Below are positions 1-64,000 of a stretch of 64,000 nt of DNA, piece after piece; positions within the stretch are counted from its first letter, which is position 1; every line of letters starts with the position of its first letter. Both the position numbers and the translations under genes were made by a program. The notes beneath the pieces are model-generated. The model worked only from the letters and a program-made list of their open reading frames with translations. It was not told the origin of the DNA and made no database searches. Location: the NCBI RefSeq assembly GCF_025639885.1, contig NZ_CP106737.1, forward strand, positions 124,001 through 188,000. The letters are read 5' to 3'. The DNA is from Roseovarius pelagicus (GTDB lineage Bacteria > Pseudomonadota > Alphaproteobacteria > Rhodobacterales > Rhodobacteraceae).

Positions 1-1448
1 TGCGCCTTCCATTTTTTCTCGGCACGCCTTGCCATCGACAGGCAAGCTTTGGTCACGCCACCGCCCGATTTTTTCACTGTGATGGGGCGAACCTGAAGAA
101 TGTGGATTTGCGTGTCTGCATCAATGGCAAACTCGATATCCAGCGCATCATAGCTCAGCAGCCATTCAATCTCGCGGATGGCGCACAGCAGTTTTTTCAG
201 ATGTGGCGAGGGTATCGCGCCGTCCTTGATATCGCGCCGTACAACATAGGTAACACTGTCGCTATCCTTGCCTGCGGTAATGGCGTCGGTTTCAGTACTT
301 TCCGCGTAATTAATGACATAATAGGGCGCGCCGAAATCAAGCGTGCGTGTAAAAGCGACCCCGCTCATCACGACATCCGGCACCATCGGCTGAACCAGAA
401 CCTGATCGTCGATCTGCTTGTTCTCATAGGAATCGCAGACTTCGTCGATCGGGCCATGCAGATCGCTCTGCGGATCAATATTCAGCAGACTGGTATAGGC
501 GCCCGCATTGGAGTGCAGAAATGAATCCTCGCTTTTCGCACTAGAGCGCACGATGATCTGTTGCGCCTCAAAGGCCGCGCGGATGCGGTCAATAATCTGG
601 TCGGGCTCACGTTCCCATGCGGCGACGTCAAATGAGATTTGGGGTTGAATGACGGATTGCTTAACCACTGTGCTGAGCCGCGCCAGAGATTCGGCCTTGG
701 TTCCCAACACAAAGCGCGCAATATCATGTGATTCCTTCAACTCTGCCCAGTCACCGCCTACGTCGCAGCCGCGCACGCTGTGGCCATGAATGCGGAACCA
801 TTCGACCAGCCGCGCCAGACTGAGCGTTGATAACATCTCTTTTTGGTTGTCGGTCAGGGCTGCGAGCTGTCGCAAGGCCTCGCCCGAGAACCGCACCAAG
901 CCGATGAATTCGCCCGATGCCCAATCGGTTGGCAGGTCGTCCCCTAGGCTTGCGAGGGTGTCACCACGCGCAACGACCTTCTCGCAACGCTCCAGATCCT
1001 CGTCCTGACGGTCGGTGTACCGGGTCCGGAACTGGCTGTCCCATGCGACCGTCAAATCGCTATCGCTCGCCCGTAACTGCCGAAGGATCTTGTCCCGGAA
1101 CAAGATATCGCCGTAGCAAACCAGCAACTCGGTAAGCCCATCCAGATCAACGCAAAACAGCGATCCTGCGCTGCCGGTTTCACGCCAGCTTCGGTTCTCG
1201 ACCACATTGATTTCGCTGAACTGCGTACGTGTCTCTTCTGTCTGATAGCCAGAGACGATCGTGATAGATTCCGTTTTCAGACCGGACGTGGTGATGATCC
1301 AGTCCAATGTCCGTTTCCCATGCATGGGCAATGCACGCGATAGTGCCGCCTCGGCATCTGCGCTACTCTGATGGGGCGTTCCGGCGTTCAGAATGATCAA
1401 TCGCGACGTTTGGCTGCCGTCGGTAAATTCAGAGGAAGAATGCGTCAT
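1..1448 (-). CDS. Nucleotidyltransferase / PEP-synthase-type ATP-grasp fusion protein (C-terminus outside window)
   Basis: I translated this open frame from the ATG at 1448 leftwards; about 482 codons are in the window and no stop is reached. The first ~120 residues look like a sugar-phosphate nucleotidyltransferase (LIILNAG near the start, then a DWIITTSG..ITIVSGYQ strand-turn pattern, and CYGDILFR as the acidic metal site). From about residue 300 it matches the ATP-grasp domain of PEP synthase/pyruvate phosphate dikinase (IIVRSSAKSEDS, then VLVQPMV and HILQVRPIT). The canonical AAG of the nucleotidyltransferase loop is NAG here. It lies just downstream of a glycerophosphotransferase gene on the same strand, so I infer a role in making or attaching a phosphorylated substituent of the polysaccharide. 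The reaction cannot be deduced from the sequence. Confidence 0.75.
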   Translation of the reverse strand, partial: MTHSSSEFTDGSQTSRLIILNAGTPHQSSADAEAALSRALPMHGKRTLDWIITTSGLKTESITIVSGYQTEETRTQFSEINVVENRSWRETGSAGSLFCVDLDGLTELLVCYGDILFRDKILRQLRASDSDLTVAWDSQFRTRYTDRQDEDLERCEKVVARGDTLASLGDDLPTDWASGEFIGLVRFSGEALRQLAALTDNQKEMLSTLSLARLVEWFRIHGHSVRGCDVGGDWAELKESHDIARFVLGTKAESLARLSTVVKQSVIQPQISFDVAAWEREPDQIIDRIRAAFEAQQIIVRSSAKSEDSFLHSNAGAYTSLLNIDPQSDLHGPIDEVCDSYENKQIDDQVLVQPMVPDVVMSGVAFTRTLDFGAPYYVINYAESTETDAITAGKDSDSVTYVVRRDIKDGAIPSPHLKKLLCAIREIEWLLSYDALDIEFAIDADTQIHILQVRPITVKKSGGGVTKACLSMARRAEKKWKA

Positions 1449-1485
1449 GTAAGTGTTTCTTTTGCTATCTTGCGGGTTGCGCGTG

Positions 1486-2817
1486 TCAGGATGCCAGAAG
1501 TGCGGCCCAGTAATCGGAGTCTGTACCGTCTCCCAACAGAACCCGACGGGCATAGTCACGCTCTTGCTGCATTATCGGGTCCTGCTTTGACAAGCCCTCC
1601 AGGAATGCGCGCAGGTCGTCGACGGTATTGAGCTTCGCTCCGGGGTAGAATGGGCTATCCGGGTAACAGAACCGGCCCTCCGCTTTCCATGTGTCGTAGC
1701 TGACAAAACCGATGTGTCCTTCGAAGGGCAGAAAGTCAACGTAGATTGACGAAATGTCGGTGAGCAAACCATCAAATGACGGGAACAGATCAACTGATGA
1801 AAGTCCGTCAGGCGTGCCGACGGCGAAGATCCGTTTGGGTCCCTGATTTCCCACCGTAGTATCCGCATCGTCCAATGGGAGGGTCGACTGGTGGGACTTG
1901 ATCCACAGGCTGGTGTCGGCCTCGGCCAGAAGGGTGTTCAGGTCGAGCAGGGTCATGTTCATCTGCTTCAGCAGATAAACCAGATCCGAGGCTTCCTTGT
2001 TCTTGGTCAAGGCGACCATGATGCGGAACCGGGCAGTATCTTCGGCCAGCATTTCCCGAAAATGGGGCGTCAACAGAGGTTGGGTATTTTCCGATTTCAG
2101 CGCCGCCGCGCGCATGAACCGCGGCAGGCCCCGCGGACGCATCAGACTGGGCGAACGAATGCCCGTGTTAAGGCATGTGCGATAATTATCGGCACCCGAC
2201 TGCGACACATACGTGATGCGCTTAGCCGCCCGGCCAACCAGCCACACCTTCAGCCCTGTGCCGACGATTTTGTCTGACGACAAAAGACTTCCGTTGGTCT
2301 TGGTGACGATCCCGTCAGGTACCAGAACAGGCTTTGGCCGCTTGCCTGACCAAACGCCCAGACGGTTGGCAAAGATGAATGTCTCGAAAACATTTTCGAA
2401 CGCTATATGCACATTGGCCTGAAAGACGCGACACAGAGACTTAAAACTATCCTGCTCTACGATATCCATGATTTTAAACCCGCCGGTTGTGATCAGGCTT
2501 TGATTGATCTCGTCAAATGCCGCGCGGTTGCGCACGCTAAGGACCAGTTGACGGTCTGGATCGGCGCAAACCATCTGGATCAGTTGCAGTGAGCAAGGAC
2601 CGATATGCGCGTCGCGCGTTGCAATCATGACAAAGGGATCACCTGCGGGCCGCAAGCGGGCGACCAGAAACGCAACTGGCGCCAGCAGCAGCACGCGCAG
2701 GAACTTGCTTAGGATCACGATGTCTCGAATAACATAAAAGATAGTCCGTATGTTGAAAGTCGCGAAAACCTTCGGATACGCTTGCTCAAGCTTCAACAGG
2801 CGTTTTTTGAGGCTCAT
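1486..2817 (-). CDS. CDP-glycerol glycerophosphotransferase-family protein (TagB/TagF-like)
   Basis: 443 residues. The C-terminal third carries the family signature: LLTDISSIYVDFL, followed by a short strand, an acidic turn and the FYPGAKL segment. Family members (Pfam Glyphos_transf) transfer glycerol-phosphate or ribitol-phosphate from a CDP-activated donor to a growing polymer at the cytoplasmic face of the membrane. A basic, hydrophobic N-terminal stretch (residues 25-55, including LRVLLLAPVAFLVARL) could anchor it to the membrane. It is the first gene of a leftward pair with the nucleotidyltransferase/PPDK fusion 37 bases downstream. The acceptor is unknown; the surrounding genes point to a capsule or exopolysaccharide. 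Confidence 0.8.
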   Translation of the reverse strand: MSLKKRLLKLEQAYPKVFATFNIRTIFYVIRDIVILSKFLRVLLLAPVAFLVARLRPAGDPFVMIATRDAHIGPCSLQLIQMVCADPDRQLVLSVRNRAAFDEINQSLITTGGFKIMDIVEQDSFKSLCRVFQANVHIAFENVFETFIFANRLGVWSGKRPKPVLVPDGIVTKTNGSLLSSDKIVGTGLKVWLVGRAAKRITYVSQSGADNYRTCLNTGIRSPSLMRPRGLPRFMRAAALKSENTQPLLTPHFREMLAEDTARFRIMVALTKNKEASDLVYLLKQMNMTLLDLNTLLAEADTSLWIKSHQSTLPLDDADTTVGNQGPKRIFAVGTPDGLSSVDLFPSFDGLLTDISSIYVDFLPFEGHIGFVSYDTWKAEGRFCYPDSPFYPGAKLNTVDDLRAFLEGLSKQDPIMQQERDYARRVLLGDGTDSDYWAALLAS

Positions 2818-2906
2818 CTGTGTAAAATCTCTCTGTTACAAATGTAGTTTGAACGGCTTGATATCGCCCTGTATCAATCAACCCTGATGCCCTACAGTAT
2901 TTGAAC

Positions 2907-3074
2907 ATGCTGATCAACGGGCGCACTTCAGTGCTGCCCCAATCCTCCGCCCAGCAATGCCCCTATTGTCATGGCATTTTGTGCCGCGCCACAAACGCAT
3001 CCCGGAATTGTTTCGCGTGCGAAACAAATGCACCTTCAGCGCGGCGCTCAGGCGGGTCGCGACCGCACCGGTAA
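2907..3074 (+). CDS. Possible 55-residue cysteine-rich (zinc-ribbon-like) peptide
   Basis: ATG at 2907 to TAA at 3074. The translation contains CPYCHGILC and then CFACE, a CxxC...CxxC arrangement typical of small zinc ribbons. Just after its stop another plus-strand frame (ending at 3252) continues with CTRDCAGCG and a basic tail, so the two could be pieces of one frameshifted ~110-residue protein. No ribosome site is convincing and no homologue is recognised. It could equally be chance coding in a GC-rich spacer. Confidence 0.25.
   Translation: MLINGRTSVLPQSSAQQCPYCHGILCRATNASRNCFACETNAPSARRSGGSRPHR
3008..3027. promoter_or_regulatory. 20-bp near-perfect palindrome (possible operator)
   Basis: Two 9-base arms TTGTTTCGC and GCGAAACAA are exact inverted repeats around a GT centre. 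There is no T-tract, so a terminator is unlikely. It lies inside the doubtful Cys-rich ORF, which slightly favours reading this stretch as regulatory DNA rather than coding. Confidence 0.3.
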
Positions 3075-3264
3075 GGCCTCAGCCAGTCAGGTGTCGTCCT
3101 GCCTTGCAGATCATTGCACCCGCGACTGCGCAGGCTGCGGTGATAGCCTGATGGAGGGCTGGAAAATCGAGCGCCACACAAGGGGCAGGCGGATGATCAG
3201 TGTCTCGATGGCGTTGTTGGACTGGCTCTATCGGCGGCGCTTTTTGGGTTGATGCGGACTCGTA

Positions 3265-3438
3265 TCAAGCAGGAAACATGAGAACAGCCAGCAGTAGCAG
3301 GATCAGGATGGCTCCCAGCAGCAAGGCGGTCGACCGGTTGTAAAAAGGAGTGTCATCATGGCAGCGACCGCACTGGCCTGCGCCGAAACGCAATCGGTGC
3401 TGACAGGAACGGCATCGAAATGGTCGAAACTGTGGCAT
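3265..3438 (-). CDS. Small zinc-ribbon membrane protein, 57 residues
   Basis: ATG at 3438, TGA at 3265-3267. The protein begins with a basic stretch, then CRSC and, 14 residues on, CGRC, a classic two-knuckle zinc ribbon. This is followed by a single strongly hydrophobic helix of about 20 residues (ALLLGAILILLLLAVLMF). The layout (cytoplasmic zinc ribbon plus one C-terminal membrane anchor) is coherent and unlikely by chance. It lies downstream of the DUF2793 gene on the same strand, inside the polysaccharide locus. The function is not recognised; such proteins are sometimes membrane-tethered adaptors. Confidence 0.55.
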   Translation of the reverse strand: MPQFRPFRCRSCQHRLRFGAGQCGRCHDDTPFYNRSTALLLGAILILLLLAVLMFPA

Positions 3439-3492
3439 TTAAATTCTCGTAACAGGTTCAAAATATTTAGATAGGCAAGCAGAAATTGAGCA

Positions 3493-3512
3493 AAGCCCGA
3501 AGAACAGGGCTT
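3493..3512 (-). terminator. Weak hairpin after the DUF2793 gene
   Basis: AAGCCC and GGGCTT pair across an 8-base loop about 100 bases downstream of the DUF2793 stop (leftward). On that strand it is followed by TTGCTC rather than a clean U-run, so it is at best a weak terminator. Confidence 0.25.
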
Positions 3513-3606
3513 GTGAAAAGGTAGGATACACCACCCAAAAATAATCGGATGGCTTGATATCATATGACTGGCGGAGGGTATGTCAACGCGGATGTGTTAT
3601 GTGCTT

Positions 3607-5364
3607 TTAAATGGGCTCGACCACAGATGAGGCGGGAGCCAGCGCCAGCGTGCCTGCGGCGAAATCACCCTGCGGCACCTTGATCGACTGGGCACCAGAT
3701 GCGGTCGCCTGTGTCAACGCTAGCGTTTCGGGCGTGACCGAGACCCCGGAAAACCACACACGATGCGCCGGACCGGTATCGGGATGGCTGGAAAATCCGC
3801 CTGAACGGTTGGTGTGGTTGGGCATCCAAAAGACCCGGGCCCGGGCCGTTCCGGGCGGGAAGTTCCCCAAGACATTGCCGCCCGACCGGTCGATGCCACC
3901 CATATAGCTTTCGGTGCGGTACCAACGGTCGGTTTCGGACAGGATAAGTCCGTTATAGAAGGCATATTTATAGGTGCTGCCACTGGAGGCGTTGGCGATT
4001 TCCGCGCCTATGGGCCAGATGCCTGACGGGTCGTCCGGGTTCGCCAGGCTGACGGGCAGGGGTTTGTTGAGTGTCACGGTATGGGTGGTTTTGTCGACAT
4101 CGCCTATGTCGAACATATCCATTTCCACCAGTCGACTGTAACGGTCATAGGTAAAGCCCAAAGAGTTCCGGTACCCGAACATGATCAGACCCCGGTAATA
4201 AGAGGCCGTAAAGGTATCGTTCCAGCCCGATGTGTCGTTCAGGTGGATCACCGTATCACCTGGGGCCAGTGGTGCCGTCAGCGTGGTCAGGCTGTCGACG
4301 CCACCCTTGCGATAGCGCATGTGATGATGTGCCATGATGATCTCGTCGTCCAGATCGAGGCAGATCAGGCCCATATACTGGCTGTGCCGCTCACCATTGG
4401 CATATGCGGACCAATCCCCTGGTAACCGCTCTTGACGCAGATAGGATTCCAGTCGGTAGACGCGGTTCGGATCGATGGGAAGCGGCTCCAGCATCTGCAC
4501 CCGGTTGTTGTAATACCCGGCAAACGAAAAGCTGGCGGGCAGGTTCGGCGCGGTCGTCGCATCATAGCTGAATTCTGGCGGGTAGTTGTAAGTGTTGCCC
4601 AGCAGGCCGGTGCCATTAGTTACCAGATCGGTGCCGCGTGCGGCGGCATAATCCGTCGTCAGGACCGGCCCGGTACCGAACCCTTCGGGCGCAAGGCCAT
4701 CCGCGCCCTGCGGAAAGCGAACCCGCCCCGTGGCAGCATCGGCAATCAGGGCCCTGTGAAAGGTGGTGCCGTCGGGGCTGACCTTGACCTCAAAATTGTC
4801 TGATCCAGCGATGCCCATCTCTGCTCGACCCGACCAACCGGTCTGAAACAGCAGGCTGGCCGTGTCGGCCGTAGCGGCCTTGTTGATTTTCACTTGATGA
4901 CCGGCCCCAGCATGGGTCAGCAATGTCGCCGTGCCTGCGACGGCCAGCCGATTGATGGAATCGGCTGTGGTTTGCACGCCGAGCTGCGGCAGGTTTTGAT
5001 AGTCGGGCGTGTTGGTCAGGTTCTGCCAGTCGCTACCGTCAAAGACTTGATGGCGGGCGATATCCTTGATCCATGCGGTCCAGCCGGGCTGCGGCGCGTA
5101 AAAGATCCATGTCGTGTCTTCAAATACCGCCAGAATGCTTGCGGGTTGCCCGGCCCAAGCACCTGATGCGCCGGTGGGTAGGATAAAACGCGTGCCTGAG
5201 TTCGGAGCGGAGGGCGGTGTGGCTATACTCATCGAAGTGGCGGACAGGTGTACGAGGGCATCCAGCCGCCGCATTCCCTCGTTATGGGTGATGTGTTTTT
5301 GGGCTTGGGCTGGTTGGATATAGGGCAGCGCAAGGTGTGTGGAGAAGTCGGAAAAGCCGGGCAT
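3607..5364 (-). CDS. DUF2793 domain-containing protein with large C-terminal extension
   Basis: 585 residues. The N-terminus has the hallmark of DUF2793 proteins (LPYIQPAQAQKHIT, then NEGMRRLDALVHL), a family common in Rhodobacteraceae and often linked to phage or gene-transfer-agent tail-like structures. Residues about 90-130 (AWIKDIARHQVFDGSDW) continue the family pattern. The C-terminal ~350 residues are rich in aromatic, Gly, Asn and Thr residues and resemble a beta-structured carbohydrate-binding or fibre-like module. No signal peptide is evident. It sits 146 bases downstream of the tyrosine-kinase gene in the polysaccharide locus, so a role in recognising or decorating the polymer is plausible but unproven. 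Confidence 0.65.
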   Translation of the reverse strand: MPGFSDFSTHLALPYIQPAQAQKHITHNEGMRRLDALVHLSATSMSIATPPSAPNSGTRFILPTGASGAWAGQPASILAVFEDTTWIFYAPQPGWTAWIKDIARHQVFDGSDWQNLTNTPDYQNLPQLGVQTTADSINRLAVAGTATLLTHAGAGHQVKINKAATADTASLLFQTGWSGRAEMGIAGSDNFEVKVSPDGTTFHRALIADAATGRVRFPQGADGLAPEGFGTGPVLTTDYAAARGTDLVTNGTGLLGNTYNYPPEFSYDATTAPNLPASFSFAGYYNNRVQMLEPLPIDPNRVYRLESYLRQERLPGDWSAYANGERHSQYMGLICLDLDDEIIMAHHHMRYRKGGVDSLTTLTAPLAPGDTVIHLNDTSGWNDTFTASYYRGLIMFGYRNSLGFTYDRYSRLVEMDMFDIGDVDKTTHTVTLNKPLPVSLANPDDPSGIWPIGAEIANASSGSTYKYAFYNGLILSETDRWYRTESYMGGIDRSGGNVLGNFPPGTARARVFWMPNHTNRSGGFSSHPDTGPAHRVWFSGVSVTPETLALTQATASGAQSIKVPQGDFAAGTLALAPASSVVEPI

Positions 5365-5510
5365 GAAAAGACCCCCTGATCAGGCGTGGAATAACACATC
5401 TGATCATTCTCTCAATAACTGAGAAAATCCCTACTTCTGCGCACGTTGGTCTGTTTGTCGGCAGGGCAGCATTCCGCCTTCAGGGCTGCCCGGCTTGAGC
5501 CTGAAACGCC

Positions 5511-7637
5511 TTAGCTGTCATAATAGGAGCTGTAGGCGCCATAGCTGTCACCATAGCCATAGCGTTTCATACCGCTCGCGCTGATTTGGGCCAAAACCAG
5601 CCCGGCCACGCGGACATTCACGCTCTCAAAAGCTCTGAGCCCTTCGAGCACCTGACGCTGTGACGTGCTGTCCCATTTTACGGTGTAGATGATGGCATCC
5701 ACACATTGCCCGATGACGCGCGCATCCGGCACCGCCAGAACAGGCGGCGTGTCAATTATGATGTAGTCATATTTCTCGCGCATATTGTCCAGGAAGGATC
5801 GGAAACGCTCTGTGGAGAATACATCCGCCGGATTGGTCGTGGTCTTTTCGGCGATCAGCAGATCAGCTTGTAATGCCGGTTCGCGGATGACCGCATTGGA
5901 GAATTCCACATCGCCCGACAGGACGGATATCAGCCCCTTGCGGTCCTTGATATCGAAATACTCGGCAAAGATGCGACGACGCATGTCGCCCTCAATCAGC
6001 AACACCTTCTTGTCCATTCTGGCCAAGTTTTGGGTGAGTGCTATGGATTGGGTTGTCTTGCCTTCGCCCGGGATTGACGAGGTGGACATGATGATTTTTG
6101 GTGGTTGGTCGAGATTCGACAACAACACTGACGTCCGCAGATTGCGGATCGCCTCGGCGGCGGCTGAGGTGGGCTTATCCGAGAGATACTTTAGGACGTT
6201 CTTGCGTTTGCGGGCGGGAATGGCAGGGATTTGGCCTAGGACTGAATAGCCGGTCTTTGCTTCCAGATCTTCGGCCACGCGGTATGTGTTCTGTGCAAAC
6301 TCGCGGATCAGCACGATGGCAGCCCCGATTAAGAGACCCAGCACCATCGACAGGGCCAGAATGAGAGGCTTGCGCGGCGATGAAGGGCGCAAAGGGACAA
6401 CAGCTTGCGACAGAACACGGCTGTCGGCCTGTTGAATGCCCTGCTGGATGCTGGTCTCTTTCAGCCGGTTGAGAAAGTATTCGTAGATCAGACGGCTGGC
6501 CTCTGCTTCGCGCTCGAGCTGTTGCAACCTTACCAGATCTGCAGATTGCCGTTCGATCTGTGCATCTTGCGTTTTGATCGAGGATTCCAATGCTGTGATC
6601 TGGCTGTCGGCACGGGTAACGTCCAGTTGTGCACGCTCCAGCACCTGACTGAAGCGTGTGTCGAAGGCTTTGCGGTTGCCGTCTTCCATCACTCGCAGGA
6701 TGCGGGTGAGCGTGGTATCGTTCGCGACTTCTGCTATCTCTTCGGGCGTGCCGGTCGCCTGAACCGCTTCCAGTTCCGCCATCCGGGCCGTGGCTGTGGC
6801 TTTGGATTGCTGCGCTTCACGCAGCCGGTCGCGAGTCTCTTTCAGCTGTCGGTTCAACCCGACTAATGCTTCAGGGCTTATCAGCGCTGTACCAGAGTTG
6901 AATTCCTTGACTTTGGCGACGGCGGTTTCCAATTCGACCTGCAGCTGGCCCACGCGTTCGCTAAGCCATTCTGTTGCCTGCTCGGTGGCGGCAAATTTCA
7001 CCTCAATCTGTTCCAAGATGTAAAGTGAGGCCAATGTGTTGGCGATGGCTGCAGATTTTTCACGGTCTTTGGTGGCCGCTGTAATCTCGAAAACATAGCT
7101 TTGCCGAAGATTTATAATCGAGATCGTATTGATTACGCTGTCGATCACGGCATCCAGACTTTCACGCTCGTGAGGCTGGCGGACGGCGGTGGGCTCGCCG
7201 CTTATCATCTCGCGTACTTGGTTGATGATCCGGCCCGGAGAGAATACCCGGGGAGGTCGCAGTGCGGGGTTAAATTCCGGATCTTCCATCAAATTGAGTT
7301 TATTGACCAATTTTTCGATCAACCCGCGTGAACGAATCACCTCGACTTCAGTGTTGATCGTGGCCTGATCGCCGGACAGGCCGGTCATCACACTTTCCAG
7401 GTCGACCACTTGTTCCTGGCGACTTTCCAGCATGACCACGGCACTGGAGGTATAGACTGGCACGGCTTTGAAAAAAGCGTAGTACCCGCCCAAAACGATG
7501 GCAATAAAGACACAAAGTGCAATCCAGAATTTCCCGCGCCATAGCGTGCGTATAAGTTCTGTCAGATCAATCTCGGCGCTATCCTGCGGGGCAGTGATCT
7601 GGTGTGCCGGGGCTGACAACGTGCTATCTTTCATCAT
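5511..7637 (-). CDS. Polysaccharide co-polymerase / BY-type tyrosine autokinase (Wzc/ExoP-like)
   Basis: About 708 residues from the ATG at 7637; the open frame extends 26 codons further upstream but homology begins after this Met. A Wzz-type chain-length domain opens with a membrane helix near residues 37-57 and is followed by a long periplasmic coiled coil (~200-400) and a second helix near 425-445. The cytoplasmic kinase domain has Walker A (SSIPGEGKTT, ~520-529), Walker A' (LLIEGDMRRR) and Walker B (YIIIDTPPV). The C-terminus is a tyrosine cluster (YGYGDSYGAYSSYYDS), the expected autophosphorylation tail. Such proteins set chain length and couple Wzy polymerisation to export. The partner export lipoprotein is at 24985-26340. 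Confidence 0.9.
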   Translation of the reverse strand: MMKDSTLSAPAHQITAPQDSAEIDLTELIRTLWRGKFWIALCVFIAIVLGGYYAFFKAVPVYTSSAVVMLESRQEQVVDLESVMTGLSGDQATINTEVEVIRSRGLIEKLVNKLNLMEDPEFNPALRPPRVFSPGRIINQVREMISGEPTAVRQPHERESLDAVIDSVINTISIINLRQSYVFEITAATKDREKSAAIANTLASLYILEQIEVKFAATEQATEWLSERVGQLQVELETAVAKVKEFNSGTALISPEALVGLNRQLKETRDRLREAQQSKATATARMAELEAVQATGTPEEIAEVANDTTLTRILRVMEDGNRKAFDTRFSQVLERAQLDVTRADSQITALESSIKTQDAQIERQSADLVRLQQLEREAEASRLIYEYFLNRLKETSIQQGIQQADSRVLSQAVVPLRPSSPRKPLILALSMVLGLLIGAAIVLIREFAQNTYRVAEDLEAKTGYSVLGQIPAIPARKRKNVLKYLSDKPTSAAAEAIRNLRTSVLLSNLDQPPKIIMSTSSIPGEGKTTQSIALTQNLARMDKKVLLIEGDMRRRIFAEYFDIKDRKGLISVLSGDVEFSNAVIREPALQADLLIAEKTTTNPADVFSTERFRSFLDNMREKYDYIIIDTPPVLAVPDARVIGQCVDAIIYTVKWDSTSQRQVLEGLRAFESVNVRVAGLVLAQISASGMKRYGYGDSYGAYSSYYDS

Positions 7638-8127
7638 ACCATCCGCTGTTGTTCTGGATATTGCGTCGCTTTCACATAACCGTGGTCTGATGGCAATGAC
7701 ACATTTTTCTGGCAAGATGTTTCGCCATTCTGGCGGCGGACATCAACTCGTTCCCGCCCATAGGCATATCGAAACTTTGCAGAGGCGGCTAGAAGAGATA
7801 CTAACCGAGGTGTCTATTTTGCCAAATAGAAGAGATTCGGAGAGATGAATTTCCCCAACTTTCATGCGCTCTTGCCCAACTAAGCACGCTGTTTTTTCTG
7901 GCAGTCGATACCTTTTTTGATTCCCCTCAGTCTCTATATGGCGCTTTACCTTACTCTATGGCGCGCTCACTCTGCTGAGCCAGATTCACGATGTGTTGGC
8001 ACTTTTCCTGTTGATAATATGCCTCGGGGCGGGAACTTGCCGGTTCCTGTGATTTCTCTGGTAGCTTTTACCGAGGCTTAATTACTGACTCTATAGGATC
8101 ACGCTGCGCTTTCAGCCTTGGTCCCTC
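7638..8127. other. Divergent intergenic region, no gene recognised
   Basis: 490 bases between the leftward kinase gene and the rightward sugar transferase gene. It should hold both promoters. It is clearly AT-richer than its surroundings and contains a short direct repeat (CTCTATATGGCGC near 7932 and CTCTATGGCGC near 7955). I cannot assign -35/-10 boxes with confidence. Confidence 0.4.
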
Positions 8128-8781
8128 ATGCCGACATCATGCCAGCATACTGTCGATTGCCCGCCTCGAACTGTATGGTTCGACCCCAAGCGGTGTACGG
8201 ATATTTTGTTGCTGCTGGTGTTAGCGCCGCTGTTGCTGCCACTGGGGCTAGGGGTGGCGGGGGTTTTGGCCCTGCAAGGGGCGCCGGTTTTGCATGCGCA
8301 ATGGCGAGTCGGGCGGCACGGCCGGATGTTTCGTCTGTGGAAATTCCGCACGATGCACCCCGGAGCCGAGGCTGCCTTGCCTGTTTTTCTGGCCGAGAAT
8401 GGCCGAATGGCACATCTATGGCGCCGTCACCGCAAACTCCCTGACGATCCGCGTGTCACATCCTTGGGTCGACTCTTGCGTCGCTATAGCCTGGATGAAT
8501 TGCCGCAGCTCTGGAATGTCCTGATCGGCGAGATGAGCCTTGTTGGCCCTCGTCCTGTCCCATGGGACGAATTGTATGCGCATTATGGCACAGCAATGCC
8601 TGGTTACCTGTCCTGCCGTCCGGGTCTTTCGGGGTTGTGGCAAGTTTCGGGGCGCAACCGGTTGCCCTATGCGCAGCGGGTTGAACTTGACTGTTACTAT
8701 GTCCGCAATCACAGTCTGGGACTTGATCTTGTGATCATCTTGCGCACCGTCGGTAGTGTGCTGTGTGGGACCGGCTGCTGA
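8128..8781 (+). CDS. Initiating sugar-phosphate transferase (ExoY/WcaJ family)
   Basis: 217 residues. One N-terminal membrane helix ([17 protein letters not shown]) precedes the conserved bacterial sugar transferase core: LWKFRTM, then [24 protein letters not shown], and [13 protein letters not shown]. These enzymes transfer a hexose-1-phosphate from a nucleotide sugar to undecaprenyl phosphate and so start repeat-unit synthesis. It is a short, single-helix form rather than the long five-helix WbaP type. It is transcribed divergently from the kinase gene and ends at a bidirectional hairpin shared with the neuC-like gene. A second enzyme of this family is at 13418-14080. Confidence 0.9.
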
Positions 8782-8900
8782 GATTTCCGCCACTTGATTT
8801 TGGTTAAAGGAACCCTCGATACCAAAGATCAGCTATGGGTTCTGACGGCCTTCTGAATACCGAAAAACATCCGATTACCCCCACCACTGAAAACAGCCCA

Positions 8901-8925
8901 AATGCCTCAGTAGGCATTGGTTTTT
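8901..8925. terminator. Bidirectional hairpin between convergent genes
   Basis: AATGCCT and AGGCATT pair across a CAGT loop, followed on the plus strand by GGTTTTT. The stem overlaps the last codons and stop of the leftward neuC-like gene and lies 120 bases past the rightward transferase gene, so it probably ends both transcripts. Confidence 0.6.
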
Positions 8926-10037
8926 GACAAGGTGGCGGGGTTCAAAGTCAGACCTTTCAGGATGTCTCGCAAGCGGGTCGCCGTGTGTCCGTCGCCATAG
9001 AGATTGACATATGGACCACGCCCCAGAGTCAGAGCCTGTTGCAGGGCATCGGAAACACTTTGTGCTGTGATATCGGGGCAATCGACGACATTCGCGTTGC
9101 GTTGGCGGCCATTCTGGCGGGATCCGATGTTGAGGCAGGGCAGATTAAAGCTGGCCGTTTCAATGATCCCCGAGGAACTGTTGCCGATCAAAAGGTCCAG
9201 GTTGGCCATACATTCCAGATAGGTATCACGCTCCAGGTGATCCCTGACGGTAAACCGGCCATCGTCGGGCAACTGGTCGAGCACCATATCAATTGCCGCG
9301 CCGCCGGCATCGGAGTTCGGTCGCAGGATGATGCCGCCACAATCCTGTTCAGTCAGCGCCGCGATGACGGTCGCGACTTGCGCGGCCGCCTGATCTGCCT
9401 CCTGGACCACCGGGTGGAACACCATCATCATCCGGTGCGCCGCAGGTGCCAGCCCAAAGCGGTCATCGAACCAGCCGGGTACATGGTGACGATCCTGCGT
9501 CAGCCCGACCAGCCCGGGCGCGCCGACGGTCCAGATATGGTCTGGATGCTCGCCCATACGCACAAGGCGGTCCTGGGATTCATCCGTGGCTGGAAAGTGG
9601 AAATGGCAGAGCTTTGAGATCGCGTGGCGGAAACTCTCGTCAAGCGTTCCGGACACTTCGCCACCATGCAGATGGCCGACGAAAATGCCCAGATGCACAG
9701 CAGCAAGGGCTGCGGCCAGCATTTCGCCACGGTCCCCGAGCACCAGTGCTATGTCGGGGCGGTTTTGCTGCCAGAAGGACACCAGCCCGCTGAGCTCCGT
9801 TGACAGCGCCTGTGCCATCTCGGCACCGCTCACGCCGCTCAGCGAGACAGGGATTTCGTGAACAACCGGCAGACCGCTGGCCTCAATATCAGACAGAGTC
9901 TGTCCGTAGCGCGCCACAAGGTGCTGGCCGGTCGCAATGATCCCGACTTCAAACCCCTCTGTCTGGTGGAGAAGTTGCAGAGTCTTTTCCATCAGCCCAA
10001 AATCGGCGCGGCTTCCGGTGACATAATGTATTTTCAT
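8907..10037 (-). CDS. neuC: NeuC-type hydrolysing UDP-N-acetylhexosamine 2-epimerase
   Basis: 376 residues with the family landmarks VTGSRADFGLM at the N-terminus, LVLGDRGEMLAAA, HLHGGEVSGTLDE, and a later GNSSSGIIE nucleotide-binding stretch. NeuC/LegG enzymes release UDP (or GDP) while inverting C2, giving ManNAc or 2,4-diacetamido-mannose-type sugars for sialic or legionaminic acid synthesis. Its start overlaps the restored stop of the upstream neuA-like gene as ATGA, so the two are translationally coupled. Whether the product is sialic acid itself or a bacterial analogue cannot be told from this protein; the wider locus favours a modified nonulosonate. Confidence 0.88.
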   Translation of the reverse strand: MKIHYVTGSRADFGLMEKTLQLLHQTEGFEVGIIATGQHLVARYGQTLSDIEASGLPVVHEIPVSLSGVSGAEMAQALSTELSGLVSFWQQNRPDIALVLGDRGEMLAAALAAVHLGIFVGHLHGGEVSGTLDESFRHAISKLCHFHFPATDESQDRLVRMGEHPDHIWTVGAPGLVGLTQDRHHVPGWFDDRFGLAPAAHRMMMVFHPVVQEADQAAAQVATVIAALTEQDCGGIILRPNSDAGGAAIDMVLDQLPDDGRFTVRDHLERDTYLECMANLDLLIGNSSSGIIETASFNLPCLNIGSRQNGRQRNANVVDCPDITAQSVSDALQQALTLGRGPYVNLYGDGHTATRLRDILKGLTLNPATLSKTNAY

Positions 10038-10713
10038 GCGGGTCTCTTCTTGATGCCGGCGCTTACGAGGGCCTCGGCCAGTTCGAACTCATCCAGCTCG
10101 TCGATATCGATGCTGTCGGTGAAACGCATGACATATCCCCGCGTCGCCGTGTCGTGAAATTGGGCGTGTTGTCGGAACAGCCCGCAGTTCTGCAGGTAAA
10201 TCGCTCCGTTCGGGCGGTAGGGGGGCTATCGTCATGCAACACGGCCTGCGCGGACAGGGCTGGATGCAGCATGCCGTCGCTATCCATGTTCAGAGCCCAG
10301 CCAAGCGGCTTTCCCGCAACGATGCCCATCACAGAAGAGCATCCGTGACCCCGCAGTGCCAACGCTTCGCGCATATGCTCTGCGGTGCGGAAGGGCGATG
10401 TTGGCTGCATCAGCATGAAAGAGGCCGCATCGGGCAGCTTCAGCAGGTCAATGGCATGGCGCACCACATCTGCAGAGCAGGCGGTGTCGCTGGCAAGAAC
10501 TGCCGGGCGATCGATGACGCGCGCGCCCGCATCCTGCGCGCAGGCCGAGATCCCGGAATCGTCGGTTGTGACGACAATCTCGTCAAAGATCGAGGCTTCA
10601 ATGGCGGCCCGGATCGTCCAAGCGATCAGCGGAAGCCCCCCCAGAGGCCGTATATTCTTGCCCGGTAACCGTTTGGAGCCCCCGCGCGCTGGAATTACAG
10701 CAACTAAATCCAT
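10034..10713 (-). pseudogene. neuA: NeuA-type CMP-nonulosonate synthetase, frameshifted at a homopolymer
   Basis: The N-terminal ~165 residues are a standard CMP-N-acylneuraminate cytidylyltransferase (IPARGGSKRLPGKN, later LMQPTSPFR). The frame is lost at a run of six G on the plus strand (10220-10225), and the unshifted reading stops at 10063 with an unrelated tail. Adding one base to the run restores YRPNGAIYLQNCG, then GYVMRFTDSIDIDE and ELAEALV, and ends at the TGA at 10034-10036, overlapping neuC as ATGA. The restored protein is 226 residues, normal for the family. Either the gene is truly broken, or the tract is phase-variable, or it is a sequencing error. An intact homologue lies at 45942-46649. 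Confidence 0.85.
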
Positions 10714-10795
10714 TTCACTTCGTGCCTAATAATCCGTTTCTATTCTCGTATAACTGATGCATAGAGCGGGTTCCTAGAGGCAATATCAGCCTTGG

Positions 10796-12343
10796 ATGAA
10801 AACGCTTGGGCCAGACACATGGCCACTCTGTAGTTGGGGATCGATTTTGGCCCGTTCTGTTCTGGTGACATCTGCGCTAATTGGCCTTGTCTTGCTGCTC
10901 AGCCGTCTCACAGGATTCCTGCGTGAACTACTGCTCGCATCCCAGCTGGGTGTCGGGAAGACATCTGATGCGGCTGTTTTGATGCTGACCTTCCCGGATT
11001 TCATGGTTGGATTCCTGTTGGCCGGGGGACTCAGCGCTGCCATCGTACCGGCCCTGAAGAAAAGCGTCGGCACCGCGCGCATCAGGTTGTTTCGGCGCAT
11101 CGCGATGTTGACGGTGTTGCTGTTTTCCTTGCTGGCCGTCGGCATGGCGCTCACGGCGGACACGATCATCGCCCTCATGGCGCCGGCATTGATCAGCAAT
11201 CCCATTCCCGGATTTGCAGACGCGTTCCGGGTAAGCCTGCTGGCGCTGCCGGTGGTCGCCTATGTCGGTGCGCAAACCAGCTATCTGAACACGGTCGGGC
11301 GCTTTGTGCTGCCTAATATCAGTGTTCTGATCTTCAATCTGATTATCTGTTTTTATCTGGCGTTTTTTGTGTCCGCCACGGGTGGGCTGATGGGGCTTGC
11401 GCTCATTCTGGTTATCGCCACGTTGACGCGCTTGGGGTCGCAGATGATCTTTGCTCCCGAGACATTGAGGCGCCTGCCTCAGGAGGTCTCCAGTCCGGGC
11501 AACCTTGTGACATTCGATCTGCTGAAGAAATTCATCTTTGGAGTCATCAGCTATGGCGTGATCGTCGGAGCTCCGATCATATTTCGCTCAATCTATGCCA
11601 CGGGCGGCGAAGGATATCTTGCAGTTTTCAGCTTTGCGAAGAAGTTGTTCGACCTTCCTACCGCACTGATGGTGGCACCGCTGGTTACCATTCTACTGCC
11701 CAAGCTGGCGGCCATGGTGAATGCAGATGATGGTGATGTAAAAGACCATGTGCAGCAAGCCCTTACCGCGGGGCTGGCCTTTGTCGGCATCATTGCAATC
11801 AGCGGGCTGATCTTCATGCCGATGATCGCCGATCTGATTTACTTGCATGGGGCGATGACCCCGGCAGGTACAGCACATATCACCCTTCTGGCACAGCTAT
11901 TCTTCCTTGCATTGCCATTCTACGCGATGATGCATCTTGGGGCGATTGCCCTCAGTGCTCAGGGCCGTGTCGGCACGGTGCTGACAAATACGCTGATTGC
12001 TTTAGGTCTCAGCTTCGCAGTGACTTTCTTCCTGCAGCTTACGTTCAACACACTTAGCGCACCAGTCGGGTTCGTGGCGTTTCACATCTTTGCGGGGATC
12101 CTGAATATCGGAGTGATCCTGGGCAAGCGCTGTCTGATCTGGGGAACTTGGCACGGGATATTCTGGGGGGTCATAAAGACGGGTATCGCAGCGACGCCCT
12201 TTGTCCTTTACAGGATCTGGTTTCCGGAACTGTCGTCCTTCTGGCTGGATATTGGTCTGCTCATTTTGTGTGGTCTGTGCCTGAGTGCTGTCAATCTAAG
12301 TGCTTTCCGTGTCCTGCATCATATGCGTATAGATACGACCTGA
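10796..12343 (+). CDS. MurJ/MviN-like lipid-linked oligosaccharide flippase
   Basis: 515 residues with about 13-14 hydrophobic segments and the MVF-family N-terminal pattern (SRLTGFLRELLLASQLG, then FPDFMVGFLLAGG). MurJ itself flips lipid II; copies inside polysaccharide clusters are generally assigned to flipping the undecaprenyl-linked repeat unit. The position next to a candidate polymerase and an initiating transferase supports that role. It starts a rightward three-gene unit, divergent from the neuA-like gene; the 82-base gap must contain both promoters. The exact start is uncertain, as no strong ribosome site precedes the ATG. Confidence 0.82.
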   Translation: MKTLGPDTWPLCSWGSILARSVLVTSALIGLVLLLSRLTGFLRELLLASQLGVGKTSDAAVLMLTFPDFMVGFLLAGGLSAAIVPALKKSVGTARIRLFRRIAMLTVLLFSLLAVGMALTADTIIALMAPALISNPIPGFADAFRVSLLALPVVAYVGAQTSYLNTVGRFVLPNISVLIFNLIICFYLAFFVSATGGLMGLALILVIATLTRLGSQMIFAPETLRRLPQEVSSPGNLVTFDLLKKFIFGVISYGVIVGAPIIFRSIYATGGEGYLAVFSFAKKLFDLPTALMVAPLVTILLPKLAAMVNADDGDVKDHVQQALTAGLAFVGIIAISGLIFMPMIADLIYLHGAMTPAGTAHITLLAQLFFLALPFYAMMHLGAIALSAQGRVGTVLTNTLIALGLSFAVTFFLQLTFNTLSAPVGFVAFHIFAGILNIGVILGKRCLIWGTWHGIFWGVIKTGIAATPFVLYRIWFPELSSFWLDIGLLILCGLCLSAVNLSAFRVLHHMRIDTT

Positions 12344-12375
12344 CCCGCGCAGCAAAACCACGTACAGAGGGATTC

Positions 12376-13380
12376 ATGAAGATCTCAAAACACAGCTTTG
12401 TCGGCTTTCTGATTGTGCTGCCTCTGATTCTGGCGGTTATTTCGGGCCTGAAGACCTATGATATCTGGCCTCAAATCACCTATATGTGGCAATCACGACT
12501 ACCTTTGCTGACCGGGTTTCAGGAATTCGGGGCTCATGGCCTGAGATACGCCTTGATGTATCCGATCATGTGGTCATCCGAATACACAGGAATATCGGCT
12601 GACAAGGTGTTTTCCTATGTGATCTTGGTGATCGTCTATTTCACCGGCCGCAACTGCATCGAAGCGATCCGACTTTGTCGGCCGGGTTTCCGTCAGAACG
12701 TCATGTCCAGTCTGATCGTCTTTGGCGGGTTGGTCGGTCTCTTTTTTCTGATGAACGGACGCATATCCGTTGCCTTTCTGGGATATTCGCTTTTGTTGCG
12801 TGCCCTGCTTGAATCGCGCCGGAGCGCGCGCATTAGCCTGAAGTCCGGGATGATGATGTTATGCGGTGTAATCTTGTGCGGGGTCAGCAGTGGGGTGCTG
12901 GTGTCAGCCGTCGGTGTTTTTCTGATGACCCTGGGGATCAATATTGCGCCGGTTGTCGCCCGGATGCAGCTAACCCGAACGAACATCATTCTTCTGCTGG
13001 TCACCACCCTGCTGATCTATACCATAGGCAATTCAGTGGTGATCGGAATGATCAAGAACCTTACCTTCTATGGTGGCATTGCAGAAATGCTGCATCACGG
13101 GTACGGACGCATCCTCCTGAATGTTATCCAAGGTGTCCCTAGCTGGCTTTTTGTAACGGTTCTGATAGCCATTATCCTGCTTGGCATACGCCTGCTGAAA
13201 CTGGTCCGCTATCCACATCTTACGGCTATTTTTCTGTTTGCTTGCGCCTGTGGCGCGTTCGGCTTTTCTACCTTGTCCATTGCCGCCGTCCCCGGCCTGG
13301 TTCTTGTTACGCTTTATGTTTCCAAGACAGGAGTGTCCCCGTCGCGGACCATTGCGCCTTCTGCATTGCATCGCACATAA
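12376..13380 (+). CDS. Polytopic membrane protein, candidate polysaccharide polymerase (Wzy-like)
   Basis: 334 residues from the ATG at 12376, chosen because AGAGGG lies just upstream and the hydrophobic N-terminus starts immediately (FVGFLIVLPLILAVISG). About nine to ten predicted membrane helices and few charged loops. No conserved family motif is recognised; Wzy polymerases are notoriously divergent and are often named by topology and position. It lies between the flippase (32-base gap) and a sugar-phosphate transferase (37-base gap), the usual place for wzy. An O-acetyltransferase or other membrane enzyme is not excluded. Confidence 0.6.
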   Translation: MKISKHSFVGFLIVLPLILAVISGLKTYDIWPQITYMWQSRLPLLTGFQEFGAHGLRYALMYPIMWSSEYTGISADKVFSYVILVIVYFTGRNCIEAIRLCRPGFRQNVMSSLIVFGGLVGLFFLMNGRISVAFLGYSLLLRALLESRRSARISLKSGMMMLCGVILCGVSSGVLVSAVGVFLMTLGINIAPVVARMQLTRTNIILLLVTTLLIYTIGNSVVIGMIKNLTFYGGIAEMLHHGYGRILLNVIQGVPSWLFVTVLIAIILLGIRLLKLVRYPHLTAIFLFACACGAFGFSTLSIAAVPGLVLVTLYVSKTGVSPSRTIAPSALHRT

Positions 13381-13417
13381 AGCGGACTATCCGGCACCAT
13401 CATAATCAGAGCCTTCC

Positions 13418-14080
13418 ATGCCCTTACGTGAAACCACCAATCCACTGCCTTCCGACATCGCGACCTATCGCCCTGCCGATACGTTGATGCGGATAACAGA
13501 TCTGATCCTGGCTTTGGGTTTATTTGCTGTCACAGCCATTCCGATGCTTGTGATCGCTATTTTGATCCGCGTTGAGGATCGCGGCCCGATCCTGTTTCGC
13601 CAGCCCCGTGTTGGACGAAACCGTGCACGGTTCAGCATCGCAAAGTTTCGCACGATGACCCATGATACGTCCCGGTTCATCGGCGGTACTGGTGGTGAAA
13701 ACATCAGCGCCGAGGATCGCGCACAGTTCCAGACGACCGTTCCGGGGGATACCCGGATCACCCGTATAGGCCGCGTTCTACGGCCCTTGCATCTGGATGA
13801 ACTGCCGCAGGTGCTGAATGTGCTGAAGGGAGACATGTCGTTGGTCGGTGTACGACCCGATGTGCCGGTCATGCAGGCCGATTATACGCAGGAGGAATGG
13901 ATTTTGCGCCATATGCTCCGCCCCGGTATCACCGGGCTGGCCCAAATCGACCCCAGTGTCGATAGCATGGCCGCGCGGACCGCGCAGGATCTAGAATGGG
14001 TGCAGAACCGTAGCTATGGGATGTATCTGCGCATCCTGCTGGGCACGGTCAAGAAGGTGGTAAAGCGCAACAGCCTTTGA
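13418..14080 (+). CDS. Second initiating sugar-phosphate transferase (bacterial sugar transferase family)
   Basis: 220 residues: one N-terminal helix (LILALGLFAVTAIPMLVIAILI), then RQPRVGRNRARFSIAKFRTM, LHLDELPQVLNVLKGDMSLVG and RPGITGLAQID, the ordered core of the family. It would load the first sugar-phosphate on undecaprenyl phosphate. It differs clearly from the enzyme at 8128-8781 (no WQVSGR; LAQID instead) and belongs to the WcaJ/PglC-like branch, so the two probably start different polymers or use different sugars. It is the last gene of the flippase unit and converges on the neuB-like gene 38 bases away. Confidence 0.88.
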   Translation: MPLRETTNPLPSDIATYRPADTLMRITDLILALGLFAVTAIPMLVIAILIRVEDRGPILFRQPRVGRNRARFSIAKFRTMTHDTSRFIGGTGGENISAEDRAQFQTTVPGDTRITRIGRVLRPLHLDELPQVLNVLKGDMSLVGVRPDVPVMQADYTQEEWILRHMLRPGITGLAQIDPSVDSMAARTAQDLEWVQNRSYGMYLRILLGTVKKVVKRNSL

Positions 14081-14118
14081 CTGTATACGCAGGCCTTATT
14101 GCAGGGTCCCAACGCAGA

Positions 14119-15174
14119 CTAGCGGATGTGATCCATCGACAGCATGTCGTCTACCGCCACATCACAGGTCAGGGGTGATCCAAGAAACAGATCGATCCGG
14201 TTCGGCGCGATACCCGTGCCGGGTCGCTTCGCGGTCAGGTCGGCTTCATCCAGAACATGGCCTGCCTTTAGATTCCGCCGAAAAACCAGGCTTTTGCGCG
14301 CCACTGCCTGCACGTTCGCCTCGGCGGCATTCGGGCGCTTGACGCCATCACCCAGCCCGGTTTCGATCGCACGCAGGATTTGCACGAGATGGGCGAAATC
14401 AGCAGGCTCGCTTGAGGCTGAGTGATCGGGGCCTTCCATGGTGCGATCCAGTGTAAAGTGCTTTTCCAGAACGGCCATGCCGAGGGCACGCGCCGCAACC
14501 GCGGCATAGGGGCCGACAGTGTGATCCGAAAACCCGACAGGGCGGCCGAAAACTCGCGACATGGCGGGCATGCAGCGCAGGTTCTGATCCTCAATGCGCG
14601 CGGGATAATTGCTGACGCATTGCAAGACCACAACATCGTCGCAGCCCTCAGTTGTTAGCAGATCGAGCGCCGCGGCGATCTCGGTCAGACTCCCCATGCC
14701 GGTGGACAGCAGGATCGGCAAGCCGGACCTGGCCGCCTGCCGCAAGAGACCGGTATTATTCAGCTCGCCCGATGGCCATTTGAGGCAGATCGGGTCAAGC
14801 CCGATCACCGTTTCAAGGCTGTGCGGATCGAAGGCAGTCGACATGAAATCAATCCCAGCATCGGCACAATGACGGCGCAGGGCGTGAAAATCATCCCCGG
14901 TCAATTCGAGTGCACGCAGCATGTCGCTCTGACTGCCGCCGCCGGTTTTGTCCTGCTGGTAGGAAGCCTTGGGTGCGGAGGACAGAACAAGATCGTCGGT
15001 GCGGTAGGTCTGGAACTTGACCGCGTCGACACCGGCCGCGGCGGCGGCATCGATCATCTTGTGGGCCAGATCGATATCACCGTTATGGTTCACTCCGACT
15101 TCGGCAATCACGTAACAGGGACGGTCTGCCGCAACAGTACGATTTCCCAGCTGGATGGAAGGTTCAGATGTCAT
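14119..15174 (-). CDS. neuB: NeuB-type nonulosonic acid synthase
   Basis: 351 residues. The PEP-condensing barrel shows IAEVGVNHNGD, VDAVKFQTY, DFMSTAFD, IKWPSGE-like ICLKWPSGE, and FSDHTVG, followed by the metal-ligand stretch LEKHFTLDR. The C-terminal SAF/antifreeze-like domain (from ~285: ARKSLVFRRNLKAG) completes the family architecture. It condenses PEP with a ManNAc-type sugar to a nine-carbon acid (sialic, legionaminic or pseudaminic). It is the last gene of a leftward operon with the aldolase, the asparagine-synthase homologue and the aminotransferase. The final product depends on the acetamidino and acyl modification genes at 20-23 kb. Confidence 0.9.
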   Translation of the reverse strand: MTSEPSIQLGNRTVAADRPCYVIAEVGVNHNGDIDLAHKMIDAAAAAGVDAVKFQTYRTDDLVLSSAPKASYQQDKTGGGSQSDMLRALELTGDDFHALRRHCADAGIDFMSTAFDPHSLETVIGLDPICLKWPSGELNNTGLLRQAARSGLPILLSTGMGSLTEIAAALDLLTTEGCDDVVVLQCVSNYPARIEDQNLRCMPAMSRVFGRPVGFSDHTVGPYAAVAARALGMAVLEKHFTLDRTMEGPDHSASSEPADFAHLVQILRAIETGLGDGVKRPNAAEANVQAVARKSLVFRRNLKAGHVLDEADLTAKRPGTGIAPNRIDLFLGSPLTCDVAVDDMLSMDHIR

Positions 15175-15201
15175 CGGGTCCTCGTGCTTTGCAAATACTG
15201 A

Positions 15202-16023
15202 CTACCGCTTGGACAGCAAGTGGACCACATCATTGATCCGGTCCGCAGCCAGTCGGCGGTTTTGTTCCAGCGCATCTGGGCTCATCGCCTGAAACTCGCG
15301 GTAGATGCCGCGCAGAGTAGCGACCTCGGCGGCAAAGTCCATTTCCTCGCGCAATGCAGCGAGACTTTCGGCACCGCGATGGAACGTGCGCGATAATATC
15401 GCGGCAGTAGACCCGAGCCGAACATGCTCACCCAACAGGACCGCAGGATTCACGATCCCTTCATGCGCGCGTGCCAGGCCACCGATGCCAAAGGCGATAC
15501 CGGCCGCGCGCAGGGCGGCGCAACCATCTTCCAGCGTGCCATCGGCGATTATCTGGAACATGAATTTCAACCCCATGTCCAGATGCAGATCGTTGAGGCC
15601 GATATGCAGCCTGTTCAGCGGAATGCGCGTGGCGATCTCAGGTAGTGCGTCCAGTGCTGCCTTGGTTTCGACCAGCGGCAGCGCCTCGGCGCGCCCGTTC
15701 AGCATGTCCATGAAGCGCGCCAGATCATCGGCACCGCGGAACATCGGTAGCATGACACTGTCTGCGCCTCGCGCGACCACATCGTCGATTTCGCGGGCCG
15801 AGCCATCATGCAGCGGATTGACCCGCACCAGTATATGCCCGCCGGGAACAGCCTCCCGAAGCTTGGTGACATCATCCGGGCCCTGGCGGCTTTTCCAGGT
15901 ATCCAATCCCTTTTGACGCTCGTCCTTGCCCATATATTCCAGATCAACAAAAATCCGGTCCACGCCATTGGCGCTAGCGAATTGTGCGATAGCCGGATCG
16001 TCGGCGATCATATAGAAAAGCAT
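15202..16023 (-). CDS. HpcH/HpaI-family aldolase
   Basis: 273 residues from the ATG at 16023, preferred because AAAGGA lies six bases upstream; a TTG six codons earlier abuts the previous stop. Family marks of the class II metal-dependent aldolase/citrate lyase beta group are visible: FVDLEYMGKD, ILVRVNPLH, ADSVMLPMFRGADD, LPLVETKAAL, and IGLNDLHLD (metal site). These enzymes join or split pyruvate-type enolates and aldehydes. In a polysaccharide cluster it may build or trim an acidic sugar or a pyruvate-derived acyl group. It sits 27 bases before neuB in the operon. The substrate cannot be told. Confidence 0.78.
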   Translation of the reverse strand: MLFYMIADDPAIAQFASANGVDRIFVDLEYMGKDERQKGLDTWKSRQGPDDVTKLREAVPGGHILVRVNPLHDGSAREIDDVVARGADSVMLPMFRGADDLARFMDMLNGRAEALPLVETKAALDALPEIATRIPLNRLHIGLNDLHLDMGLKFMFQIIADGTLEDGCAALRAAGIAFGIGGLARAHEGIVNPAVLLGEHVRLGSTAAILSRTFHRGAESLAALREEMDFAAEVATLRGIYREFQAMSPDALEQNRRLAADRINDVVHLLSKR

Positions 16024-16041
16024 GCTGTGTCCTTTGGGCAA

Positions 16042-17859
16042 TCAGGCAGCAGTCTTGGCGATCCAAGCGTCGTCGTTGTCCACGAAAAGCCGGAACCAGA
16101 TTTCCAGCGAAATCAGCGCGCGCAGTTGCCGGGTATAGTTAGCAGTGCCAGCGATGTGGTCGCTGATCATCTGCTCGACCATGGCGGTGTTCACGATTTT
16201 GCGGCCCTCAAGACGCCCGTCCAACAGCACGTCGCGGCAATAGCCTGCCAGCGCCTGACGGAACCATTCTCCGACCGGCACGGTGAACATCTGTTTCTTG
16301 CGCCAGGTCAGTGCCGCACCCAGCAGCGGCTCGACCGCCTTCTTGTAAATCCACTTTGTCTGGCCGTCACTCAGCTTGAGGTGGCCGGGCATACGGAACG
16401 CGAATTCAGCCATCCGATAATCGAGGAAGGGTGAGCGTACCTCCAAAGAGTTGGCCATCGCCATGCGGTCGGGCTTGACCAGATTGTTGCCGGGCAACAG
16501 CGTGTTGGTTTCGGCAAAGAGTACCCGGTTGATTGGGTCTTGATGCGGCGCGCGGCGGATTTCGTCCGACAGCGCCTGATAAGGGTTCGTGTCGTGAAAG
16601 GCAGCGTGCAGATCGCCCGTCAGCAGGCGATCCGGCTCATCGTTTTGAAGCAGACCAGACGTCCGGACGAACGCGTCCTCCCAACCCGGTTGCAGGTGAT
16701 CGGTTTTACCGTCGGGGAACAGTGCCAGATATTTCTCGTACCCGGCAAACAACTCGTCACCGCCATCGCCGGTCAACACCATCTTGACGTCGCGCGCTGC
16801 CAATCCGGCCACCTGATCGGTCGGAATAAAGGACACATCGCCATGCGGTTGGTCGCAATGCCAAATGAATCGCGGCCAGAAGGCGGTGGTATCGTGATCC
16901 ATCACGTGCATCTCGTGCTGTGTTCCGAATCGCCGCGCGGCCATCTTGGCATAACTGGTCTCATCGAAACGTGGATCGTCAAACCCGATCGAAAAAGTGT
17001 GCACAGGCTCGGTCTGGTAAAGGCTCATGAAACCGACCACCGAAGAACTGTCCAACCCTCCGGACAGGAACGCGCCAAAGGGCGCATCCGCACGCATACG
17101 GATGCGTGTGGCGTCATCCAGCAGACTCAGCAATCCGGCCTTGCCTTCCGCCTCTGTCATCTCAGGCTCGGGCACGACATCCAGCAGATCCCAATAACGC
17201 GAAATCTCAATCCCGTCCGCACAGCTGATCCGGGCCATATGGCCCGGCGGCAGATGCCGAATACCTTCAAAGACGGTACTGGGCTGGGGAATGTAGTTCA
17301 GCGCCAGATACTGCGCGATTGCCGTCATGTCGGTCTTGTAGCTTTGTCCGTTCGCCAGGATCGCCTTGATCTCCGATCCGAACCAAAGCCACCCGTCCTC
17401 GGGTGTGCCAGCGATATAGAGTGGCTTTACCCCCAGACGATCCCGATAGATCAGCAGGGTCCGCTGGCCAATATCGTAGACCGCGATGGCGAACATACCG
17501 TTCAGGCGGGTCACAAAATCGGGGCCCCAATGCAGGTAGGCATGCAGCAACACCTCAGTGTCGCCAGTGCTATTAAACACAGCGCCAAGCGCTTGTAGTT
17601 CTGCGCGCAGTTCAATGAAATTGAATATCTCGCCGTTCTGAACCACGACGACCTGCCCATCCTCCGAATAGAGCGGCTGATCGCTGGCTTCGCTTAGATC
17701 AAGGATCGACAGGCGGCGATTGCCGACCACGGCCAGATCGTCGCTAAAATACCCCTGCGCATCCGGCCCACGATGTACAATGCTGTGCGACATCGCAGCG
17801 ATTATGTCATCGGCAAGCGGCGTACGCTGAAAACTGAATGATCCAAAAATTCCACACAT
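16042..17859 (-). CDS. asnB: Glutamine-hydrolysing asparagine-synthase-family amidotransferase
   Basis: 605 residues. It starts with the Cys2 class II glutaminase (MCGIFGSF), with HRGPDAQG and NGEIFNF following, and has the synthase PP-loop SGGLDSSS at residues 266-273. Length and order match AsnB. In polysaccharide loci, such enzymes are usually taken to amidate a uronic or nonulosonic acid or to make an amide donor, rather than to supply asparagine. It starts five bases after the aminotransferase stop, so the two are cotranscribed. It could also serve general asparagine supply, which would be of interest given the predicted Asn-using NRPS at 35-43 kb. Confidence 0.88.
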   Translation of the reverse strand: MCGIFGSFSFQRTPLADDIIAAMSHSIVHRGPDAQGYFSDDLAVVGNRRLSILDLSEASDQPLYSEDGQVVVVQNGEIFNFIELRAELQALGAVFNSTGDTEVLLHAYLHWGPDFVTRLNGMFAIAVYDIGQRTLLIYRDRLGVKPLYIAGTPEDGWLWFGSEIKAILANGQSYKTDMTAIAQYLALNYIPQPSTVFEGIRHLPPGHMARISCADGIEISRYWDLLDVVPEPEMTEAEGKAGLLSLLDDATRIRMRADAPFGAFLSGGLDSSSVVGFMSLYQTEPVHTFSIGFDDPRFDETSYAKMAARRFGTQHEMHVMDHDTTAFWPRFIWHCDQPHGDVSFIPTDQVAGLAARDVKMVLTGDGGDELFAGYEKYLALFPDGKTDHLQPGWEDAFVRTSGLLQNDEPDRLLTGDLHAAFHDTNPYQALSDEIRRAPHQDPINRVLFAETNTLLPGNNLVKPDRMAMANSLEVRSPFLDYRMAEFAFRMPGHLKLSDGQTKWIYKKAVEPLLGAALTWRKKQMFTVPVGEWFRQALAGYCRDVLLDGRLEGRKIVNTAMVEQMISDHIAGTANYTRQLRALISLEIWFRLFVDNDDAWIAKTAA

Positions 17860-17864
17860 TAGCG

Positions 17865-19355
17865 TCAGCCTTCCTGCGCGATAAGACGCACAGCGTCGAT
17901 GATACGGTCCTGGGCTGCGGTGCTCATAGCGCTACCCGATGGTAGGCAAAGCGAGCGCAGAAACAGCCCCGGCGCAACCGCGTCGCTGCCTGTATGAGGA
18001 ACAAAGCGCATGCCTTGGCACAGGGGTTGCATATGCATCGGCTTCCACGCGGGGCGGGTTTCGATTCCCTGTGCGCGCAGGGAACGCATGAATTGATAAG
18101 GGTGCAGATCGATCAGATCTGGATTGAGATCGATCACCGTCAGCCAGCGGCTGCCAATCGAATTCTCTGGGTCACTCTGAAATCCAATGCCGGGGATGTC
18201 CGCCAGTCCATCGCGATAGCGTCGGAAAACCCCCTGCCGGGCAGCGACCCGGTCTGGCAGCAGGTCAAGCTGCCCGCGCCCTATCCCCGCCAGAACGTTG
18301 GACATCCGGTAGTTATAGGCAATCTGTGAATGTTGGTAATGATCCGCCTGGTCGCGTCCCTGCGTAGCAAGAATGCGCGCCCGGTCGATCAGATCGTTTC
18401 GGTCAGATACCAAGGCACCACCGCCCGATGTGGTAATGATCTTGTTGCCATTGAAGGAAAACGCACTGAGCAGGCCGTGCGATCCACTGGGGCGGTTTTG
18501 GTAGGTAGCACCCAGACTTTCTGCCGCATCCTCGATAACGGGCACACCGTAACGGTTGGCCAGTTGCAGGATGGCTGCCATATCCGCCGATTGGCCATAA
18601 AGATGCACGACAACAATGGCCTTGGGCAGGTTGCCTGCCTGCGCATCGAGAACCAGTTGACGCTCCAGCGCCAGCGGCGACATATTCCAGCTGACCGGCT
18701 CGGCATCGATCAGCACCGGAACCGCATGTTCGTAGAGGATCGGTTGCAACGAGGCCACGAAGGTCAGGTCAGATACATAGACACGGTCACCCGGCACTGT
18801 GTCGAGAACCCGCAATGCCAGATGCAGCGCTGCCGTACCCGACGACAAGGCCAGCGCTGACTTACGGCCACTGACCTCGGCCAGTCTGTGCTCGAAGGCC
18901 TCTAGGTTGGGGCCCGCAGGAGCGACCCAATTGTCGGCGAAAGCTTCGTGGATGTAATCCATCTCGGCCATGCCGATATGTGGCGGTGACAGCAGGATCA
19001 TGCCTTCCAGAGAGGTCCGGTCAACAAGCCCCACAGGGTGTTCCTTGGCGTCGCACAGGACGACCACCTGAATCGCATGGGCATGCATCGTTTCGAGAAT
19101 CGCTTGTCTGCTGGCATCTTCAGGCAGCATGACGGGACGTTTTGCGCCGAAATAGGACATCGGCGTTTGTAGATCCGCCCCTTCCAGAAGGGCGCGCCGG
19201 ATATCGCCATCGCTCACGGTCCGCACGGCATGACCGTCGGCGTCCAGAATAATGCATAACTTGATCTGGCAGCTGTCCAGCGTCTCCATCGCGGAGCGAA
19301 TTGTCGTCCGGGATGAAATGGTATGGTTCTCGAAAATCACGCTATTATTTCTCAA
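17865..19355 (-). CDS. CBS-domain-fused DegT/DnrJ/EryC1-type sugar aminotransferase
   Basis: 496 residues. The first ~120 residues form a CBS pair of the kind seen next to sugar nucleotidyltransferases (VSDGDIRRALLEG; VGLVDRTSL). The rest is a PLP sugar aminotransferase: WVAPAGPNLEAFE, SSGTAALHLAL, VIEDAAESLGA and the Schiff-base lysine in SFNGNKIITTSGGG (Lys305). LegC-type enzymes aminate C4 of a 4-keto-6-deoxy nucleotide sugar on the way to legionaminic acid. In Campylobacter the CBS pair is fused to the nucleotidyltransferase PtmE, so its fusion to the aminotransferase is unusual and may add nucleotide sensing. First gene of the leftward operon that ends with neuB. Confidence 0.85.
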   Translation of the reverse strand: MRNNSVIFENHTISSRTTIRSAMETLDSCQIKLCIILDADGHAVRTVSDGDIRRALLEGADLQTPMSYFGAKRPVMLPEDASRQAILETMHAHAIQVVVLCDAKEHPVGLVDRTSLEGMILLSPPHIGMAEMDYIHEAFADNWVAPAGPNLEAFEHRLAEVSGRKSALALSSGTAALHLALRVLDTVPGDRVYVSDLTFVASLQPILYEHAVPVLIDAEPVSWNMSPLALERQLVLDAQAGNLPKAIVVVHLYGQSADMAAILQLANRYGVPVIEDAAESLGATYQNRPSGSHGLLSAFSFNGNKIITTSGGGALVSDRNDLIDRARILATQGRDQADHYQHSQIAYNYRMSNVLAGIGRGQLDLLPDRVAARQGVFRRYRDGLADIPGIGFQSDPENSIGSRWLTVIDLNPDLIDLHPYQFMRSLRAQGIETRPAWKPMHMQPLCQGMRFVPHTGSDAVAPGLFLRSLCLPSGSAMSTAAQDRIIDAVRLIAQEG

Positions 19356-19359
19356 ATTA

Positions 19360-19377
19360 TCTATGGATATCTATAGA
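19360..19377. promoter_or_regulatory. Imperfect 18-bp palindrome upstream of the aminotransferase operon
   Basis: TCTATGGATATCTATAGA is its own reverse complement except for one symmetrical base pair. It ends five bases before the aminotransferase start codon in an AT-rich stretch, a position fit for an operator overlapping the leader. No regulator is encoded nearby, so this is only a candidate. Confidence 0.3.
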
Positions 19378-20021
19378 TTGCGTTTTCATAGTCTAGGCTG
19401 CCCTGCATGTCTATGGGTGTAGATCGGTATGGCCCACCGCTCCCCCAGACCGCCCCGAAAGGCGAGTCACCAGAGTCGAATTTGTGCCCTTGTGCGCCGA
19501 TTTTGTCCATCGCTATTCGTTTGACGCTTTATCAGTGCCAGATCAATGTCAGAATTTCCTGTGCCGGGAACATTTCTTGGCGACAGGCATAGGCCCCCAC
19601 ACCTTCTGGCACGGACGATTAGGGTCAGAAACGGCAGCGCCTGTTAGGCTCCGCGCAGCGCTACGTCCTTTCTGTTTGGTCAACTGATTGATAATTATAC
19701 CGTATTCTATCATCAACTTACTTCGCGCGCAGCAATGGGAAAGCAGACTTGATTCCGACTATACATCTGATTAATAGGGTCCCCGGTGGCCAAAGCGGTT
19801 GGCCGAATTCAATCATATAGGTATCAGAGAGGTTTTCCTTCCATATCAGTGCGTTATCCGGCAGCATTTTGCGGGCTGGATGTATCGCATTTATGTTCGG
19901 TTTCTCTATTTCAAAGATTCGATCTCCCTGAAAAGTTGCCGCGTGATAGATATATAATCTCCTTTAGAGAACGGCCCTATTGATGCCGGGAATAATTGAC
20001 CCACGGAAAGGACTATTGCGA
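19378..20021. other. Divergent intergenic region, no gene recognised
   Basis: About 640 AT-rich bases between the leftward aminotransferase operon and the rightward amidotransferase operon. Short ORFs here show no recognisable protein features. It should contain both promoters. I see no tRNA-like fold and no clear terminator. Confidence 0.4.
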
Positions 20022-21344
20022 ATGGCCCGCAAACCTAACGCGCTCGATATTAACCTGAATATGTCCCTGTTTGAGCCGGGAGCATCGAATCTGCCGCGCA
20101 AATATGGCCTGCCCGAGCGGGTGCAGTTCTGCAACAAATGCGGGGTGTCCAATCAACGCCCGAACTCGGCTGTCGAGTTTCAGCACACCGAGAAATCTGA
20201 AAAGAAGACCATCAATTTCGACGATAGCGGCGTTTGTGATGCCTGCCGTACGGCCGAGCGCAAAACCGCCGAAATCGACTGGGATGAACGCGAGGCGAAG
20301 CTGGTCGCACTCTGTGATCGTTTCCGGAGCCGCAATGGGTCTTACGACTGCCTGGTGCCGGGGTCCGGCGGCAAGGACAGCTTTTACCAGTCGTGGATGC
20401 TGAAATACAAATACGGCATGAACCCGCTGACCGTGACCTGGGCTCCTAACATCTATACAGACTGGGGGCGGCATAATTTTGATGCCTGGATTCATTCAGG
20501 CATGGACAACTACCTGATGACGGCCTCCGGACGCTCCAAGCGTCTGCTCACGCGACTCGCGGTTGAGAACATATTTCACGCGTTCCAGCCGTTCATCATT
20601 GGTCAGAAATGCTTTGCGCCAAAGATGGCCCTGATGTTCCAGATTCCGCTGGTCTTCTACGGTGAGAACGAGGCCGAGTATGGCAATCCGATCGACGACA
20701 ATGCCGAAGCACAGCGGTCCTACGACTACTTCGCCTCCTCAGGCGAGGAGAATATGTTCCTGGGCGGCGAAAGCGTCGCCAGCTTAAAGGCCGATTTTGG
20801 GATGAGCCAGGCCGACCTTACCCCCTATCTGCCCTCGGATGTTGAGCCGCTGCGCAAGTTGGGCGCTGAGGTACATTATCTGGGATACTACCTAAAATGG
20901 CACCCGCAAGCGGCCTATTACTTTGCAGTTGAGAACGGTGGCTTCAAAGCATCGCCGGAACGGACGGCTGGCACCTATTCCAAATACAATTCAATCGACG
21001 ATAAGATCGACGATTTCCATTACTATACAACTTACATCAAATTCGGAATCGGCCGCGCCACCTATGACGCCAGCCAAGAAGTCCGCTCTGGCGATATCGC
21101 CCGCGAAGAAGCCGTGGCCCTGATCCGCCGATATGATGGCGAATTCCCCGAACGCTGGGCCGAGGAAATATTCGAATACCTGAGCATCGACGAGAAAAGC
21201 TTCCCCGAAGCGCATAAGATGTTCGAACATCCCATCATGGACCGTGCCTATTTCGAAGCCCTTACCAATAAGTTCCGGTCCCCTCACCTGTGGCAGCATG
21301 ACGGCACCGACTGGTCGCTGCGTCACCGCATCGAACAGATCTGA
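20022..21344 (+). CDS. N-acetyl sugar amidotransferase (WbpG/PseA-like, PP-loop)
   Basis: 440 residues from the ATG at 20022, set by AAAGGA nine bases upstream. A zinc-ribbon with C37/C40 and C72/C75 precedes the PP-loop SGGKDS (115-120); YDCLVPGSGGKDS and the later GIGRATYDASQEVRSG stretch are typical of the family. With HisH- and HisF-like partners, these enzymes convert a sugar N-acetyl (acetamido) group to an acetamidine, as in Pseudomonas O5 antigen and Campylobacter pseudaminic/legionaminic acid. Both partners are encoded downstream in the same operon, strongly supporting the role. A distant relative of this protein is embedded in the NRPS at 38-39 kb. Confidence 0.88.
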   Translation: MARKPNALDINLNMSLFEPGASNLPRKYGLPERVQFCNKCGVSNQRPNSAVEFQHTEKSEKKTINFDDSGVCDACRTAERKTAEIDWDEREAKLVALCDRFRSRNGSYDCLVPGSGGKDSFYQSWMLKYKYGMNPLTVTWAPNIYTDWGRHNFDAWIHSGMDNYLMTASGRSKRLLTRLAVENIFHAFQPFIIGQKCFAPKMALMFQIPLVFYGENEAEYGNPIDDNAEAQRSYDYFASSGEENMFLGGESVASLKADFGMSQADLTPYLPSDVEPLRKLGAEVHYLGYYLKWHPQAAYYFAVENGGFKASPERTAGTYSKYNSIDDKIDDFHYYTTYIKFGIGRATYDASQEVRSGDIAREEAVALIRRYDGEFPERWAEEIFEYLSIDEKSFPEAHKMFEHPIMDRAYFEALTNKFRSPHLWQHDGTDWSLRHRIEQI

Positions 21345-21355
21345 GGCGCGGAATC

Positions 21356-22117
21356 ATGCGTAATTTGCGTCTCATTCCGCGGCTCGACGTCAAGATGGAA
21401 TGGCTCATCAAGGGCGTCCAGATGGAAGGTTGGCGAAAGGTCGGCGACCCGGCGGAATACGCCAAAGCCTATGCCGATGCCGGCGCTGACGAACTGTTGT
21501 TCATGGACGTCGTTGCGAGCCTGTACGAGCGCAACAGCTTGCATGACATCGTAAGTAAGGTCGCCTCAGTAGTCTTCGTGCCGATGACGGTCGGCGGCGG
21601 CATCCGCACAGTTGAGGATGTCAGCGCCATGCTGGCCTGTGGGGCTGACAAGGTCGCGCTGAACACTGCGGCCACGCGCAATCCCGAATTGATCACCGAT
21701 GTCGCCAACCGCTTTGGGGCACAGGCTACTGTTGTCTCGATAGAAGCGATCCGCGACAAGGGTAGCTGGCTGGCAATGACAGATAACGGGCGTAACCACA
21801 CTGGGCGCAACGTCATCGAGTGGGCCAAGGAAGCCGAAGAGCGCGGCGCGGGCGAATTGATCATCACCTCCATTGACCGTGAGGGCTTGGGGCACGGTTA
21901 CGATCTGGACCTGATCCGACTGGTGACCGAACAAGTGAGAATTCCGATCGTTAGTGGTGGCGGTCTGGGAACCACCGACCATCTGTCCGATCTGATCGAC
22001 AAAACTCAGGCTTCGGCGGCGTCTGTCGCGCAGGCGCTGCATTGGAAGAAGCTGAATATGTCTGATCTGCGCGACACGCTGAACGCCAATGACTGCTTTG
22101 TCCGCCGCCTGACCTGA
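21356..22117 (+). CDS. HisF-like cyclase subunit for acetamidino-sugar formation
   Basis: 253 residues, a HisF-type (beta/alpha)8 barrel: IPRLDVKMEWLIKG with the catalytic Asp, then TVGGGIRTVEDV, ADKVALNTAA and later PIVSGGGLGT. It differs from histidine-pathway HisF at many substrate-contact positions and lies 11 bases after a WbpG-like gene, with a HisH-like glutaminase two genes on. By analogy with HisF2 of Pseudomonas, it would carry ammonia from the HisH-like partner to the amidotransferase, rather than make imidazole-glycerol phosphate. No other histidine gene is in the window. Confidence 0.85.
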   Translation: MRNLRLIPRLDVKMEWLIKGVQMEGWRKVGDPAEYAKAYADAGADELLFMDVVASLYERNSLHDIVSKVASVVFVPMTVGGGIRTVEDVSAMLACGADKVALNTAATRNPELITDVANRFGAQATVVSIEAIRDKGSWLAMTDNGRNHTGRNVIEWAKEAEERGAGELIITSIDREGLGHGYDLDLIRLVTEQVRIPIVSGGGLGTTDHLSDLIDKTQASAASVAQALHWKKLNMSDLRDTLNANDCFVRRLT

Positions 22118-22120
22118 CCG

Positions 22121-22744
22121 ATGACAGGCAGCCCGGATTCTCTTGCTATCTGCTTATTCGGTGCCGGCGGCCATGGGCGCGGGATCGCGGCGCAGATTGC
22201 GCAAATCACCGGTGTGATGCCCGTCTTTGCCGATGGCAGCCTGCCGGTTGGGACCATGATTGGCGAAGCTCATGTGCATTTCACTGATCTGCGCGATGTC
22301 GCGGCGCATGATTTGCTGATCACAATCGGGGCGGCAGATGTGCGGCGCAAATATCAGGTTGAGGCTTGTGCACTTGGCTGTCGGTTAACCACGTTCATCG
22401 CTGATCCGGGGCAATATTTCTCACCGCCACCAGGGCTTGGCACCGTCGTTCTCAGCGGGGCGGTGGTCAATGCCGAAACCCGGATAGGAGAAGGCGTGAT
22501 CATCAACAATGGTGCGATCGTGGAACATGGCTGTTACATTGGTGATTTCAGCCATATCGCGCCGGGCGCTGTCGTGGCCGGGGACGCACATGTCGGGGCT
22601 GATGTTTGGATCGGCGCCAATGCGACCGTGTTGCAGGGGATCACGATTGCCGATGGCACGACTGTGGGCGCTGGCGCTGTGGTCACCCGTGATATAAGCG
22701 CGCCTGGCACATATATCGGTCTGCCGGCCCGCAAGGTGGAATAG
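22121..22744 (+). CDS. NeuD/PglD-type sugar acyltransferase (left-handed beta helix)
   Basis: 207 residues. An N-terminal Rossmann-like PglD_N domain (LFGAGGHGRGIA; later HDLLITIGAADVRRKY) is followed from about residue 95 by hexapeptide repeats (AETRIGEGVIINNGA, FSHIAPGAVVAGDAHVG, WIGANATVLQGI) and a C-terminal GLPARKVE. Family members O- or N-acetylate nonulosonic acids or 4-amino nucleotide sugars with acetyl-CoA. Its position inside the acetamidino operon, three bases after the HisF-like stop, suggests that it acetylates an amino group of the same sugar (LegH-like) or O-acetylates the polymer. The acceptor is inferred. Confidence 0.85.
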   Translation: MTGSPDSLAICLFGAGGHGRGIAAQIAQITGVMPVFADGSLPVGTMIGEAHVHFTDLRDVAAHDLLITIGAADVRRKYQVEACALGCRLTTFIADPGQYFSPPPGLGTVVLSGAVVNAETRIGEGVIINNGAIVEHGCYIGDFSHIAPGAVVAGDAHVGADVWIGANATVLQGITIADGTTVGAGAVVTRDISAPGTYIGLPARKVE

Positions 22745-22761
22745 AAAAGCAAAAGGACATT

Positions 22762-23409
22762 TTGATGCAATCGCCTTCTTGTGTTGTGATCGATTATGGG
22801 ATCGGAAACGTCTTTTCCGTCATGCAGGCCCTGCGCCAGCTCGGAACGAACGTGGAACTAAGTGCCGACCGGGATATCATTCTGGCGGCCGACCGGGTCA
22901 TCCTGCCCGGCGTGGGTGCCTTCGGCAAAGCGGTGGATACGCTGCGCGATATGGGTCTCGACAACATCGTGCGCGAATTCATCGCGACGGAACGCCCCTT
23001 TCTGGGGATCTGCGTCGGCATGCAGGTGTTGATGGAGCGCGGGCAGGAATATGGTACACATGAAGGACTGGGGTTCTTTAAGGGTGAGGTGACGCGTATT
23101 GATCTGGCCGACGAGACGGGCGAAAAACTGCGCGTGCCGCTGATTGGTTGGAATACGCCGGTTCCCACTACAGAGGACCGCTGGCAGGGTACGCCGTTTG
23201 CCTCCACGCCTCCGCAAACGGATTATTATTTCGTACACAGCTATTCAGTGGATGCCTCTGATCCTGCCGATGTCGCCGCGACAGTACCCGTGGGTACCGG
23301 CCATGTGACTGCCGCCATACAGCGCGATAATATCACAGGCGTTCAGTTCCATCCCGAACGCTCTGCAAATGGCGGACAAGCCTTTCTGGCCGGTTTTCTG
23401 GCGTTATGA
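22762..23409 (+). CDS. HisH-like glutaminase subunit for acetamidino-sugar formation
   Basis: 215 residues, class I glutamine amidotransferase: IDYGIGNVFSV at the start, nucleophile in FLGICVGMQVL, and the His-Glu pair in GVQFHPERS. AAAAGGA precedes the start (a second ATG follows directly). With the HisF-like protein it should release ammonia from glutamine and channel it to the WbpG-like enzyme. Its stop overlaps the next start (ATGA), so it is coupled to the glycosyltransferase-like gene. Confidence 0.86.
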   Translation: MMQSPSCVVIDYGIGNVFSVMQALRQLGTNVELSADRDIILAADRVILPGVGAFGKAVDTLRDMGLDNIVREFIATERPFLGICVGMQVLMERGQEYGTHEGLGFFKGEVTRIDLADETGEKLRVPLIGWNTPVPTTEDRWQGTPFASTPPQTDYYFVHSYSVDASDPADVAATVPVGTGHVTAAIQRDNITGVQFHPERSANGGQAFLAGFLAL

Positions 23410-24662
23410 TATCACCCACACCGAGTACAGCGCGCGGCTACCCGCAGTCTGGCAGTCTGGATGTTCTCTTCGTTAGCTATGGGGGCGGGCATATTCAGGC
23501 AATTCTGCCCGTAGCGCAGGCCTTGCATGACGCGGGAAAAAATATCTGCATTTTCGCGCTGACAACTGCCGCCGCCGTCGTCGAGAAATCCGGCCTGCCC
23601 TATTTCACCTATGCGGATCTACCACAAGCGCGCGAGCAGGCGGTCATCGCCACCGGTCAACGCCTGGCAGCACAGATGCCTGCAAACAACGTCCTTCCCG
23701 CCGCCGAAACCCAAGCCTATCTGGGCATAAATTATCTGGACATGGTCGCCAGGCTGGGGCCCGAAGAGACGGATCAGGCGTGGGAAAACGGCGGGCGGCA
23801 GCATTTCTTTCCGCTGCCCACCATGATCCGTGTGCTGGAAAATCTGGCGCCCAGACTGATCATGGCCACGAACTCTCCACGATCGGAACAGGCTGCCATC
23901 GACGCGGCCGGAACAGTGGGAATACCGGCGCTGTGTCTGGTGGATATGTTCGCACTACAAGAAGTGGCTTGGCTCAAAAAACCTGGTTTTGGCCGACAGC
24001 TTTTCGTCTTCGATGAAAGCGTCCGACAAATGCTCATCAATCATGGACGGCCTGCCGAGGATATCGTCGTGACCGGGAATCCAGCATTCGACAGCCTGTA
24101 TGATCCCGCCACGATCGCGGCGGGACAGCGCCTGCGCGACGATCGGGGCTGGGGTCAGGATGGCAGGATCAGCCTGCTCTACGCCAGCTCGCCCGAGCCA
24201 GAAAAGCACCCGTTTACCGGTGAACCGGCTAATCCCGCCCTGCCGCGTGATTTGGAATATCACCTGCGCGAATTGATCGACGCTGATCCGCAATACGAGT
24301 TGATCATCCGCCGACACCCCAGTGAAGATCAGGCCATCGCGACCGGTGAGCGTGTCTATGCCAGTCCTCGGTCGGATGATATTAATGCGTTGGTCCATGC
24401 CGCTGATGTCGTGATTGTCATCGGCTCAACCGTTGGCTTGCAAGGCTATCTTGCCGGAACGCCCGTTCTGAGCGTGGAATGCTCGGTCTTCAGCAAAGAC
24501 GCTCCGTTCGGCGACTTCGGCATGAGCACTGCCGTAGAGGATTTTGATGCAATCGCCGTGGCGCTGAAGGAAATCAGAACCGGCAGGCGCGATGTCGAGG
24601 GCCAACGTCCCAGAACGGCCGTTTCAAGAATTCTTGCCGAAGTGGAACACTATCTGCATTAA
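23406..24662 (+). CDS. GT-B-fold glycosyltransferase/epimerase-like protein
   Basis: 418 residues with two Rossmann-like halves: an N-terminal FVSYGGGHIQAILPVAQAL motif like that of UDP-sugar glycosyltransferases and epimerases, and a C-terminal stretch with ELIIRRHPSED, ADVVIVIGSTVGLQGYLAGTPV, resembling the nucleotide-binding half of such enzymes. It is translationally coupled to the acetamidino operon, so it is a good candidate for the transferase that adds the modified nonulosonate. It could instead be an unusual epimerase. No specific subfamily is recognised. Confidence 0.62.
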   Translation: MISPTPSTARGYPQSGSLDVLFVSYGGGHIQAILPVAQALHDAGKNICIFALTTAAAVVEKSGLPYFTYADLPQAREQAVIATGQRLAAQMPANNVLPAAETQAYLGINYLDMVARLGPEETDQAWENGGRQHFFPLPTMIRVLENLAPRLIMATNSPRSEQAAIDAAGTVGIPALCLVDMFALQEVAWLKKPGFGRQLFVFDESVRQMLINHGRPAEDIVVTGNPAFDSLYDPATIAAGQRLRDDRGWGQDGRISLLYASSPEPEKHPFTGEPANPALPRDLEYHLRELIDADPQYELIIRRHPSEDQAIATGERVYASPRSDDINALVHAADVVIVIGSTVGLQGYLAGTPVLSVECSVFSKDAPFGDFGMSTAVEDFDAIAVALKEIRTGRRDVEGQRPRTAVSRILAEVEHYLH

Positions 24663-24984
24663 GCTGCCCGCACCGACTTAATCGGGCGGAACACCGCTCA
24701 GACCGCCAAGCGAAAATCAGGTCCAGAATCGTCTGTCACAGACTTATGTCGCGATCGATTTATCCTTGGGCCAGATCAATGATTTCGAGAAGATTCTGCA
24801 TTTTTCAGGCATTTTACGAAAACGCATGGCTTCTGACCCATCACGAAACCTCTCAATGCGGCCTTCCTGTAACAAGCGGGGACTTTTATCAGAGTTAGGT
24901 GGGTTCTTTGACTTGCAGCTTGCAGTGGATTTCGTGCAAACGAGGGTAGAGCGGTGAAAATCGCGGATCGCACAAAGGGATAAC
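24663..24984. other. Intergenic region before the export lipoprotein gene
   Basis: About 320 bases. A GCCCG/CGGGC pairing just after the upstream stop lacks a T-run, so it is not a convincing terminator. AAAGGGA lies four bases before the ATG at 24985. No gene or clear promoter box is recognised. Confidence 0.4.
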
Positions 24985-26340
24985 ATGATGTTGAGATACT
25001 TTATACTCGCTGTTGGTCTTGTGACGCTGACTGGATGCGGTGTTGCCTATATCTCGCCGCGTGTCACCGAAACCGATGGCAAGGTGCGAGTGTTACCTCT
25101 GACTGCCGACAGTGTCCGGGTCGCCAACGGCTCTTCCTACCGACCCAAGGAATTGCCCAGCGTCTTCTTTGCCAATGCCGGTGGCGGTGGCGGACTGCGT
25201 GGAGCAGGGGCAACGCCACCTGCGTCGCTTGATCGTCAGAACCGGCCTGCCGCGTTAGAGATGCGCCTGCCACCCAACGTCAATCCCGGCCCTTACGAGA
25301 TCGGTGTTGGGGATGTGCTGTTACTGGCAACCAAGACACCGGGAAACACTGTCGAGGAATTGAGCGGCCTTCTTGCAGCCCAGAACAGCCGCCAAGGCTA
25401 TACCGTGCAAGATGATGGCGCGATCGCTATCCCGGATGTGGGGCGCGTTCAGATCGCCGGTCTTACGCTGGAAGAGGCAGAGGCGCAGCTGTTCCAGAGC
25501 CTTGTCGAAAATCAGATCGACCCGACGTTCAGCCTTGAGATTGCCGAGTTCAACTCCAAGCGCGTTTCATTGGGTGGGGCCGTGGCCAAACCGACCGTGG
25601 CACCGGTGACACTGACGCCACTCACGCTTGATGCTGCGCTGGCCGCCGCTGGCGGGATCAATACCAAGGATCTGGATTATGCCTCGATCCGGCTGTACCG
25701 CGACGGCACACTCTATCAAATCCCGCTGAACGAGTATCTGCGCCGCCCGGCTGTGCAAAAGGCCCGGCTGGTGGATGGCGACAGCGTTTTTGTCGACACC
25801 GAATATGAGCTGGACAAGGCACAAGCCTATTTCCGAGAACAGATCACACTGGCCCAATTCCGTCAGACCGCCCGCATTCAGGCTTTGAACGAGTTGAACT
25901 CCGAAGTCAGCCTGCGCCGCGCCGTATTGCAGGAATCGCGTGACAACTTCCGCTCCCAAATCGAGTTTGATGCGGTGGACCGTGATTATGTCTATCTGAC
26001 TGGTGAAGTGGTCAAGCCCAGCCGGTTCGTGCTGCCTTTCGGTCAGACCGCATCGCTGGCGGACGCATTGTTCGACAACGATGGTTTCCGCAATGAAACA
26101 GCCAATCCCAGCCAACTATACGTGCTGCGCGGCTCACCGGAACCGGGCAAGCCGGATTTGGTCACCGCCTGGCATCTCAATGGCTCTGATGCCAGCAAGT
26201 TCCTGTTGGCCACCAAGATGCAGATGCGTCCCAATGACGTGATCTTTATCGCCGAGCAACCGATCACCCGCTGGAACCGCGTGTTGCAGCAGTTCATACC
26301 GTCGATCCTCACTACGGGTGGCGCGCTCGCGGTGCAGTAG
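24985..26340 (+). CDS. Outer-membrane polysaccharide export lipoprotein (Wza-like)
   Basis: 451 residues. A signal peptide ends at the lipobox LTGC (Cys18). A poly_export domain begins near residue 105 (PYEIGVGDVLLLATK; later DDGAIAIPDVGRVQIAGLTLEEA), followed by SLBB-type repeats (RVSLGGAVAKP and, near residue 335, YVYLTGEVVKPSRF). It would form the secretion channel for the polymer, working with the tyrosine-kinase co-polymerase at 5511-7637. It is monocistronic, ending at a strong terminator. Confidence 0.9.
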   Translation: MMLRYFILAVGLVTLTGCGVAYISPRVTETDGKVRVLPLTADSVRVANGSSYRPKELPSVFFANAGGGGGLRGAGATPPASLDRQNRPAALEMRLPPNVNPGPYEIGVGDVLLLATKTPGNTVEELSGLLAAQNSRQGYTVQDDGAIAIPDVGRVQIAGLTLEEAEAQLFQSLVENQIDPTFSLEIAEFNSKRVSLGGAVAKPTVAPVTLTPLTLDAALAAAGGINTKDLDYASIRLYRDGTLYQIPLNEYLRRPAVQKARLVDGDSVFVDTEYELDKAQAYFREQITLAQFRQTARIQALNELNSEVSLRRAVLQESRDNFRSQIEFDAVDRDYVYLTGEVVKPSRFVLPFGQTASLADALFDNDGFRNETANPSQLYVLRGSPEPGKPDLVTAWHLNGSDASKFLLATKMQMRPNDVIFIAEQPITRWNRVLQQFIPSILTTGGALAVQ

Positions 26341-26372
26341 GCAACAGAGCCAGAGAACGACTTATCTGATGC

Positions 26373-26405
26373 AAAGGCCGGGCAGAATTGCCCGGCCTTT
26401 TGTGT
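26373..26405 (+). terminator. Strong rho-independent terminator after the export gene
   Basis: A perfect 12-bp stem (AAAGGCCGGGCA with TGCCCGGCCTTT) closes a GAAT loop and is followed by TGTGTTT, 33 bases after the export lipoprotein stop. The arms start with AAA and end in TTT, so it may also act on transcripts from the opposite strand. Confidence 0.85.
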
Positions 26406-26550
26406 TTCTGACAGGTCGTTCAGAATAGGGACACTCTGGAGAGAGCTATTGGATGTAACGGTCTCAAACGGAGCCGGGCCTGACGGCACATCTCTGCCAT
26501 CGGGTTTGCGACCCTCTCATCTATGCGATTAGAAACGGTGTCTGTTGCGG

Positions 26551-27255
26551 TTAGCGCAGCGACTGGATTACGATATATCCGTTCAACGGACTGATCCACT
26601 GGCGTGACTGTACGATCCGCCCGCCGGGCGTAACCTGATAGCTGTTCTGGAACGTTGTGTCGCGGAACTCGTCCTTATCTGCGATGCATGATTCCAGCAT
26701 TCTGGTGGTGGATGTATGCACTTCGCCCAGTGACACCTGCTCGCCGCCCTCGGATTTAATCTGGCAATAAGGATCAAGCGCGACGGTGTAGTTCTCACCA
26801 TCAAGATAGCGGTTTACCCGGGATGCTGCGCCGTCCTGTCGCGCGCGGATGATCGCTGCGACTGCGTCAACATCTGATGACATCAGGTCGTTGCCGAGGC
26901 CACGCGTGGCGGTCACGATACCGCCCTTGAGGGTGATGCTGCGCCGGTCGGAACTGCCAAAGGTAACATAGGGACCGTTGCGTTCGATCTCTTGCATCAC
27001 GGTCATCGCATCACGGGATGGAATGGCAATGAAGATCACCTGGCCGGAGGTTGTGGCAAGAATTTTAGCGGCGGTCTGAGCGATCAGATTCGGGTCTGGC
27101 GCTTTCGGCCCACCCCGTTTGAAGATGGCAGAGAACGTTCCCTTGAGCATATCGGTCGCGGTCACGTCGCTGCTCTCTCTGTTGCTGCAGGCAGCAAGAC
27201 TCAGGCAGGCGAGAGCAAAGAGGGTGCCGCCGCGCAGGATGGATTTAGGACTCAT
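26551..27255 (-). CDS. yjbF: YjbF/GfcB-family lipoprotein
   Basis: 234 residues from the ATG at 27255, which overlaps the yjbH stop as ATGA. A signal peptide ends in a lipobox (SLAAC). The remainder matches YjbF-type group 4 capsule/exopolysaccharide lipoproteins, with a central beta-rich domain and the C-terminal RQWISPLNGYIVIQSLR stretch. In enterobacteria the yjbEFGH operon is needed for an exopolysaccharide and GfcB acts in group 4 capsule assembly. Only F and H homologues are visible here. Confidence 0.82.
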   Translation of the reverse strand: MSPKSILRGGTLFALACLSLAACSNRESSDVTATDMLKGTFSAIFKRGGPKAPDPNLIAQTAAKILATTSGQVIFIAIPSRDAMTVMQEIERNGPYVTFGSSDRRSITLKGGIVTATRGLGNDLMSSDVDAVAAIIRARQDGAASRVNRYLDGENYTVALDPYCQIKSEGGEQVSLGEVHTSTTRMLESCIADKDEFRDTTFQNSYQVTPGGRIVQSRQWISPLNGYIVIQSLR

Positions 27256-29396
27256 CTCCAGAATTTCCCCCAAGTCTTGGCCATCTGAGGACGATGGGTG
27301 TCCTTGACCTTGTCGTAGAGCCTGCCATCGACCTCCAGGCGTGCGCCACCGTCACGCGACAGCGATTTCAGCACGGTCTCGGATTTCTGGAGGCTCGGCG
27401 AGCCAGTTCCCCACGAGAACGGGATCACGATTCGGATACCCTTGTCGAAGGAACCCTCGCCAAAAGTGGCCGAGCTGACATCGGTTTTGGTGGCGTATGC
27501 ACCAACGCTCCAGCCATTGGCAAAAACCCTATCGACCGACAGGGTCGCGCCAAAATCACCGGCCAGATATTGCCCGACATCGAGCTGCGTATGGAACCCG
27601 TATCCGACATCGTAATAGGCCGAGACATGCCCGTTCCATTCAGGGATCACACCGGTGGGGGTAGCCCTTGTGCGGGTGCCAAACTGCTGGTCGTAGGCGC
27701 GAGGCAGGACATAGTTGACCTCTACGCCCAAGGCAAAGCGACTGTCTACCGGCTTCCACAGCAACTCGGCCGAGGCACCGGCATACATCCGCTCCAAGTA
27801 TCCCACTGTCAGGCGGCTGTAGAAATTCTTGGCTGGGCGGCCGTATTTGGCAAGCGTCAGATAGTCTATCGTCGGCTCGTCGCTTTGGTTGTAGAAGGCT
27901 ACGTTCGAGCGCACCCGCGGCAGTCCCGAGGGCCCTGGCAACGTGATGTCGCCGAGATTGCCGATAATCTTCTGCGAGACCGAGCCCGCAGCAATCCAAC
28001 CCGGTGCAATGTGATATTCAGCCTTGGCCTTGATCCCGGCAGAGTAGCGCAGTGGGTTTTCCGGATCAAAGACCGAAAAACGCAGATAAGGCCCAATACT
28101 ATAGTCAAAACGCGGATAGGCATCCGGCATCAGCGTGACACCGTTATCGGTCACTGCCCCATCCTGGAACCTGCTGGCTGCTAGTATCTGAGTGGCGGGC
28201 GCGTTCTCTAACCGTTCCAGATCAGTTCGCGACATGGTGACGGAAGTGGTCGGCTGGCCTTCAATCATCTGGGTGATGGTGAAAGTCTCCACCGAGGCGG
28301 GCAGAGAGCGGGACATAGCCCGCGCAGTGCGCCCCACCGCCTGAGCGCGCATATCAAAGCGGGTGTTGCGAATCTGGATATGGGCACTTCTCGGTTCGAT
28401 CTGTAGTCCGTGCAACTTGATCCCGTCACGATCCAACAATCCCTTGAGCGAGCCGATCGCTTGGGCTTGACGGGTCTGGTCGGTGGTCCAGCCCAGATCG
28501 GCGGCACTGCCTGGTGCGCGTGGCGCCACCGGCAGCGGCGCCCCTTCCAGCCCGCCCTTGACCGCAGTCTTTCGTGTATTGAGGCTGAGTGTCAGCCCGG
28601 CACCGAATTCACTGCCGTAAAGAGAATAGGCATTCAGGCGCAGGCTATCGCTAACCTTGTAGCCTACGCCAAAATTCCAAGGGATCTTGCGTTCCAAGGC
28701 ATTGGCACGCACCTCCCGCTGGTATCCGTCAGAGGAATATTCAGCTGCAAAGCTCAGCTTCTGTGTCACTTGCCAAGATAAGCCCCCGAAAGCCGCCATA
28801 TCGCCGCGAAACCAGCGATCATAGCTGGGGATGCCGCCCTTGCCGAGCGTCACCGCGGGACGATTGCCGGTACTGCTAAAGGTGCCGTAGGTTCCCAGCC
28901 GTCCCCAGCCCACCCCAGCGGAAAGCCGAAACCGGTCAGCGATGGATTTTGTGGCAACGAGGTACTCGCCGCTATACACGCCAGTCCCGGCAAGGTCGCG
29001 GAGGCCGATGGTCAACGCGGGCCGAACACGCCCCTCGTTGATTAGCCGATAGCTTAAGTCGAAACTACGATCATAGAGTGTGTCAAACGTGGGCCGCCCA
29101 GGCTCGGGTAGTAGGCCACCTACCCCCGAATAGCGAAAGCTGGCACTCAATCGCGGCAGAATCTGAAAGCTGAGCGTCGTGCGTGTGGTCAGATTATTGC
29201 CCGCGCCATAAGCCGATAGCGTTGTGGAAAGCTGTCCCTCAGGCGCAACTTCGGCGGTCGGCATATCGATCAGCCCGCCGGGTGTCCCATAGATATTTGT
29301 CTGGGTCGTCTGTAGATTATCCGCGCCACCCAACACCGGTGCACTGACAAGCAGAGCCGTTGCTGCAGCCATGACAACAGGATGCTTGCCTATCAC
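27252..29396 (-). CDS. yjbH: YjbH-family outer-membrane beta-barrel protein
   Basis: About 714 residues if translation starts at the GTG at 29396, which has GAGGG six bases upstream and leads straight into a signal peptide (VVMAAATALLVSAPVLG). An upstream in-frame start at 29441 is less likely. The protein opens with YGTPGGLIDMPTAEVAPEGQ, the YjbH signature, and is full of alternating amphipathic strands as expected for a large barrel. YjbH/GfcD homologues are thought to help polysaccharide pass the outer membrane. Coupled to yjbF by an ATGA overlap. Confidence 0.85.
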   Translation of the reverse strand: MIGKHPVVMAAATALLVSAPVLGGADNLQTTQTNIYGTPGGLIDMPTAEVAPEGQLSTTLSAYGAGNNLTTRTTLSFQILPRLSASFRYSGVGGLLPEPGRPTFDTLYDRSFDLSYRLINEGRVRPALTIGLRDLAGTGVYSGEYLVATKSIADRFRLSAGVGWGRLGTYGTFSSTGNRPAVTLGKGGIPSYDRWFRGDMAAFGGLSWQVTQKLSFAAEYSSDGYQREVRANALERKIPWNFGVGYKVSDSLRLNAYSLYGSEFGAGLTLSLNTRKTAVKGGLEGAPLPVAPRAPGSAADLGWTTDQTRQAQAIGSLKGLLDRDGIKLHGLQIEPRSAHIQIRNTRFDMRAQAVGRTARAMSRSLPASVETFTITQMIEGQPTTSVTMSRTDLERLENAPATQILAASRFQDGAVTDNGVTLMPDAYPRFDYSIGPYLRFSVFDPENPLRYSAGIKAKAEYHIAPGWIAAGSVSQKIIGNLGDITLPGPSGLPRVRSNVAFYNQSDEPTIDYLTLAKYGRPAKNFYSRLTVGYLERMYAGASAELLWKPVDSRFALGVEVNYVLPRAYDQQFGTRTRATPTGVIPEWNGHVSAYYDVGYGFHTQLDVGQYLAGDFGATLSVDRVFANGWSVGAYATKTDVSSATFGEGSFDKGIRIVIPFSWGTGSPSLQKSETVLKSLSRDGGARLEVDGRLYDKVKDTHRPQMAKTWGKFWR

Positions 29397-29696
29397 TTCG
29401 AACCCTCGTGTTTGGTGCCCATTCTTCCAGACCATAAACAACCACGATCCAAAACCCTAGGTCCATTCGACACTAACGGTACTGGTTTTACTGCGAAGCG
29501 ATGCAGGATCATCACGGTAGGAGTTCGTATATCCTCCGCAATCAACGGAGATGCTATCTGTCATGCCACAGACTTGCATGATCCATCCCTTTGAGCATGG
29601 GATCTGCCATGATGAAAACCCAATGCATATCTGCGGTGACTACTTTGCTCGCGCCATTAGCGCATTACCAAATACTTTGAGGTTGGCCCGTTTCCA
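29397..29696. other. Intergenic region, nothing recognised
   Basis: 300 bases between the yjbH start and the degraded APS-kinase remnant. It must hold the yjbH promoter. No gene or repeat is evident. Confidence 0.35.
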
Positions 29697-29860
29697 ACCT
29701 GCAATCAGTCGCATCTTTTCGAGTTTGAGAAAGGCCTGGTGTGCGCAGTTTTCGACTTCGCCTTTTCGCCTCAGCACTGAGTTCGGGGGTTTCCTGCAGG
29801 TCTTAAGGATCGAAATTCTCATGCATCTCTTGATCTTACCCCCCTTGCGGTCCCGTCCAT
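29697..29860 (-). pseudogene. Degraded 3' end of an APS kinase gene (cysC domain)
   Basis: Read leftwards, fragments of the APS-kinase C-terminus are clear: DRKGGKIK at the start and, after at least one frame change, NCAHQAFLKLEKMRLIAG at the end. They align with GKIKEFTGIS and NCAHQVILKLEQMGLIAG of the better-preserved copy at 47984-48328. In between, an alternative frame gives TPELSAEAK, matching NPELSVETE of the other copy. The stop codon is lost and the reading frame broken, so this is a decayed remnant. It abuts the adenylation-enzyme gene at the left edge of the NRPS island. Confidence 0.7.
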
Positions 29861-29881
29861 CTCTGCATCGCGCAACGTTCC

Positions 29882-31462
29882 TCAATCAGTCTCCTCGGCA
29901 TCGAACTGCGCCGCAAGCGCGCGCCTGTCGATCTTCTGCGAAGTCGTGCGCGGAAAAGCGTCTATGATGTGCACAGCCTGTGGGATGGCATAGGGCGGTA
30001 GCCGGTCGGCGCAATGACGCAGCAGATCATCGGCCGCAACAGAACTGTGATTGTGTATCGTGACCGCTGCTTCGATCTCGGTTCCGTCGCGGGCGGTGTA
30101 GCTGCCGGCCTCTTCGACACTGTCATGTTCGGCGAGTACGGCTTCCACCTCATCCAGCTCGATCCGAAAGCCGCGGATCTTGATTTGCCGGTCCTTGCGC
30201 CCAAGAAATAGCATGCCATGTACGCTGTCCTCAGCCACGATATCACCGGTACGATAGAACACGTCCTCGATGTCATCGGTCACGTTGCGGCGATAGAAAC
30301 AAGCCGCGTTCAGCGCGGGCGCCCGCCAATAGCTTCGCATCCGGGTTGGGGAACGGATCAATAATTCACCTGGCGCACCGGGGACCACCTGATGATCGTT
30401 TTCGTCCACGATCAGCGCTTCGGCGATGCCCCAGGCGCGCCCGATGGGGATGGTCTCGGTGGCTTCGATCACAGGCTCATCCACATGATGATAGGTGCAC
30501 ATATTCACCTCGGCCGGGCCGTAGGAATTGCTGAAACGCGCGTGGGGCCATTGCGCCATCAACGCCCCAAGGTATTTCGGCGGAAACGGTTCTCCGCCAA
30601 AAATCACCCATCGCAGGGTGGTCAGGTCGCGCTTGTCCAGCACACCGCGGAGCAATAGCAGGGTCAACGCGTGGGGCGCGGAAAACCAGACCGTCATGCG
30701 CTCTGTCTCCATCAGCTCCGACAGGCTCGCCGGCAGTTTGGTGTAGGGTTCGGGTATGATAATTGTCGTTGCTCCGCAGAGCGGGGCACACAGATAGTCA
30801 AAGAGCGAGATATCGAAATGCAGAGGCGAGTGGTTGCCGAAGCGGTCGGACGCTGTGATGGCGTAGAGATCGGCGATGGCCCGCGCATAGCTTAGCCCGC
30901 TGGAATGGGTATGGGTGATCCCCTTTGGCCTTCCGGTCGAGCCGGACGTGTACATGATATAGGCGATATCTTCGGGGATGACCTTTGCGGGTGCGACAGG
31001 CGGCGCGTCCCGGATTGCGTCCCAGCTAATGCTCTGCACGCCTCCCTTGGGACTGTCGGACAGGCCAATGACACAGTCGAGCCCTGCCTTGCCGTCCAGC
31101 AGCGTCTGTATCTGGGTGCGTTTGTCGTTGCCGGTGATCAGATGGCGCACACCGCAATGCTGGAGCATGGTCGCGACTCTCTCGACCGGCGCGCCTGGAT
31201 CAATAGGTACATAGGCGGCGCCGGCCTTGAGGATACCGAAGATCGCAACCGGTGTTTCCAGCGCCTTGTTCATGTAGATGCCAACGCGATCCCCCCGCCG
31301 CACGCCGTGATTCATCAACACACCTGCAAGCCGGGAACTGAGGCTCGCCAGCGCCTGATATGTCAGGCTATTGCCCAGAAATCGGAATGCTTCCTGTTCT
31401 GGGTCTCGATCTGCCGATCGGTCAATCATCTCGTGCAGCAAGTTCACTCTCATTGCGTTCAT
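29882..31462 (-). CDS. Free-standing adenylation enzyme, L-prolyl-carrier-protein ligase type (PltF/RedM-like)
   Basis: 526 residues, a complete stand-alone A domain: YTSGSTGRPKGITHTH (A3), SNSYGPAEVNMCT (A5), FYRTGDI (A7), GRKDRQIKIRGFRIEL (A8) and SQKIDRRAL (A10). The HFDISLFDY and FGGEPFPPKYL segments and the AEVNMCT variant of A5 are those I associate with prolyl-AMP ligases of pyoluteorin, prodigiosin and related pathways. It would load proline on the carrier protein encoded at 33805-34059. Last gene of the leftward operon. The proline assignment rests on family resemblance plus the dehydrogenase and carrier partners; a related imino or amino acid remains possible. Confidence 0.8.
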   Translation of the reverse strand: MNAMRVNLLHEMIDRSADRDPEQEAFRFLGNSLTYQALASLSSRLAGVLMNHGVRRGDRVGIYMNKALETPVAIFGILKAGAAYVPIDPGAPVERVATMLQHCGVRHLITGNDKRTQIQTLLDGKAGLDCVIGLSDSPKGGVQSISWDAIRDAPPVAPAKVIPEDIAYIMYTSGSTGRPKGITHTHSSGLSYARAIADLYAITASDRFGNHSPLHFDISLFDYLCAPLCGATTIIIPEPYTKLPASLSELMETERMTVWFSAPHALTLLLLRGVLDKRDLTTLRWVIFGGEPFPPKYLGALMAQWPHARFSNSYGPAEVNMCTYHHVDEPVIEATETIPIGRAWGIAEALIVDENDHQVVPGAPGELLIRSPTRMRSYWRAPALNAACFYRRNVTDDIEDVFYRTGDIVAEDSVHGMLFLGRKDRQIKIRGFRIELDEVEAVLAEHDSVEEAGSYTARDGTEIEAAVTIHNHSSVAADDLLRHCADRLPPYAIPQAVHIIDAFPRTTSQKIDRRALAAQFDAEETD

Positions 31463-31508
31463 CCTCCGTGTTCTTGCCGTCCCGGCAAAGCGCCGCGTGG
31501 TGGATCGG

Positions 31509-32621
31509 TCAACAGTACCAGATATGTGCGACCGTCAGCGCATTTGCGGCAAAGACTGGCACAGAAAGATCAGGGTGCAACCCCGGTGCCAGCGGCGATT
31601 GTTCATGGACCAGAATGCGGGCACCGGGGCGCAATTCCGTGCGCACTCGGTCAAGCAGGGGTTTCAACGCGGTCATGGGGTGAAACAGAAAGACGACGGT
31701 GGCCTCGGCGATGTCTGCTGCTGCGGCATCGCCGGTGATGATGCGGACGCGATCCGAAACGCCTGCGGCCTGCACCGCTGCGCGCGAAATTTCCGCAAGG
31801 CTCGAATCCTGCTCAACGCCGATCGCAGCGCAGTTTCGGCTCTGTGCGGCCTCGGTCACGATCCGGCCATCTCCACATCCGAAATCGAACAGCGTGTCAG
31901 CTTCGGTGACACCAGCAACTTTGAGCAGTGGCGCGACGAGGGGGAGTGGTGTCCCCAGGTTGATCCCGGGGTCATAGCGACCGCGCGCCGCCTGTCTGCC
32001 CCCACCGCGCATAATATCGCGGACCACCCGCACCGGTTTTATCGCAAAATAGGTGGGCCAGAGCCATGCGGGCGGAGATGCGGCGGCGAAATCCGCAAGC
32101 CCCGGCGACAGGCCGCGCCGGATACGGGCCATGGCGCGCGGCAGCACCCTGCCCCACCGGAGCGTCATCCGTGTCGTGACCGCATCGCGTTTCATCAGAG
32201 CGATTTCGCCATGCGTGTATCGCAGCGCCCGAAGTGCCGCAGGCCCGAATACGTTCGGAACGGCATACCCCTCTGCCGCCGCTGCCTGTAGCGCCGTTTC
32301 GATCCGGTCTGCAGGAATCCGCTGGGTGAACATCTGGAATTGCGCAGATCCGGCCTGTTCGGGCTGCGCCGAAACCTCCATTGCGGCAAGGTGTCTAATA
32401 ATCGCCTGCTGCGCCTGCTGGGTTTCCGAAGCGATCATTGCCAGGGTTGCGACGACTGTCAAAGCACTGGCCCGAGCATCGTCTACGATGGCGGCTGGCG
32501 GCAGGGCCAGCAGCATCTCTACTTCCTTTTCCAGCCGATGGTCATGGATTGCCTTGATCAGGTGATCCTGCACTTCGGCCTTTGACAGCGGCGCAAAAGG
32601 TCCCGCAGGCCGATCCGCCAT
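31509..32621 (-). CDS. SAM-dependent methyltransferase with unknown N-terminal domain
   Basis: 370 residues. The C-terminal ~160 residues are a class I methyltransferase: DFGCGDGRIV (motif I), AIGVEQDSS (acidic strand end), GDAAAADIAEATVVFLF (motif IV region). The N-terminal ~200 residues are helical with an Ala-rich stretch, a Trp/Pro patch (PPAWLWPTYF) and no family that I recognise. It starts three bases after the dehydrogenase stop in the pyrrole-cassette operon. It could N- or C-methylate the pyrrole, the peptide, or a carrier-bound intermediate. The target cannot be read from the sequence. Confidence 0.72.
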   Translation of the reverse strand: MADRPAGPFAPLSKAEVQDHLIKAIHDHRLEKEVEMLLALPPAAIVDDARASALTVVATLAMIASETQQAQQAIIRHLAAMEVSAQPEQAGSAQFQMFTQRIPADRIETALQAAAAEGYAVPNVFGPAALRALRYTHGEIALMKRDAVTTRMTLRWGRVLPRAMARIRRGLSPGLADFAAASPPAWLWPTYFAIKPVRVVRDIMRGGGRQAARGRYDPGINLGTPLPLVAPLLKVAGVTEADTLFDFGCGDGRIVTEAAQSRNCAAIGVEQDSSLAEISRAAVQAAGVSDRVRIITGDAAAADIAEATVVFLFHPMTALKPLLDRVRTELRPGARILVHEQSPLAPGLHPDLSVPVFAANALTVAHIWYC

Positions 32622-32624
32622 CCG

Positions 32625-33779
32625 TCAGCCTAACAACCGGGCGATGATCTGGCGCTGGATGTCAGACGTTCCGGAATATATCAGCCCGCCGGTCGCATCT
32701 CGCAGATCGCGCTCGATACCGTCGGCGCTAAGATACCCCCGGCCGCCGAAAATCCGAACCGCATCAAGGCTCGACGCGGCAAAGGCTTCGGAAATGTGCA
32801 GCTTGGCCATTGCGGCTTCCAATGCTGAAGGACGACCCACGTCCTTCAGCCACGCGGCGCGATAAAGCAGCAGGCGCGACGTCTCGAGGCGCAGACGCAT
32901 CTCGGCCAGACGGTTCGACACCGACTGGTTGTCACCGATGGGTGCGCCAAAGGTTTCGCGGCTTCGGGAATACGACACGCATTCGTCCAACTGTCGTGCC
33001 ATCGCGCCCACGTGGCTGCTGAAGATAAAGCTGCGCTCCCACTCCATCGTGTGCTGAAAAATGCTCATGCCCGCACCGACCGGCCCCAGCCGCCGATCCT
33101 CGGGCACCCAGCAGTCAGTCAGGCGCAGCCCGCCTAGCGGCACCGACCGCAGGCCCATCTTCTCTTCGGGCTGGCCGCGCTCGAACCCTACGTCGCCCGC
33201 TTCGACCAGAAAGGCGGAAACACCCCATGCGCCGTGATCCGGCGCCGTGCTGGCAAAGACCAGCGCCAGATCGCAGTCCGGCCCCATGCCGATATACGCC
33301 TTGGTGCCGTTCAGGACATACCCGCCATCGCGGGCCTCGGCAGTGGTTTTCAGGCTCATGGCGTCAGAGCCTGTTTCAAGCTCGGTCAGCCCATGCGCAC
33401 CGACCAGACGCCCGTCGATGAGGCCGGGCACGTATTTCCGCTTTTGCGTGTCCGTTCCGAAACTGATGATCGGTTTCAGAACCGCCCAGATCTGACCATT
33501 GATCCCAAGGGTCAGGCCATTGTCGGCACAACCCCGGCCAATCGCCTCGAGCGCCATGATCGTGGTCAGGGTGCTGTGCCCTGCGCCACCATATTCCTGC
33601 GGGATGCAAAGACCGAATAGGCCATAGTCCGCGCATTTCTGCCACAAATCGCGCCAGCCGTCCTCTTGGCCCGCGCCGCGCCTGTCGCGCTCGGCCAGTC
33701 CGGTGTTCAGGGTGCTTTGCGCAAATTCCTGTGCCGATGCACATAGCGCGCGCTGTTCATCGGTTGGGTCGAAATCCAT
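32625..33779 (-). CDS. Acyl-CoA-dehydrogenase-family flavoprotein, prolyl-carrier-protein oxidase type (PltE/RedW-like)
   Basis: 384 residues from the ATG at 33779, chosen for the strong upstream GGGGAGAAGGA and because homology begins at MDFDPTDEQ. The acyl-CoA dehydrogenase landmarks are present: LTELETGSDAMSLKTTA (flavin site), FGAPIGDNQSVSNRLAEM, and the C-terminal DLRDATGGLIYSGTSDIQRQIIARLLG (quoted in two parts: DLRDATGG and YSGTSDIQRQ). Together with an adjacent carrier protein and a prolyl-ligase-like enzyme this predicts four-electron oxidation of prolyl-S-carrier to pyrrole-2-carboxyl-S-carrier. Lying 25 bases after the carrier gene, it is clearly cotranscribed. Confidence 0.82.
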   Translation of the reverse strand: MDFDPTDEQRALCASAQEFAQSTLNTGLAERDRRGAGQEDGWRDLWQKCADYGLFGLCIPQEYGGAGHSTLTTIMALEAIGRGCADNGLTLGINGQIWAVLKPIISFGTDTQKRKYVPGLIDGRLVGAHGLTELETGSDAMSLKTTAEARDGGYVLNGTKAYIGMGPDCDLALVFASTAPDHGAWGVSAFLVEAGDVGFERGQPEEKMGLRSVPLGGLRLTDCWVPEDRRLGPVGAGMSIFQHTMEWERSFIFSSHVGAMARQLDECVSYSRSRETFGAPIGDNQSVSNRLAEMRLRLETSRLLLYRAAWLKDVGRPSALEAAMAKLHISEAFAASSLDAVRIFGGRGYLSADGIERDLRDATGGLIYSGTSDIQRQIIARLLG

Positions 33780-33804
33780 TCCTTCTCCCCTACCCACCAT
33801 CAGC

Positions 33805-34059
33805 TCAGACCCTTTCGCGGGCGAGATATGCCGCCATCGCATCAACGCTCGCCAAGTTGGTCACAGTGATGTCTTCGGGTGGGATGGTGATCCCGAACTC
33901 CATTTCCAGAAATGCCACCAGGCGCATCACCGACAGCGAATCCAGCAACCCGCTGAGTAGCAGTTCGTCCCCGTCTTGAAATTCATGCCCGGCGAGTGGT
34001 GACCCGGCGAGATACGCACGGATGTCTGCGCGCACAGACGCGTCCTCGGTTTCGGTCAT
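33805..34059 (-). CDS. Stand-alone peptidyl/acyl carrier protein (PltL-like)
   Basis: 84 residues from the ATG at 34059, preceded by AAAGGGG with good spacing; an open frame extends further upstream but has no carrier features. The phosphopantetheine serine is in LLSGLLDSLSVMRLV, followed by the typical FLEMEFGITIPPEDIT helix III region. It would carry prolyl and then pyrrolyl groups and present them to the first condensation domain of the NRPS encoded on the opposite strand. It lies between the HupE-like gene and the dehydrogenase. Confidence 0.85.
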   Translation of the reverse strand: MTETEDASVRADIRAYLAGSPLAGHEFQDGDELLLSGLLDSLSVMRLVAFLEMEFGITIPPEDITVTNLASVDAMAAYLARERV

Positions 34060-34084
34060 ATGGCATCCCCTTTTTGGACAGTGC

Positions 34085-35260
34085 TCAAGGCAGCAGGCTG
34101 GACACAGACATGTTAACTCCGAATGCTCGCTCGACAAACCAGTAGAGCGCGATCAGGATCAACAACGATGAGCCGCCGTAAAGTACAACCGGCACGTAAA
34201 GCCGCGACTTTCGCAGCATGTAGAGCAGCGGGACACATAGCACGACGAACAGGATCTGTCCCAATTCCACCCCGACGTTGAAGGCGAACAGCGTGACGAC
34301 GATATTGGTCGGCTCGACGCCGTAGGGGGCCAGAACGTTGGCAAAGCCCATCCCGTGCAGCAGCCCAAACCCAAAGATCACGATCCATATCTGGCGACGC
34401 GGTGCCGCGATCAGGTTTGCAGCGGCGGCGATGGCGATGGACGCTGCGATCAGCGATTCGATCAAGCGTTCGGGCAACCTCAGGATTTCAAGTGCGGCAA
34501 GGCTGAGGGTGATAGAATGTGCGATGGTGAACAACGTCACGACCGCAACGACATTCATCAATGCCGGACGCAACCCCTCCACTGCATCCCAGTGTCGATC
34601 ACGATAGACCAGAACCGCAGGGAAGAGCAGAGCGAGCAGAAAAAACAGGTGGTCGTAACCGATCAGGATGTGTTTGGCACCGTAGATGACAAAGCTCTTG
34701 AACATATCAAGTGCGGATGCAGCCGTCAGATCTACGCTTCTGCGTTCGGTTTCGGATGCAAAGACCAACAGGTGCCGTGCTTCGTTCCCCTCAAGACCCG
34801 AGCGCGCGTTGCTCTCGATAATCAGCAGCACCGGTTGTTCCGGCCCGCCGCCCGCATAATACGGCCGGTGCTCGATTTCGATGGCGTCAGGCATGGCCTG
34901 AGAGACCGCGGTGGTGAAATTCAGCGTGGCGAAGATACCGAAACCCACGGGAACAAAGTCGTGCCCGGTGATTTCGACGGGGTAGCTCTGATCGCCTATG
35001 AAGAATGTCAGGTTCGGCTGCATCCGCGCATAGATGTCTGCACTATGCGCCTCGAATTCCTGCACGGAAACCGTGCCATCCCCATTGTCGTCAAGCGCCA
35101 TGGCGTTCCCCAGATCGTCGAGCAGAATCTCGAACCGACCGGAAAGCGATGCCTCGCCCACATTCAGGTAGACATAACTTTCGCCTTTCCTGTGGGCCGT
35201 TGCCAGTGTCGGGGCAATCACAATAGCCAAGACGAATAAAATCAGCGGCCTCAGGCGCAT
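34085..35260 (-). CDS. HupE/UreJ-family membrane protein with EF-hand-like N-terminus
   Basis: 391 residues from the ATG at 35260, with AAAAGGA upstream and an immediate signal peptide (LILFVLAIVIAPTLATA). The exported N-terminal ~180 residues contain DDNGDGTVSVQEFE, an EF-hand-type calcium loop. The C-terminal half has about six helices with the HupE/UreJ-2 motif IGYDHLFFLLALLF, FTIAHSITLSLA and LLHGMGFA. HupE/UreJ proteins are linked to nickel uptake, but this variant class is widespread and of unknown function. It is first in the leftward operon, 25 bases before the carrier gene, so it may be tied to the metabolite, for instance in metal handling. Confidence 0.75.
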   Translation of the reverse strand: MRLRPLILFVLAIVIAPTLATAHRKGESYVYLNVGEASLSGRFEILLDDLGNAMALDDNGDGTVSVQEFEAHSADIYARMQPNLTFFIGDQSYPVEITGHDFVPVGFGIFATLNFTTAVSQAMPDAIEIEHRPYYAGGGPEQPVLLIIESNARSGLEGNEARHLLVFASETERRSVDLTAASALDMFKSFVIYGAKHILIGYDHLFFLLALLFPAVLVYRDRHWDAVEGLRPALMNVVAVVTLFTIAHSITLSLAALEILRLPERLIESLIAASIAIAAAANLIAAPRRQIWIVIFGFGLLHGMGFANVLAPYGVEPTNIVVTLFAFNVGVELGQILFVVLCVPLLYMLRKSRLYVPVVLYGGSSLLILIALYWFVERAFGVNMSVSSLLP

Positions 35261-35477
35261 AGAAAAATCCTTTTCAAATACCTCTAAACAGCATCGGGAT
35301 GCATCCGAGGACCTGACGATCAGTTTAATCAATCACTCCCTCCAATCAAGCTTCGATTTCCGAAGGCAATCGCGACATCACCGGCGTTTTTGCCTGCGCG
35401 AAACGATTTGCTTCAGTGACGCGCAGCTGGAATTCGAGCCTTCTCGCAAGCTTGGATGTCGTCTAACATCGTGATTC
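35261..35477. other. Divergent promoter region of the NRPS island
   Basis: 217 bases between the leftward HupE/carrier/dehydrogenase operon and the rightward NRPS gene. It is the only space for both promoters, implying joint control. I cannot place -35/-10 boxes reliably. The NRPS start is uncertain: ATG at 35478, 35484 or 35523 are all in frame. Confidence 0.4.
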
Positions 35478-38400
35478 ATGCATATGGGGAACACTTCGTT
35501 GGATGGCTCTGAGAAGACGGACATGACGGCAACGGGACCGTCGAACCAGTGCGAGTTGCAGCTATCTGCGATGCAGCGAGTTCTCTGGGCGTCTCAGACA
35601 CGGCATCCGGACGCGCCTGTCCAGAACATGGCTGTGCTTGCGCATCTGAATGGCGCCATCGACAGCAACCGGTTCGTACGGGCCTTCGGTACGGTTGTGC
35701 AGGCGTCCGATGCCTTGCGCTCGCGAATGATGTCCGACGGACGCGCAGCGGCCGTGGTTCTGGCTGATCCGCCACGTCCCGCCGAGGTAATGACGCTGGC
35801 ACGGGACGAGGTTGCGGAATGGGCGCGGCGGCGCTCTGCGCGACCGCTCGACATGGGCGTCTGTGGTTATGACAGCGTCCTGCTGCAGCACGAGGACGAG
35901 ACCGCATCGTGGTATCTCAACATCCATCACACACTGACCGACGCGGCCAGTTCCGCGCTGGTGTTCGAAGCGACCGCCGCTGCCTACGGCGATGGCAGCC
36001 TGCTCGGGCCGAATTCTTACTATGATTGGGCGGCCGCACTGCCGCGCGCGCCTGATCCGATGGCGGCACGCGCGCTGCAACATTGGAAGGAGCGTATTGC
36101 GCCACCGCGCCCCGGTGCTTTTTACCCGGCCTCCGACCTGCCGACCCCCTATGCGTCGCAGGTCGCCGTTCCGTTGTCTGACGGACTGCGCAATCTGGTC
36201 GAGACGCACGAGCAGGGCGCATACGCCATACCTGTCGGCAACCTGTCGCATACGGTACTGTTGACAACCGCGTTGGCCCTGTTGATCCACCGGGTTAGCG
36301 GCGAATGCGCGTTTTCCATTGGCCTGCCCGTCAGTCATCGGACGAACGCGACCTCGCGCCGCTGTATCGGTGCCCTGGTCGAGGTGTTCCCGGTGGATAT
36401 CGAGATTGCGGCAGGCGACACGCATGCCGCGATTCACCGGCGGGTCGCAGGGGCCGTTCTCGACACTCTGAAATTCGCGATCCGCGGAACCAGCCCGGCA
36501 CCAGACTATGCGGCACTGGTCAACGTCCTGCCGCCCGAAACCGCCCCAAACCGGTTCGGGGACATCCCCGCCCGCGTGCAGTGGTTGCATTGTGGCGCGA
36601 TGGACGCGGGACAGGCGCTGCGATTGCATTCGGTGCGATATGCCGATGCGCAGGGGCGCACGCCCGAGCGTTTCGACCTTGTGCTGGACATCGGGCACGG
36701 CGCGGCGGGCGACGACTATCGCGGCCGGGTCGTGGAGCATCTGCAAGTGATCTTGCATGCGATGCTGGAGGACCCTGAAAGCCCCATAGGTGCGGCGTCG
36801 ATCTGCAGCGCGGCGGATGACGCGCGGATTGCCGAATGGGAAAGCGCCCCGGATATCGATGGCGCGGCGGTGCTGTTGCCCGACCGGCTAAAGGCTGCGC
36901 TGGCCGACAACCCTGCGGTCGTGATCGAGCAGGACGGCATCGCGCTGACCGGGGACGAGTTGTGGCAATGGGCGCGGGGGGTGGCCGCCTCGATCGGCCA
37001 GGCATCCGGGCCGGGCACACGTATTGGCGTCGCGCTGGGTCCGTCGGTTCAGGCGGTGGTCGCGATCTACGGCATTTTGCTGGCCGGGGCGTCCTTTGTG
37101 CCCATCGACCCGTCCCAACCCGAGGCGCGGCGCAAAACGCTGGCCAAACGGGCGGGTCTTGCCCAAGTGTTCACCTCTGCCGATCAGGTCGACGATCTGC
37201 GCGGCCATTCCACCGCCCCGCTACCGGCTCTCAAGGACGATAACGAAGCCTACCTGCTCTTTACCTCCGGTTCTGCCGGGGAACCGAAGGGCGTGCCGAT
37301 TACCCATCTGGGGTTGGCGCGCTACATCCGCTTTGCGCTCGCCTCCTTTTTCGACGCGCCGGAACCACCTATCGCGGCACTGTTCGGCTCGCTGACTTTC
37401 GATCTGACATTAACGACGGTTTTTCCCCCGATCCTTGCCGGGGGGCGGCTGGTTGTCTGCTCTGGCAGCGGCGCCGAAGCGATGGCGAGGATCGCCGCCA
37501 CGCCCGTGATCACATGGTGCAAGGCAACGCCGTCGCACCTGAAGCTCCTGACCCGGCTGATGCCGTCCGGGCACGCACTGCAAACGCTGGTGGTGGGCGG
37601 CGAAGCGTTCGGCATGCGCATTGCCGAGGATTTACGCGCCGCCAATCCCGATATTGAGATATTCAATGAATATGGCCCAACCGAGGCCGTGGTCGGCTGC
37701 ATGATCTACCGCCTCGGCATGGAGTTGAGCGGCACCGATGTGCTGATCGGCAAACCGGCCCCCGGCACAACTCTGCGGGTTGTCGACGGCTATGATCAGC
37801 GCGTGCCTGTGGGAGTTGCGGGCGAATTGCTGATTTCCCATCCTGGCGTGATGGCCGGTTATCTGGGCGATACGGGTGACGATCCGTTCGTGGGACTGGA
37901 CGGTAAACGCTACTACCGGTCGGGCGATATCGTGCGGCTTCGAAATGATGGCGAACTGGAATATCTCGGGCGCTTTGACACTCAGATCAAGGTTGGCGGC
38001 ATCCGAATCGACCTGACCGAAATCGAACATGCGCTGAGGTGTCATCCGTCGGTCTCGAGTGTCGCAGCGGGCTGCTGGGCACCATCGCTGAAACCGATAC
38101 GCGTGCATTGCGCGCGCTGCGGGTTGCCGGACGATGTGCCAGGCGTTGCGTTCGATGAGGGCCGGATCTGCCAGACCTGCCGCGAATACGACCGCGTCGC
38201 ACCGGTGGCACGTAGCTGGTTCAGGACCGAGGATGATCTGGCCGCCAGGCAGCCGGTAGCCCGAGCGCACGCAACAGGCAAATATGACTGCATGCACCTG
38301 CTGAGTGGCGGCAAAGATTCCACCTATGCCCTCTATCGCCTGATCGATCTGGGGTTCACACCCTATGCCCTGACCCTCGACAACGGCTATATCTCGGAAC

Positions 38401-41400
38401 AGGCCAAAGACAATATCCGCCGCATCGTGGATGAGTTGGGCATTGACCATGAGTTTGCGACCACCCCGGCGATGAACGCCATTTTCCGCGATTCTCTGGC
38501 GACGCATTCCAACGTCTGCAACGGTTGTTTCAAGACCATCTATACGCTGGCCACGAACCGCGCGCTGAAACTGGGCATCCCGCTGATTGTCACCGGTCTG
38601 TCGCGCGGACAGCTGTTTGAGACGCGGCTGATCCCGCAACAGTTCGCGCTCGACCGGTTCGACCCGGATGCCATCGACCAGGCCGTGCTGAGGGCGCGGC
38701 GCAGCTATCACCGGATCGATGATGTCGCCAACCGGTTGCTGGATACCCGCGCCTTTCGGGAGGATGCGATGTTCGAGCAGATCGAGTATCTGGATTTCTA
38801 CCGTTACATTGATGTCGATCTCACGACGATGCTGGACTATCTGACGAAGCGCACCCCCTGGCTGCGGCCCGAGGATACCGGTCGATCAACCAACTGCCTG
38901 ATCAACGCCGCCGGTATCCACACCCACAAGATCGAGCAGGGCTATCACAATTACGCGGTTCCCTATGCCTGGGATGTGCGTCTGGGGCACAAGACCCGCG
39001 ACGAGGCGATGGCGGAGCTGGACGACAATCTGGATGCGGATGATGTGGCGCGAATGCTGTCAGAGATCGGCTATGATCCCGCGCCACGTCAGACTCTGAC
39101 CGCATGGATCAAACTGACCGAAGGTGTGACGCAGGCGCCCTCGGCGGCCGAATTTCGCGCCTTTCTGGCGCAAACCCTGCCAGCACATGCGATGCCATCC
39201 GCGTTCGTGGCGGTTCCGGAGTTTTCACTGACCCGCAATGGCAAGCTTGACATGGCGGCACTGCCGGGGCCGGAACGGGTCCATCGCCATACGCTGGAGC
39301 CGGTCGCCGCGCCATCGAATACCACCGAGGAAACGATCATCGCCGCGTGGGAGAAGCAGTTGCGGATCGAGCCCATCGGGGTCGATGACAGTTTCTTTGC
39401 GCTTGGCGGCGATTCACTGGCCGCGCTGGAGATGATCGTGCGGCTGAGCGCCGAATTTGGCGCGCGCATCCGCGAGGATCTGGCCTTTACCCACACCACG
39501 CCGCGGGCGCTCGCCGAAGAGATCGACCGGCTGCTGGCATCCGGGGGGGCGGTCCGGCCTACTGCGCAACTGCCGGACATCACTCAGCTGCCCGCGGATG
39601 AAGCCCCGCCGCTATCGGTGGGCGAGCAAACACTGCTCTTTGACCAACGGGCGCGCCCTGAGGCACTGATGTACAATGTCGCGCGGGTTTTTCACGTGGC
39701 AGGCGCAGTCGATGCCCCCCGGTTCGAGACCGCGTTGCGGACCGTCGTCCCGCAGCATCAACCGCTGTCATGGAGCTATGGAACGCCGCGCCGCAAGCTC
39801 GAACCAAACGACGCCATCAAAGTCGTGATCTCTCGCGAGCCGGTCACACCCGAGGCCGTCCCGGCCGCCATTTCAGATTTCCAGACCGCTCCGTTTGACC
39901 TGTCGCAGGGCCCGCTGTTGCGGTGTCTGGTTCAACCCGTACGGGACGGGTCGACCATCATCACATTTGCAATCCACCATGTGAGCGGCGATCACGAAAG
40001 CTTTGATCGCCTCTGGGCACAGCTGATCGACGCATTGGCGGGTCATCCTCTGCCCGAGTTGAAAACCGATTATGCATCCTTTTGTCACTGGCAGGCTGAA
40101 ACAGAGCAGGCGGCGCATCGTGCTTTCTGGCTCAAGTGCGGATCGCAAGAGCCACCATCCGCCCTGCTCTGCGCGCCTGCCGTAACGCACGCGCCCGACG
40201 GATTTCTGACCTGCCGCAGCGCATTGTCACCGAACGAGGTGCGGGCGGCAAAAGAGACACCTGTTTCGCTGGCTCTGGCGGCGACCGCTGCAGCGCTGCG
40301 CCTGTACACGACAGGCAATGATCTGGAGATCGGCATTGTCGCTTCTACCCGTGATCACCCTGATGCACAGCCGCTATTCGGATATCTTCTCAATCCGCTG
40401 CCACTCAGGCTCGATTGCGCACAGGACAGCAAATTCTCTGAGCTTGCACAACAAGCGGGGAATGCTGTCGGGCGTGCGTTGCCGCACCGATCCTATCCTA
40501 TCACGCAAATCTTGCAGGACCGCCGGGCCGCAGGGCTGGCGGCAGAGCCGCTGCGCGTGCTGGTCGCCTACGACGATGCGATCCCGACCGAACTGGACGG
40601 CAGGATCGTCACGCAAAGGGTCGCGTTCAATGGCTTTGCAGTGACGGACCTTTCAGTTTTTGTCGAGTTGCGCAGGGACACTGTCGATATTGGTATCGAA
40701 TATTCCGGCAAGACAATCGGCCAAGAAGTGGCCAATACGATTCTCAAACGCGCAGAAGATGCCCTGTGCCGTGCCGTGCGGTCGCCGGACGACACTGTAA
40801 GCCGCGTCGGAGATGCGGCGGCAAACCGGAGCCTGCTGGTGGGGCCGGACCTGAAAGATACCCGGCTAATTCTGGATCGGATATCCGAGAACGTCCGGCA
40901 GTACCCGGATGCGACCGCAGTGACCTGCGCCGGGCAGAGCATTAACTGGGCGCAACTGGGCCAGTGGTCGGAGGCAATCGCAACGCGGCTGCGGGCATCG
41001 GGCATAGGTTCCGGGGACCGGGTGATTGTCTGCAAGGACAGGTCCGCGCATCTGATCGCCGCGATGCTGGGCGTGCTTCGGGCGGGTGGGGTCTATGTCC
41101 CGGTTGATCCCACCTATCCGCCCGAACGTGTCCGCATGATTGTCTCAGGCGCCAAAGCACGCCTCGCCATCGTCGACGACCCGGCGGCGGCAGAAGGGAC
41201 CATGGACATTCCCTGCCTTGGCGTCACCGAAAATGGCCTTGATGGTGGTGGATGGAATGGCCCGACGACCCGTTTTCCCGCCCCAAAGGCCGACGATCCG
41301 GCCTACCTGATCTTTACCTCTGGATCGACGGGCGCTCCGCGCGGAGTCAGCATCACCCACCGGCAGCTTTCGGACAGCACCAATGCGCGCGACATTTTCT

Positions 41401-43571
41401 ATGATGCCCCACCAACCCGGTTCGCGATGCTGTCGAGCATTGCGTTCGACAGCAGTGTCGCGGGGCTTTTCTGGACGCTTGCAACAGGTGGTACCCTCGT
41501 ATTTCCAACCGAGCGGGAAGCGCGGGATGTGGACGCGCTCGCGCACCTGTTGAGTGGCGCAACCCACACGCTCTGCGTCCCGACGCTTTATAACGCGATG
41601 CTGGACCGGCGCGACCCGGCAGAGGCGTGGCCAACACATATCATCGTCGCAGGAGAGGCCTGCCCCGGTTCCACACTGACGCGCCATTTCGACGAAGTGC
41701 CCGGATCGGCCCTGATCAACGAATACGGCCCGACAGAGACCACCGTCTGGGCGACGGCGTATCAATGCAAGCCGACTGACAATTTGGTGTCATCCGGGCA
41801 ACCGATCGCAGGGACGTGGGTGGCCGTAGTCGATGCCGATGGCAAAATTCTGCCCAGCGGCATGCCGGGCGACTTGATCATCGGCGGCGCAGGCGTGGCG
41901 GATGGGTATGCGGACAACCCCGCTGCGACGGCAGAGCGATTTGGCACCCGCGCGGATCAACCGGCCTTTGCCGAGTTGCCCGGACCACGCTATTTCCGAA
42001 CCGGAGATCGCGCCGTCATCTCGGGTCGTCAGCTCAATTATCTTGGCAGGGCTGACGACCAGATCAACGTCGGCGGTGCGCGGGTCGAGCCCGGAGATAT
42101 CGAAAACACGCTGCTGCGGACACGGATGATCTCGGCAGCGGTTGTCACCGCTGCGGATGTTCGGCCATTGCCGGAATTGCTTGGCTCGCTGCCTGCTGAA
42201 ACGGTCGCCGCGGCGATGCGCGAGGCGGGTGCAAGCAATGACCCGACGGCCGCATTGACGCAGTTCCTGCAACGTGAAGGGCAGCCCGATCTGCGGCTGG
42301 TCGCGCATGTCGAACACAGCGGAGCGCTCGATACAAATGCGCTGTGCGCGGCGGCTGCCCGGGATTTACCACCACACATGCGCCCGGCGCTCTATGTCGT
42401 TCACGACAGCCTGCCGCGCACCCCCAACGGCAAGCTGGACCGCGCCGCCGCCGCCGACCTGCCGATCATCGAACAGGCACCGGCCGATCCACCGCCGCGC
42501 CCTGCGGCGGCACCAAATGACGCGATCGTTGCAAAGCTGACCGGACTATTCCAGCACGAGGTGCGCAACCCGTCCTTCGGCCCGCAGGATTCTCTTTTCG
42601 ATCATGGTGGCAACTCGCTGACGGCAATCCGTCTGCTATTGGCCATCGAAGAGACGTTCGGGGTCCGGCTCTCGACCACGGTGCTTTATGAGGCGCCAAG
42701 CCCTGTCGCGCTTGCGGCCCATCTGGCGACCGGCGATGGCGATACTGACGCAGCCCCGATTTTTATCGTGCCGTGCGATGTTGGCTATTCGGCACCTCCG
42801 CCCGCGTTTCATCTGGCGCTGACCGCACATCGGCCGGCAGAGTATCTGGAACATCCCTGCATGCGCCCTGGCACCCCGCCGATCTGGACTCTGGCCGAGC
42901 TTGCGCAAATCTACGTTGGCCAGATCGAGAAGCGATGGCCGACCGGGCCGATCCTGCTGGGCGCGTTCTGTATCGGGGCTTATGTGGCCACCGAAATCGC
43001 GCGCCAGTTCGCGGCAAAGGGTCGCCCGATTGCGCATCTGGCCCTGCTCGATCCGAACATTCCGCGTCTTCAGGTCATGCGCATGCACATGGAAGCGGGC
43101 CTGCCATACAACGGTGGGGCCAAGACGCTCGCCGGCCGTGCGATTGACCTCTGTGACCGGGTAATCAATGCGCGGCTGCTGCTGGGCGATGGGTATCTGC
43201 AGGGCGACCGGCGGCGGTCCAAGGCGCTGCGGGCCTATGGGATTTACGTATCAATGCGCTATCTGCGACGCTTCAACGGCGCGCCGGAACATCTGAGCCT
43301 TGATTACTGGGCGCGTAGCCTGATGATCTCTGCCGGGGCCTATGACGACCTGACACCCTACACTGGCCGCGTCGATATCATCGCCTCCGAAGAACACAGA
43401 GCAACGTTGGAAGGAAACCCCGAATTCTTGCAGGCGATCCTGCCGGATCACACAATCCATTACGCTGAGGACACGCATTGGGACATCGGCATGACGGCGA
43501 AAACCGCCAAATGCGTGAGCGATTGCTTTAAATCCGCATTGGACGGCATCACCCAAGAGTCGGCAGGCTGA
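35478..43571 (+). CDS. Two-module nonribosomal peptide synthetase with PP-loop-interrupted A domain and Cys-thioesterase
   Basis: 2697 residues. Domain order by motif: C1 (25-455, HHTLTDA at 150-156), A1 (466-866; A3 LLFTSGSAGEPKG, A5 NEYGPTEA, A8 GRFDTQIKVGGIRI), inserted zinc-ribbon/PP-loop domain (868-1203), A1 remainder with A9/A10 (LPAHAMP; NGKLDMA, 1254-1260), T1 (LGGDSL, Ser1313), C2 (375 residues, HHVSGDH at 1500-1506), A2 (1790-2325), T2 (HGGNSL, Ser2380) and TE (2425-2690, nucleophile in GAFCIG). The A1 code residues read D-L-T-K-V-G-E-V-G-K, one change from the known Asn code. A2 reads D-S-A-C-I-A-E-V-W-K, which I cannot assign. No epimerase or methyltransferase domain is present. 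C1 at the N-terminus implies an acyl donor, presumably the pyrrolyl carrier protein from the facing operon. Confidence 0.93.
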   Translation: MHMGNTSLDGSEKTDMTATGPSNQCELQLSAMQRVLWASQTRHPDAPVQNMAVLAHLNGAIDSNRFVRAFGTVVQASDALRSRMMSDGRAAAVVLADPPRPAEVMTLARDEVAEWARRRSARPLDMGVCGYDSVLLQHEDETASWYLNIHHTLTDAASSALVFEATAAAYGDGSLLGPNSYYDWAAALPRAPDPMAARALQHWKERIAPPRPGAFYPASDLPTPYASQVAVPLSDGLRNLVETHEQGAYAIPVGNLSHTVLLTTALALLIHRVSGECAFSIGLPVSHRTNATSRRCIGALVEVFPVDIEIAAGDTHAAIHRRVAGAVLDTLKFAIRGTSPAPDYAALVNVLPPETAPNRFGDIPARVQWLHCGAMDAGQALRLHSVRYADAQGRTPERFDLVLDIGHGAAGDDYRGRVVEHLQVILHAMLEDPESPIGAASICSAADDARIAEWESAPDIDGAAVLLPDRLKAALADNPAVVIEQDGIALTGDELWQWARGVAASIGQASGPGTRIGVALGPSVQAVVAIYGILLAGASFVPIDPSQPEARRKTLAKRAGLAQVFTSADQVDDLRGHSTAPLPALKDDNEAYLLFTSGSAGEPKGVPITHLGLARYIRFALASFFDAPEPPIAALFGSLTFDLTLTTVFPPILAGGRLVVCSGSGAEAMARIAATPVITWCKATPSHLKLLTRLMPSGHALQTLVVGGEAFGMRIAEDLRAANPDIEIFNEYGPTEAVVGCMIYRLGMELSGTDVLIGKPAPGTTLRVVDGYDQRVPVGVAGELLISHPGVMAGYLGDTGDDPFVGLDGKRYYRSGDIVRLRNDGELEYLGRFDTQIKVGGIRIDLTEIEHALRCHPSVSSVAAGCWAPSLKPIRVHCARCGLPDDVPGVAFDEGRICQTCREYDRVAPVARSWFRTEDDLAARQPVARAHATGKYDCMHLLSGGKDSTYALYRLIDLGFTPYALTLDNGYISEQAKDNIRRIVDELGIDHEFATTPAMNAIFRDSLATHSNVCNGCFKTIYTLATNRALKLGIPLIVTGLSRGQLFETRLIPQQFALDRFDPDAIDQAVLRARRSYHRIDDVANRLLDTRAFREDAMFEQIEYLDFYRYIDVDLTTMLDYLTKRTPWLRPEDTGRSTNCLINAAGIHTHKIEQGYHNYAVPYAWDVRLGHKTRDEAMAELDDNLDADDVARMLSEIGYDPAPRQTLTAWIKLTEGVTQAPSAAEFRAFLAQTLPAHAMPSAFVAVPEFSLTRNGKLDMAALPGPERVHRHTLEPVAAPSNTTEETIIAAWEKQLRIEPIGVDDSFFALGGDSLAALEMIVRLSAEFGARIREDLAFTHTTPRALAEEIDRLLASGGAVRPTAQLPDITQLPADEAPPLSVGEQTLLFDQRARPEALMYNVARVFHVAGAVDAPRFETALRTVVPQHQPLSWSYGTPRRKLEPNDAIKVVISREPVTPEAVPAAISDFQTAPFDLSQGPLLRCLVQPVRDGSTIITFAIHHVSGDHESFDRLWAQLIDALAGHPLPELKTDYASFCHWQAETEQAAHRAFWLKCGSQEPPSALLCAPAVTHAPDGFLTCRSALSPNEVRAAKETPVSLALAATAAALRLYTTGNDLEIGIVASTRDHPDAQPLFGYLLNPLPLRLDCAQDSKFSELAQQAGNAVGRALPHRSYPITQILQDRRAAGLAAEPLRVLVAYDDAIPTELDGRIVTQRVAFNGFAVTDLSVFVELRRDTVDIGIEYSGKTIGQEVANTILKRAEDALCRAVRSPDDTVSRVGDAAANRSLLVGPDLKDTRLILDRISENVRQYPDATAVTCAGQSINWAQLGQWSEAIATRLRASGIGSGDRVIVCKDRSAHLIAAMLGVLRAGGVYVPVDPTYPPERVRMIVSGAKARLAIVDDPAAAEGTMDIPCLGVTENGLDGGGWNGPTTRFPAPKADDPAYLIFTSGSTGAPRGVSITHRQLSDSTNARDIFYDAPPTRFAMLSSIAFDSSVAGLFWTLATGGTLVFPTEREARDVDALAHLLSGATHTLCVPTLYNAMLDRRDPAEAWPTHIIVAGEACPGSTLTRHFDEVPGSALINEYGPTETTVWATAYQCKPTDNLVSSGQPIAGTWVAVVDADGKILPSGMPGDLIIGGAGVADGYADNPAATAERFGTRADQPAFAELPGPRYFRTGDRAVISGRQLNYLGRADDQINVGGARVEPGDIENTLLRTRMISAAVVTAADVRPLPELLGSLPAETVAAAMREAGASNDPTAALTQFLQREGQPDLRLVAHVEHSGALDTNALCAAAARDLPPHMRPALYVVHDSLPRTPNGKLDRAAAADLPIIEQAPADPPPRPAAAPNDAIVAKLTGLFQHEVRNPSFGPQDSLFDHGGNSLTAIRLLLAIEETFGVRLSTTVLYEAPSPVALAAHLATGDGDTDAAPIFIVPCDVGYSAPPPAFHLALTAHRPAEYLEHPCMRPGTPPIWTLAELAQIYVGQIEKRWPTGPILLGAFCIGAYVATEIARQFAAKGRPIAHLALLDPNIPRLQVMRMHMEAGLPYNGGAKTLAGRAIDLCDRVINARLLLGDGYLQGDRRRSKALRAYGIYVSMRYLRRFNGAPEHLSLDYWARSLMISAGAYDDLTPYTGRVDIIASEEHRATLEGNPEFLQAILPDHTIHYAEDTHWDIGMTAKTAKCVSDCFKSALDGITQESAG
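38079..39086 (+). other. Embedded zinc-ribbon + PP-loop ATPase domain inside NRPS A1
   Basis: Residues ~868-1203 of the NRPS. A four-Cys ribbon (C878, C881, C898, C901; CARCGLPDD and GRICQTC) leads to KYDCMHLLSGGKDSTY with PP-loop SGGKDS at 943-948. Then comes CNGC (C1014/C1017) and a lone C1140, and near the end DVRLGHKTRDEAM, which aligns with EVRSGDIAREEAV of the WbpG-like protein at 20022-21344. Ribbon, PP-loop and tail thus match the sugar-amidotransferase family, but the extra CxxC after the PP-loop recalls iron-sulfur tRNA-thiolation enzymes such as TtcA/TtuA. PP-loop enzymes adenylate a carbonyl oxygen for attack by ammonia or sulfur, so an amidine, thioamide or nitrile on the bound amino acid is possible. 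Confidence 0.85.
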
Positions 43572-43579
43572 GCGCTCCG

Positions 43580-45082
43580 ATGCACAATGAAGCGCCAGCG
43601 CGCAGCGCATCGGGCGCGGCCGTGCGTGCCTTGACGATCATCGGTAGTGCGTCAGCGTTGCGCATTCTGATCGGCATTTTACGGCTCAAGATCATCGCGG
43701 CACTGCTGGGGCCGACCGGTGTCGGGCTCTTTGGGCTTTTCACCAATCTTCAGGGCTCGATCGCGTCGGTTGCGGGCCTTGGACTGAATTTCGGCGGCGT
43801 GCGCCAATTGGCGCTGGCAAAAGATGACCCTGCCCGGCTGACAAGCGCCCGCCAAGCACTGTTCATCGGCAATCTGCTGCTTGGCCTGATCGCCGTTCCG
43901 GTGATATTTTTCGCGCGGGAATGGCTGGCGGAATTGACATTTCAAGACTCCGGGCGGGCGTGGGAGTGCGGGCTGATCGGCATCGGGGCCATGCTGACGA
44001 TGATGGCCGGCTCACAGGCTGCGGTGCTTCAGGCGCTCGGCTTCATCAAGCCGCTCGCATGGCTCAGCGTAATCGAGATCACGCTGGCGACCGTCATTGG
44101 CACCGTGATCTTGTTGGAATGGCGCATTGGAGGGGTCATTGCGCTGGTTCTGCTGACGCCTGCGCTCAATTTCCTGATTGGGCTGGTTCTGGTAGCGCGC
44201 AACGCCGGGACCGACATGGTGCCGCGTTGGCGCGCTCTGCCCCAGCAATGGCGCGAAGCCGTGTCTGTTTCGGTCGCGCACATGGCCGGGACAAGCGTCG
44301 CGTTGCTAACGCTGACCTTTGTTCTGGCAGTTACGGGATACTATCGGGGTACCGCCGATGTGGGTCGGTTGCAGGCGGTGCTGTCGATTTCGGGGTTATC
44401 AACCAGCTTTCTCATCGCCGCGATGCAGACCGATTATTACCCCCGGTTGATGAATTGCGCCTCCAACGTTGCCGAAACGAACGCGCTGGTAAACGCGCAG
44501 GCTCGGCTGGGGTTGCTGGTCAGTGGCCCGTTGCTGATCGGGTTGGCCGGAACGGCAGAATGGATTCTTCCGCTGCTTTTTTCCGCCGAGTTCACACCGG
44601 CAGCACCTCTCATGGGCTGGTGGCTTCTGTCTGACGTGCTGCTGGTTCCTGCGTGGGTCGTCGGTTTCTTGATGGTCGCCCATCAAGACAGCAAAGCCTA
44701 TTTCACGACCCAGTTTCTGGCGAACCTGGCTTTTGCAGCGGCGGTATCCGGGCTTCTCGGGCTAGGCTACGGGCTGACTTCACTGGCGCTCGGCAAAATC
44801 GCAATGACGGCAATCCTGCTTGTGCTGGCGACCGTCATTGCCAGACGACACTACGGATTTCGATGGTCGGGCAAGGTGGCCACACTGGCGGCGCTGATGC
44901 TTGCGATCATCGCCGGGCTGCGCATTCTTGCCATGCTCTGGCCCGGTGCAGCCATCGTGCCGGGCGTATTGGCAGCGATCCTGTGCGGCCTCTACAGCCT
45001 TCGCTGTATAGCGCGCATGGCCGATGGTGGTATTGCTGCGCGGCTCGGGTTTTTAGGCACGCGCCGCAAGGTGCACAAATAA
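43580..45082 (+). CDS. Wzx/PST-type polysaccharide flippase-like transporter
   Basis: 500 residues, about 12-14 hydrophobic helices, with the polysaccharide-transporter N-terminus (GSASALRILIGILRLKIIAALLGPTG in part: LRLKIIAALLGPTGVGLFG). Members of this family (O-antigen flippases, MOP superfamily) flip lipid-linked oligosaccharides; relatives export drugs or peptides. It starts nine bases after the NRPS stop, so it is cotranscribed with it and could export the peptide or a lipid-linked intermediate. Alternatively it belongs to the adjacent nonulosonate genes on the other strand. Confidence 0.8.
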   Translation: MHNEAPARSASGAAVRALTIIGSASALRILIGILRLKIIAALLGPTGVGLFGLFTNLQGSIASVAGLGLNFGGVRQLALAKDDPARLTSARQALFIGNLLLGLIAVPVIFFAREWLAELTFQDSGRAWECGLIGIGAMLTMMAGSQAAVLQALGFIKPLAWLSVIEITLATVIGTVILLEWRIGGVIALVLLTPALNFLIGLVLVARNAGTDMVPRWRALPQQWREAVSVSVAHMAGTSVALLTLTFVLAVTGYYRGTADVGRLQAVLSISGLSTSFLIAAMQTDYYPRLMNCASNVAETNALVNAQARLGLLVSGPLLIGLAGTAEWILPLLFSAEFTPAAPLMGWWLLSDVLLVPAWVVGFLMVAHQDSKAYFTTQFLANLAFAAAVSGLLGLGYGLTSLALGKIAMTAILLVLATVIARRHYGFRWSGKVATLAALMLAIIAGLRILAMLWPGAAIVPGVLAAILCGLYSLRCIARMADGGIAARLGFLGTRRKVHK

Positions 45083-45105
45083 GGCCCTCGGGGCAGCACT
45101 GGACG

Positions 45106-45945
45106 TTACCAGGCAGTCAACCCGCCATCGACAATCAGATTCTGGCCGGTGATATAGCTTGATGCGTTGCTGGCCAGAAAAATCAACGCGCCAGTCACCT
45201 CGTCCGCCGCTCCCATCCGACCCATCGGCACGCGGGCACTGTAACGAGATTGGAACACTTCGTTCTGGCCATCCGCAATCCCACCAGGGGACAGCGTGTT
45301 CACGCGCACGCCCTTGTCACCCCAGTAGGTCGCGAAATATTGTGTAAGACCGATGACCCCTGCCTTGGATGCACTGTAGGCGGCGGGGGTATTGATCGGC
45401 CTGCCGCGGTATTCCGATCCTTCGTAGATCCTCGGGTCTGGTCCTGCGACGCCATAGATCGAAGACGTATGGATAATCGAACCGGTACGGCGGCGTGCCA
45501 TGCGCCCACCAATCTCACGGGTCACGTAGAAAGCACCGTCAAGGTTCGTGGCCATGATTTCGCGCCAGACTTCTGGCTCAAATGTCTCCGCCGAATCGAA
45601 GAAACGGTCAAGTACCCGACTCTTGCTGGCGGCGCTGTTGTGCAAGATTACAATCGGCCCCAGCGCTGCCTCGATCTGGCTGGCAAGAGGCGCAATTGCC
45701 TCGGGGTCGGAGATGTCGGCGCTGAAACCGGCAGCGCGCCCACCATAAGTCGTCACCAGTTCATCGGCAAAGCTCTTGGTATCCGTAATGTCTTGGTCCA
45801 CGATCGCGACATGCGCGCCATGATCCGCCAGCGCGGCGCAGAACCGTCGGCCCAGAAGGCCCAGTCCACCCGTCACCACCGCGACACGATCCGACAGGTC
45901 GAAAAGCCGACGGTACTCACCCTTTCCGTTGGCTGACCAAGTCAT
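45106..45945 (-). CDS. Short-chain dehydrogenase/reductase (PtmA-like context)
   Basis: 279 residues. Classical SDR: cofactor loop VVTGGLGLLGRRF, NSAASK region, catalytic Ser in TSSIYGVAGP and YxxxK in AAYSASKAGVIG, and the C-terminal ITGQNLIVDGG. It is last in a leftward three-gene unit in which each start overlaps the previous stop. The combination SDR plus CMP-nonulosonate synthetase recalls ptmA-ptmB of Campylobacter flagellin glycosylation loci. The substrate is not known; general SDR homology alone would not settle it. Confidence 0.82.
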   Translation of the reverse strand: MTWSANGKGEYRRLFDLSDRVAVVTGGLGLLGRRFCAALADHGAHVAIVDQDITDTKSFADELVTTYGGRAAGFSADISDPEAIAPLASQIEAALGPIVILHNSAASKSRVLDRFFDSAETFEPEVWREIMATNLDGAFYVTREIGGRMARRRTGSIIHTSSIYGVAGPDPRIYEGSEYRGRPINTPAAYSASKAGVIGLTQYFATYWGDKGVRVNTLSPGGIADGQNEVFQSRYSARVPMGRMGAADEVTGALIFLASNASSYITGQNLIVDGGLTAW

Positions 45946-46649
45946 GTGCTTTCCTCCAGCTGGCGGCGCATCAAAATCTCCAGCAACTCGAAATCGACTT
46001 CGGTATCCACATCGATGGATCGCGCTGAGGGCATCTCAAAAAACCGGGTGTCGTCGTAGAACACCTCTGGCCGTTCCACAAAGGTATCGCGCTGCCACAC
46101 GTAGATCGCGGCATTCATATCAAAGCAGGCCGGCCCGTCCTGCCGGCGTGTCACCAAATTCGTGTGTCGCTTGGAAAGTTGGGCGACCCCGTCAAGGCCA
46201 ACTTCGACCAGATTAAAATAGGGCGACCGGCGCGCCGGCGCGCCCGTGATGACGTTCGGCGCGCCACTGTCTTCGAGCAAACGAATAGCGGCGGCGATGT
46301 CACCCTGAGTACGCAGAGGTGACGTCACATCGAGATCAACAACGATATCGGACAACCGTCCAAGCGCGGCTTCGGCATCAAGCAGGCAGTGGCGTATGGC
46401 AAAAACCTTGGCGGCGGTATCACCAGAAAACTCATCAGGGCGCTTGACCGTATGACCCGCACCATAACGGCGCGCCACAGAAAGGATTTCGTCGCTATCG
46501 CTGCTGACCGCGATCAGATCGAACAAGCCGGACGCGGTAGCTTGTTCGATTGTCCATGCCAGCAGAGGCTTGCCCAAGAGCGGCCGAAGGTTTTTTCTTG
46601 GCAGCCCCTTGGAGCCGCCTCGGGCACATATCGTGCAGATGCGCGTCAT
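45942..46649 (-). CDS. CMP-nonulosonate (acylneuraminate) cytidylyltransferase, intact
   Basis: 235 residues with ICARGGSKGLPRKNLRPL, VSSDSDEIL, DLDVTSPLR and the C-terminal SIDVDTEVDFELLE, the complete NeuA/PtmB/LegF pattern. It activates a nine-carbon acid with CTP to give the CMP-sugar donor. It overlaps its neighbours by four bases on both sides. It is clearly different in sequence from the frameshifted copy at 10034-10713, so the two may serve different sugars; if the first is truly dead, this one could replace it. Confidence 0.87.
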   Translation of the reverse strand: MTRICTICARGGSKGLPRKNLRPLLGKPLLAWTIEQATASGLFDLIAVSSDSDEILSVARRYGAGHTVKRPDEFSGDTAAKVFAIRHCLLDAEAALGRLSDIVVDLDVTSPLRTQGDIAAAIRLLEDSGAPNVITGAPARRSPYFNLVEVGLDGVAQLSKRHTNLVTRRQDGPACFDMNAAIYVWQRDTFVERPEVFYDDTRFFEMPSARSIDVDTEVDFELLEILMRRQLEEST

Positions 46650-47560
46650 GCCGCAACCCAGACATTAATCGCCGCCGCCTGTTCCAGCGCAGCCACAAGC
46701 CCGCCCACGGCAGTCCCTTCAGCGGCGGAGCAGAGTATGCCACCCTCATCTTCCAGCATCGCAAGATGCATCGCACGATAGCTGGTATCGCGATCGCATT
46801 CGTAATGCGCAATCACGCCGTCAACCCCGAGGGTTCCGGCCATGAGATCCGCAGTCAAAGTTGCGTCGCGTGTGGTGACAACGATTTCGCGCCGGGCCGG
46901 ACGGTCGAGATAGCTCAGGCGCAATTGCACCACCGGAGCCTGCGCCATCACCATCAGCGCTGAATAGTGTTCGTCCGCGTCTATTTGCAGAGCGCCCAGC
47001 GACCCACCAAGCGCCGCCACCCGACGCCAGGGCCCGAAGAGCCAGAGTAGGTAGTCCAGCTCATGACTGAGATCACGCAGAACCCCGCCGCCCTGTTCGC
47101 GGAACGCAGAATAGGTCTGGCGGAAATCGCGGTCAGGACGCCATTCGGCGAGATGCTGGCCTGCCCGGACATCGACTGCTAGGACTTCAACACCAGCCAG
47201 CCGTGCGCGGAGTGCCGAGAGAACGGGATGGAAACGCAGATTATACGCGACTGCCAACCGAGCAAAAATACCGGAGGGTGATGTGTACTGCGTGTCCGAC
47301 AGGGGTTTCTCGACCAAAAGCTTTCCCCGGTATCCCAGCCTTGCAAGTGCTTCTAGGATTTCGACGTGCCGCGCGGTTTCGACAGCAATCACAACGTAAT
47401 CCGGGCTTAGCGTATCCAGTGCCTCAGACAGTTCGGAATAGATAGTCATGGCCTCGGTGGTCTGTTGCGTAACGACCGCGACCTTGCAACCCAGATCAGA
47501 CAGGATGCGCGCATGCCGTTGGCCGATCGACCCGTATCCAACGACAAGAACACGGATCAC
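46646..47560 (-). CDS. Gfo/Idh/MocA-family oxidoreductase
   Basis: 304 residues. N-terminal NAD-binding Rossmann fold (VLVVGYGSIGQRHARIL) and the conserved EKPLS motif (LLVEKPLSD); later GGGVLRDLSHELDYLLWLFG with the His of the active site. Such enzymes oxidise or reduce sugars or cyclitols, and are frequent in nonulosonate and flagellin-glycosylation clusters. It is first in the leftward operon with the cytidylyltransferase and SDR. It is somewhat short for the family (usual 330-380 residues). Substrate unknown. Confidence 0.82.
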   Translation of the reverse strand: MIRVLVVGYGSIGQRHARILSDLGCKVAVVTQQTTEAMTIYSELSEALDTLSPDYVVIAVETARHVEILEALARLGYRGKLLVEKPLSDTQYTSPSGIFARLAVAYNLRFHPVLSALRARLAGVEVLAVDVRAGQHLAEWRPDRDFRQTYSAFREQGGGVLRDLSHELDYLLWLFGPWRRVAALGGSLGALQIDADEHYSALMVMAQAPVVQLRLSYLDRPARREIVVTTRDATLTADLMAGTLGVDGVIAHYECDRDTSYRAMHLAMLEDEGGILCSAAEGTAVGGLVAALEQAAAINVWVAA

Positions 47561-47983
47561 GATGATGACACCGGATCGGAGCTGGTGGCATCAATTCCGG
47601 GGACATTTATAGGCCGATCAGGACTCGGCCATGAGTGAGCCCGCAATGAATCGCTTTGTCGAAACCCAGAGCATCTGCTGCGCGTGACGGACACAGCATT
47701 TTTCACCAGATCAATCCTTGCCAACCTATTCATTTTCAGCGCGCCAAACTTTCAAAATAACTCAGGTACATCTGCCTAATAGAACCAGTTTCTTGCTATG
47801 CTATGCCCATTTCTGTGTCATATCCAAGGCTTTTCGCTGTGTGAGCGGCAATGGGCTTTGTGGCCGTGACCGCCTACCTGTTGGTGAATAGGTGACTGCA
47901 CAACTCAAGATTTACGCAACTCTGTTGTCTTAGCGCTCACCCACGCGCTTGTCGACCAAACCGCCCGTGATCCCGGCTCTGCG
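47561..47983. other. Intergenic region, nothing recognised
   Basis: About 420 bases between the Gfo/Idh gene start and the APS-kinase remnant. It should hold the promoter of the leftward Gfo/Idh operon. No gene, hairpin or repeat that I can defend. Confidence 0.35.
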
Positions 47984-48328
47984 TCACCCCGCGATCAACC
48001 CCATCTGCTCCAGCTTGAGAATCACTTGATGTGCGCAGTTATCGACTTCGACATTTTCGGTCTCGACGCTGAGTTCGGGATTCACCGGCTCGTCGTAAGG
48101 GTCTGAGATGCCGGTGAATTCCTTGATCTTGCCTTCGCGTGCCAGCTTGTACAGGCCCTTGCGATCGCGGCGTTCGCATTCCTCCAGCGTGGTGGCGACA
48201 TGGACCTCCACGAAGGCACCTAAGGCCTCCACGTCCTCGCGCACGGCGCGGCGCGTGGTGGCATAGGGCGCGATGGGGGCGCAGATGGCGATGCCGCCGT
48301 TCTTGGTGATCTCGCTTGCGACATAGCT
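47984..48328 (-). pseudogene. cysC: 5'-truncated APS kinase domain of a sat/cysC gene
   Basis: An uninterrupted 3' fragment of about 115 codons ending at a proper TGA. It reads YVASEITKNGGIAIC, then RRAVREDVEALGAFVEVHV, RDRKGLYKLAREGKIK and NCAHQVILKLEQMGLIAG, as in fused sulfate adenylyltransferase/adenylylsulfate kinases. The match stops exactly where a transposon end begins (48329), within what should be a Gly-Tyr codon pair. The catalytic P-loop part is missing from the window, so no active kinase is made. A more decayed copy is at 29697-29860 in the same orientation. Confidence 0.85.
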
Positions 48329-48334
48329 GTCACT

Positions 48335-48404
48335 GTGCCATTAATTCATGGACGCTGATGTAGTGGCGGGACTTAGGACGAATTTTGTGCCCTTAATTAC
48401 TGGA
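48335..48404. repeat. Two 19-bp transposase-site-like direct repeats
   Basis: TGTGCC(A/C)TTAATT(CA/AC)TGGA occurs at 48335-48353 and 48386-48404, 51 bases apart, at the transposon end downstream of tniQ. Spaced repeats of this size are the usual TniA binding sites of Tn5053-type ends. Confidence 0.7.
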
Positions 48405-48414
48405 TATCCACAGG

Positions 48415-49356
48415 TTATCGTCGTGCGGTTTGGAGTATGCTTTCCGCAACCCTGAGCAATTCACCGCCGTCCGCGGTTGCTCCGAGTTCTGTGATCGCTT
48501 GCCTTGCCGCTGCGAGATACTCGGGCTTAGGTGAAGAGGTGATGCATGTGGGGTGCTTCTTTGATCGGGTTTTGTGATTTTCTCCAATCCGAACACTGCG
48601 AAGTGGCAAATCACCGACAAGGCTGGCCAACCGATCCACCAGTTTCCGTTTATGTGGGAAGGTAGCACGAAGCCTGCGTTCAGCGCGGGGATCGTTCTTC
48701 ATCACCAGCGCGACCGCGAGCAAAGGCCGGGTCATTCCTAAATTGATCGCAGCTAGAATGCTGTGGCGATCCAAACGGCTCTGAGAAAATTTCGCACCGT
48801 GACGAAGTTTCGGCGCGAGTACACCTGCGACTTGCAACGTCAGGTCCATCCGTCGGCCCGAATGGACGTTCCCTTGTCGGTAGGCAATCATGAGGTACCT
48901 CGCCCCTTCTTGAGCGCGGCGGCGGAGCCCGCTGGGCGGTTGCGCAAGCCCCTCGGAATCACCTCGCAAAGGTACCAACTCAGACCCGCAGACTTCGCAT
49001 TGCAATGACCACGAGAAGCGCCAATGGCGCAACGATATCCCGGGCTGTTTGCTTGTGCATGTCCGGCATTTTTGAAAATCTGACCATGAAACACACTCAA
49101 CCGCGAATTCCTTGCGCCGCTTGAGCAACATGCTGTCGAGATCATTGGACGGCAGACGTAATGTGGTGCAGAATCTGTCGACGTCCACGCTAGCCAGATC
49201 GGCCAGCATTTCCGGCGGGTGTTCTTGTGCAAGCCCCAGATACCGGCAGAGCTCCGGCACAGCGCAATAGTTAGCGTCAGCAAGTCGGGCGAGCCAACTC
49301 GACAGAAGTTCATCCTGAAATGGTGCAGGGCGCCTCGGCAATGGTTTGCAGTTCAC
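48415..49356 (-). CDS. tniQ: TniQ-family transposition protein
   Basis: 313 residues. The N-terminus has the TniQ pattern DELLSSWLARLADANY, and Cys pairs CRTC (in FQKCRTCTSKQ) and CEVCGSEL form the family zinc finger. TniQ assists target selection or accessory steps in Tn5053/Tn402 and Tn7-like systems. It overlaps the tniB stop by four bases. It lies next to the left end repeats. Confidence 0.85.
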   Translation of the reverse strand: MNCKPLPRRPAPFQDELLSSWLARLADANYCAVPELCRYLGLAQEHPPEMLADLASVDVDRFCTTLRLPSNDLDSMLLKRRKEFAVECVSWSDFQKCRTCTSKQPGISLRHWRFSWSLQCEVCGSELVPLRGDSEGLAQPPSGLRRRAQEGARYLMIAYRQGNVHSGRRMDLTLQVAGVLAPKLRHGAKFSQSRLDRHSILAAINLGMTRPLLAVALVMKNDPRAERRLRATFPHKRKLVDRLASLVGDLPLRSVRIGENHKTRSKKHPTCITSSPKPEYLAAARQAITELGATADGGELLRVAESILQTARR

Positions 49357-50219
49357 TCGAAAGCCGGTTGCGGCCGGTTCCGCAGGGTCCAGCTGTGCTT
49401 GGCCCAGACTGGCTGCCAGGATTGGACGGCCTCATCCGTGATCCGTTCCTCGCCAGTTTCGACAGCGTCGACGGCGAGCGCCTTGATCATTGTGAACACG
49501 CGCGAGGTGACACCGCCGGTCACACCCAAAATGCTACGCAACGATTGGACACTGAGACCAGATCCACGTTCCAACTGCATGGCCGCGATCAGGGTCTGGA
49601 CGAGGCGGGAGAACTCCACATCGTCATCCCAGAGCGGCAGGAAATGTTCATCCAATCTGCGGGCTAATTGTTCATCGCCACGAATGGCTTCGGCAGCTTC
49701 GTTGACACCAAACACAACGAGTGACGCGCACAAATCGTTAGACAGGAAGCGCAGCATGTTCAGGAAGCGCCTCTGCTCACGATAGCTCCCTGCCAGAAGA
49801 TTGTGGACCTCGTCGATCATGATCATCTTCAGATCCATGCCACGCAGATGGCTGAGAGCCCGCACTTCCAGTTCTGAGATCGTATGTCGGCCCCACATTG
49901 GTGCGCCGATTGATGCAAGAATGTGCTGATAAAACCGCCGTTCATCCGGTGCAGGTGGCGCTTGCAAGAGAAGGATCGGCGGGCGCGTGATGCCGATCTC
50001 AGAAGCGTACTGCGTCGGATAGAGGCTCTCCATCCTTTTGGCGATCATGGTCTTTCCGATACCGGAACTGCCATAGACCATGAGGCCTGGCATTCGTGAC
50101 TGCCGAGGCATCTCCATCAAGGATATCAATCTGTTGAGAACAATGGTTGCGCGGTCGAGGGCGATCCAGCGGTCGCTGCGAATGAGATCAAGTCTTTCGT
50201 CGTGGTCCATCAAAATCAT
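49353..50219 (-). CDS. tniB: TniB AAA+ ATPase (transposition regulator)
   Basis: 288 residues (or 285 from the fourth codon, also ATG). Walker A YGSSGIGKTMIAKR and Walker B MIMIDEVHNLLAG, with RRFLNMLRFLSN following, are typical of TniB/TnsC-type proteins. It would activate TniA at the target. Its start overlaps the 3' end of tniA by 32 bases. Confidence 0.87.
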   Translation of the reverse strand: MILMDHDERLDLIRSDRWIALDRATIVLNRLISLMEMPRQSRMPGLMVYGSSGIGKTMIAKRMESLYPTQYASEIGITRPPILLLQAPPAPDERRFYQHILASIGAPMWGRHTISELEVRALSHLRGMDLKMIMIDEVHNLLAGSYREQRRFLNMLRFLSNDLCASLVVFGVNEAAEAIRGDEQLARRLDEHFLPLWDDDVEFSRLVQTLIAAMQLERGSGLSVQSLRSILGVTGGVTSRVFTMIKALAVDAVETGEERITDEAVQSWQPVWAKHSWTLRNRPQPAFE

Positions 50220-51760
50220 CTATTGGGTAAGTTGGAAGGTTGGGGTTGCTTGTATCAATTGCGAACATCTCGCGCGAGGGATCACGCCTCGGCTTGTCGT
50301 TTGGCCGCCGCGCCTTGCGCTCTCCTTCCAAGCGCGCTGTAAGTGTCCGTTGTCGAGCTGAATGAGCGATACGGCGCTGTTCTTCGATGATTACGAACAG
50401 AATTGCCTCCGATACCCTTCCGCCATGACGCTCATGAAAGATTGCACTGGCGCGCCGCGACTCCCAAAGAGAAACTTTGGGACGCGAAAGGTCCTTGTAG
50501 CGTGCGACAATCGTGCGGCCATCATCCGTCACAACCCAAATCCGCGACATGTCTCGTGGGTCATACTTGACCGCAACCTTCCTGGCTCCACGACCGATCA
50601 TCGGCGCGAAGGCGTCGCTCCAATAGCCGATAGAAAACAGGTTGATCCCGGTCCTGCCCAGCTGGCGGCGTTCTGAAGGAAGGAAACTGATCCGGAAGGC
50701 ATCTGTGTCCACGACTTGTCGGCCAGCATCGTCGCCCCCAAGATGGGCCCAGGCGGCAAGTGGCGTTCGCCTCAATCCGTTGTGGCGTGTATTGTGATAC
50801 CGACAAATCTCCAGCCGCAGCCAGTCCTCAAACTCTTCCAGGGTCATTGAGGCCTTGGCAGCGCTGTCATACTCGCCCTTATCTTTTGGCGAAGATTGCG
50901 TCGTTCCGGGCAGTACGTGAACAGCACCCATTGTCGTTCCGATTAGTCGCTCGATATGTCCGCCAAAATGCACGCGGCCCGGCGGCCGGTACTTGATCGA
51001 GATACCCCACTCCGCACAAGCCGATCGGAAGGCCTCACTGCGAAAATCCCGCCCGTTATCGACGTGGATGGCCTGTGGGATACCGGCGGTTGGCCAATAG
51101 AGCTCCTCTAGCGAACTTGGCGTCCGGATGGACTTCGGCCGCACACAATGATCCAGGCAAAGGCAAATGGACAGGACGGATGGCGCATCGAAAGTGACGT
51201 AGGCGCCCAGAACCACACGGGTTGCGACGTCGATCGCAAGCGTCAGCCATGGTCGTGCCAGAGGTTTGCGATCAACCTGATCAACAAGAATGATATCCGC
51301 CAAGGTGTGATCGATCTGAACGACCTGCAGCGGACGTTCCACATCCAAGGCCCCTGCCCTTGCCTCGAATACTTGCCTGGCCGCCTTCGCTCCTTTCCGC
51401 TTCCGCAACACCTCGCGCTGGTCCATCGCGTCAAGACGGGCCTTGATCGTTCGGCGGGTTGGACGGCGAAAACCTCGGGCTCCGCACTCGGTCTGGATCT
51501 CTCCCACAATCCGGAGAAAACTAGGCGGCTCAGGCACCAAATAATGCCAGCGTAAAACACGCTCAATGATGGCTTCAACCTCCCGACCTAAGCGCTGTGA
51601 TCCACGCTTTGGACCACGGCGCTTGGGCAGCAAGGCGCTCGACCGTCCATCGTTTTGTTTCAACCGTCGATAAAATTCCCATACAGAGCTGCGGGAAACA
51701 CCCATCTCTTCCGCCGCAGCCAACAACCGCGGACCCACATCGTTGCCAGCTCGATCCAAC
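50188..51760 (-). pseudogene. tniA: TniA transposase, N-terminus removed by IS66
   Basis: About 524 residues of native sequence, starting at LDRAGNDVGPRLLAAAEE. The Mu-type DDE core is intact: Asp in VVQIDHTLADI, Asp in AIHVDNGRDFRS and Glu in FGGHIERLIG. The open frame continues through the IS66 end to 51822, giving a foreign first ~20 residues (including MTPNLSPASK), so the original N-terminal DNA-binding start is lost. A shortened protein might still be made from the IS66 side, but normal activity is doubtful. Confidence 0.8.
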
Positions 51761-51775
51761 GTAACCGCCCCATTG

Positions 51776-52072
51776 TTACCGCGGTGATTTGTCTTTGATG
51801 CGGGCGACAAGTTCGGCGTCATCTACGAAGTCTTCAAGGAACTCATGCCAGAGTTCGGAGGTCATACGGGCGTCGCGGATCATGTCTTTCAGCTCCTCGA
51901 TGCCGTCGTCGGTCAGCGCGGTGACGGTTTCGTCCGCACCGGCATAAACGTTGATGATGTTGCCGTAGGTGAGGTTGTCGTCGTTGGAGATGATGGCTTC
52001 GAGAAGCTCGACATCCTCGCCCAGCATTTTGGCAACGTAGTCGATGGCGCGGACATGGGTGATGGCTGCCAT
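51776..52072 (-). CDS. Small IS66-borne accessory protein of unknown function
   Basis: 98 residues from the ATG at 52072, which overlaps the restored tnpC stop as ATGA; the stop TAA lies within the terminal inverted repeat. Acidic, helical, without recognisable motif (MLGEDVELLEAIIS; later DDGIEELKDMIRDAR). The coupling to tnpC and its place just inside the end show it belongs to the element. It is possibly a regulator of transposition or a stability factor; I do not recognise it. Confidence 0.7.
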   Translation of the reverse strand: MAAITHVRAIDYVAKMLGEDVELLEAIISNDDNLTYGNIINVYAGADETVTALTDDGIEELKDMIRDARMTSELWHEFLEDFVDDAELVARIKDKSPR

Positions 52073-53707
52073 CAAGCGGCCTCTTGATGGGCAACGGCCA
52101 GCGGTTCCCAGTTCCATGGCAACAGTTCATCCAGCCGGTTGTTCTTGTGATCGTGGATGCGGTTCAGGATGTCGGCGAGATAGGCTTGCGGGTCGAGGCT
52201 ATTGAGCTTGGCCGTTTCGATGACCGTCATGGCCCGCGCCAAGGTTTCCGCGCCGGTGTCGGCTCCTGCAAAAAAGCCAATTCTTGCGTCCTATCCCAAT
52301 CGGACGCAGCGCGCGCTCGGCTGGATTGTTGTCGATGGCCACACGTCCGTCGGTCAGGAACAGGCTGAAGGCATCCTTGCGGCCCAACCCATACCTGAAG
52401 GCTTTGGCCAGATCGCTTTTGCCGGGAATGCGCAGAAGCTGCTGTTCGGACCAGGCAAAGAAGGTTTCGACTTGCGGGTGGCTCAACTTTTGTCGCGCGG
52501 CATGGCGGACGTCAGCGGGCTGGCCATTGATGTCACGCTCAATGTCGTAGAGCTTACCGATCCGGTCGAGCGCCTCGCGGGCGATCTCGGACTTGGTCGA
52601 GGTCCAAAAATCATGGAAGTCACGCCGTAGATGCGCCCAACATGCCGCTTCGCGCAAACGCGGCACACCATTGGCTTCAGGCTCGTATAATTTTGCATAG
52701 CCCTTATAACCGTCCGCTTGCAGAATGCCGCGCGCGTTGACCAGATGGCTCAGGACATGCTCTTCTTTCCAGTCTGGTGCGAACCGATAGACAGCCCCCG
52801 GTGGAGACGACCCCGCCCAAGGCCTTTGATCCCGCACATAGGCCCAGATCCGGCCTTGCCTGACCCCTTTGCCCAATCCTTTGTCACGCAAAGAACGATC
52901 CAGCACCCGGATTGGCGTGTCGTCAGCGTGCAGCAGATCGCTGCCCATGATGTCAGCCTCGATCCGTTCGATCAGCGGCGACAGGGTCTTCATGGCGCGG
53001 CCGCACCAGCCGACCAGCGTGCTTTCGGGGATGTCCGCGCCCATGCGCACGAAGATCTCGTGCTGACGATAAAGGGGAAGGTGATCGTCGAACTTCGAGA
53101 CCAGTATGTGCGCCAACAGGTTTGGACCAGCCATGCTGCCCGGGATCGGGCGGCTTGGCGCAGGCTCCTGCACCATCTTTTCGCAGCGACGGCAAGATTT
53201 CTTGATGCGAGCGATCTGGATTACCTTCATCTGCGCCGCGATCATGTCGAGCAATTCGCTGACATCCTCTCCCACCACACGTAAATCACCGCCACAGTCA
53301 GGACAGCAGGTTCCAGGATCAAGCTCCCGCCGTTCCCGCAGGGTCGCATCAGATACACGTGGGCGGCGGCGTAAGGCGGGCGCAGTGGGCTCATCAGCCG
53401 CTGGTTCGTCCTGCCCTTCATCGATGGCCGCATCGTCGTCTTCGGCCACGGCAACCAACAGATCTTCGAGCGCCAGTTCCAACTGTTCAATCTCGCGTTC
53501 GACCTTCTCCGAAGATTTTCCGAAGGCCAGTTTCTGCAACTTGGCGATCCGCAAGCGAAGCGCCCGAACCAGTTGATCATGGACCCGCAGCGTCGCCGAC
53601 ATCTTGGCGTTCTCGATCTCAATCCGAGTGTTTTCAGCCTGCAATTCCGCGATCATCGCTCTCAATACAGCGGGGTCATCGGGGAGGTTTTCAGCAGGTT
53701 TTGACAT
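52072..53707 (-). pseudogene. tnpC: IS66 transposase TnpC, frameshifted near the C-terminus
   Basis: From ATG 53707: leucine-zipper-like N-terminus (VLRAMIAELQAENTRIE), zinc finger CCPDCGG...CRRCEKMV, and the transposase core with LLHADDTPIRVLD, ADGYKGYAKLY and DNNPAERALRPIGIGRKN. The frame is lost at six A on the plus strand (52270-52275), where five are expected. With one base removed the product continues WLFAGADTGAETLARAM and ends ELLPWNWEPLAVAHQEAA, 544 residues in all. The ACA-type IS66_C end is therefore missing in the sequence as given. Real mutation or base-calling error. Confidence 0.82.
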
Positions 53708-53769
53708 GCGCTTGATTACCAAAAATTGGGCCTGGCCACCATAAAAATAACGTAAATATCGACGCAAAA

Positions 53770-54117
53770 TCACCCCACACGCGCAGGCGGCACACCCCAA
53801 TCCGGACGCCGCCAGTCGATCCCCTCCCAGAGCATTGCCAACTGTGCTGATGTCAGCCGCGCAGCCCCGTCTTGAGAGCTTGGCCACGGGAAACGACCAC
53901 GTTCCAGCACCTTGTAATAGAGGCAAAAACCTTGGCCATCCCAATACAGCAACTTGATCCGATCACCTCGACGCCCACGAAACGCAAACACGGCACCACT
54001 GGCAGGCTTTTGCCGCAGCACATCCTGCGTCAGTGTGGAAAGGCCCGCGATGCCCTTCCTCATATCCGTAACGCCACAAGCCAGATAAACCCGAACTCCA
54101 GTTCCCGGACCAATCAC
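53770..54117 (-). CDS. tnpB: IS66 accessory protein TnpB
   Basis: 115 residues. VRVYLACGVTDMRKGIAGL at the N-terminus, FAFRGRRGDRIKLLYWDGQG and FCLYYKVLERGRF are the standard IS66 Orf2 (TnpB) sequence. Required with TnpA and TnpC for transposition. It overlaps tnpA by four bases. Confidence 0.92.
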   Translation of the reverse strand: MIGPGTGVRVYLACGVTDMRKGIAGLSTLTQDVLRQKPASGAVFAFRGRRGDRIKLLYWDGQGFCLYYKVLERGRFPWPSSQDGAARLTSAQLAMLWEGIDWRRPDWGVPPARVG

Positions 54118-54494
54118 GCCGCGTCTACCGCTCGGATCAATCGTGTCAGCGCGACCGGATTCATCGTACTGTCAAAATGCAAACAACGACCATCTCGCAG
54201 ACGCAATTCAACTGCAGTCGGCGGAGGCACGTCCGGGACAGGCAACTGCGGCGCAGGAACCGCAACCTGAACCGGGATATCCATTGGATAAAAAAGAGCG
54301 CCACCGTCAGGCGACCAAAGCCCTTTCTTCTTCAGGTCATGCCGCCACGCATAAATCTGTTGCCGCCTAATCTCATGGCGCTGCGCCACCTGGGTCACGC
54401 TCGCCCCATCGACTCCAACCGACATGACAATTTCCAGCTTGTCATCGTCATGCCAGAAACGCCGCCGTTCAGCCCCAAGAATTTCGCCCCGCAT
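54114..54494 (-). CDS. tnpA: IS66 accessory protein TnpA (helix-turn-helix)
   Basis: 126 residues. RRRFWHDDDKLEIV, then VTQVAQRHEIRRQQIYAWRHDL, a helix-turn-helix of the transposase-8/IS66 Orf1 type. First gene of the IS66 operon, about 100 bases from the terminal repeat. A direct/inverted AGACGTCATTAGTGACGTC stretch at 54514-54532 just upstream is a likely regulatory site. Confidence 0.9.
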   Translation of the reverse strand: MRGEILGAERRRFWHDDDKLEIVMSVGVDGASVTQVAQRHEIRRQQIYAWRHDLKKKGLWSPDGGALFYPMDIPVQVAVPAPQLPVPDVPPPTAVELRLRDGRCLHFDSTMNPVALTRLIRAVDAA

Positions 54495-54626
54495 AACACA
54501 CCCCGTTTAAGAGACGTCATTAGTGACGTCATTAAACACGTCTCTTAGATCAAAGCCCTAAGCTCAGGCAGGCGGTGCCAATGGCACGGTTACCGAAGAA
54601 TAGGGATCTGATTGTGAAGTCCTCAG

Positions 54627-54662
54627 AGTATTCGCCAACCGCTTGTTTGGCGAATACTTTTT
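54627..54662 (+). terminator. Hairpin with U-run beside IS66
   Basis: AGTATTCGCCAA and TTGGCGAATACT pair perfectly (12 bp) around an 8-base loop and are followed by TTTT. The form is a terminator for rightward transcription, but no rightward gene ends here in the window. It may be a leftover of a lost gene or of another insertion. Confidence 0.5.
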
Positions 54663-54828
54663 CATCACCTGTCCAGATCCGGTGTTTGGCCCCACAGTTT
54701 GATGGTGCGATCGTATTTTCCCGCCGGGATGGAACTGATCGGAGCCCCTCAGAACCCGCGTCACAAATTTGACCCCGCCACTTGCGGATCATTGAAACAC
54801 AATCAGAACGCCCCATTTGAGCGCAAAC
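54663..54828. other. Spacer between hairpin and oxidoreductase small subunit
   Basis: 166 bases without a supported gene. It may hold debris of an insertion sequence, but nothing is recognisable enough to name. Confidence 0.3.
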
Positions 54829-55299
54829 TTAGCCTGAGTCGTCTTTGGTTGGAACGGCGCGGTAGATCGGACCGCGTGCGCGCACCGGGTCGAGCAAGGA
54901 CCAGTCACCCTGTAGGGCCGTGAAGCCTTTGGGGTAGGGCGGGCGTGGCTCCATTCCGATGGCCTCCAGTACGCGCGCATCCCGGTAATAGCATTGCGCG
55001 ATAACCAATGATAGCACTTCCGCCAGGGCCGGGTGTTCGGCGCGGAACGTTGCCAGCAGCGATCCAGGCTGGGTCTCCTGAAGCGATGCACTTTCCCCCG
55101 CCGCCCCAAGCAAATCCAGAGCGCGCGCCAGCTCCGCCTTGTCACGTCCGGCAGACGCAAGGATGTCATCGAAAATCGCGGGATCATCCGCGCCGGGCAG
55201 TCCGCGTGCGCTGCACGGCGGAATGATGACACCCGCGACAAGGCGTAGCGTTGCGCGCTGCTTTGCGTCAAAGAAGGACGTGTTGGCGTTTTCTGTCAT
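54829..55299 (-). CDS. Gluconate 2-dehydrogenase subunit 3-like small subunit
   Basis: 156 residues. FFDAKQRATLRLVAGVIIPP and the later PALAEVLSLVIAQCYYRD fit small subunits that accompany membrane-bound GMC dehydrogenases. No Tat signal is present, unlike many family members. It begins three bases after the GMC oxidoreductase stop, so it is almost surely its partner, stabilising or coupling it to electron transfer. Confidence 0.7.
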   Translation of the reverse strand: MTENANTSFFDAKQRATLRLVAGVIIPPCSARGLPGADDPAIFDDILASAGRDKAELARALDLLGAAGESASLQETQPGSLLATFRAEHPALAEVLSLVIAQCYYRDARVLEAIGMEPRPPYPKGFTALQGDWSLLDPVRARGPIYRAVPTKDDSG

Positions 55300-55302
55300 G
55301 GG

Positions 55303-56910
55303 TCAATCAAACAGCTCATAGATGCGGGTCTTGATCTGGTCAGCGACATAAAGCGCAATCGTCTGGATTGTCGAGGTCGGGTTAACTCCGCCCGAGGTCA
55401 CGAAAACACTGCCATCGACAATGAACAGGTTGCGCACATCATGACTGCGCCCCCATTCGTTGACGACAGAATTTTTTGGGTCCGTGCCCATTCGCGCGGT
55501 GCCCAAGAGGTGCCAGCCCGCATCCGTAAGAAGCTTTTTGGTCGTGATGTCGCGGGCACCGGCGGCCTGCAGGATCTCGACACCGCGCGCCACTGAATGA
55601 TCCAGCATCCGCTTTGAATTCTCACTCAGGCGATACGTGATCCTGGGCGCGGGAATGCCATCGCTATCTTTCAGGTCAGGGTCGATGCTGACGCGGTTGA
55701 TCTCTTCCGGCAGGTCTTCGCAAATCGCCAGCATCCCCAGCGAATGATCGAACAGCCGACCGAAGGAATCGTGATGCGCCGGCCCCCAGGGGATCAGCCC
55801 GCTGGCCATGCCGTTCACCGCCGTCGCCACCGGCCCATACCCGCGCGAGAACTGGTAGGTGTACCCCCGCACGAAGTCATGCGAAGGGTCGGTTTCATAG
55901 AACTGCTTGCTCCAGATGCCTATTCGCGGCCCCTTGTAGCCCTCCAACTTGCGGTCCACATGCCCGCGCACCTGGCTGTAGGGATGGAACATCAGGTTCC
56001 GGCCCACAAGCCCGCTGGAGTTGCATAGCCCGTCAGGAAAATGCTCGGAGGCCGAGTTCAGCAGCAATCGTGGTGTGCCGATGCCATTGCAGGCAACAAT
56101 GACGAGTTCAGCGGGCTGAAAGCGTTCCACCTTGTCGGCGTCTATGTAATAGGCGCCGGTCGCCATGCCGTTGCCATCGGTCTCGATCCGCCGCACGCGG
56201 CAGTGGTCGCGCAACTCGACCCGCGCGCGCAGCGCTTCGGCCCAATAGGTGGCATCGGTCGTCGCCTTGGCACCCTGCGCGCACCCCGACCCGCAATGCC
56301 CGAGGTTGATGCAGGGCGCGCGGCCCTCGTAGGTCTGCGTGTTGATCGCGGCATCCGAAGGCCACCAATGCCACCCCAAGCGGTTCATCGCCGCGCCCAG
56401 CACCTCGCCGCTTTCACCGAGCGGAAGCGGGGGCATCACGGCGGTTTTCGGCGGATAGGCCGGATCACCCTGAAGCCCAGCCACGCCCATCATCCGATCG
56501 TTGAGCGCGAAGAATGGCTCAAGCGTCTTGTAGTCGATGGGCCAGTCATCGGCCACGTCATCCAGTGTCCGAACGCGAAAATCCGAAGGGTGAAGCCGCG
56601 GAAAATGCCCGGCGTAGAGGATCGTTCCACCCCCGATACCGTTGAAATTCGCAACCTTGATGGGCGAGTCATCGTCGTTGATCGGGTAGTCCGCAGGCAG
56701 CCCCCTCCGGTTGGGGCTGATCGAGAAATCGGCGAACTGACGCGCCTCCCAATCGCTCCCGCTGCTCGGGAACGCCTCGTTCTTCATCCAGCCACCCTGT
56801 TCGAGGCAGACGATCCGCATCCTGGTCTCGGCCAGGCTCCAGGCAATCGCCGCACCCGAGGCACCGCCACCGATGATCAGTACATCCACAGGCGTGTTGA
56901 TATCGACCAT
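55303..56910 (-). CDS. GMC-family FAD oxidoreductase
   Basis: 535 residues. FAD-binding GxGxxG at the N-terminus (VLIIGGGASGAAIAWSL), GGGTILYAGHFPR (GMC signature region), and the C-terminal active-site segments GWHLLGTARMG and NLFIVDGSVF...GVNPTSTIQTIAL. These enzymes oxidise sugars, sugar acids or alcohols. With a gluconate-dehydrogenase-type small subunit downstream and an enolase-superfamily enzyme upstream, it most likely acts on a sugar acid. No signal peptide is seen, so probably cytoplasmic or inner-membrane associated. Confidence 0.86.
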   Translation of the reverse strand: MVDINTPVDVLIIGGGASGAAIAWSLAETRMRIVCLEQGGWMKNEAFPSSGSDWEARQFADFSISPNRRGLPADYPINDDDSPIKVANFNGIGGGTILYAGHFPRLHPSDFRVRTLDDVADDWPIDYKTLEPFFALNDRMMGVAGLQGDPAYPPKTAVMPPLPLGESGEVLGAAMNRLGWHWWPSDAAINTQTYEGRAPCINLGHCGSGCAQGAKATTDATYWAEALRARVELRDHCRVRRIETDGNGMATGAYYIDADKVERFQPAELVIVACNGIGTPRLLLNSASEHFPDGLCNSSGLVGRNLMFHPYSQVRGHVDRKLEGYKGPRIGIWSKQFYETDPSHDFVRGYTYQFSRGYGPVATAVNGMASGLIPWGPAHHDSFGRLFDHSLGMLAICEDLPEEINRVSIDPDLKDSDGIPAPRITYRLSENSKRMLDHSVARGVEILQAAGARDITTKKLLTDAGWHLLGTARMGTDPKNSVVNEWGRSHDVRNLFIVDGSVFVTSGGVNPTSTIQTIALYVADQIKTRIYELFD

Positions 56911-56944
56911 TCGCTGTGACCTTTACGACAAATTGGTGCTGCGA

Positions 56945-58168
56945 TCAGCTGCGCAGCCTCGCCACCGGCACGCGGTTGTACATGTTCATCTCGACGGATG
57001 GATGGTCCAGAAGTGCCTCTTCGATGGGCTCGGTTCCCCAGCCGGGACGGTCCGGCATGACCAGATGACCGTCCTTGAACTCAGGCTCGTGGGTGAAAAT
57101 GTCCTTGTCCCAGGAAATCCGGTCAATATCGGTTTCCATGATCCGCAGGTTGGGCACGGCGGCGCAGAAATGCGCATTCATCATCGTGCACAGATGCCCA
57201 TAGAAGTTGTGGCAGGCCACGTTGACATCATAGGCCTCGGCCGCGGCAGCAATCTTCATTGATTGCCAGACGCCGTTCCAGGGGGTGTCCAAGATAGCCA
57301 CATCCACCGCGCCGGCGCGGAAAAAGGGCAGGAACTGCTGCAACCCGATCAGCGTCTCAAGCCCGGCGATCGGGTGGGCGCTCTTGTCGCGGATCATCGC
57401 CATTGCTTCTGGATCAAGCGTATCAAGCTCGACCCAGAAGATATCCAGGTCCGCTATTTCGCGAAGGATCTCGATATAGCCTTCGGTGCGAGCATTGAAG
57501 TTCAGGTCGAGCAGGATATCAATGTCCGGTCCGGCGGCCTCGCGCATGGTTTCAAGGTGGCGACGCAGGTTTTGCCGGGTATGACGTTCGACGTTGCGGC
57601 CCGGTTCGAATACGCTGCCAAAGCCGGGGGCCCAATTCGTGATCCTGTCGTTGTCGTCATATTCGAAAATGTTCGTCTTCAGCCCGGTGAAGCCACGCTC
57701 ACCCACTTCGCGGGCAATCTGGCGCACGCCTTCAATGTCGGTGATCGGGGGGCTGAAATGTTCGGTGCGGGTCCGGTAGGACACGCAATGCGACCAGTAA
57801 ACCCGGATCTCATCGCGGATCTTGCCGCCCAGAAGCGTGTAGCAGGGCACGTCGAGCGTCTTGGCTTTGAGATCGAGCAAGGCGTTCTCGAGCGCGCCAA
57901 GCGCCTGACCCACAACACCGCCTTGGCCGGGGCGCGTCACGTTGCGCAGATCCTCGCGGATATGTTCATGATTCATCGCGCTTTGCCCCACCAGACGATG
58001 TCCGATCTGCTTGATCACCGCCTCGACGCCGGGCGACCCAAAATTCTGGTCGAATTCGGCCCAGCCACTCAACCCATCCTGCGAGGTGATCTTGAGGAAA
58101 TAATAGTTCCGCCACGAATTGCTGCACGAAAACGTCTTCACGTCGCTGATGATCGCCTTGCCAGACAT
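56945..58168 (-). CDS. Mandelate racemase/muconate-lactonising (enolase-superfamily) enzyme, sugar-acid dehydratase-like
   Basis: 407 residues from the ATG at 58168, set by AAGGAGCGG upstream and by the homology start. Metal ligands are visible in the barrel: Asp in DILLDLNFNA, Glu in FWVELDTLD, Glu in IAGLETLIG, with a C-terminal acid in RIMETDID. Many members dehydrate acid sugars. First of a leftward unit with the GMC pair. A possible operator lies 80 bases upstream. The exact sugar acid cannot be read from the sequence. Confidence 0.84.
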   Translation of the reverse strand: MSGKAIISDVKTFSCSNSWRNYYFLKITSQDGLSGWAEFDQNFGSPGVEAVIKQIGHRLVGQSAMNHEHIREDLRNVTRPGQGGVVGQALGALENALLDLKAKTLDVPCYTLLGGKIRDEIRVYWSHCVSYRTRTEHFSPPITDIEGVRQIAREVGERGFTGLKTNIFEYDDNDRITNWAPGFGSVFEPGRNVERHTRQNLRRHLETMREAAGPDIDILLDLNFNARTEGYIEILREIADLDIFWVELDTLDPEAMAMIRDKSAHPIAGLETLIGLQQFLPFFRAGAVDVAILDTPWNGVWQSMKIAAAAEAYDVNVACHNFYGHLCTMMNAHFCAAVPNLRIMETDIDRISWDKDIFTHEPEFKDGHLVMPDRPGWGTEPIEEALLDHPSVEMNMYNRVPVARLRS

Positions 58169-58249
58169 TCTTTCCGCTCCTTCAAACTGTCCGTCGGGAC
58201 GCGCAACAGCAGTTGCAACATCCCTCATCAATGGGTGTTAGTATAAAAT

Positions 58250-58271
58250 AAACCTACTTGAAAGTAGTTTT
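58250..58271. promoter_or_regulatory. Palindromic operator candidate upstream of the enolase-superfamily gene
   Basis: CTACTTGAAAGTAG (58254-58267) is a perfect 6-bp inverted repeat with a 2-base centre; AAAC and TTTT extend it imperfectly. It sits in an AT-rich stretch next to a TATAAAATAA run, between the gene and the IS6 element. The form fits a GntR- or LacI-type operator, but no regulator gene is in the window. Confidence 0.4.
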
Positions 58272-58321
58272 ATGTGGACAGCACTCAATTCCCATATCTT
58301 GCGCATGTCTGCAGTCTGACA

Positions 58322-59131
58322 GGCATTGCCAAGTTGTTCAGCCGATGCTGAGATTTTTCGACGTTTGGCAAGTCATGGTTTCATTTCGGCGGCATAGTCT
58401 GCCCACAGGCTGAATGCATCTGCCCAGGCGTGGCGATAGGATGTGGCGGTGAGGCGATACCGGCGGGGTTTGAAGATCGTGTTGATCTGGTCATGTGCGG
58501 CAAGGAAACGCTGTGCCTGTCTGGGCGACTTGAACCGGCCCATGATTTTCTCTCGTCGCCGCGTCGGCCTATGACTTCCTTCGATCCGGTTGTTAAGGCC
58601 CTTGTGGGCTCGGTGATCGGCGCCTTGAGCTTGCTGAGCGATCGGCCTGATGTAGCTGCGCAGCTTGTCGGCGATGACGACTCTTGGCTGGCCGAATTGA
58701 GCGATCAGCCTTGTCAGAAATCGCTTGGCGGCTTTGGCATTGCGGCGTGTTTGCACAAGAATGTCGAGAGTATCACCGTTGCCATCGACGGCCCGCCAGA
58801 GCCAGTGCTTCACGCCGTTGATCGGGAGCACGACCTCGTCTAGGTGCCATTTGTCGTTAGGGCGCGGCCGGTCCCGGCGGATGCAGGCGGCGAAATGCGC
58901 ACCAAACCGGTTGACCCAAAGGCGAATGGCTTCGCGGCTGACGATGACGCCGCGCTCCGCCAACAGGTCCTCGACATCCGCGGTGCTGAGCGCAAAGCGA
59001 TGGTAGGCCCAGACCGCATGGGCGACGATCTCGCGCGGAAAACGAAAGCCCTTCAGGCGCAGCATTGACGGCGGTATTTTCATGCCTCAACTGTTACCCA
59101 AGTCAAAAACGGCAAACAACTTGGCAATGCC
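58322..59131 (-). mobile_element. IS6-family insertion sequence (810 bp)
   Basis: A perfect 17-bp inverted repeat, GGCATTGCCAAGTTGTT at 58322-58338 and its complement at 59115-59131, encloses one IS6-type transposase. Flanking bases (GTCTGACA left, GCCGAGGG right) show no 8-bp duplication, consistent with replicative cointegration or an adjacent deletion, as is common for IS6. It separates the ABC-transporter genes from the catabolic genes. Confidence 0.9.
58373..59083 (-). CDS. IS6-family transposase
   Basis: 236 residues. FRFPREIVAHAVWAYHRFALS and VEDLLAERGVIVSREAIRLW are the standard N-terminus; the DDE triad is in WHLDEVVL, VVIADKLRSY and NRIEGSHR. Full length and intact, so likely active. 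Confidence 0.93.
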   Translation of the reverse strand: MKIPPSMLRLKGFRFPREIVAHAVWAYHRFALSTADVEDLLAERGVIVSREAIRLWVNRFGAHFAACIRRDRPRPNDKWHLDEVVLPINGVKHWLWRAVDGNGDTLDILVQTRRNAKAAKRFLTRLIAQFGQPRVVIADKLRSYIRPIAQQAQGADHRAHKGLNNRIEGSHRPTRRREKIMGRFKSPRQAQRFLAAHDQINTIFKPRRYRLTATSYRHAWADAFSLWADYAAEMKP

Positions 59132-59149
59132 GCCGAGGGCTATCGCGCG

Positions 59150-60835
59150 TCAGTGCACGATTTTCGCACCTTTTGGGTCGATATTGGCCGCAGCCGCATC
59201 GCCCAGATTATCAATGCCGCGCTCTTCTAGCAGCGTCGTCAGCCAGTTCGGGTCCATCTCGGGGACCGAGCTCAGCAGCAGGTCGGTATAGGGGTGGTGT
59301 GGCGGTTTGAACATGTCGTCTTTCGGCCCTTGCTCTACCACTTTACCATGCTGCATCACGATCACTTCGTCGGCGATGGAACGTACTGTCGCCAGATCGT
59401 GAGTGATGAACATATACGCTAGGTTCAGCTCGTTCTGGAGCCGGTCGAGCAGCCGCAGGATACCTTCGGCCACCAGTTGGTCCAGCGCCGATGTGACCTC
59501 ATCACAGACGATGAATGTCGGCTCGGCAGCCAAGGCCCGTGCGATCCCGATCCGTTGTTTTTGCCCACCCGACAGTTCCGGCGGATAGCGGTTGTAGTAC
59601 TTTGAGGGATCAAGCTCGATCAGGTCCAGCAACTCATCAACCCGTGCCTTCAGCGCAGCGCCCTTCAGCCCGGAATAGAATTGTGCCGGGCGACCGATGA
59701 TCTCGCTGATTCGCACCTTTGGGTTCAGCGCGGTATCGGCCATCTGATAAATCATCTGGCATTGGCGCAGTTGCTCTTTGTTGCGTTGCCGATAATCAGG
59801 CGGGAACGGCGTGCCCTTGAACAGCACTTCGCCCTTTTGCGGTGGCAACAGGCCCGTAATCACCCGTGCCGTGGTCGATTTACCCGAACCGGATTCACCC
59901 ACCACCGCAACCGTCATTCCCTCGTAGATGTCAAAGCTGACGTCATCGAGGATCTTGGGCCCAGAGGCGTAGGCCGCATCAACGTTCTTGACCGAAATCA
60001 GCGGCGTCGCATCCTTTGGCCGGAACCGTTGCGGGCTCTCAAAACTGCGCACTGCCCAGAGCGACTTGGTATAGTCCTCCTTGGGGTTGCTCAGCATCTC
60101 CTCGGTCGGTGCTTCCTCGACTTCGTTACCCTTCAGCAGCACCTTGATCGTGTCGGCCATCTGCGCCACCACGGCCAAGTCATGCGTGATGTAGAGCGCG
60201 GCAGTGTTGAACTGCTCCACAATATCCCGGATCGCGGCCAGAACCTCGATCTGGGTGGTCACATCCAGCGCAGTGGTCGGCTCATCAAAAATGATGAGGT
60301 CCGGCCGACACGACATGGCCATCGCGGTCATTGCCCGCTGTAGCTGCCCACCCGACACTTGGTGCGGATAGCGGAACCCGATCTCTTGGGGGTTCGGCAA
60401 ACGCAGCCGCTCGTAGAGGTCCATCGCGTCCTCTTGCGCTTCCATCCGCTTCTTCAGGCGGTACTGAAGCGGCGCTTCGGTGTGCTGATCAATAATCTTG
60501 TGCGCCGGGTTGAACGAGGCTGCCGCTGATTGCGCCACATAGGCAATACGGTGGCCCCGCAGGGCGCGCCGTTCGCTTTCTGTGGCGGTGGTCAGTTCCA
60601 TCCCGTCGAACTCGATCGAGCTGTCCTCGGTGATGCGCGTACCATCGCGGGCATAGCCCATGGCGGCCGCACCGATGGTCGATTTACCTGCACCGGATTC
60701 CCCGATTAGGCCCATCACCTCGCCGCGATGGAGGGTCAGATCGACACCTTTGATGATGTCGACCCATGTTTCATCCGAATAACCCTGAATTTTCAGGTTC
60801 CGGATTTTCAGAAGAACGTCTCTTTCACTAGCCAT
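59150..60835 (-). CDS. Peptide-type ABC transporter ATPase, two domains fused (DppD-DppF-like)
   Basis: 561 residues with two complete ATPase domains: Walker A GESGAGKSTIG and GESGSGKSTTA, signatures VSGGQLQRA and LSGGQKQRIG, and Walker B LIIFDEPTT and FIVCDEVTS. Each half has the oligopeptide-transporter C-terminal extension (region with HHPYTDLLLSS in the second). Pairs with the permeases upstream and the binding protein at the window end. The substrate may be an oligopeptide, a glycoside or a related solute; the neighbouring sugar-acid enzymes favour a sugar-derived compound. It ends 18 bases before IS6. Confidence 0.92.
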   Translation of the reverse strand: MASERDVLLKIRNLKIQGYSDETWVDIIKGVDLTLHRGEVMGLIGESGAGKSTIGAAAMGYARDGTRITEDSSIEFDGMELTTATESERRALRGHRIAYVAQSAAASFNPAHKIIDQHTEAPLQYRLKKRMEAQEDAMDLYERLRLPNPQEIGFRYPHQVSGGQLQRAMTAMAMSCRPDLIIFDEPTTALDVTTQIEVLAAIRDIVEQFNTAALYITHDLAVVAQMADTIKVLLKGNEVEEAPTEEMLSNPKEDYTKSLWAVRSFESPQRFRPKDATPLISVKNVDAAYASGPKILDDVSFDIYEGMTVAVVGESGSGKSTTARVITGLLPPQKGEVLFKGTPFPPDYRQRNKEQLRQCQMIYQMADTALNPKVRISEIIGRPAQFYSGLKGAALKARVDELLDLIELDPSKYYNRYPPELSGGQKQRIGIARALAAEPTFIVCDEVTSALDQLVAEGILRLLDRLQNELNLAYMFITHDLATVRSIADEVIVMQHGKVVEQGPKDDMFKPPHHPYTDLLLSSVPEMDPNWLTTLLEERGIDNLGDAAAANIDPKGAKIVH

Positions 60836-60841
60836 TCTGAA

Positions 60842-61903
60842 TTACTCCTTCAGACCGGAAGAACGGTGAAGCATCCAGTCCACCACGAAGTTGACCGCGA
60901 CAGTGAGCAGCGCAATGGCCGCCGCCGGGATCAGCGGGGTAATCTCGCCAAACGAGATCAGGGTCGCGTTCTCTCGCACCATCGAGCCCCAGTCCGCTGT
61001 GGGTGGCTGGATACCAAGCCCAAGGAACGACAGGCCAGCCACCAGCAGGAAGACGAAGCAGAATTCCAGACCGAACTCGGCAATCAGAGGCGCGGTCGAG
61101 TTGGGCAGGATCTCGCGTCGGATCAGGTATCCGGTGCCTTCGCCGCGCAGCTTGGCGGCCTCGATATAGTCCATCACCACGACGTTACCCGCCACCGCCC
61201 TCGTCAGACGGAAGACGCGCGGCGCATAGATAATTGACACGGCGATGATGATCACAGGCATCGACGGGCCAAAGATCGACAGCATCAGCAGCGCAAAGAT
61301 CAGCGACGGGATCGACATGATCACATCCGCGAAACGCCCCATGAACTGGTCGAACCAGCCCCCTTTGGTCGCAGCCAGCAATCCAGCGCCCGCGCCCATG
61401 ATAAACGCCGCACAGGTCGCCGTCAGCGCAAGGCCGACCGAGTTGCGTGTGCCATAGACAAGGCGGCTGAACATATCGCGGCCCAGTTGGTCCGCCCCCA
61501 GCAGCATGTTCTCATCCGCCGGCGCAAAGGCCGAACTGATCACCTCTGCTTCGCCGTAGGGGGCGATGACAGGGGCAAAGATGCCCGCAATCGCGTAGGT
61601 GAAGATGACAAACATCCCGAAGGCCGCCGTGAGCGGCGCGGTGCGCAGCTCCTTGGCTGTCTCGGTGCCCGCCAGCATGATCAGGAATTCGCGGAAGGCG
61701 TAGGAAACCATCGCCGCCAGCGCCAGTATGCCCGCACAGGTCGCGATCGCCCGTAAAGCACCCGGTCCCCCGATAATGCCCACAACAAAGGACACGAGGG
61801 TCAGCGAGAACACCAGCAAGAAGACTGACCGTTTGTTGAAATACGCCGCAAGGCAAGACGCCGCCAGCAGCATGGAATAGTAGCCGATTACAAAAAAGCT
61901 CAT
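60842..61903 (-). CDS. Peptide-type ABC transporter permease (DppC-like) with N-terminal extension
   Basis: 353 residues. The C-terminal ~230 residues are the BPD_transp_1 core with ADQLGRDMFSRLVYGTRNS and the EAA loop in DYIEAAKLRGEGTGYLIRREILPN. The first ~95 residues add about three extra hydrophobic segments (LLAASCLAAYF, VFLLVFSLTLVSFVVGII, CAGILALAAMVSYAF) before the usual start, longer than standard DppC. It starts 12 bases after the upstream permease stop. Confidence 0.9.
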   Translation of the reverse strand: MSFFVIGYYSMLLAASCLAAYFNKRSVFLLVFSLTLVSFVVGIIGGPGALRAIATCAGILALAAMVSYAFREFLIMLAGTETAKELRTAPLTAAFGMFVIFTYAIAGIFAPVIAPYGEAEVISSAFAPADENMLLGADQLGRDMFSRLVYGTRNSVGLALTATCAAFIMGAGAGLLAATKGGWFDQFMGRFADVIMSIPSLIFALLMLSIFGPSMPVIIIAVSIIYAPRVFRLTRAVAGNVVVMDYIEAAKLRGEGTGYLIRREILPNSTAPLIAEFGLEFCFVFLLVAGLSFLGLGIQPPTADWGSMVRENATLISFGEITPLIPAAAIALLTVAVNFVVDWMLHRSSGLKE

Positions 61904-61915
61904 GTATCTGCTCCC

Positions 61916-62872
61916 TTACTTCGGATGCCGCAAACGCGGGTTTGTCAGGATTGCGCCAACATCGGCTGCCAGATTGAGCAGGATGAAGGTCGCGGCGAAA
62001 ATCAGACAGCAGGCCTGTACAACCGGGAAGTCGCGTTTGCTGACCGCATCAACCAGCGCCTGACCGACACCGGGGTAGACAAACACCACCTCGACAAGGA
62101 CGACACCTGTGATCAGGTAGGCAAGGTTCAGTGCAACCACGTTGATGATCGGAGCCCACGCATTGGGCAGCGCGTGCTTGACGATCACTTTCCACGGCGG
62201 GGCACCTTTCAGCCGCGCCATCTCGATATAGGGCGAGGCAAGCAGGTTGATGATCGCGGCTCGTGTCATCCGCATCATATGCGCCACAACAACCAGAACC
62301 AATGTCAGCGCAGGAAGAAAGGTGCGCTCGAGCGATTGCCATAATGACATTCCCTCGTTCAGGTTCGAGATTGCCGGAAACATTCCCCATTCTACCGAAA
62401 AGTAGAGGATCAGGATGTAACCCAAGAAAAATTCGGGGCTGGAGATCGAGGTCAGCGTCAGCACGTTGGCCACGCGATCGAAGATCGTGTTGCGCAGCAG
62501 GGCAACAAGGACACCCAGAGTGATAGCCATCGGCACCGCAATGACCGCGGCATAGGCCGCAAGGAAAAGCGTGTTCATGAACCGCTCACCGACTACACTT
62601 ATCACCGGTTCCTGTGTTACGATGGAACTGCCGAAATCGAACATGACGGCGCCAGACAGCCACTCCAGATAGCGCAAGATAGCAGGCTTGTTCAGTCCCA
62701 TCTGTTCGCGCATCGCGGCCAGGTTTTCTTCGGTCGCCCCTTGGCCCAGAACCGCCTCGGCGATATCGCCGGGCAGAAGTTCGACCATGAAGAAAATGAT
62801 GACGGATACGACCAGTAGCATCGCCAGACCCAGGCCTAGGCGTTTAAAAACAAGTTGCGCTAAGTAACTCAA
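61916..62872 (-). CDS. Peptide-type ABC transporter permease (DppB-like)
   Basis: 318 residues. N-terminal LVFKRLGLGLAMLLVVSVIIFFM and LLPGDIAEAVLGQGAT are typical of DppB/OppB, with the EAA-type loop in YIEMARLKGAPPWKVIVKHALPN and a C-terminal helix. Forms the membrane channel with the DppC-like protein. Confidence 0.92.
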   Translation of the reverse strand: MSYLAQLVFKRLGLGLAMLLVVSVIIFFMVELLPGDIAEAVLGQGATEENLAAMREQMGLNKPAILRYLEWLSGAVMFDFGSSIVTQEPVISVVGERFMNTLFLAAYAAVIAVPMAITLGVLVALLRNTIFDRVANVLTLTSISSPEFFLGYILILYFSVEWGMFPAISNLNEGMSLWQSLERTFLPALTLVLVVVAHMMRMTRAAIINLLASPYIEMARLKGAPPWKVIVKHALPNAWAPIINVVALNLAYLITGVVLVEVVFVYPGVGQALVDAVSKRDFPVVQACCLIFAATFILLNLAADVGAILTNPRLRHPK

Positions 62873-63142
62873 TCTATCGCTCCCAAGGAAAAACTATATG
62901 TATCGTCGCTCGGTTTTTAAGTGAGTTGGCGACGGGAGGTCCGTGATGCAGAAAGCTGAATTTTGCATGGCACGGACAGCATGTGCCACTGATCTGAAAG
63001 CCTCGGGCGCGTCATTCGCCGATGGCCGAACAATCTCCGCTCATCTGTTTCGCTCGTGACCAGGTTTGATCACGCCAGTCTGTTCAGCTGTTACATTGGT
63101 GACGTTCGAAAAACACGGGGTAACCTGCATTTTGTCACGTGC
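62873..63142. other. Intergenic region between binding-protein and permease genes
   Basis: About 270 bases without a supported gene. Together with the adjacent hairpin it fits the usual pattern in which the binding-protein message is separately terminated or stabilised. No promoter boxes that I can defend. Confidence 0.35.
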
Positions 63143-63195
63143 AAAAACGAGGCCCGCCGTTGGCGCGAAACCGAACCAATGACGTCCTCGTTTTT
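63143..63195 (-). terminator. Hairpin with U-run after the binding-protein gene
   Basis: AAAAACGAGG (63143-63152) and CCTCGTTTTT (63186-63195) are exact inverted repeats around a 33-base loop. In the leftward direction the hairpin ends in CCTCGTTTTT, 13 bases after the stop of the binding-protein gene. Being symmetric, it could work in both directions and may only attenuate read-through to the permeases. Confidence 0.6.
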
Positions 63196-63207
63196 TTTAC
63201 TCGCCAA

Positions 63208-64000
63208 TCAGCTCTTGAACCACCAGCGCTGATAAGCGCGCGCTCCGTCGAGCTCCCAAGAGTTACTCACTATGTCATGGTGAGCGACGCTGTCTCTCAT
63301 GGCATAAACATAGTTTGTGAACATCGGAATGACCGTGCTGCCTTCATCCCGTGAGATGATAGCCATTTCCCGATACATCTCGGAACGCGTGGCATCATTC
63401 AATTCACCCTTGGCTTGCCGCAGCAGCGAATCGAACCGCTCGTGGCTCCAGAAGGTTTCTGTCCAGCTTGAGCCTGATTCATAGATGAGAGAGAAAATGG
63501 AGTCCGGCGTTGGCCGCGCACCCCATTTCGCGAACACGAAAGGTTTCTTTTGCCAGACATCGGACCAGTATCCATCGTTTGGCTCACGCACGACCTTGAT
63601 GTTGATTCCAGCCGGTCGGGCTTGTTCTGCATAAAGCGTGGCAAAGTCGACAGCGCCTGACATCAGGGAATCCGATGCGGAAAGGTTGGTGTCAAAACTG
63701 TCTAGCCCGACTTCTTTCAGGTGCCATTTTGCCTTGTCCGGATCATAGGGACGTTGCGGAATATCGGTTGGATAATAGGGCATATTGGGAGAGATGTGAA
63801 AATCATTTCCCAATGTCGCCGTGCCAAAGAGGATCTTTTCGATCATCTCTTCTCGGTCAATCGCATGTTTCATTGCCATGCGGATATGATTGTTTTCGAA
63901 GGGGGCAGACGATGCAATCATCGGCAACGTGACTGTCGAACCCGATGGCAGGTTGATGATTTCGATTCCGGGGCGCCGGCTGAGCAGCCTCAACGTCTTT
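63208..64000 (-). CDS. Family 5 extracellular solute-binding protein (N-terminus outside window)
   Basis: C-terminal ~263 residues; the frame is open to the window end, so the start lies beyond. The family core is clear: RMAMKHAIDREEMIEKILFGTA, then YYPTDIPQRPYDPDKAKWHLKE, and the C-terminal PMFTNYVYAMRDSV (each quoted in part). Family 5 proteins bind peptides, glycosides or nickel for Dpp/Opp-type transporters. It is the first gene of the leftward ABC operon. Confidence 0.9.
   Translation of the reverse strand, partial: KTLRLLSRRPGIEIINLPSGSTVTLPMIASSAPFENNHIRMAMKHAIDREEMIEKILFGTATLGNDFHISPNMPYYPTDIPQRPYDPDKAKWHLKEVGLDSFDTNLSASDSLMSGAVDFATLYAEQARPAGINIKVVREPNDGYWSDVWQKKPFVFAKWGARPTPDSIFSLIYESGSSWTETFWSHERFDSLLRQAKGELNDATRSEMYREMAIISRDEGSTVIPMFTNYVYAMRDSVAHHDIVSNSWELDGARAYQRWWFKS

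Follow-up and report, generated by a model that had tools for sequence, protein, structure and literature searches.

PP-loop domains inserted into adenylation (A) domains are already known from the albicidin and cystobactamid pathways, with CysH and AlbIV as the described examples. According to the available text of PMC7966384, the Asn-specific A domain of CysH carries a 38-kDa insert with an SGGKD motif, which was given the name AMDH (aminomutase / amide dehydratase) domain, and CysH turns carrier-bound Asn into beta-cyanoalanine or isoasparagine. The dehydration was supported there by in vitro assays and gene deletions, and the isomerisation by deletions only. A cysJ deletion strain gave Asn and isoasparagine linkers plus a substantial nitrile product; dehydration occurred mainly when the hydroxylase CysJ was absent, and the aminomutase path was favoured after CysJ hydroxylation. 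The same text reports that CysH protein is dark brown, that its authors consider a metal cofactor and that they sought a CxxCxxxC motif in CysH and did not find it; it calls the AMDH mechanism unknown, mentions many AMDH homologues with unknown products and quotes 69% identity between the CysH and AlbIV inserts. AlbIV, in the available parts of PMC12283262 and PMC8949500, has a 342-aa alpha-ANH insertion with SGGKD, activates Asn with the code DLTKIGEVGK and is proposed to form beta-cyanoalanine in situ. Among the matches listed in our literature search, the term "AMDH domain" was found only in PMC7966384 and its correction.

The window analysed here, a 64,000-nucleotide stretch of Roseovarius pelagicus DNA, encodes on the forward strand an NRPS of 2697 aa (35478..43571) whose translation and Pfam C/A/T/TE matches give the layout C1-A1[AMDH-type insert]-T1-C2-A2-T2-TE. 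Domain matches, with converted positions, locate C1 and C2 at 35547-36467 and 39633-40808, T1 at 39333..39521 (PF00550, residues 1286-1348), A2 at 40887..41909 and the matched stretch of the thioesterase at 42867..43067 (PF00975, residues 2464-2530). A1, whose part ahead of the insert lies at 36849..38072, is split between motifs A8 and A9 by a PP-loop domain of about 340 residues (38079..39086, residues 868-1203; PP-loop SGGKDS, residues 943-948, 38304..38321), and resumes downstream with its C-terminal subdomain, A9-A10 (39087..39293). Profiles and alignment confirmed the preliminary description of this DNA, which had placed a WbpG-like PP-loop domain at this point of A1; the domain is WbpG/WbuX-like. 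Its further statement that no such insertion had been described does not hold, given the AlbIV (PMC12283262, PMC8949500) and CysH (PMC7966384) inserts. With about 340 aa and the ATP motif SGGKD, the insert has the size and motif of the AMDH type and resembles the domains of CysH and AlbIV as they are described in print. The Asn-type A domain is also common to all three. The surroundings differ: in the accounts available, CysH is a stand-alone A-AMDH-T protein with the hydroxylase CysJ and the methylase CysQ, and AlbIV is a stand-alone A-T protein working in trans, whose insertion PMC8949500 locates at the C-terminal end of A, between this domain and T, whereas the present NRPS is C-A-AMDH-T-C-A-T-TE, has its insert at A8-A9 and is accompanied by a ligase/ACP/dehydrogenase/HupE set.

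Alignment of 76 inserts revealed seven invariant Cys residues. Four of them form an N-terminal ribbon (C878, C881, C898, C901; 38109..38180), probably a Zn site, and three follow the PP-loop as a CxxC...C triad, namely C1014-x2-C1017 (38517..38528) and C1140 (38895..38897), whose counterpart lies at +195 to +204 from SGGKDS across the aligned rows. An assembly chimera was ruled out, the insert being intact and conserved. When C1 alone served as query, relatives turned up in 2/60 genomes, namely that of the window and G036 (31% identical). In each of them the insert lies within one frame with the rest of the NRPS and no uninterrupted A1 was seen, a weak test for uninterrupted homologues because the main searches were queried with the insert itself. 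At the presumed A1 specificity positions the code reads DLTKVGEVG(K), of Asn type. An Asn code is present in 74/77 aligned rows, and A2 shows DSALIAEVW (His). Both assignments follow the interpretation of DLTKIGEVGK as Asn, and likewise of the His code, from the available text of PMC12283262. The NRPS carrying the insert thus probably loads asparagine.

The insert was compared with characterised PP-loop families. Against WbuX (TIGR03573) it scored 106.6 bits (106.3 in the class scan), under the curated cut-off of 203.2; in that scan the WbuX proteins above the cut-off scored 235-366 bits, and three matches in long frames fell below it at 88-108, two of which (the window and G036) are NRPS inserts and the third presumably so. 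Scores for QueC (TIGR00364, 22.4 bits against 150.3) and LarE (TIGR00268, 16.5 against 150) were also below the curated values, and QueC PF06508 gave 25.5 bits with the insert piece and 21.8 with the whole protein, around the gathering threshold of 22 and covering 75/210 profile positions. The N-acetyl sugar amidotransferases (TIGR03573; PDB 8wex) have the fold, the N-terminal Cys ribbon and the PP-loop in common with the insert, but 25/28 WbuX rows lack the full CxxC...C set. In the other 3/28 each of the three positions is a Cys, so the chemistry cannot be read from the triad alone. The nitrile synthetase ArtA (PDB 9lei) is a separate chain of 435 residues that matches the insert only in the PP-loop region.

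The triad also brings the insert close to the [4Fe-4S] PP-loop enzymes. Since the NcsA/TtuA family TIGR00269 was absent from the class genomes (0/58), TtcA and LarE were taken for comparison, and the C1014/C1017 CxxC aligns with the CxxC of TtcA and of the [4Fe-4S] LarE. LarE, TtcA, TtuA and NcsA have SGGxDS, a CxxC about 70-75 residues further on and a distant third Cys, as does the insert; the third Cys lies, however, at +149 to +151 in LarE, and no profile alignment reaches C1140, which is conserved yet unaligned to the third Cys of these enzymes. According to the available text of PMC10067955 and PMC9283937 these proteins have tRNA or a nucleotide cofactor as their substrate, whereas the insert presumably acts on carrier-bound Asn. 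The seven invariant Cys suggest an overlooked iron-sulphur centre in the insert, and we infer as cofactors a Zn ribbon and a [4Fe-4S] cluster held by the three triad residues. For CysH the available text reports no CxxCxxxC motif; in the rows aligned here it is a CxxC...C triad that is invariant.

Upstream of the NRPS, on the reverse strand, lie genes for a membrane protein of the HupE/UreJ family, encoded divergently to the NRPS (34085..35332; PF13795, 153 bits; 44/80 loci), a free-standing carrier protein (33805..34137; PF00550; 29/80), an acyl-CoA-dehydrogenase-fold enzyme (32625..33845; 41/80), a SAM methyltransferase (31509..32621; PF13649; 5/80) and a stand-alone amino-acid adenylating ligase (29882..31462; TIGR01733, 342.9 bits; a ligase-sized member in 48/80). 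The dehydrogenase is closest to prolyl-carrier dehydrogenases, with the prolyl-ACP dehydrogenase 4irn as best PDB match (345.5 bits; 5zw0, 276.9), and its score against the NCBIfam prolyl-PCP dehydrogenase was 358.4, under the cut-off of 650. The ligase gave 271.7 bits with the prolyl-carrier ligase PDB 6o6e, and LgrA scores higher.

The reading that we favour, and consider fairly probable, is that the insert is an AMDH domain acting on Asn loaded by A1, with dehydration favoured, a Pro-derived starter, His from module 2 and release by TE. The ligase/carrier/dehydrogenase set would supply the starter acid, probably Pro-derived, which C1 would join to the L-Asn that A1 is predicted to place on T1. 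The PP-loop would use ATP to activate the side-chain amide oxygen of Asn, and loss of water would give beta-cyanoalanine on the carrier, the second outcome in the family being aminomutation to isoasparagine; module 2 would then add His and TE would free the product. The proposal of the preliminary description that the domain works on-line, on an amino acid held by the carrier, is probably right, with CysH as its precedent (PMC7966384, available part). The present analysis establishes the sequence, the predicted fold, the conservation and the gene neighbourhood; the Asn reactions were demonstrated by others for CysH, and this copy is predicted to carry them out as well. The sequence does not distinguish a nitrile from an isoasparagine outcome. 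We mildly prefer dehydration because no Fe/2-oxoglutarate hydroxylase was found among the annotated recurrent neighbour families (singletons and one 3-locus family set aside), and CysH dehydrates mainly without CysJ. That the domain mainly makes L-isoasparagine, so that the peptide continues via a different carboxyl, seems rather unlikely to us, although CysH gives isoasparagine linkers in vivo (PMC7966384, available part), and to a lesser degree also without CysJ. The aminomutase path is favoured after CysJ hydroxylation, and the annotated recurrent families hold no such hydroxylase, though a luciferase-like monooxygenase occurs in 3 loci.

The likely chemistry is conversion of Asn to a nitrile or isoasparagine, and not to an amidine or thioamide; of the three outcomes that the preliminary description had offered, the nitrile agrees with the CysH/AlbIV chemistry in the accounts available and the other two fared poorly. 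The thioamide found no direct support, though the triad makes sulphur transfer a rival reading. In such a reaction the PP-loop would adenylate the amide and the open iron of the three-Cys [4Fe-4S] cluster would deliver sulphide, as in TtcA, TtuA and LarE, to give thio-Asn or a backbone thioamide suited to copper or nickel binding. The CxxC...C pattern and its CxxC alignment with LarE and TtcA agree with this, a Cys/Met-metabolism PLP enzyme is found in 3 loci, and no partner gene would be needed, since LarE-type enzymes can, in the sources as available, be supplied with sulphur by cysteine desulphurases, IscS among them. We nevertheless regard it as improbable, given that the LarE score is far below its cut-off and that the characterised relative CysH, as far as described, yields nitrile or isoasparagine and not thioamide. 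Amidine formation, in which ammonia would attack the activated amide in the manner of WbuX/PseA-type amidotransferases, appears very improbable. WbuX amidotransferases have a HisH/HisF-type ammonia partner nearby. The window's own WbuX has both partners, whereas phmmer (E 0.01) with the window's HisH and HisF as single-sequence queries detected no HisH/HisF match near the NRPS among 777 ORFs of 82 sources, many of them short contigs; the insert-type domains also score below the WbuX range. The HisH query was the GATase ORF at 22762-23409, and the ORF at 22121-22744 is a hexapeptide acyltransferase and not HisH.

An Fe-S centre in AMDH domains, if true, could explain the brown colour of CysH, which is the one hint of a bound cluster, and the invariant Cys with a CxxC in LarE/TtcA register offer a direct handle on the AMDH mechanism. 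We propose, tentatively and with rather less than even confidence, that AMDH domains form a functional class of their own, and a new one, among the [4Fe-4S] PP-loop enzymes. In this class the side-chain amide of Asn would be adenylated with ATP, and the open iron would help to expel water or to bring about aminomutation by serving as a Lewis acid, much as aconitase-type dehydratases do. The same proposal holds that one frequent home of the domain is an unassigned cluster, spread across phyla, whose product would be a [Pro-derived]-[Asn-derived]-His tripeptide with an ATCUN-like Xaa-Xaa-His layout, a metallophore for nickel or copper that HupE/UreJ and TonB proteins would transport. The cluster may make a metal-binding tripeptide, and we infer a metallophore of this composition from the predicted enzymes; a TonB receptor is present in 13/80 loci. 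When 95 upstream regions were scanned for palindromes, no motif was common to more than 2 of them (shuffles, 1-2). Metal-regulator patterns occurred at scattered loci (observed/expected: Nur 4/0.8, Zur 3/1.75 and 2/1.85, NikR 1/0.7, Fur 2/2.1), and no metal-regulator box was identified.

The insert domain is rare in the sampled Pseudomonadota (1/398 genomes at E 1e-30, the window's own) and was found in 0/35 genomes of the same genus. The cluster recurs in Alphaproteobacteria, Acidimicrobiia, Acidobacteriota, Bacteroidota, cyanobacteria, Verrucomicrobia, Gemmatimonadota, Chloroflexota and others, and a His-type second module is frequent among these relatives. The near-uniform Asn code together with the frequent His module across phyla points to a basic role, metal capture for example, and not to a strain-specific antibiotic. 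Downstream of the NRPS, a MOP-superfamily flippase/exporter gene (43580..45082, forward strand; PF01943) starts 8 bases past the stop codon, and among the relatives' loci a flippase/exporter occupies the equivalent position in L007 only.

The NRPS gene (35478-43571, 2697 aa) encodes two C, two A and two T domains and a thioesterase. The preliminary description had placed an insertion between motifs A8 and A9 of A1, and this was confirmed: a separate domain occupies residues 868-1203 (38079-39086), with the four ribbon cysteines (C878, C881, C898 and C901) and the PP-loop SGGKDS (943-948) exactly at the positions first reported. The TIGR03573 WbuX model matched the insert piece with 106.6 bits (E 1.7e-30), about half of the family cut-off. 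We detected 718 NRPS-length proteins matching the insert (E at most 1e-3), of which the 120 matches listed are 62-100% identical to it, and an open NRPS-type frame surrounds the insert in all 80 of 80 genome loci. These matches and frames rule out an origin as a chimera, named at the outset as grounds for rejecting the domain.

The interpretation offered then, a WbpG-like insertion without described precedent that could install an amidine, thioamide or nitrile, was right in part, but the domain kind is already known from AlbIV and CysH; the parts worth following are an Fe-S proposal and the putative metallophore cluster. The precedent was reached via the Asn specificity code. The A1 code DLTK[IV]GEVG is present in 74 of 77 rows and the remaining three deviate at one position. 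Sections of PMC12283262 list DLTKIGEVGK under Asn and beta-cyanoalanine, and DSALIAEVWK under His; they also describe the albicidin A domain AlbIV as containing an insertion of 342 aa that probably belongs to the alpha-hydrolase (ANH) superfamily, which was taken to suggest in situ Asn conversion. According to passages of PMC7966384, the homologous domain of CysH (cystobactamid) was named AMDH (aminomutase/amide dehydratase); Asn dehydration was shown in vitro and by deletions, isomerisation by deletions, and the balance between them varies with the hydroxylase CysJ. There, BLAST homologues of the CysH domain all lay within Asn-code A domains and none was tied to a known product. Because of the Asn code and this precedent we assign the insert to the AMDH type, likened to CysH and AlbIV through their published descriptions.

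All 76 aligned inserts retain the same seven cysteines: the four of the ribbon plus C1014, C1017 and C1140. Among 348 protein matches carrying both SGGKDS-type and G[LI][ST]RGQ motifs, C.GC[FY] and R[ST][ST]NC were both present in 343; as for the misses, P0107 and P0234 retain the third Cys of the triad within a variant motif, P0364 retains it by alignment, and P0220 and P0227 stop less than 200 residues past the PP-loop. Measured from SGGKDS, the CxxC falls at +71/+74 in 75 of 76 rows and at +72/+75 in the remaining row, compared with +69-71/+72-74 in LarE. The top PDB match by profile search was the [4Fe-4S] LarE 8cnz (E 1.1e-9), with CxxC aligned to CxxC, followed by 8wex (E 2.2e-7), and hhalign concurs (LarE prob 98.0, TtcA prob 94.9). 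The third Cys lies at +195 to +204 in inserts but nearer, at +149 to +151, in LarE, and is covered by no alignment to LarE or TtcA. True WbuX proteins differ, having all three triad cysteines in 3 of 28 rows. Passages of PMC7966384 describe CysH as dark brown, without a CxxCxxxC motif and with a possible metal cofactor, and parts of PMC10067955 report PP-loop enzymes with a three-Cys [4Fe-4S] cluster and mention dehydratases whose [4Fe-4S] cluster has a free iron and a non-redox role. In the available portions of the cited literature we found no mention of a three-Cys cluster for the AMDH domain. We propose the AMDH-type insert as a candidate for such a cluster, because of its invariant cysteines, the register of its CxxC with LarE and TtcA, the brown CysH and the known three-Cys PP-loop enzymes. 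A WbuX subset (loci L101, L109 and L094) displays FCWHCHTGI and a third Cys, that is, CxxC...C in free-standing amidotransferases.

Neighbours were counted by coarse clustering over the 80 loci, with labels from one representative per family and counts lowered by short contigs. A ligase-sized protein, whose count may contain NRPS pieces at contig ends, occurs in 48 loci (29 among the 39 that span 19 kb or more), HupE/UreJ in 44 (29), a prolyl-dehydrogenase-like enzyme in 41 (25), a carrier protein in 29 (17), an ornithine-cyclodeaminase-like protein in 16 (12) and a TonB receptor in 13 (9). The best match of the dehydrogenase among solved structures is the prolyl-ACP dehydrogenase 4irn, and the ligase matches the prolyl-carrier ligase 6o6e; these matches make Pro a likely starter only, since LgrA scores above 6o6e for the ligase. 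A His-type A domain (E, V and W at 322/330/331) was found in 43 of 82 sources (the 80 loci, L002 and the window), accompanied by an Asn-type A domain in 42 of the 43. ATCUN metal sites have an Xaa-Xaa-His layout, and the order starter-Asn-His would therefore be ATCUN-like. HupE/UreJ is a nickel transporter family according to part of PMC4771312; the proteins at these loci are PF13795, with nickel as a possible substrate. In five Bacteroidota loci (L057, L067, L078, L083 and L085) a protein of 146-165 aa that has stretches of His precedes the TonB gene; lying between NRPS and receptor, it is clearly His-rich in L057, L078 and L085, and the L057 copy had no family match. Counting against the metallophore idea, no metal-regulator box was found in 95 upstream regions. 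Ten rarer neighbour families of 3-4 loci each were annotated, leaving out one 3-locus family and singletons; they include a luciferase-like monooxygenase, a Cys/Met PLP enzyme, a sulphotransferase, polysaccharide genes and one family without a match, and no Fe/2-oxoglutarate hydroxylase was among them.

The A domain and the insert probably travelled together, since their distances correlate (r 0.80 over 61 rows; maximum of 999 permutations 0.16). A C1-only query against 60 genomes revealed relatives in two of them, each carrying the insert. On a plasmid of Streptomyces sp. NBC_01216 (L153:12062-16112), an AMDH domain with all seven cysteines and 42.6% identity forms a fusion with a C domain; asnB and an A-T protein encoded separately precede it. 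Because this AMDH domain sits outside any A domain, the predicted AMDH enzyme can do without that location. Bradyrhizobium (L081) and matches P0246-P0268 (those named being Mesorhizobium and Microvirga) have mostly stand-alone A-AMDH-T proteins of about 990 aa, resembling the organisation of CysH and AlbIV. The same cluster as in the window, with a 92% identical insert, is present on a plasmid of Pseudohalocynthiibacter aestuariivivens (L154, NZ_CP049039.1) typed as conjugative.

Elsewhere in the window, a true WbuX amidotransferase gene (359 bits) is accompanied by genes for a HisF-like protein and a class-I glutaminase, between which lies a hexapeptide acyltransferase (19980-23409). This is a standard gene set for sugar amidination, located in a polysaccharide region. 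Downstream of the cluster (48415-53944) lie genes of TniQ and Mu-type transposase, together with an IS66 transposase. A YjbH-type exopolysaccharide protein (27252-29441) adjoins the ligase gene, and YjbH has the same position on the L154 plasmid.
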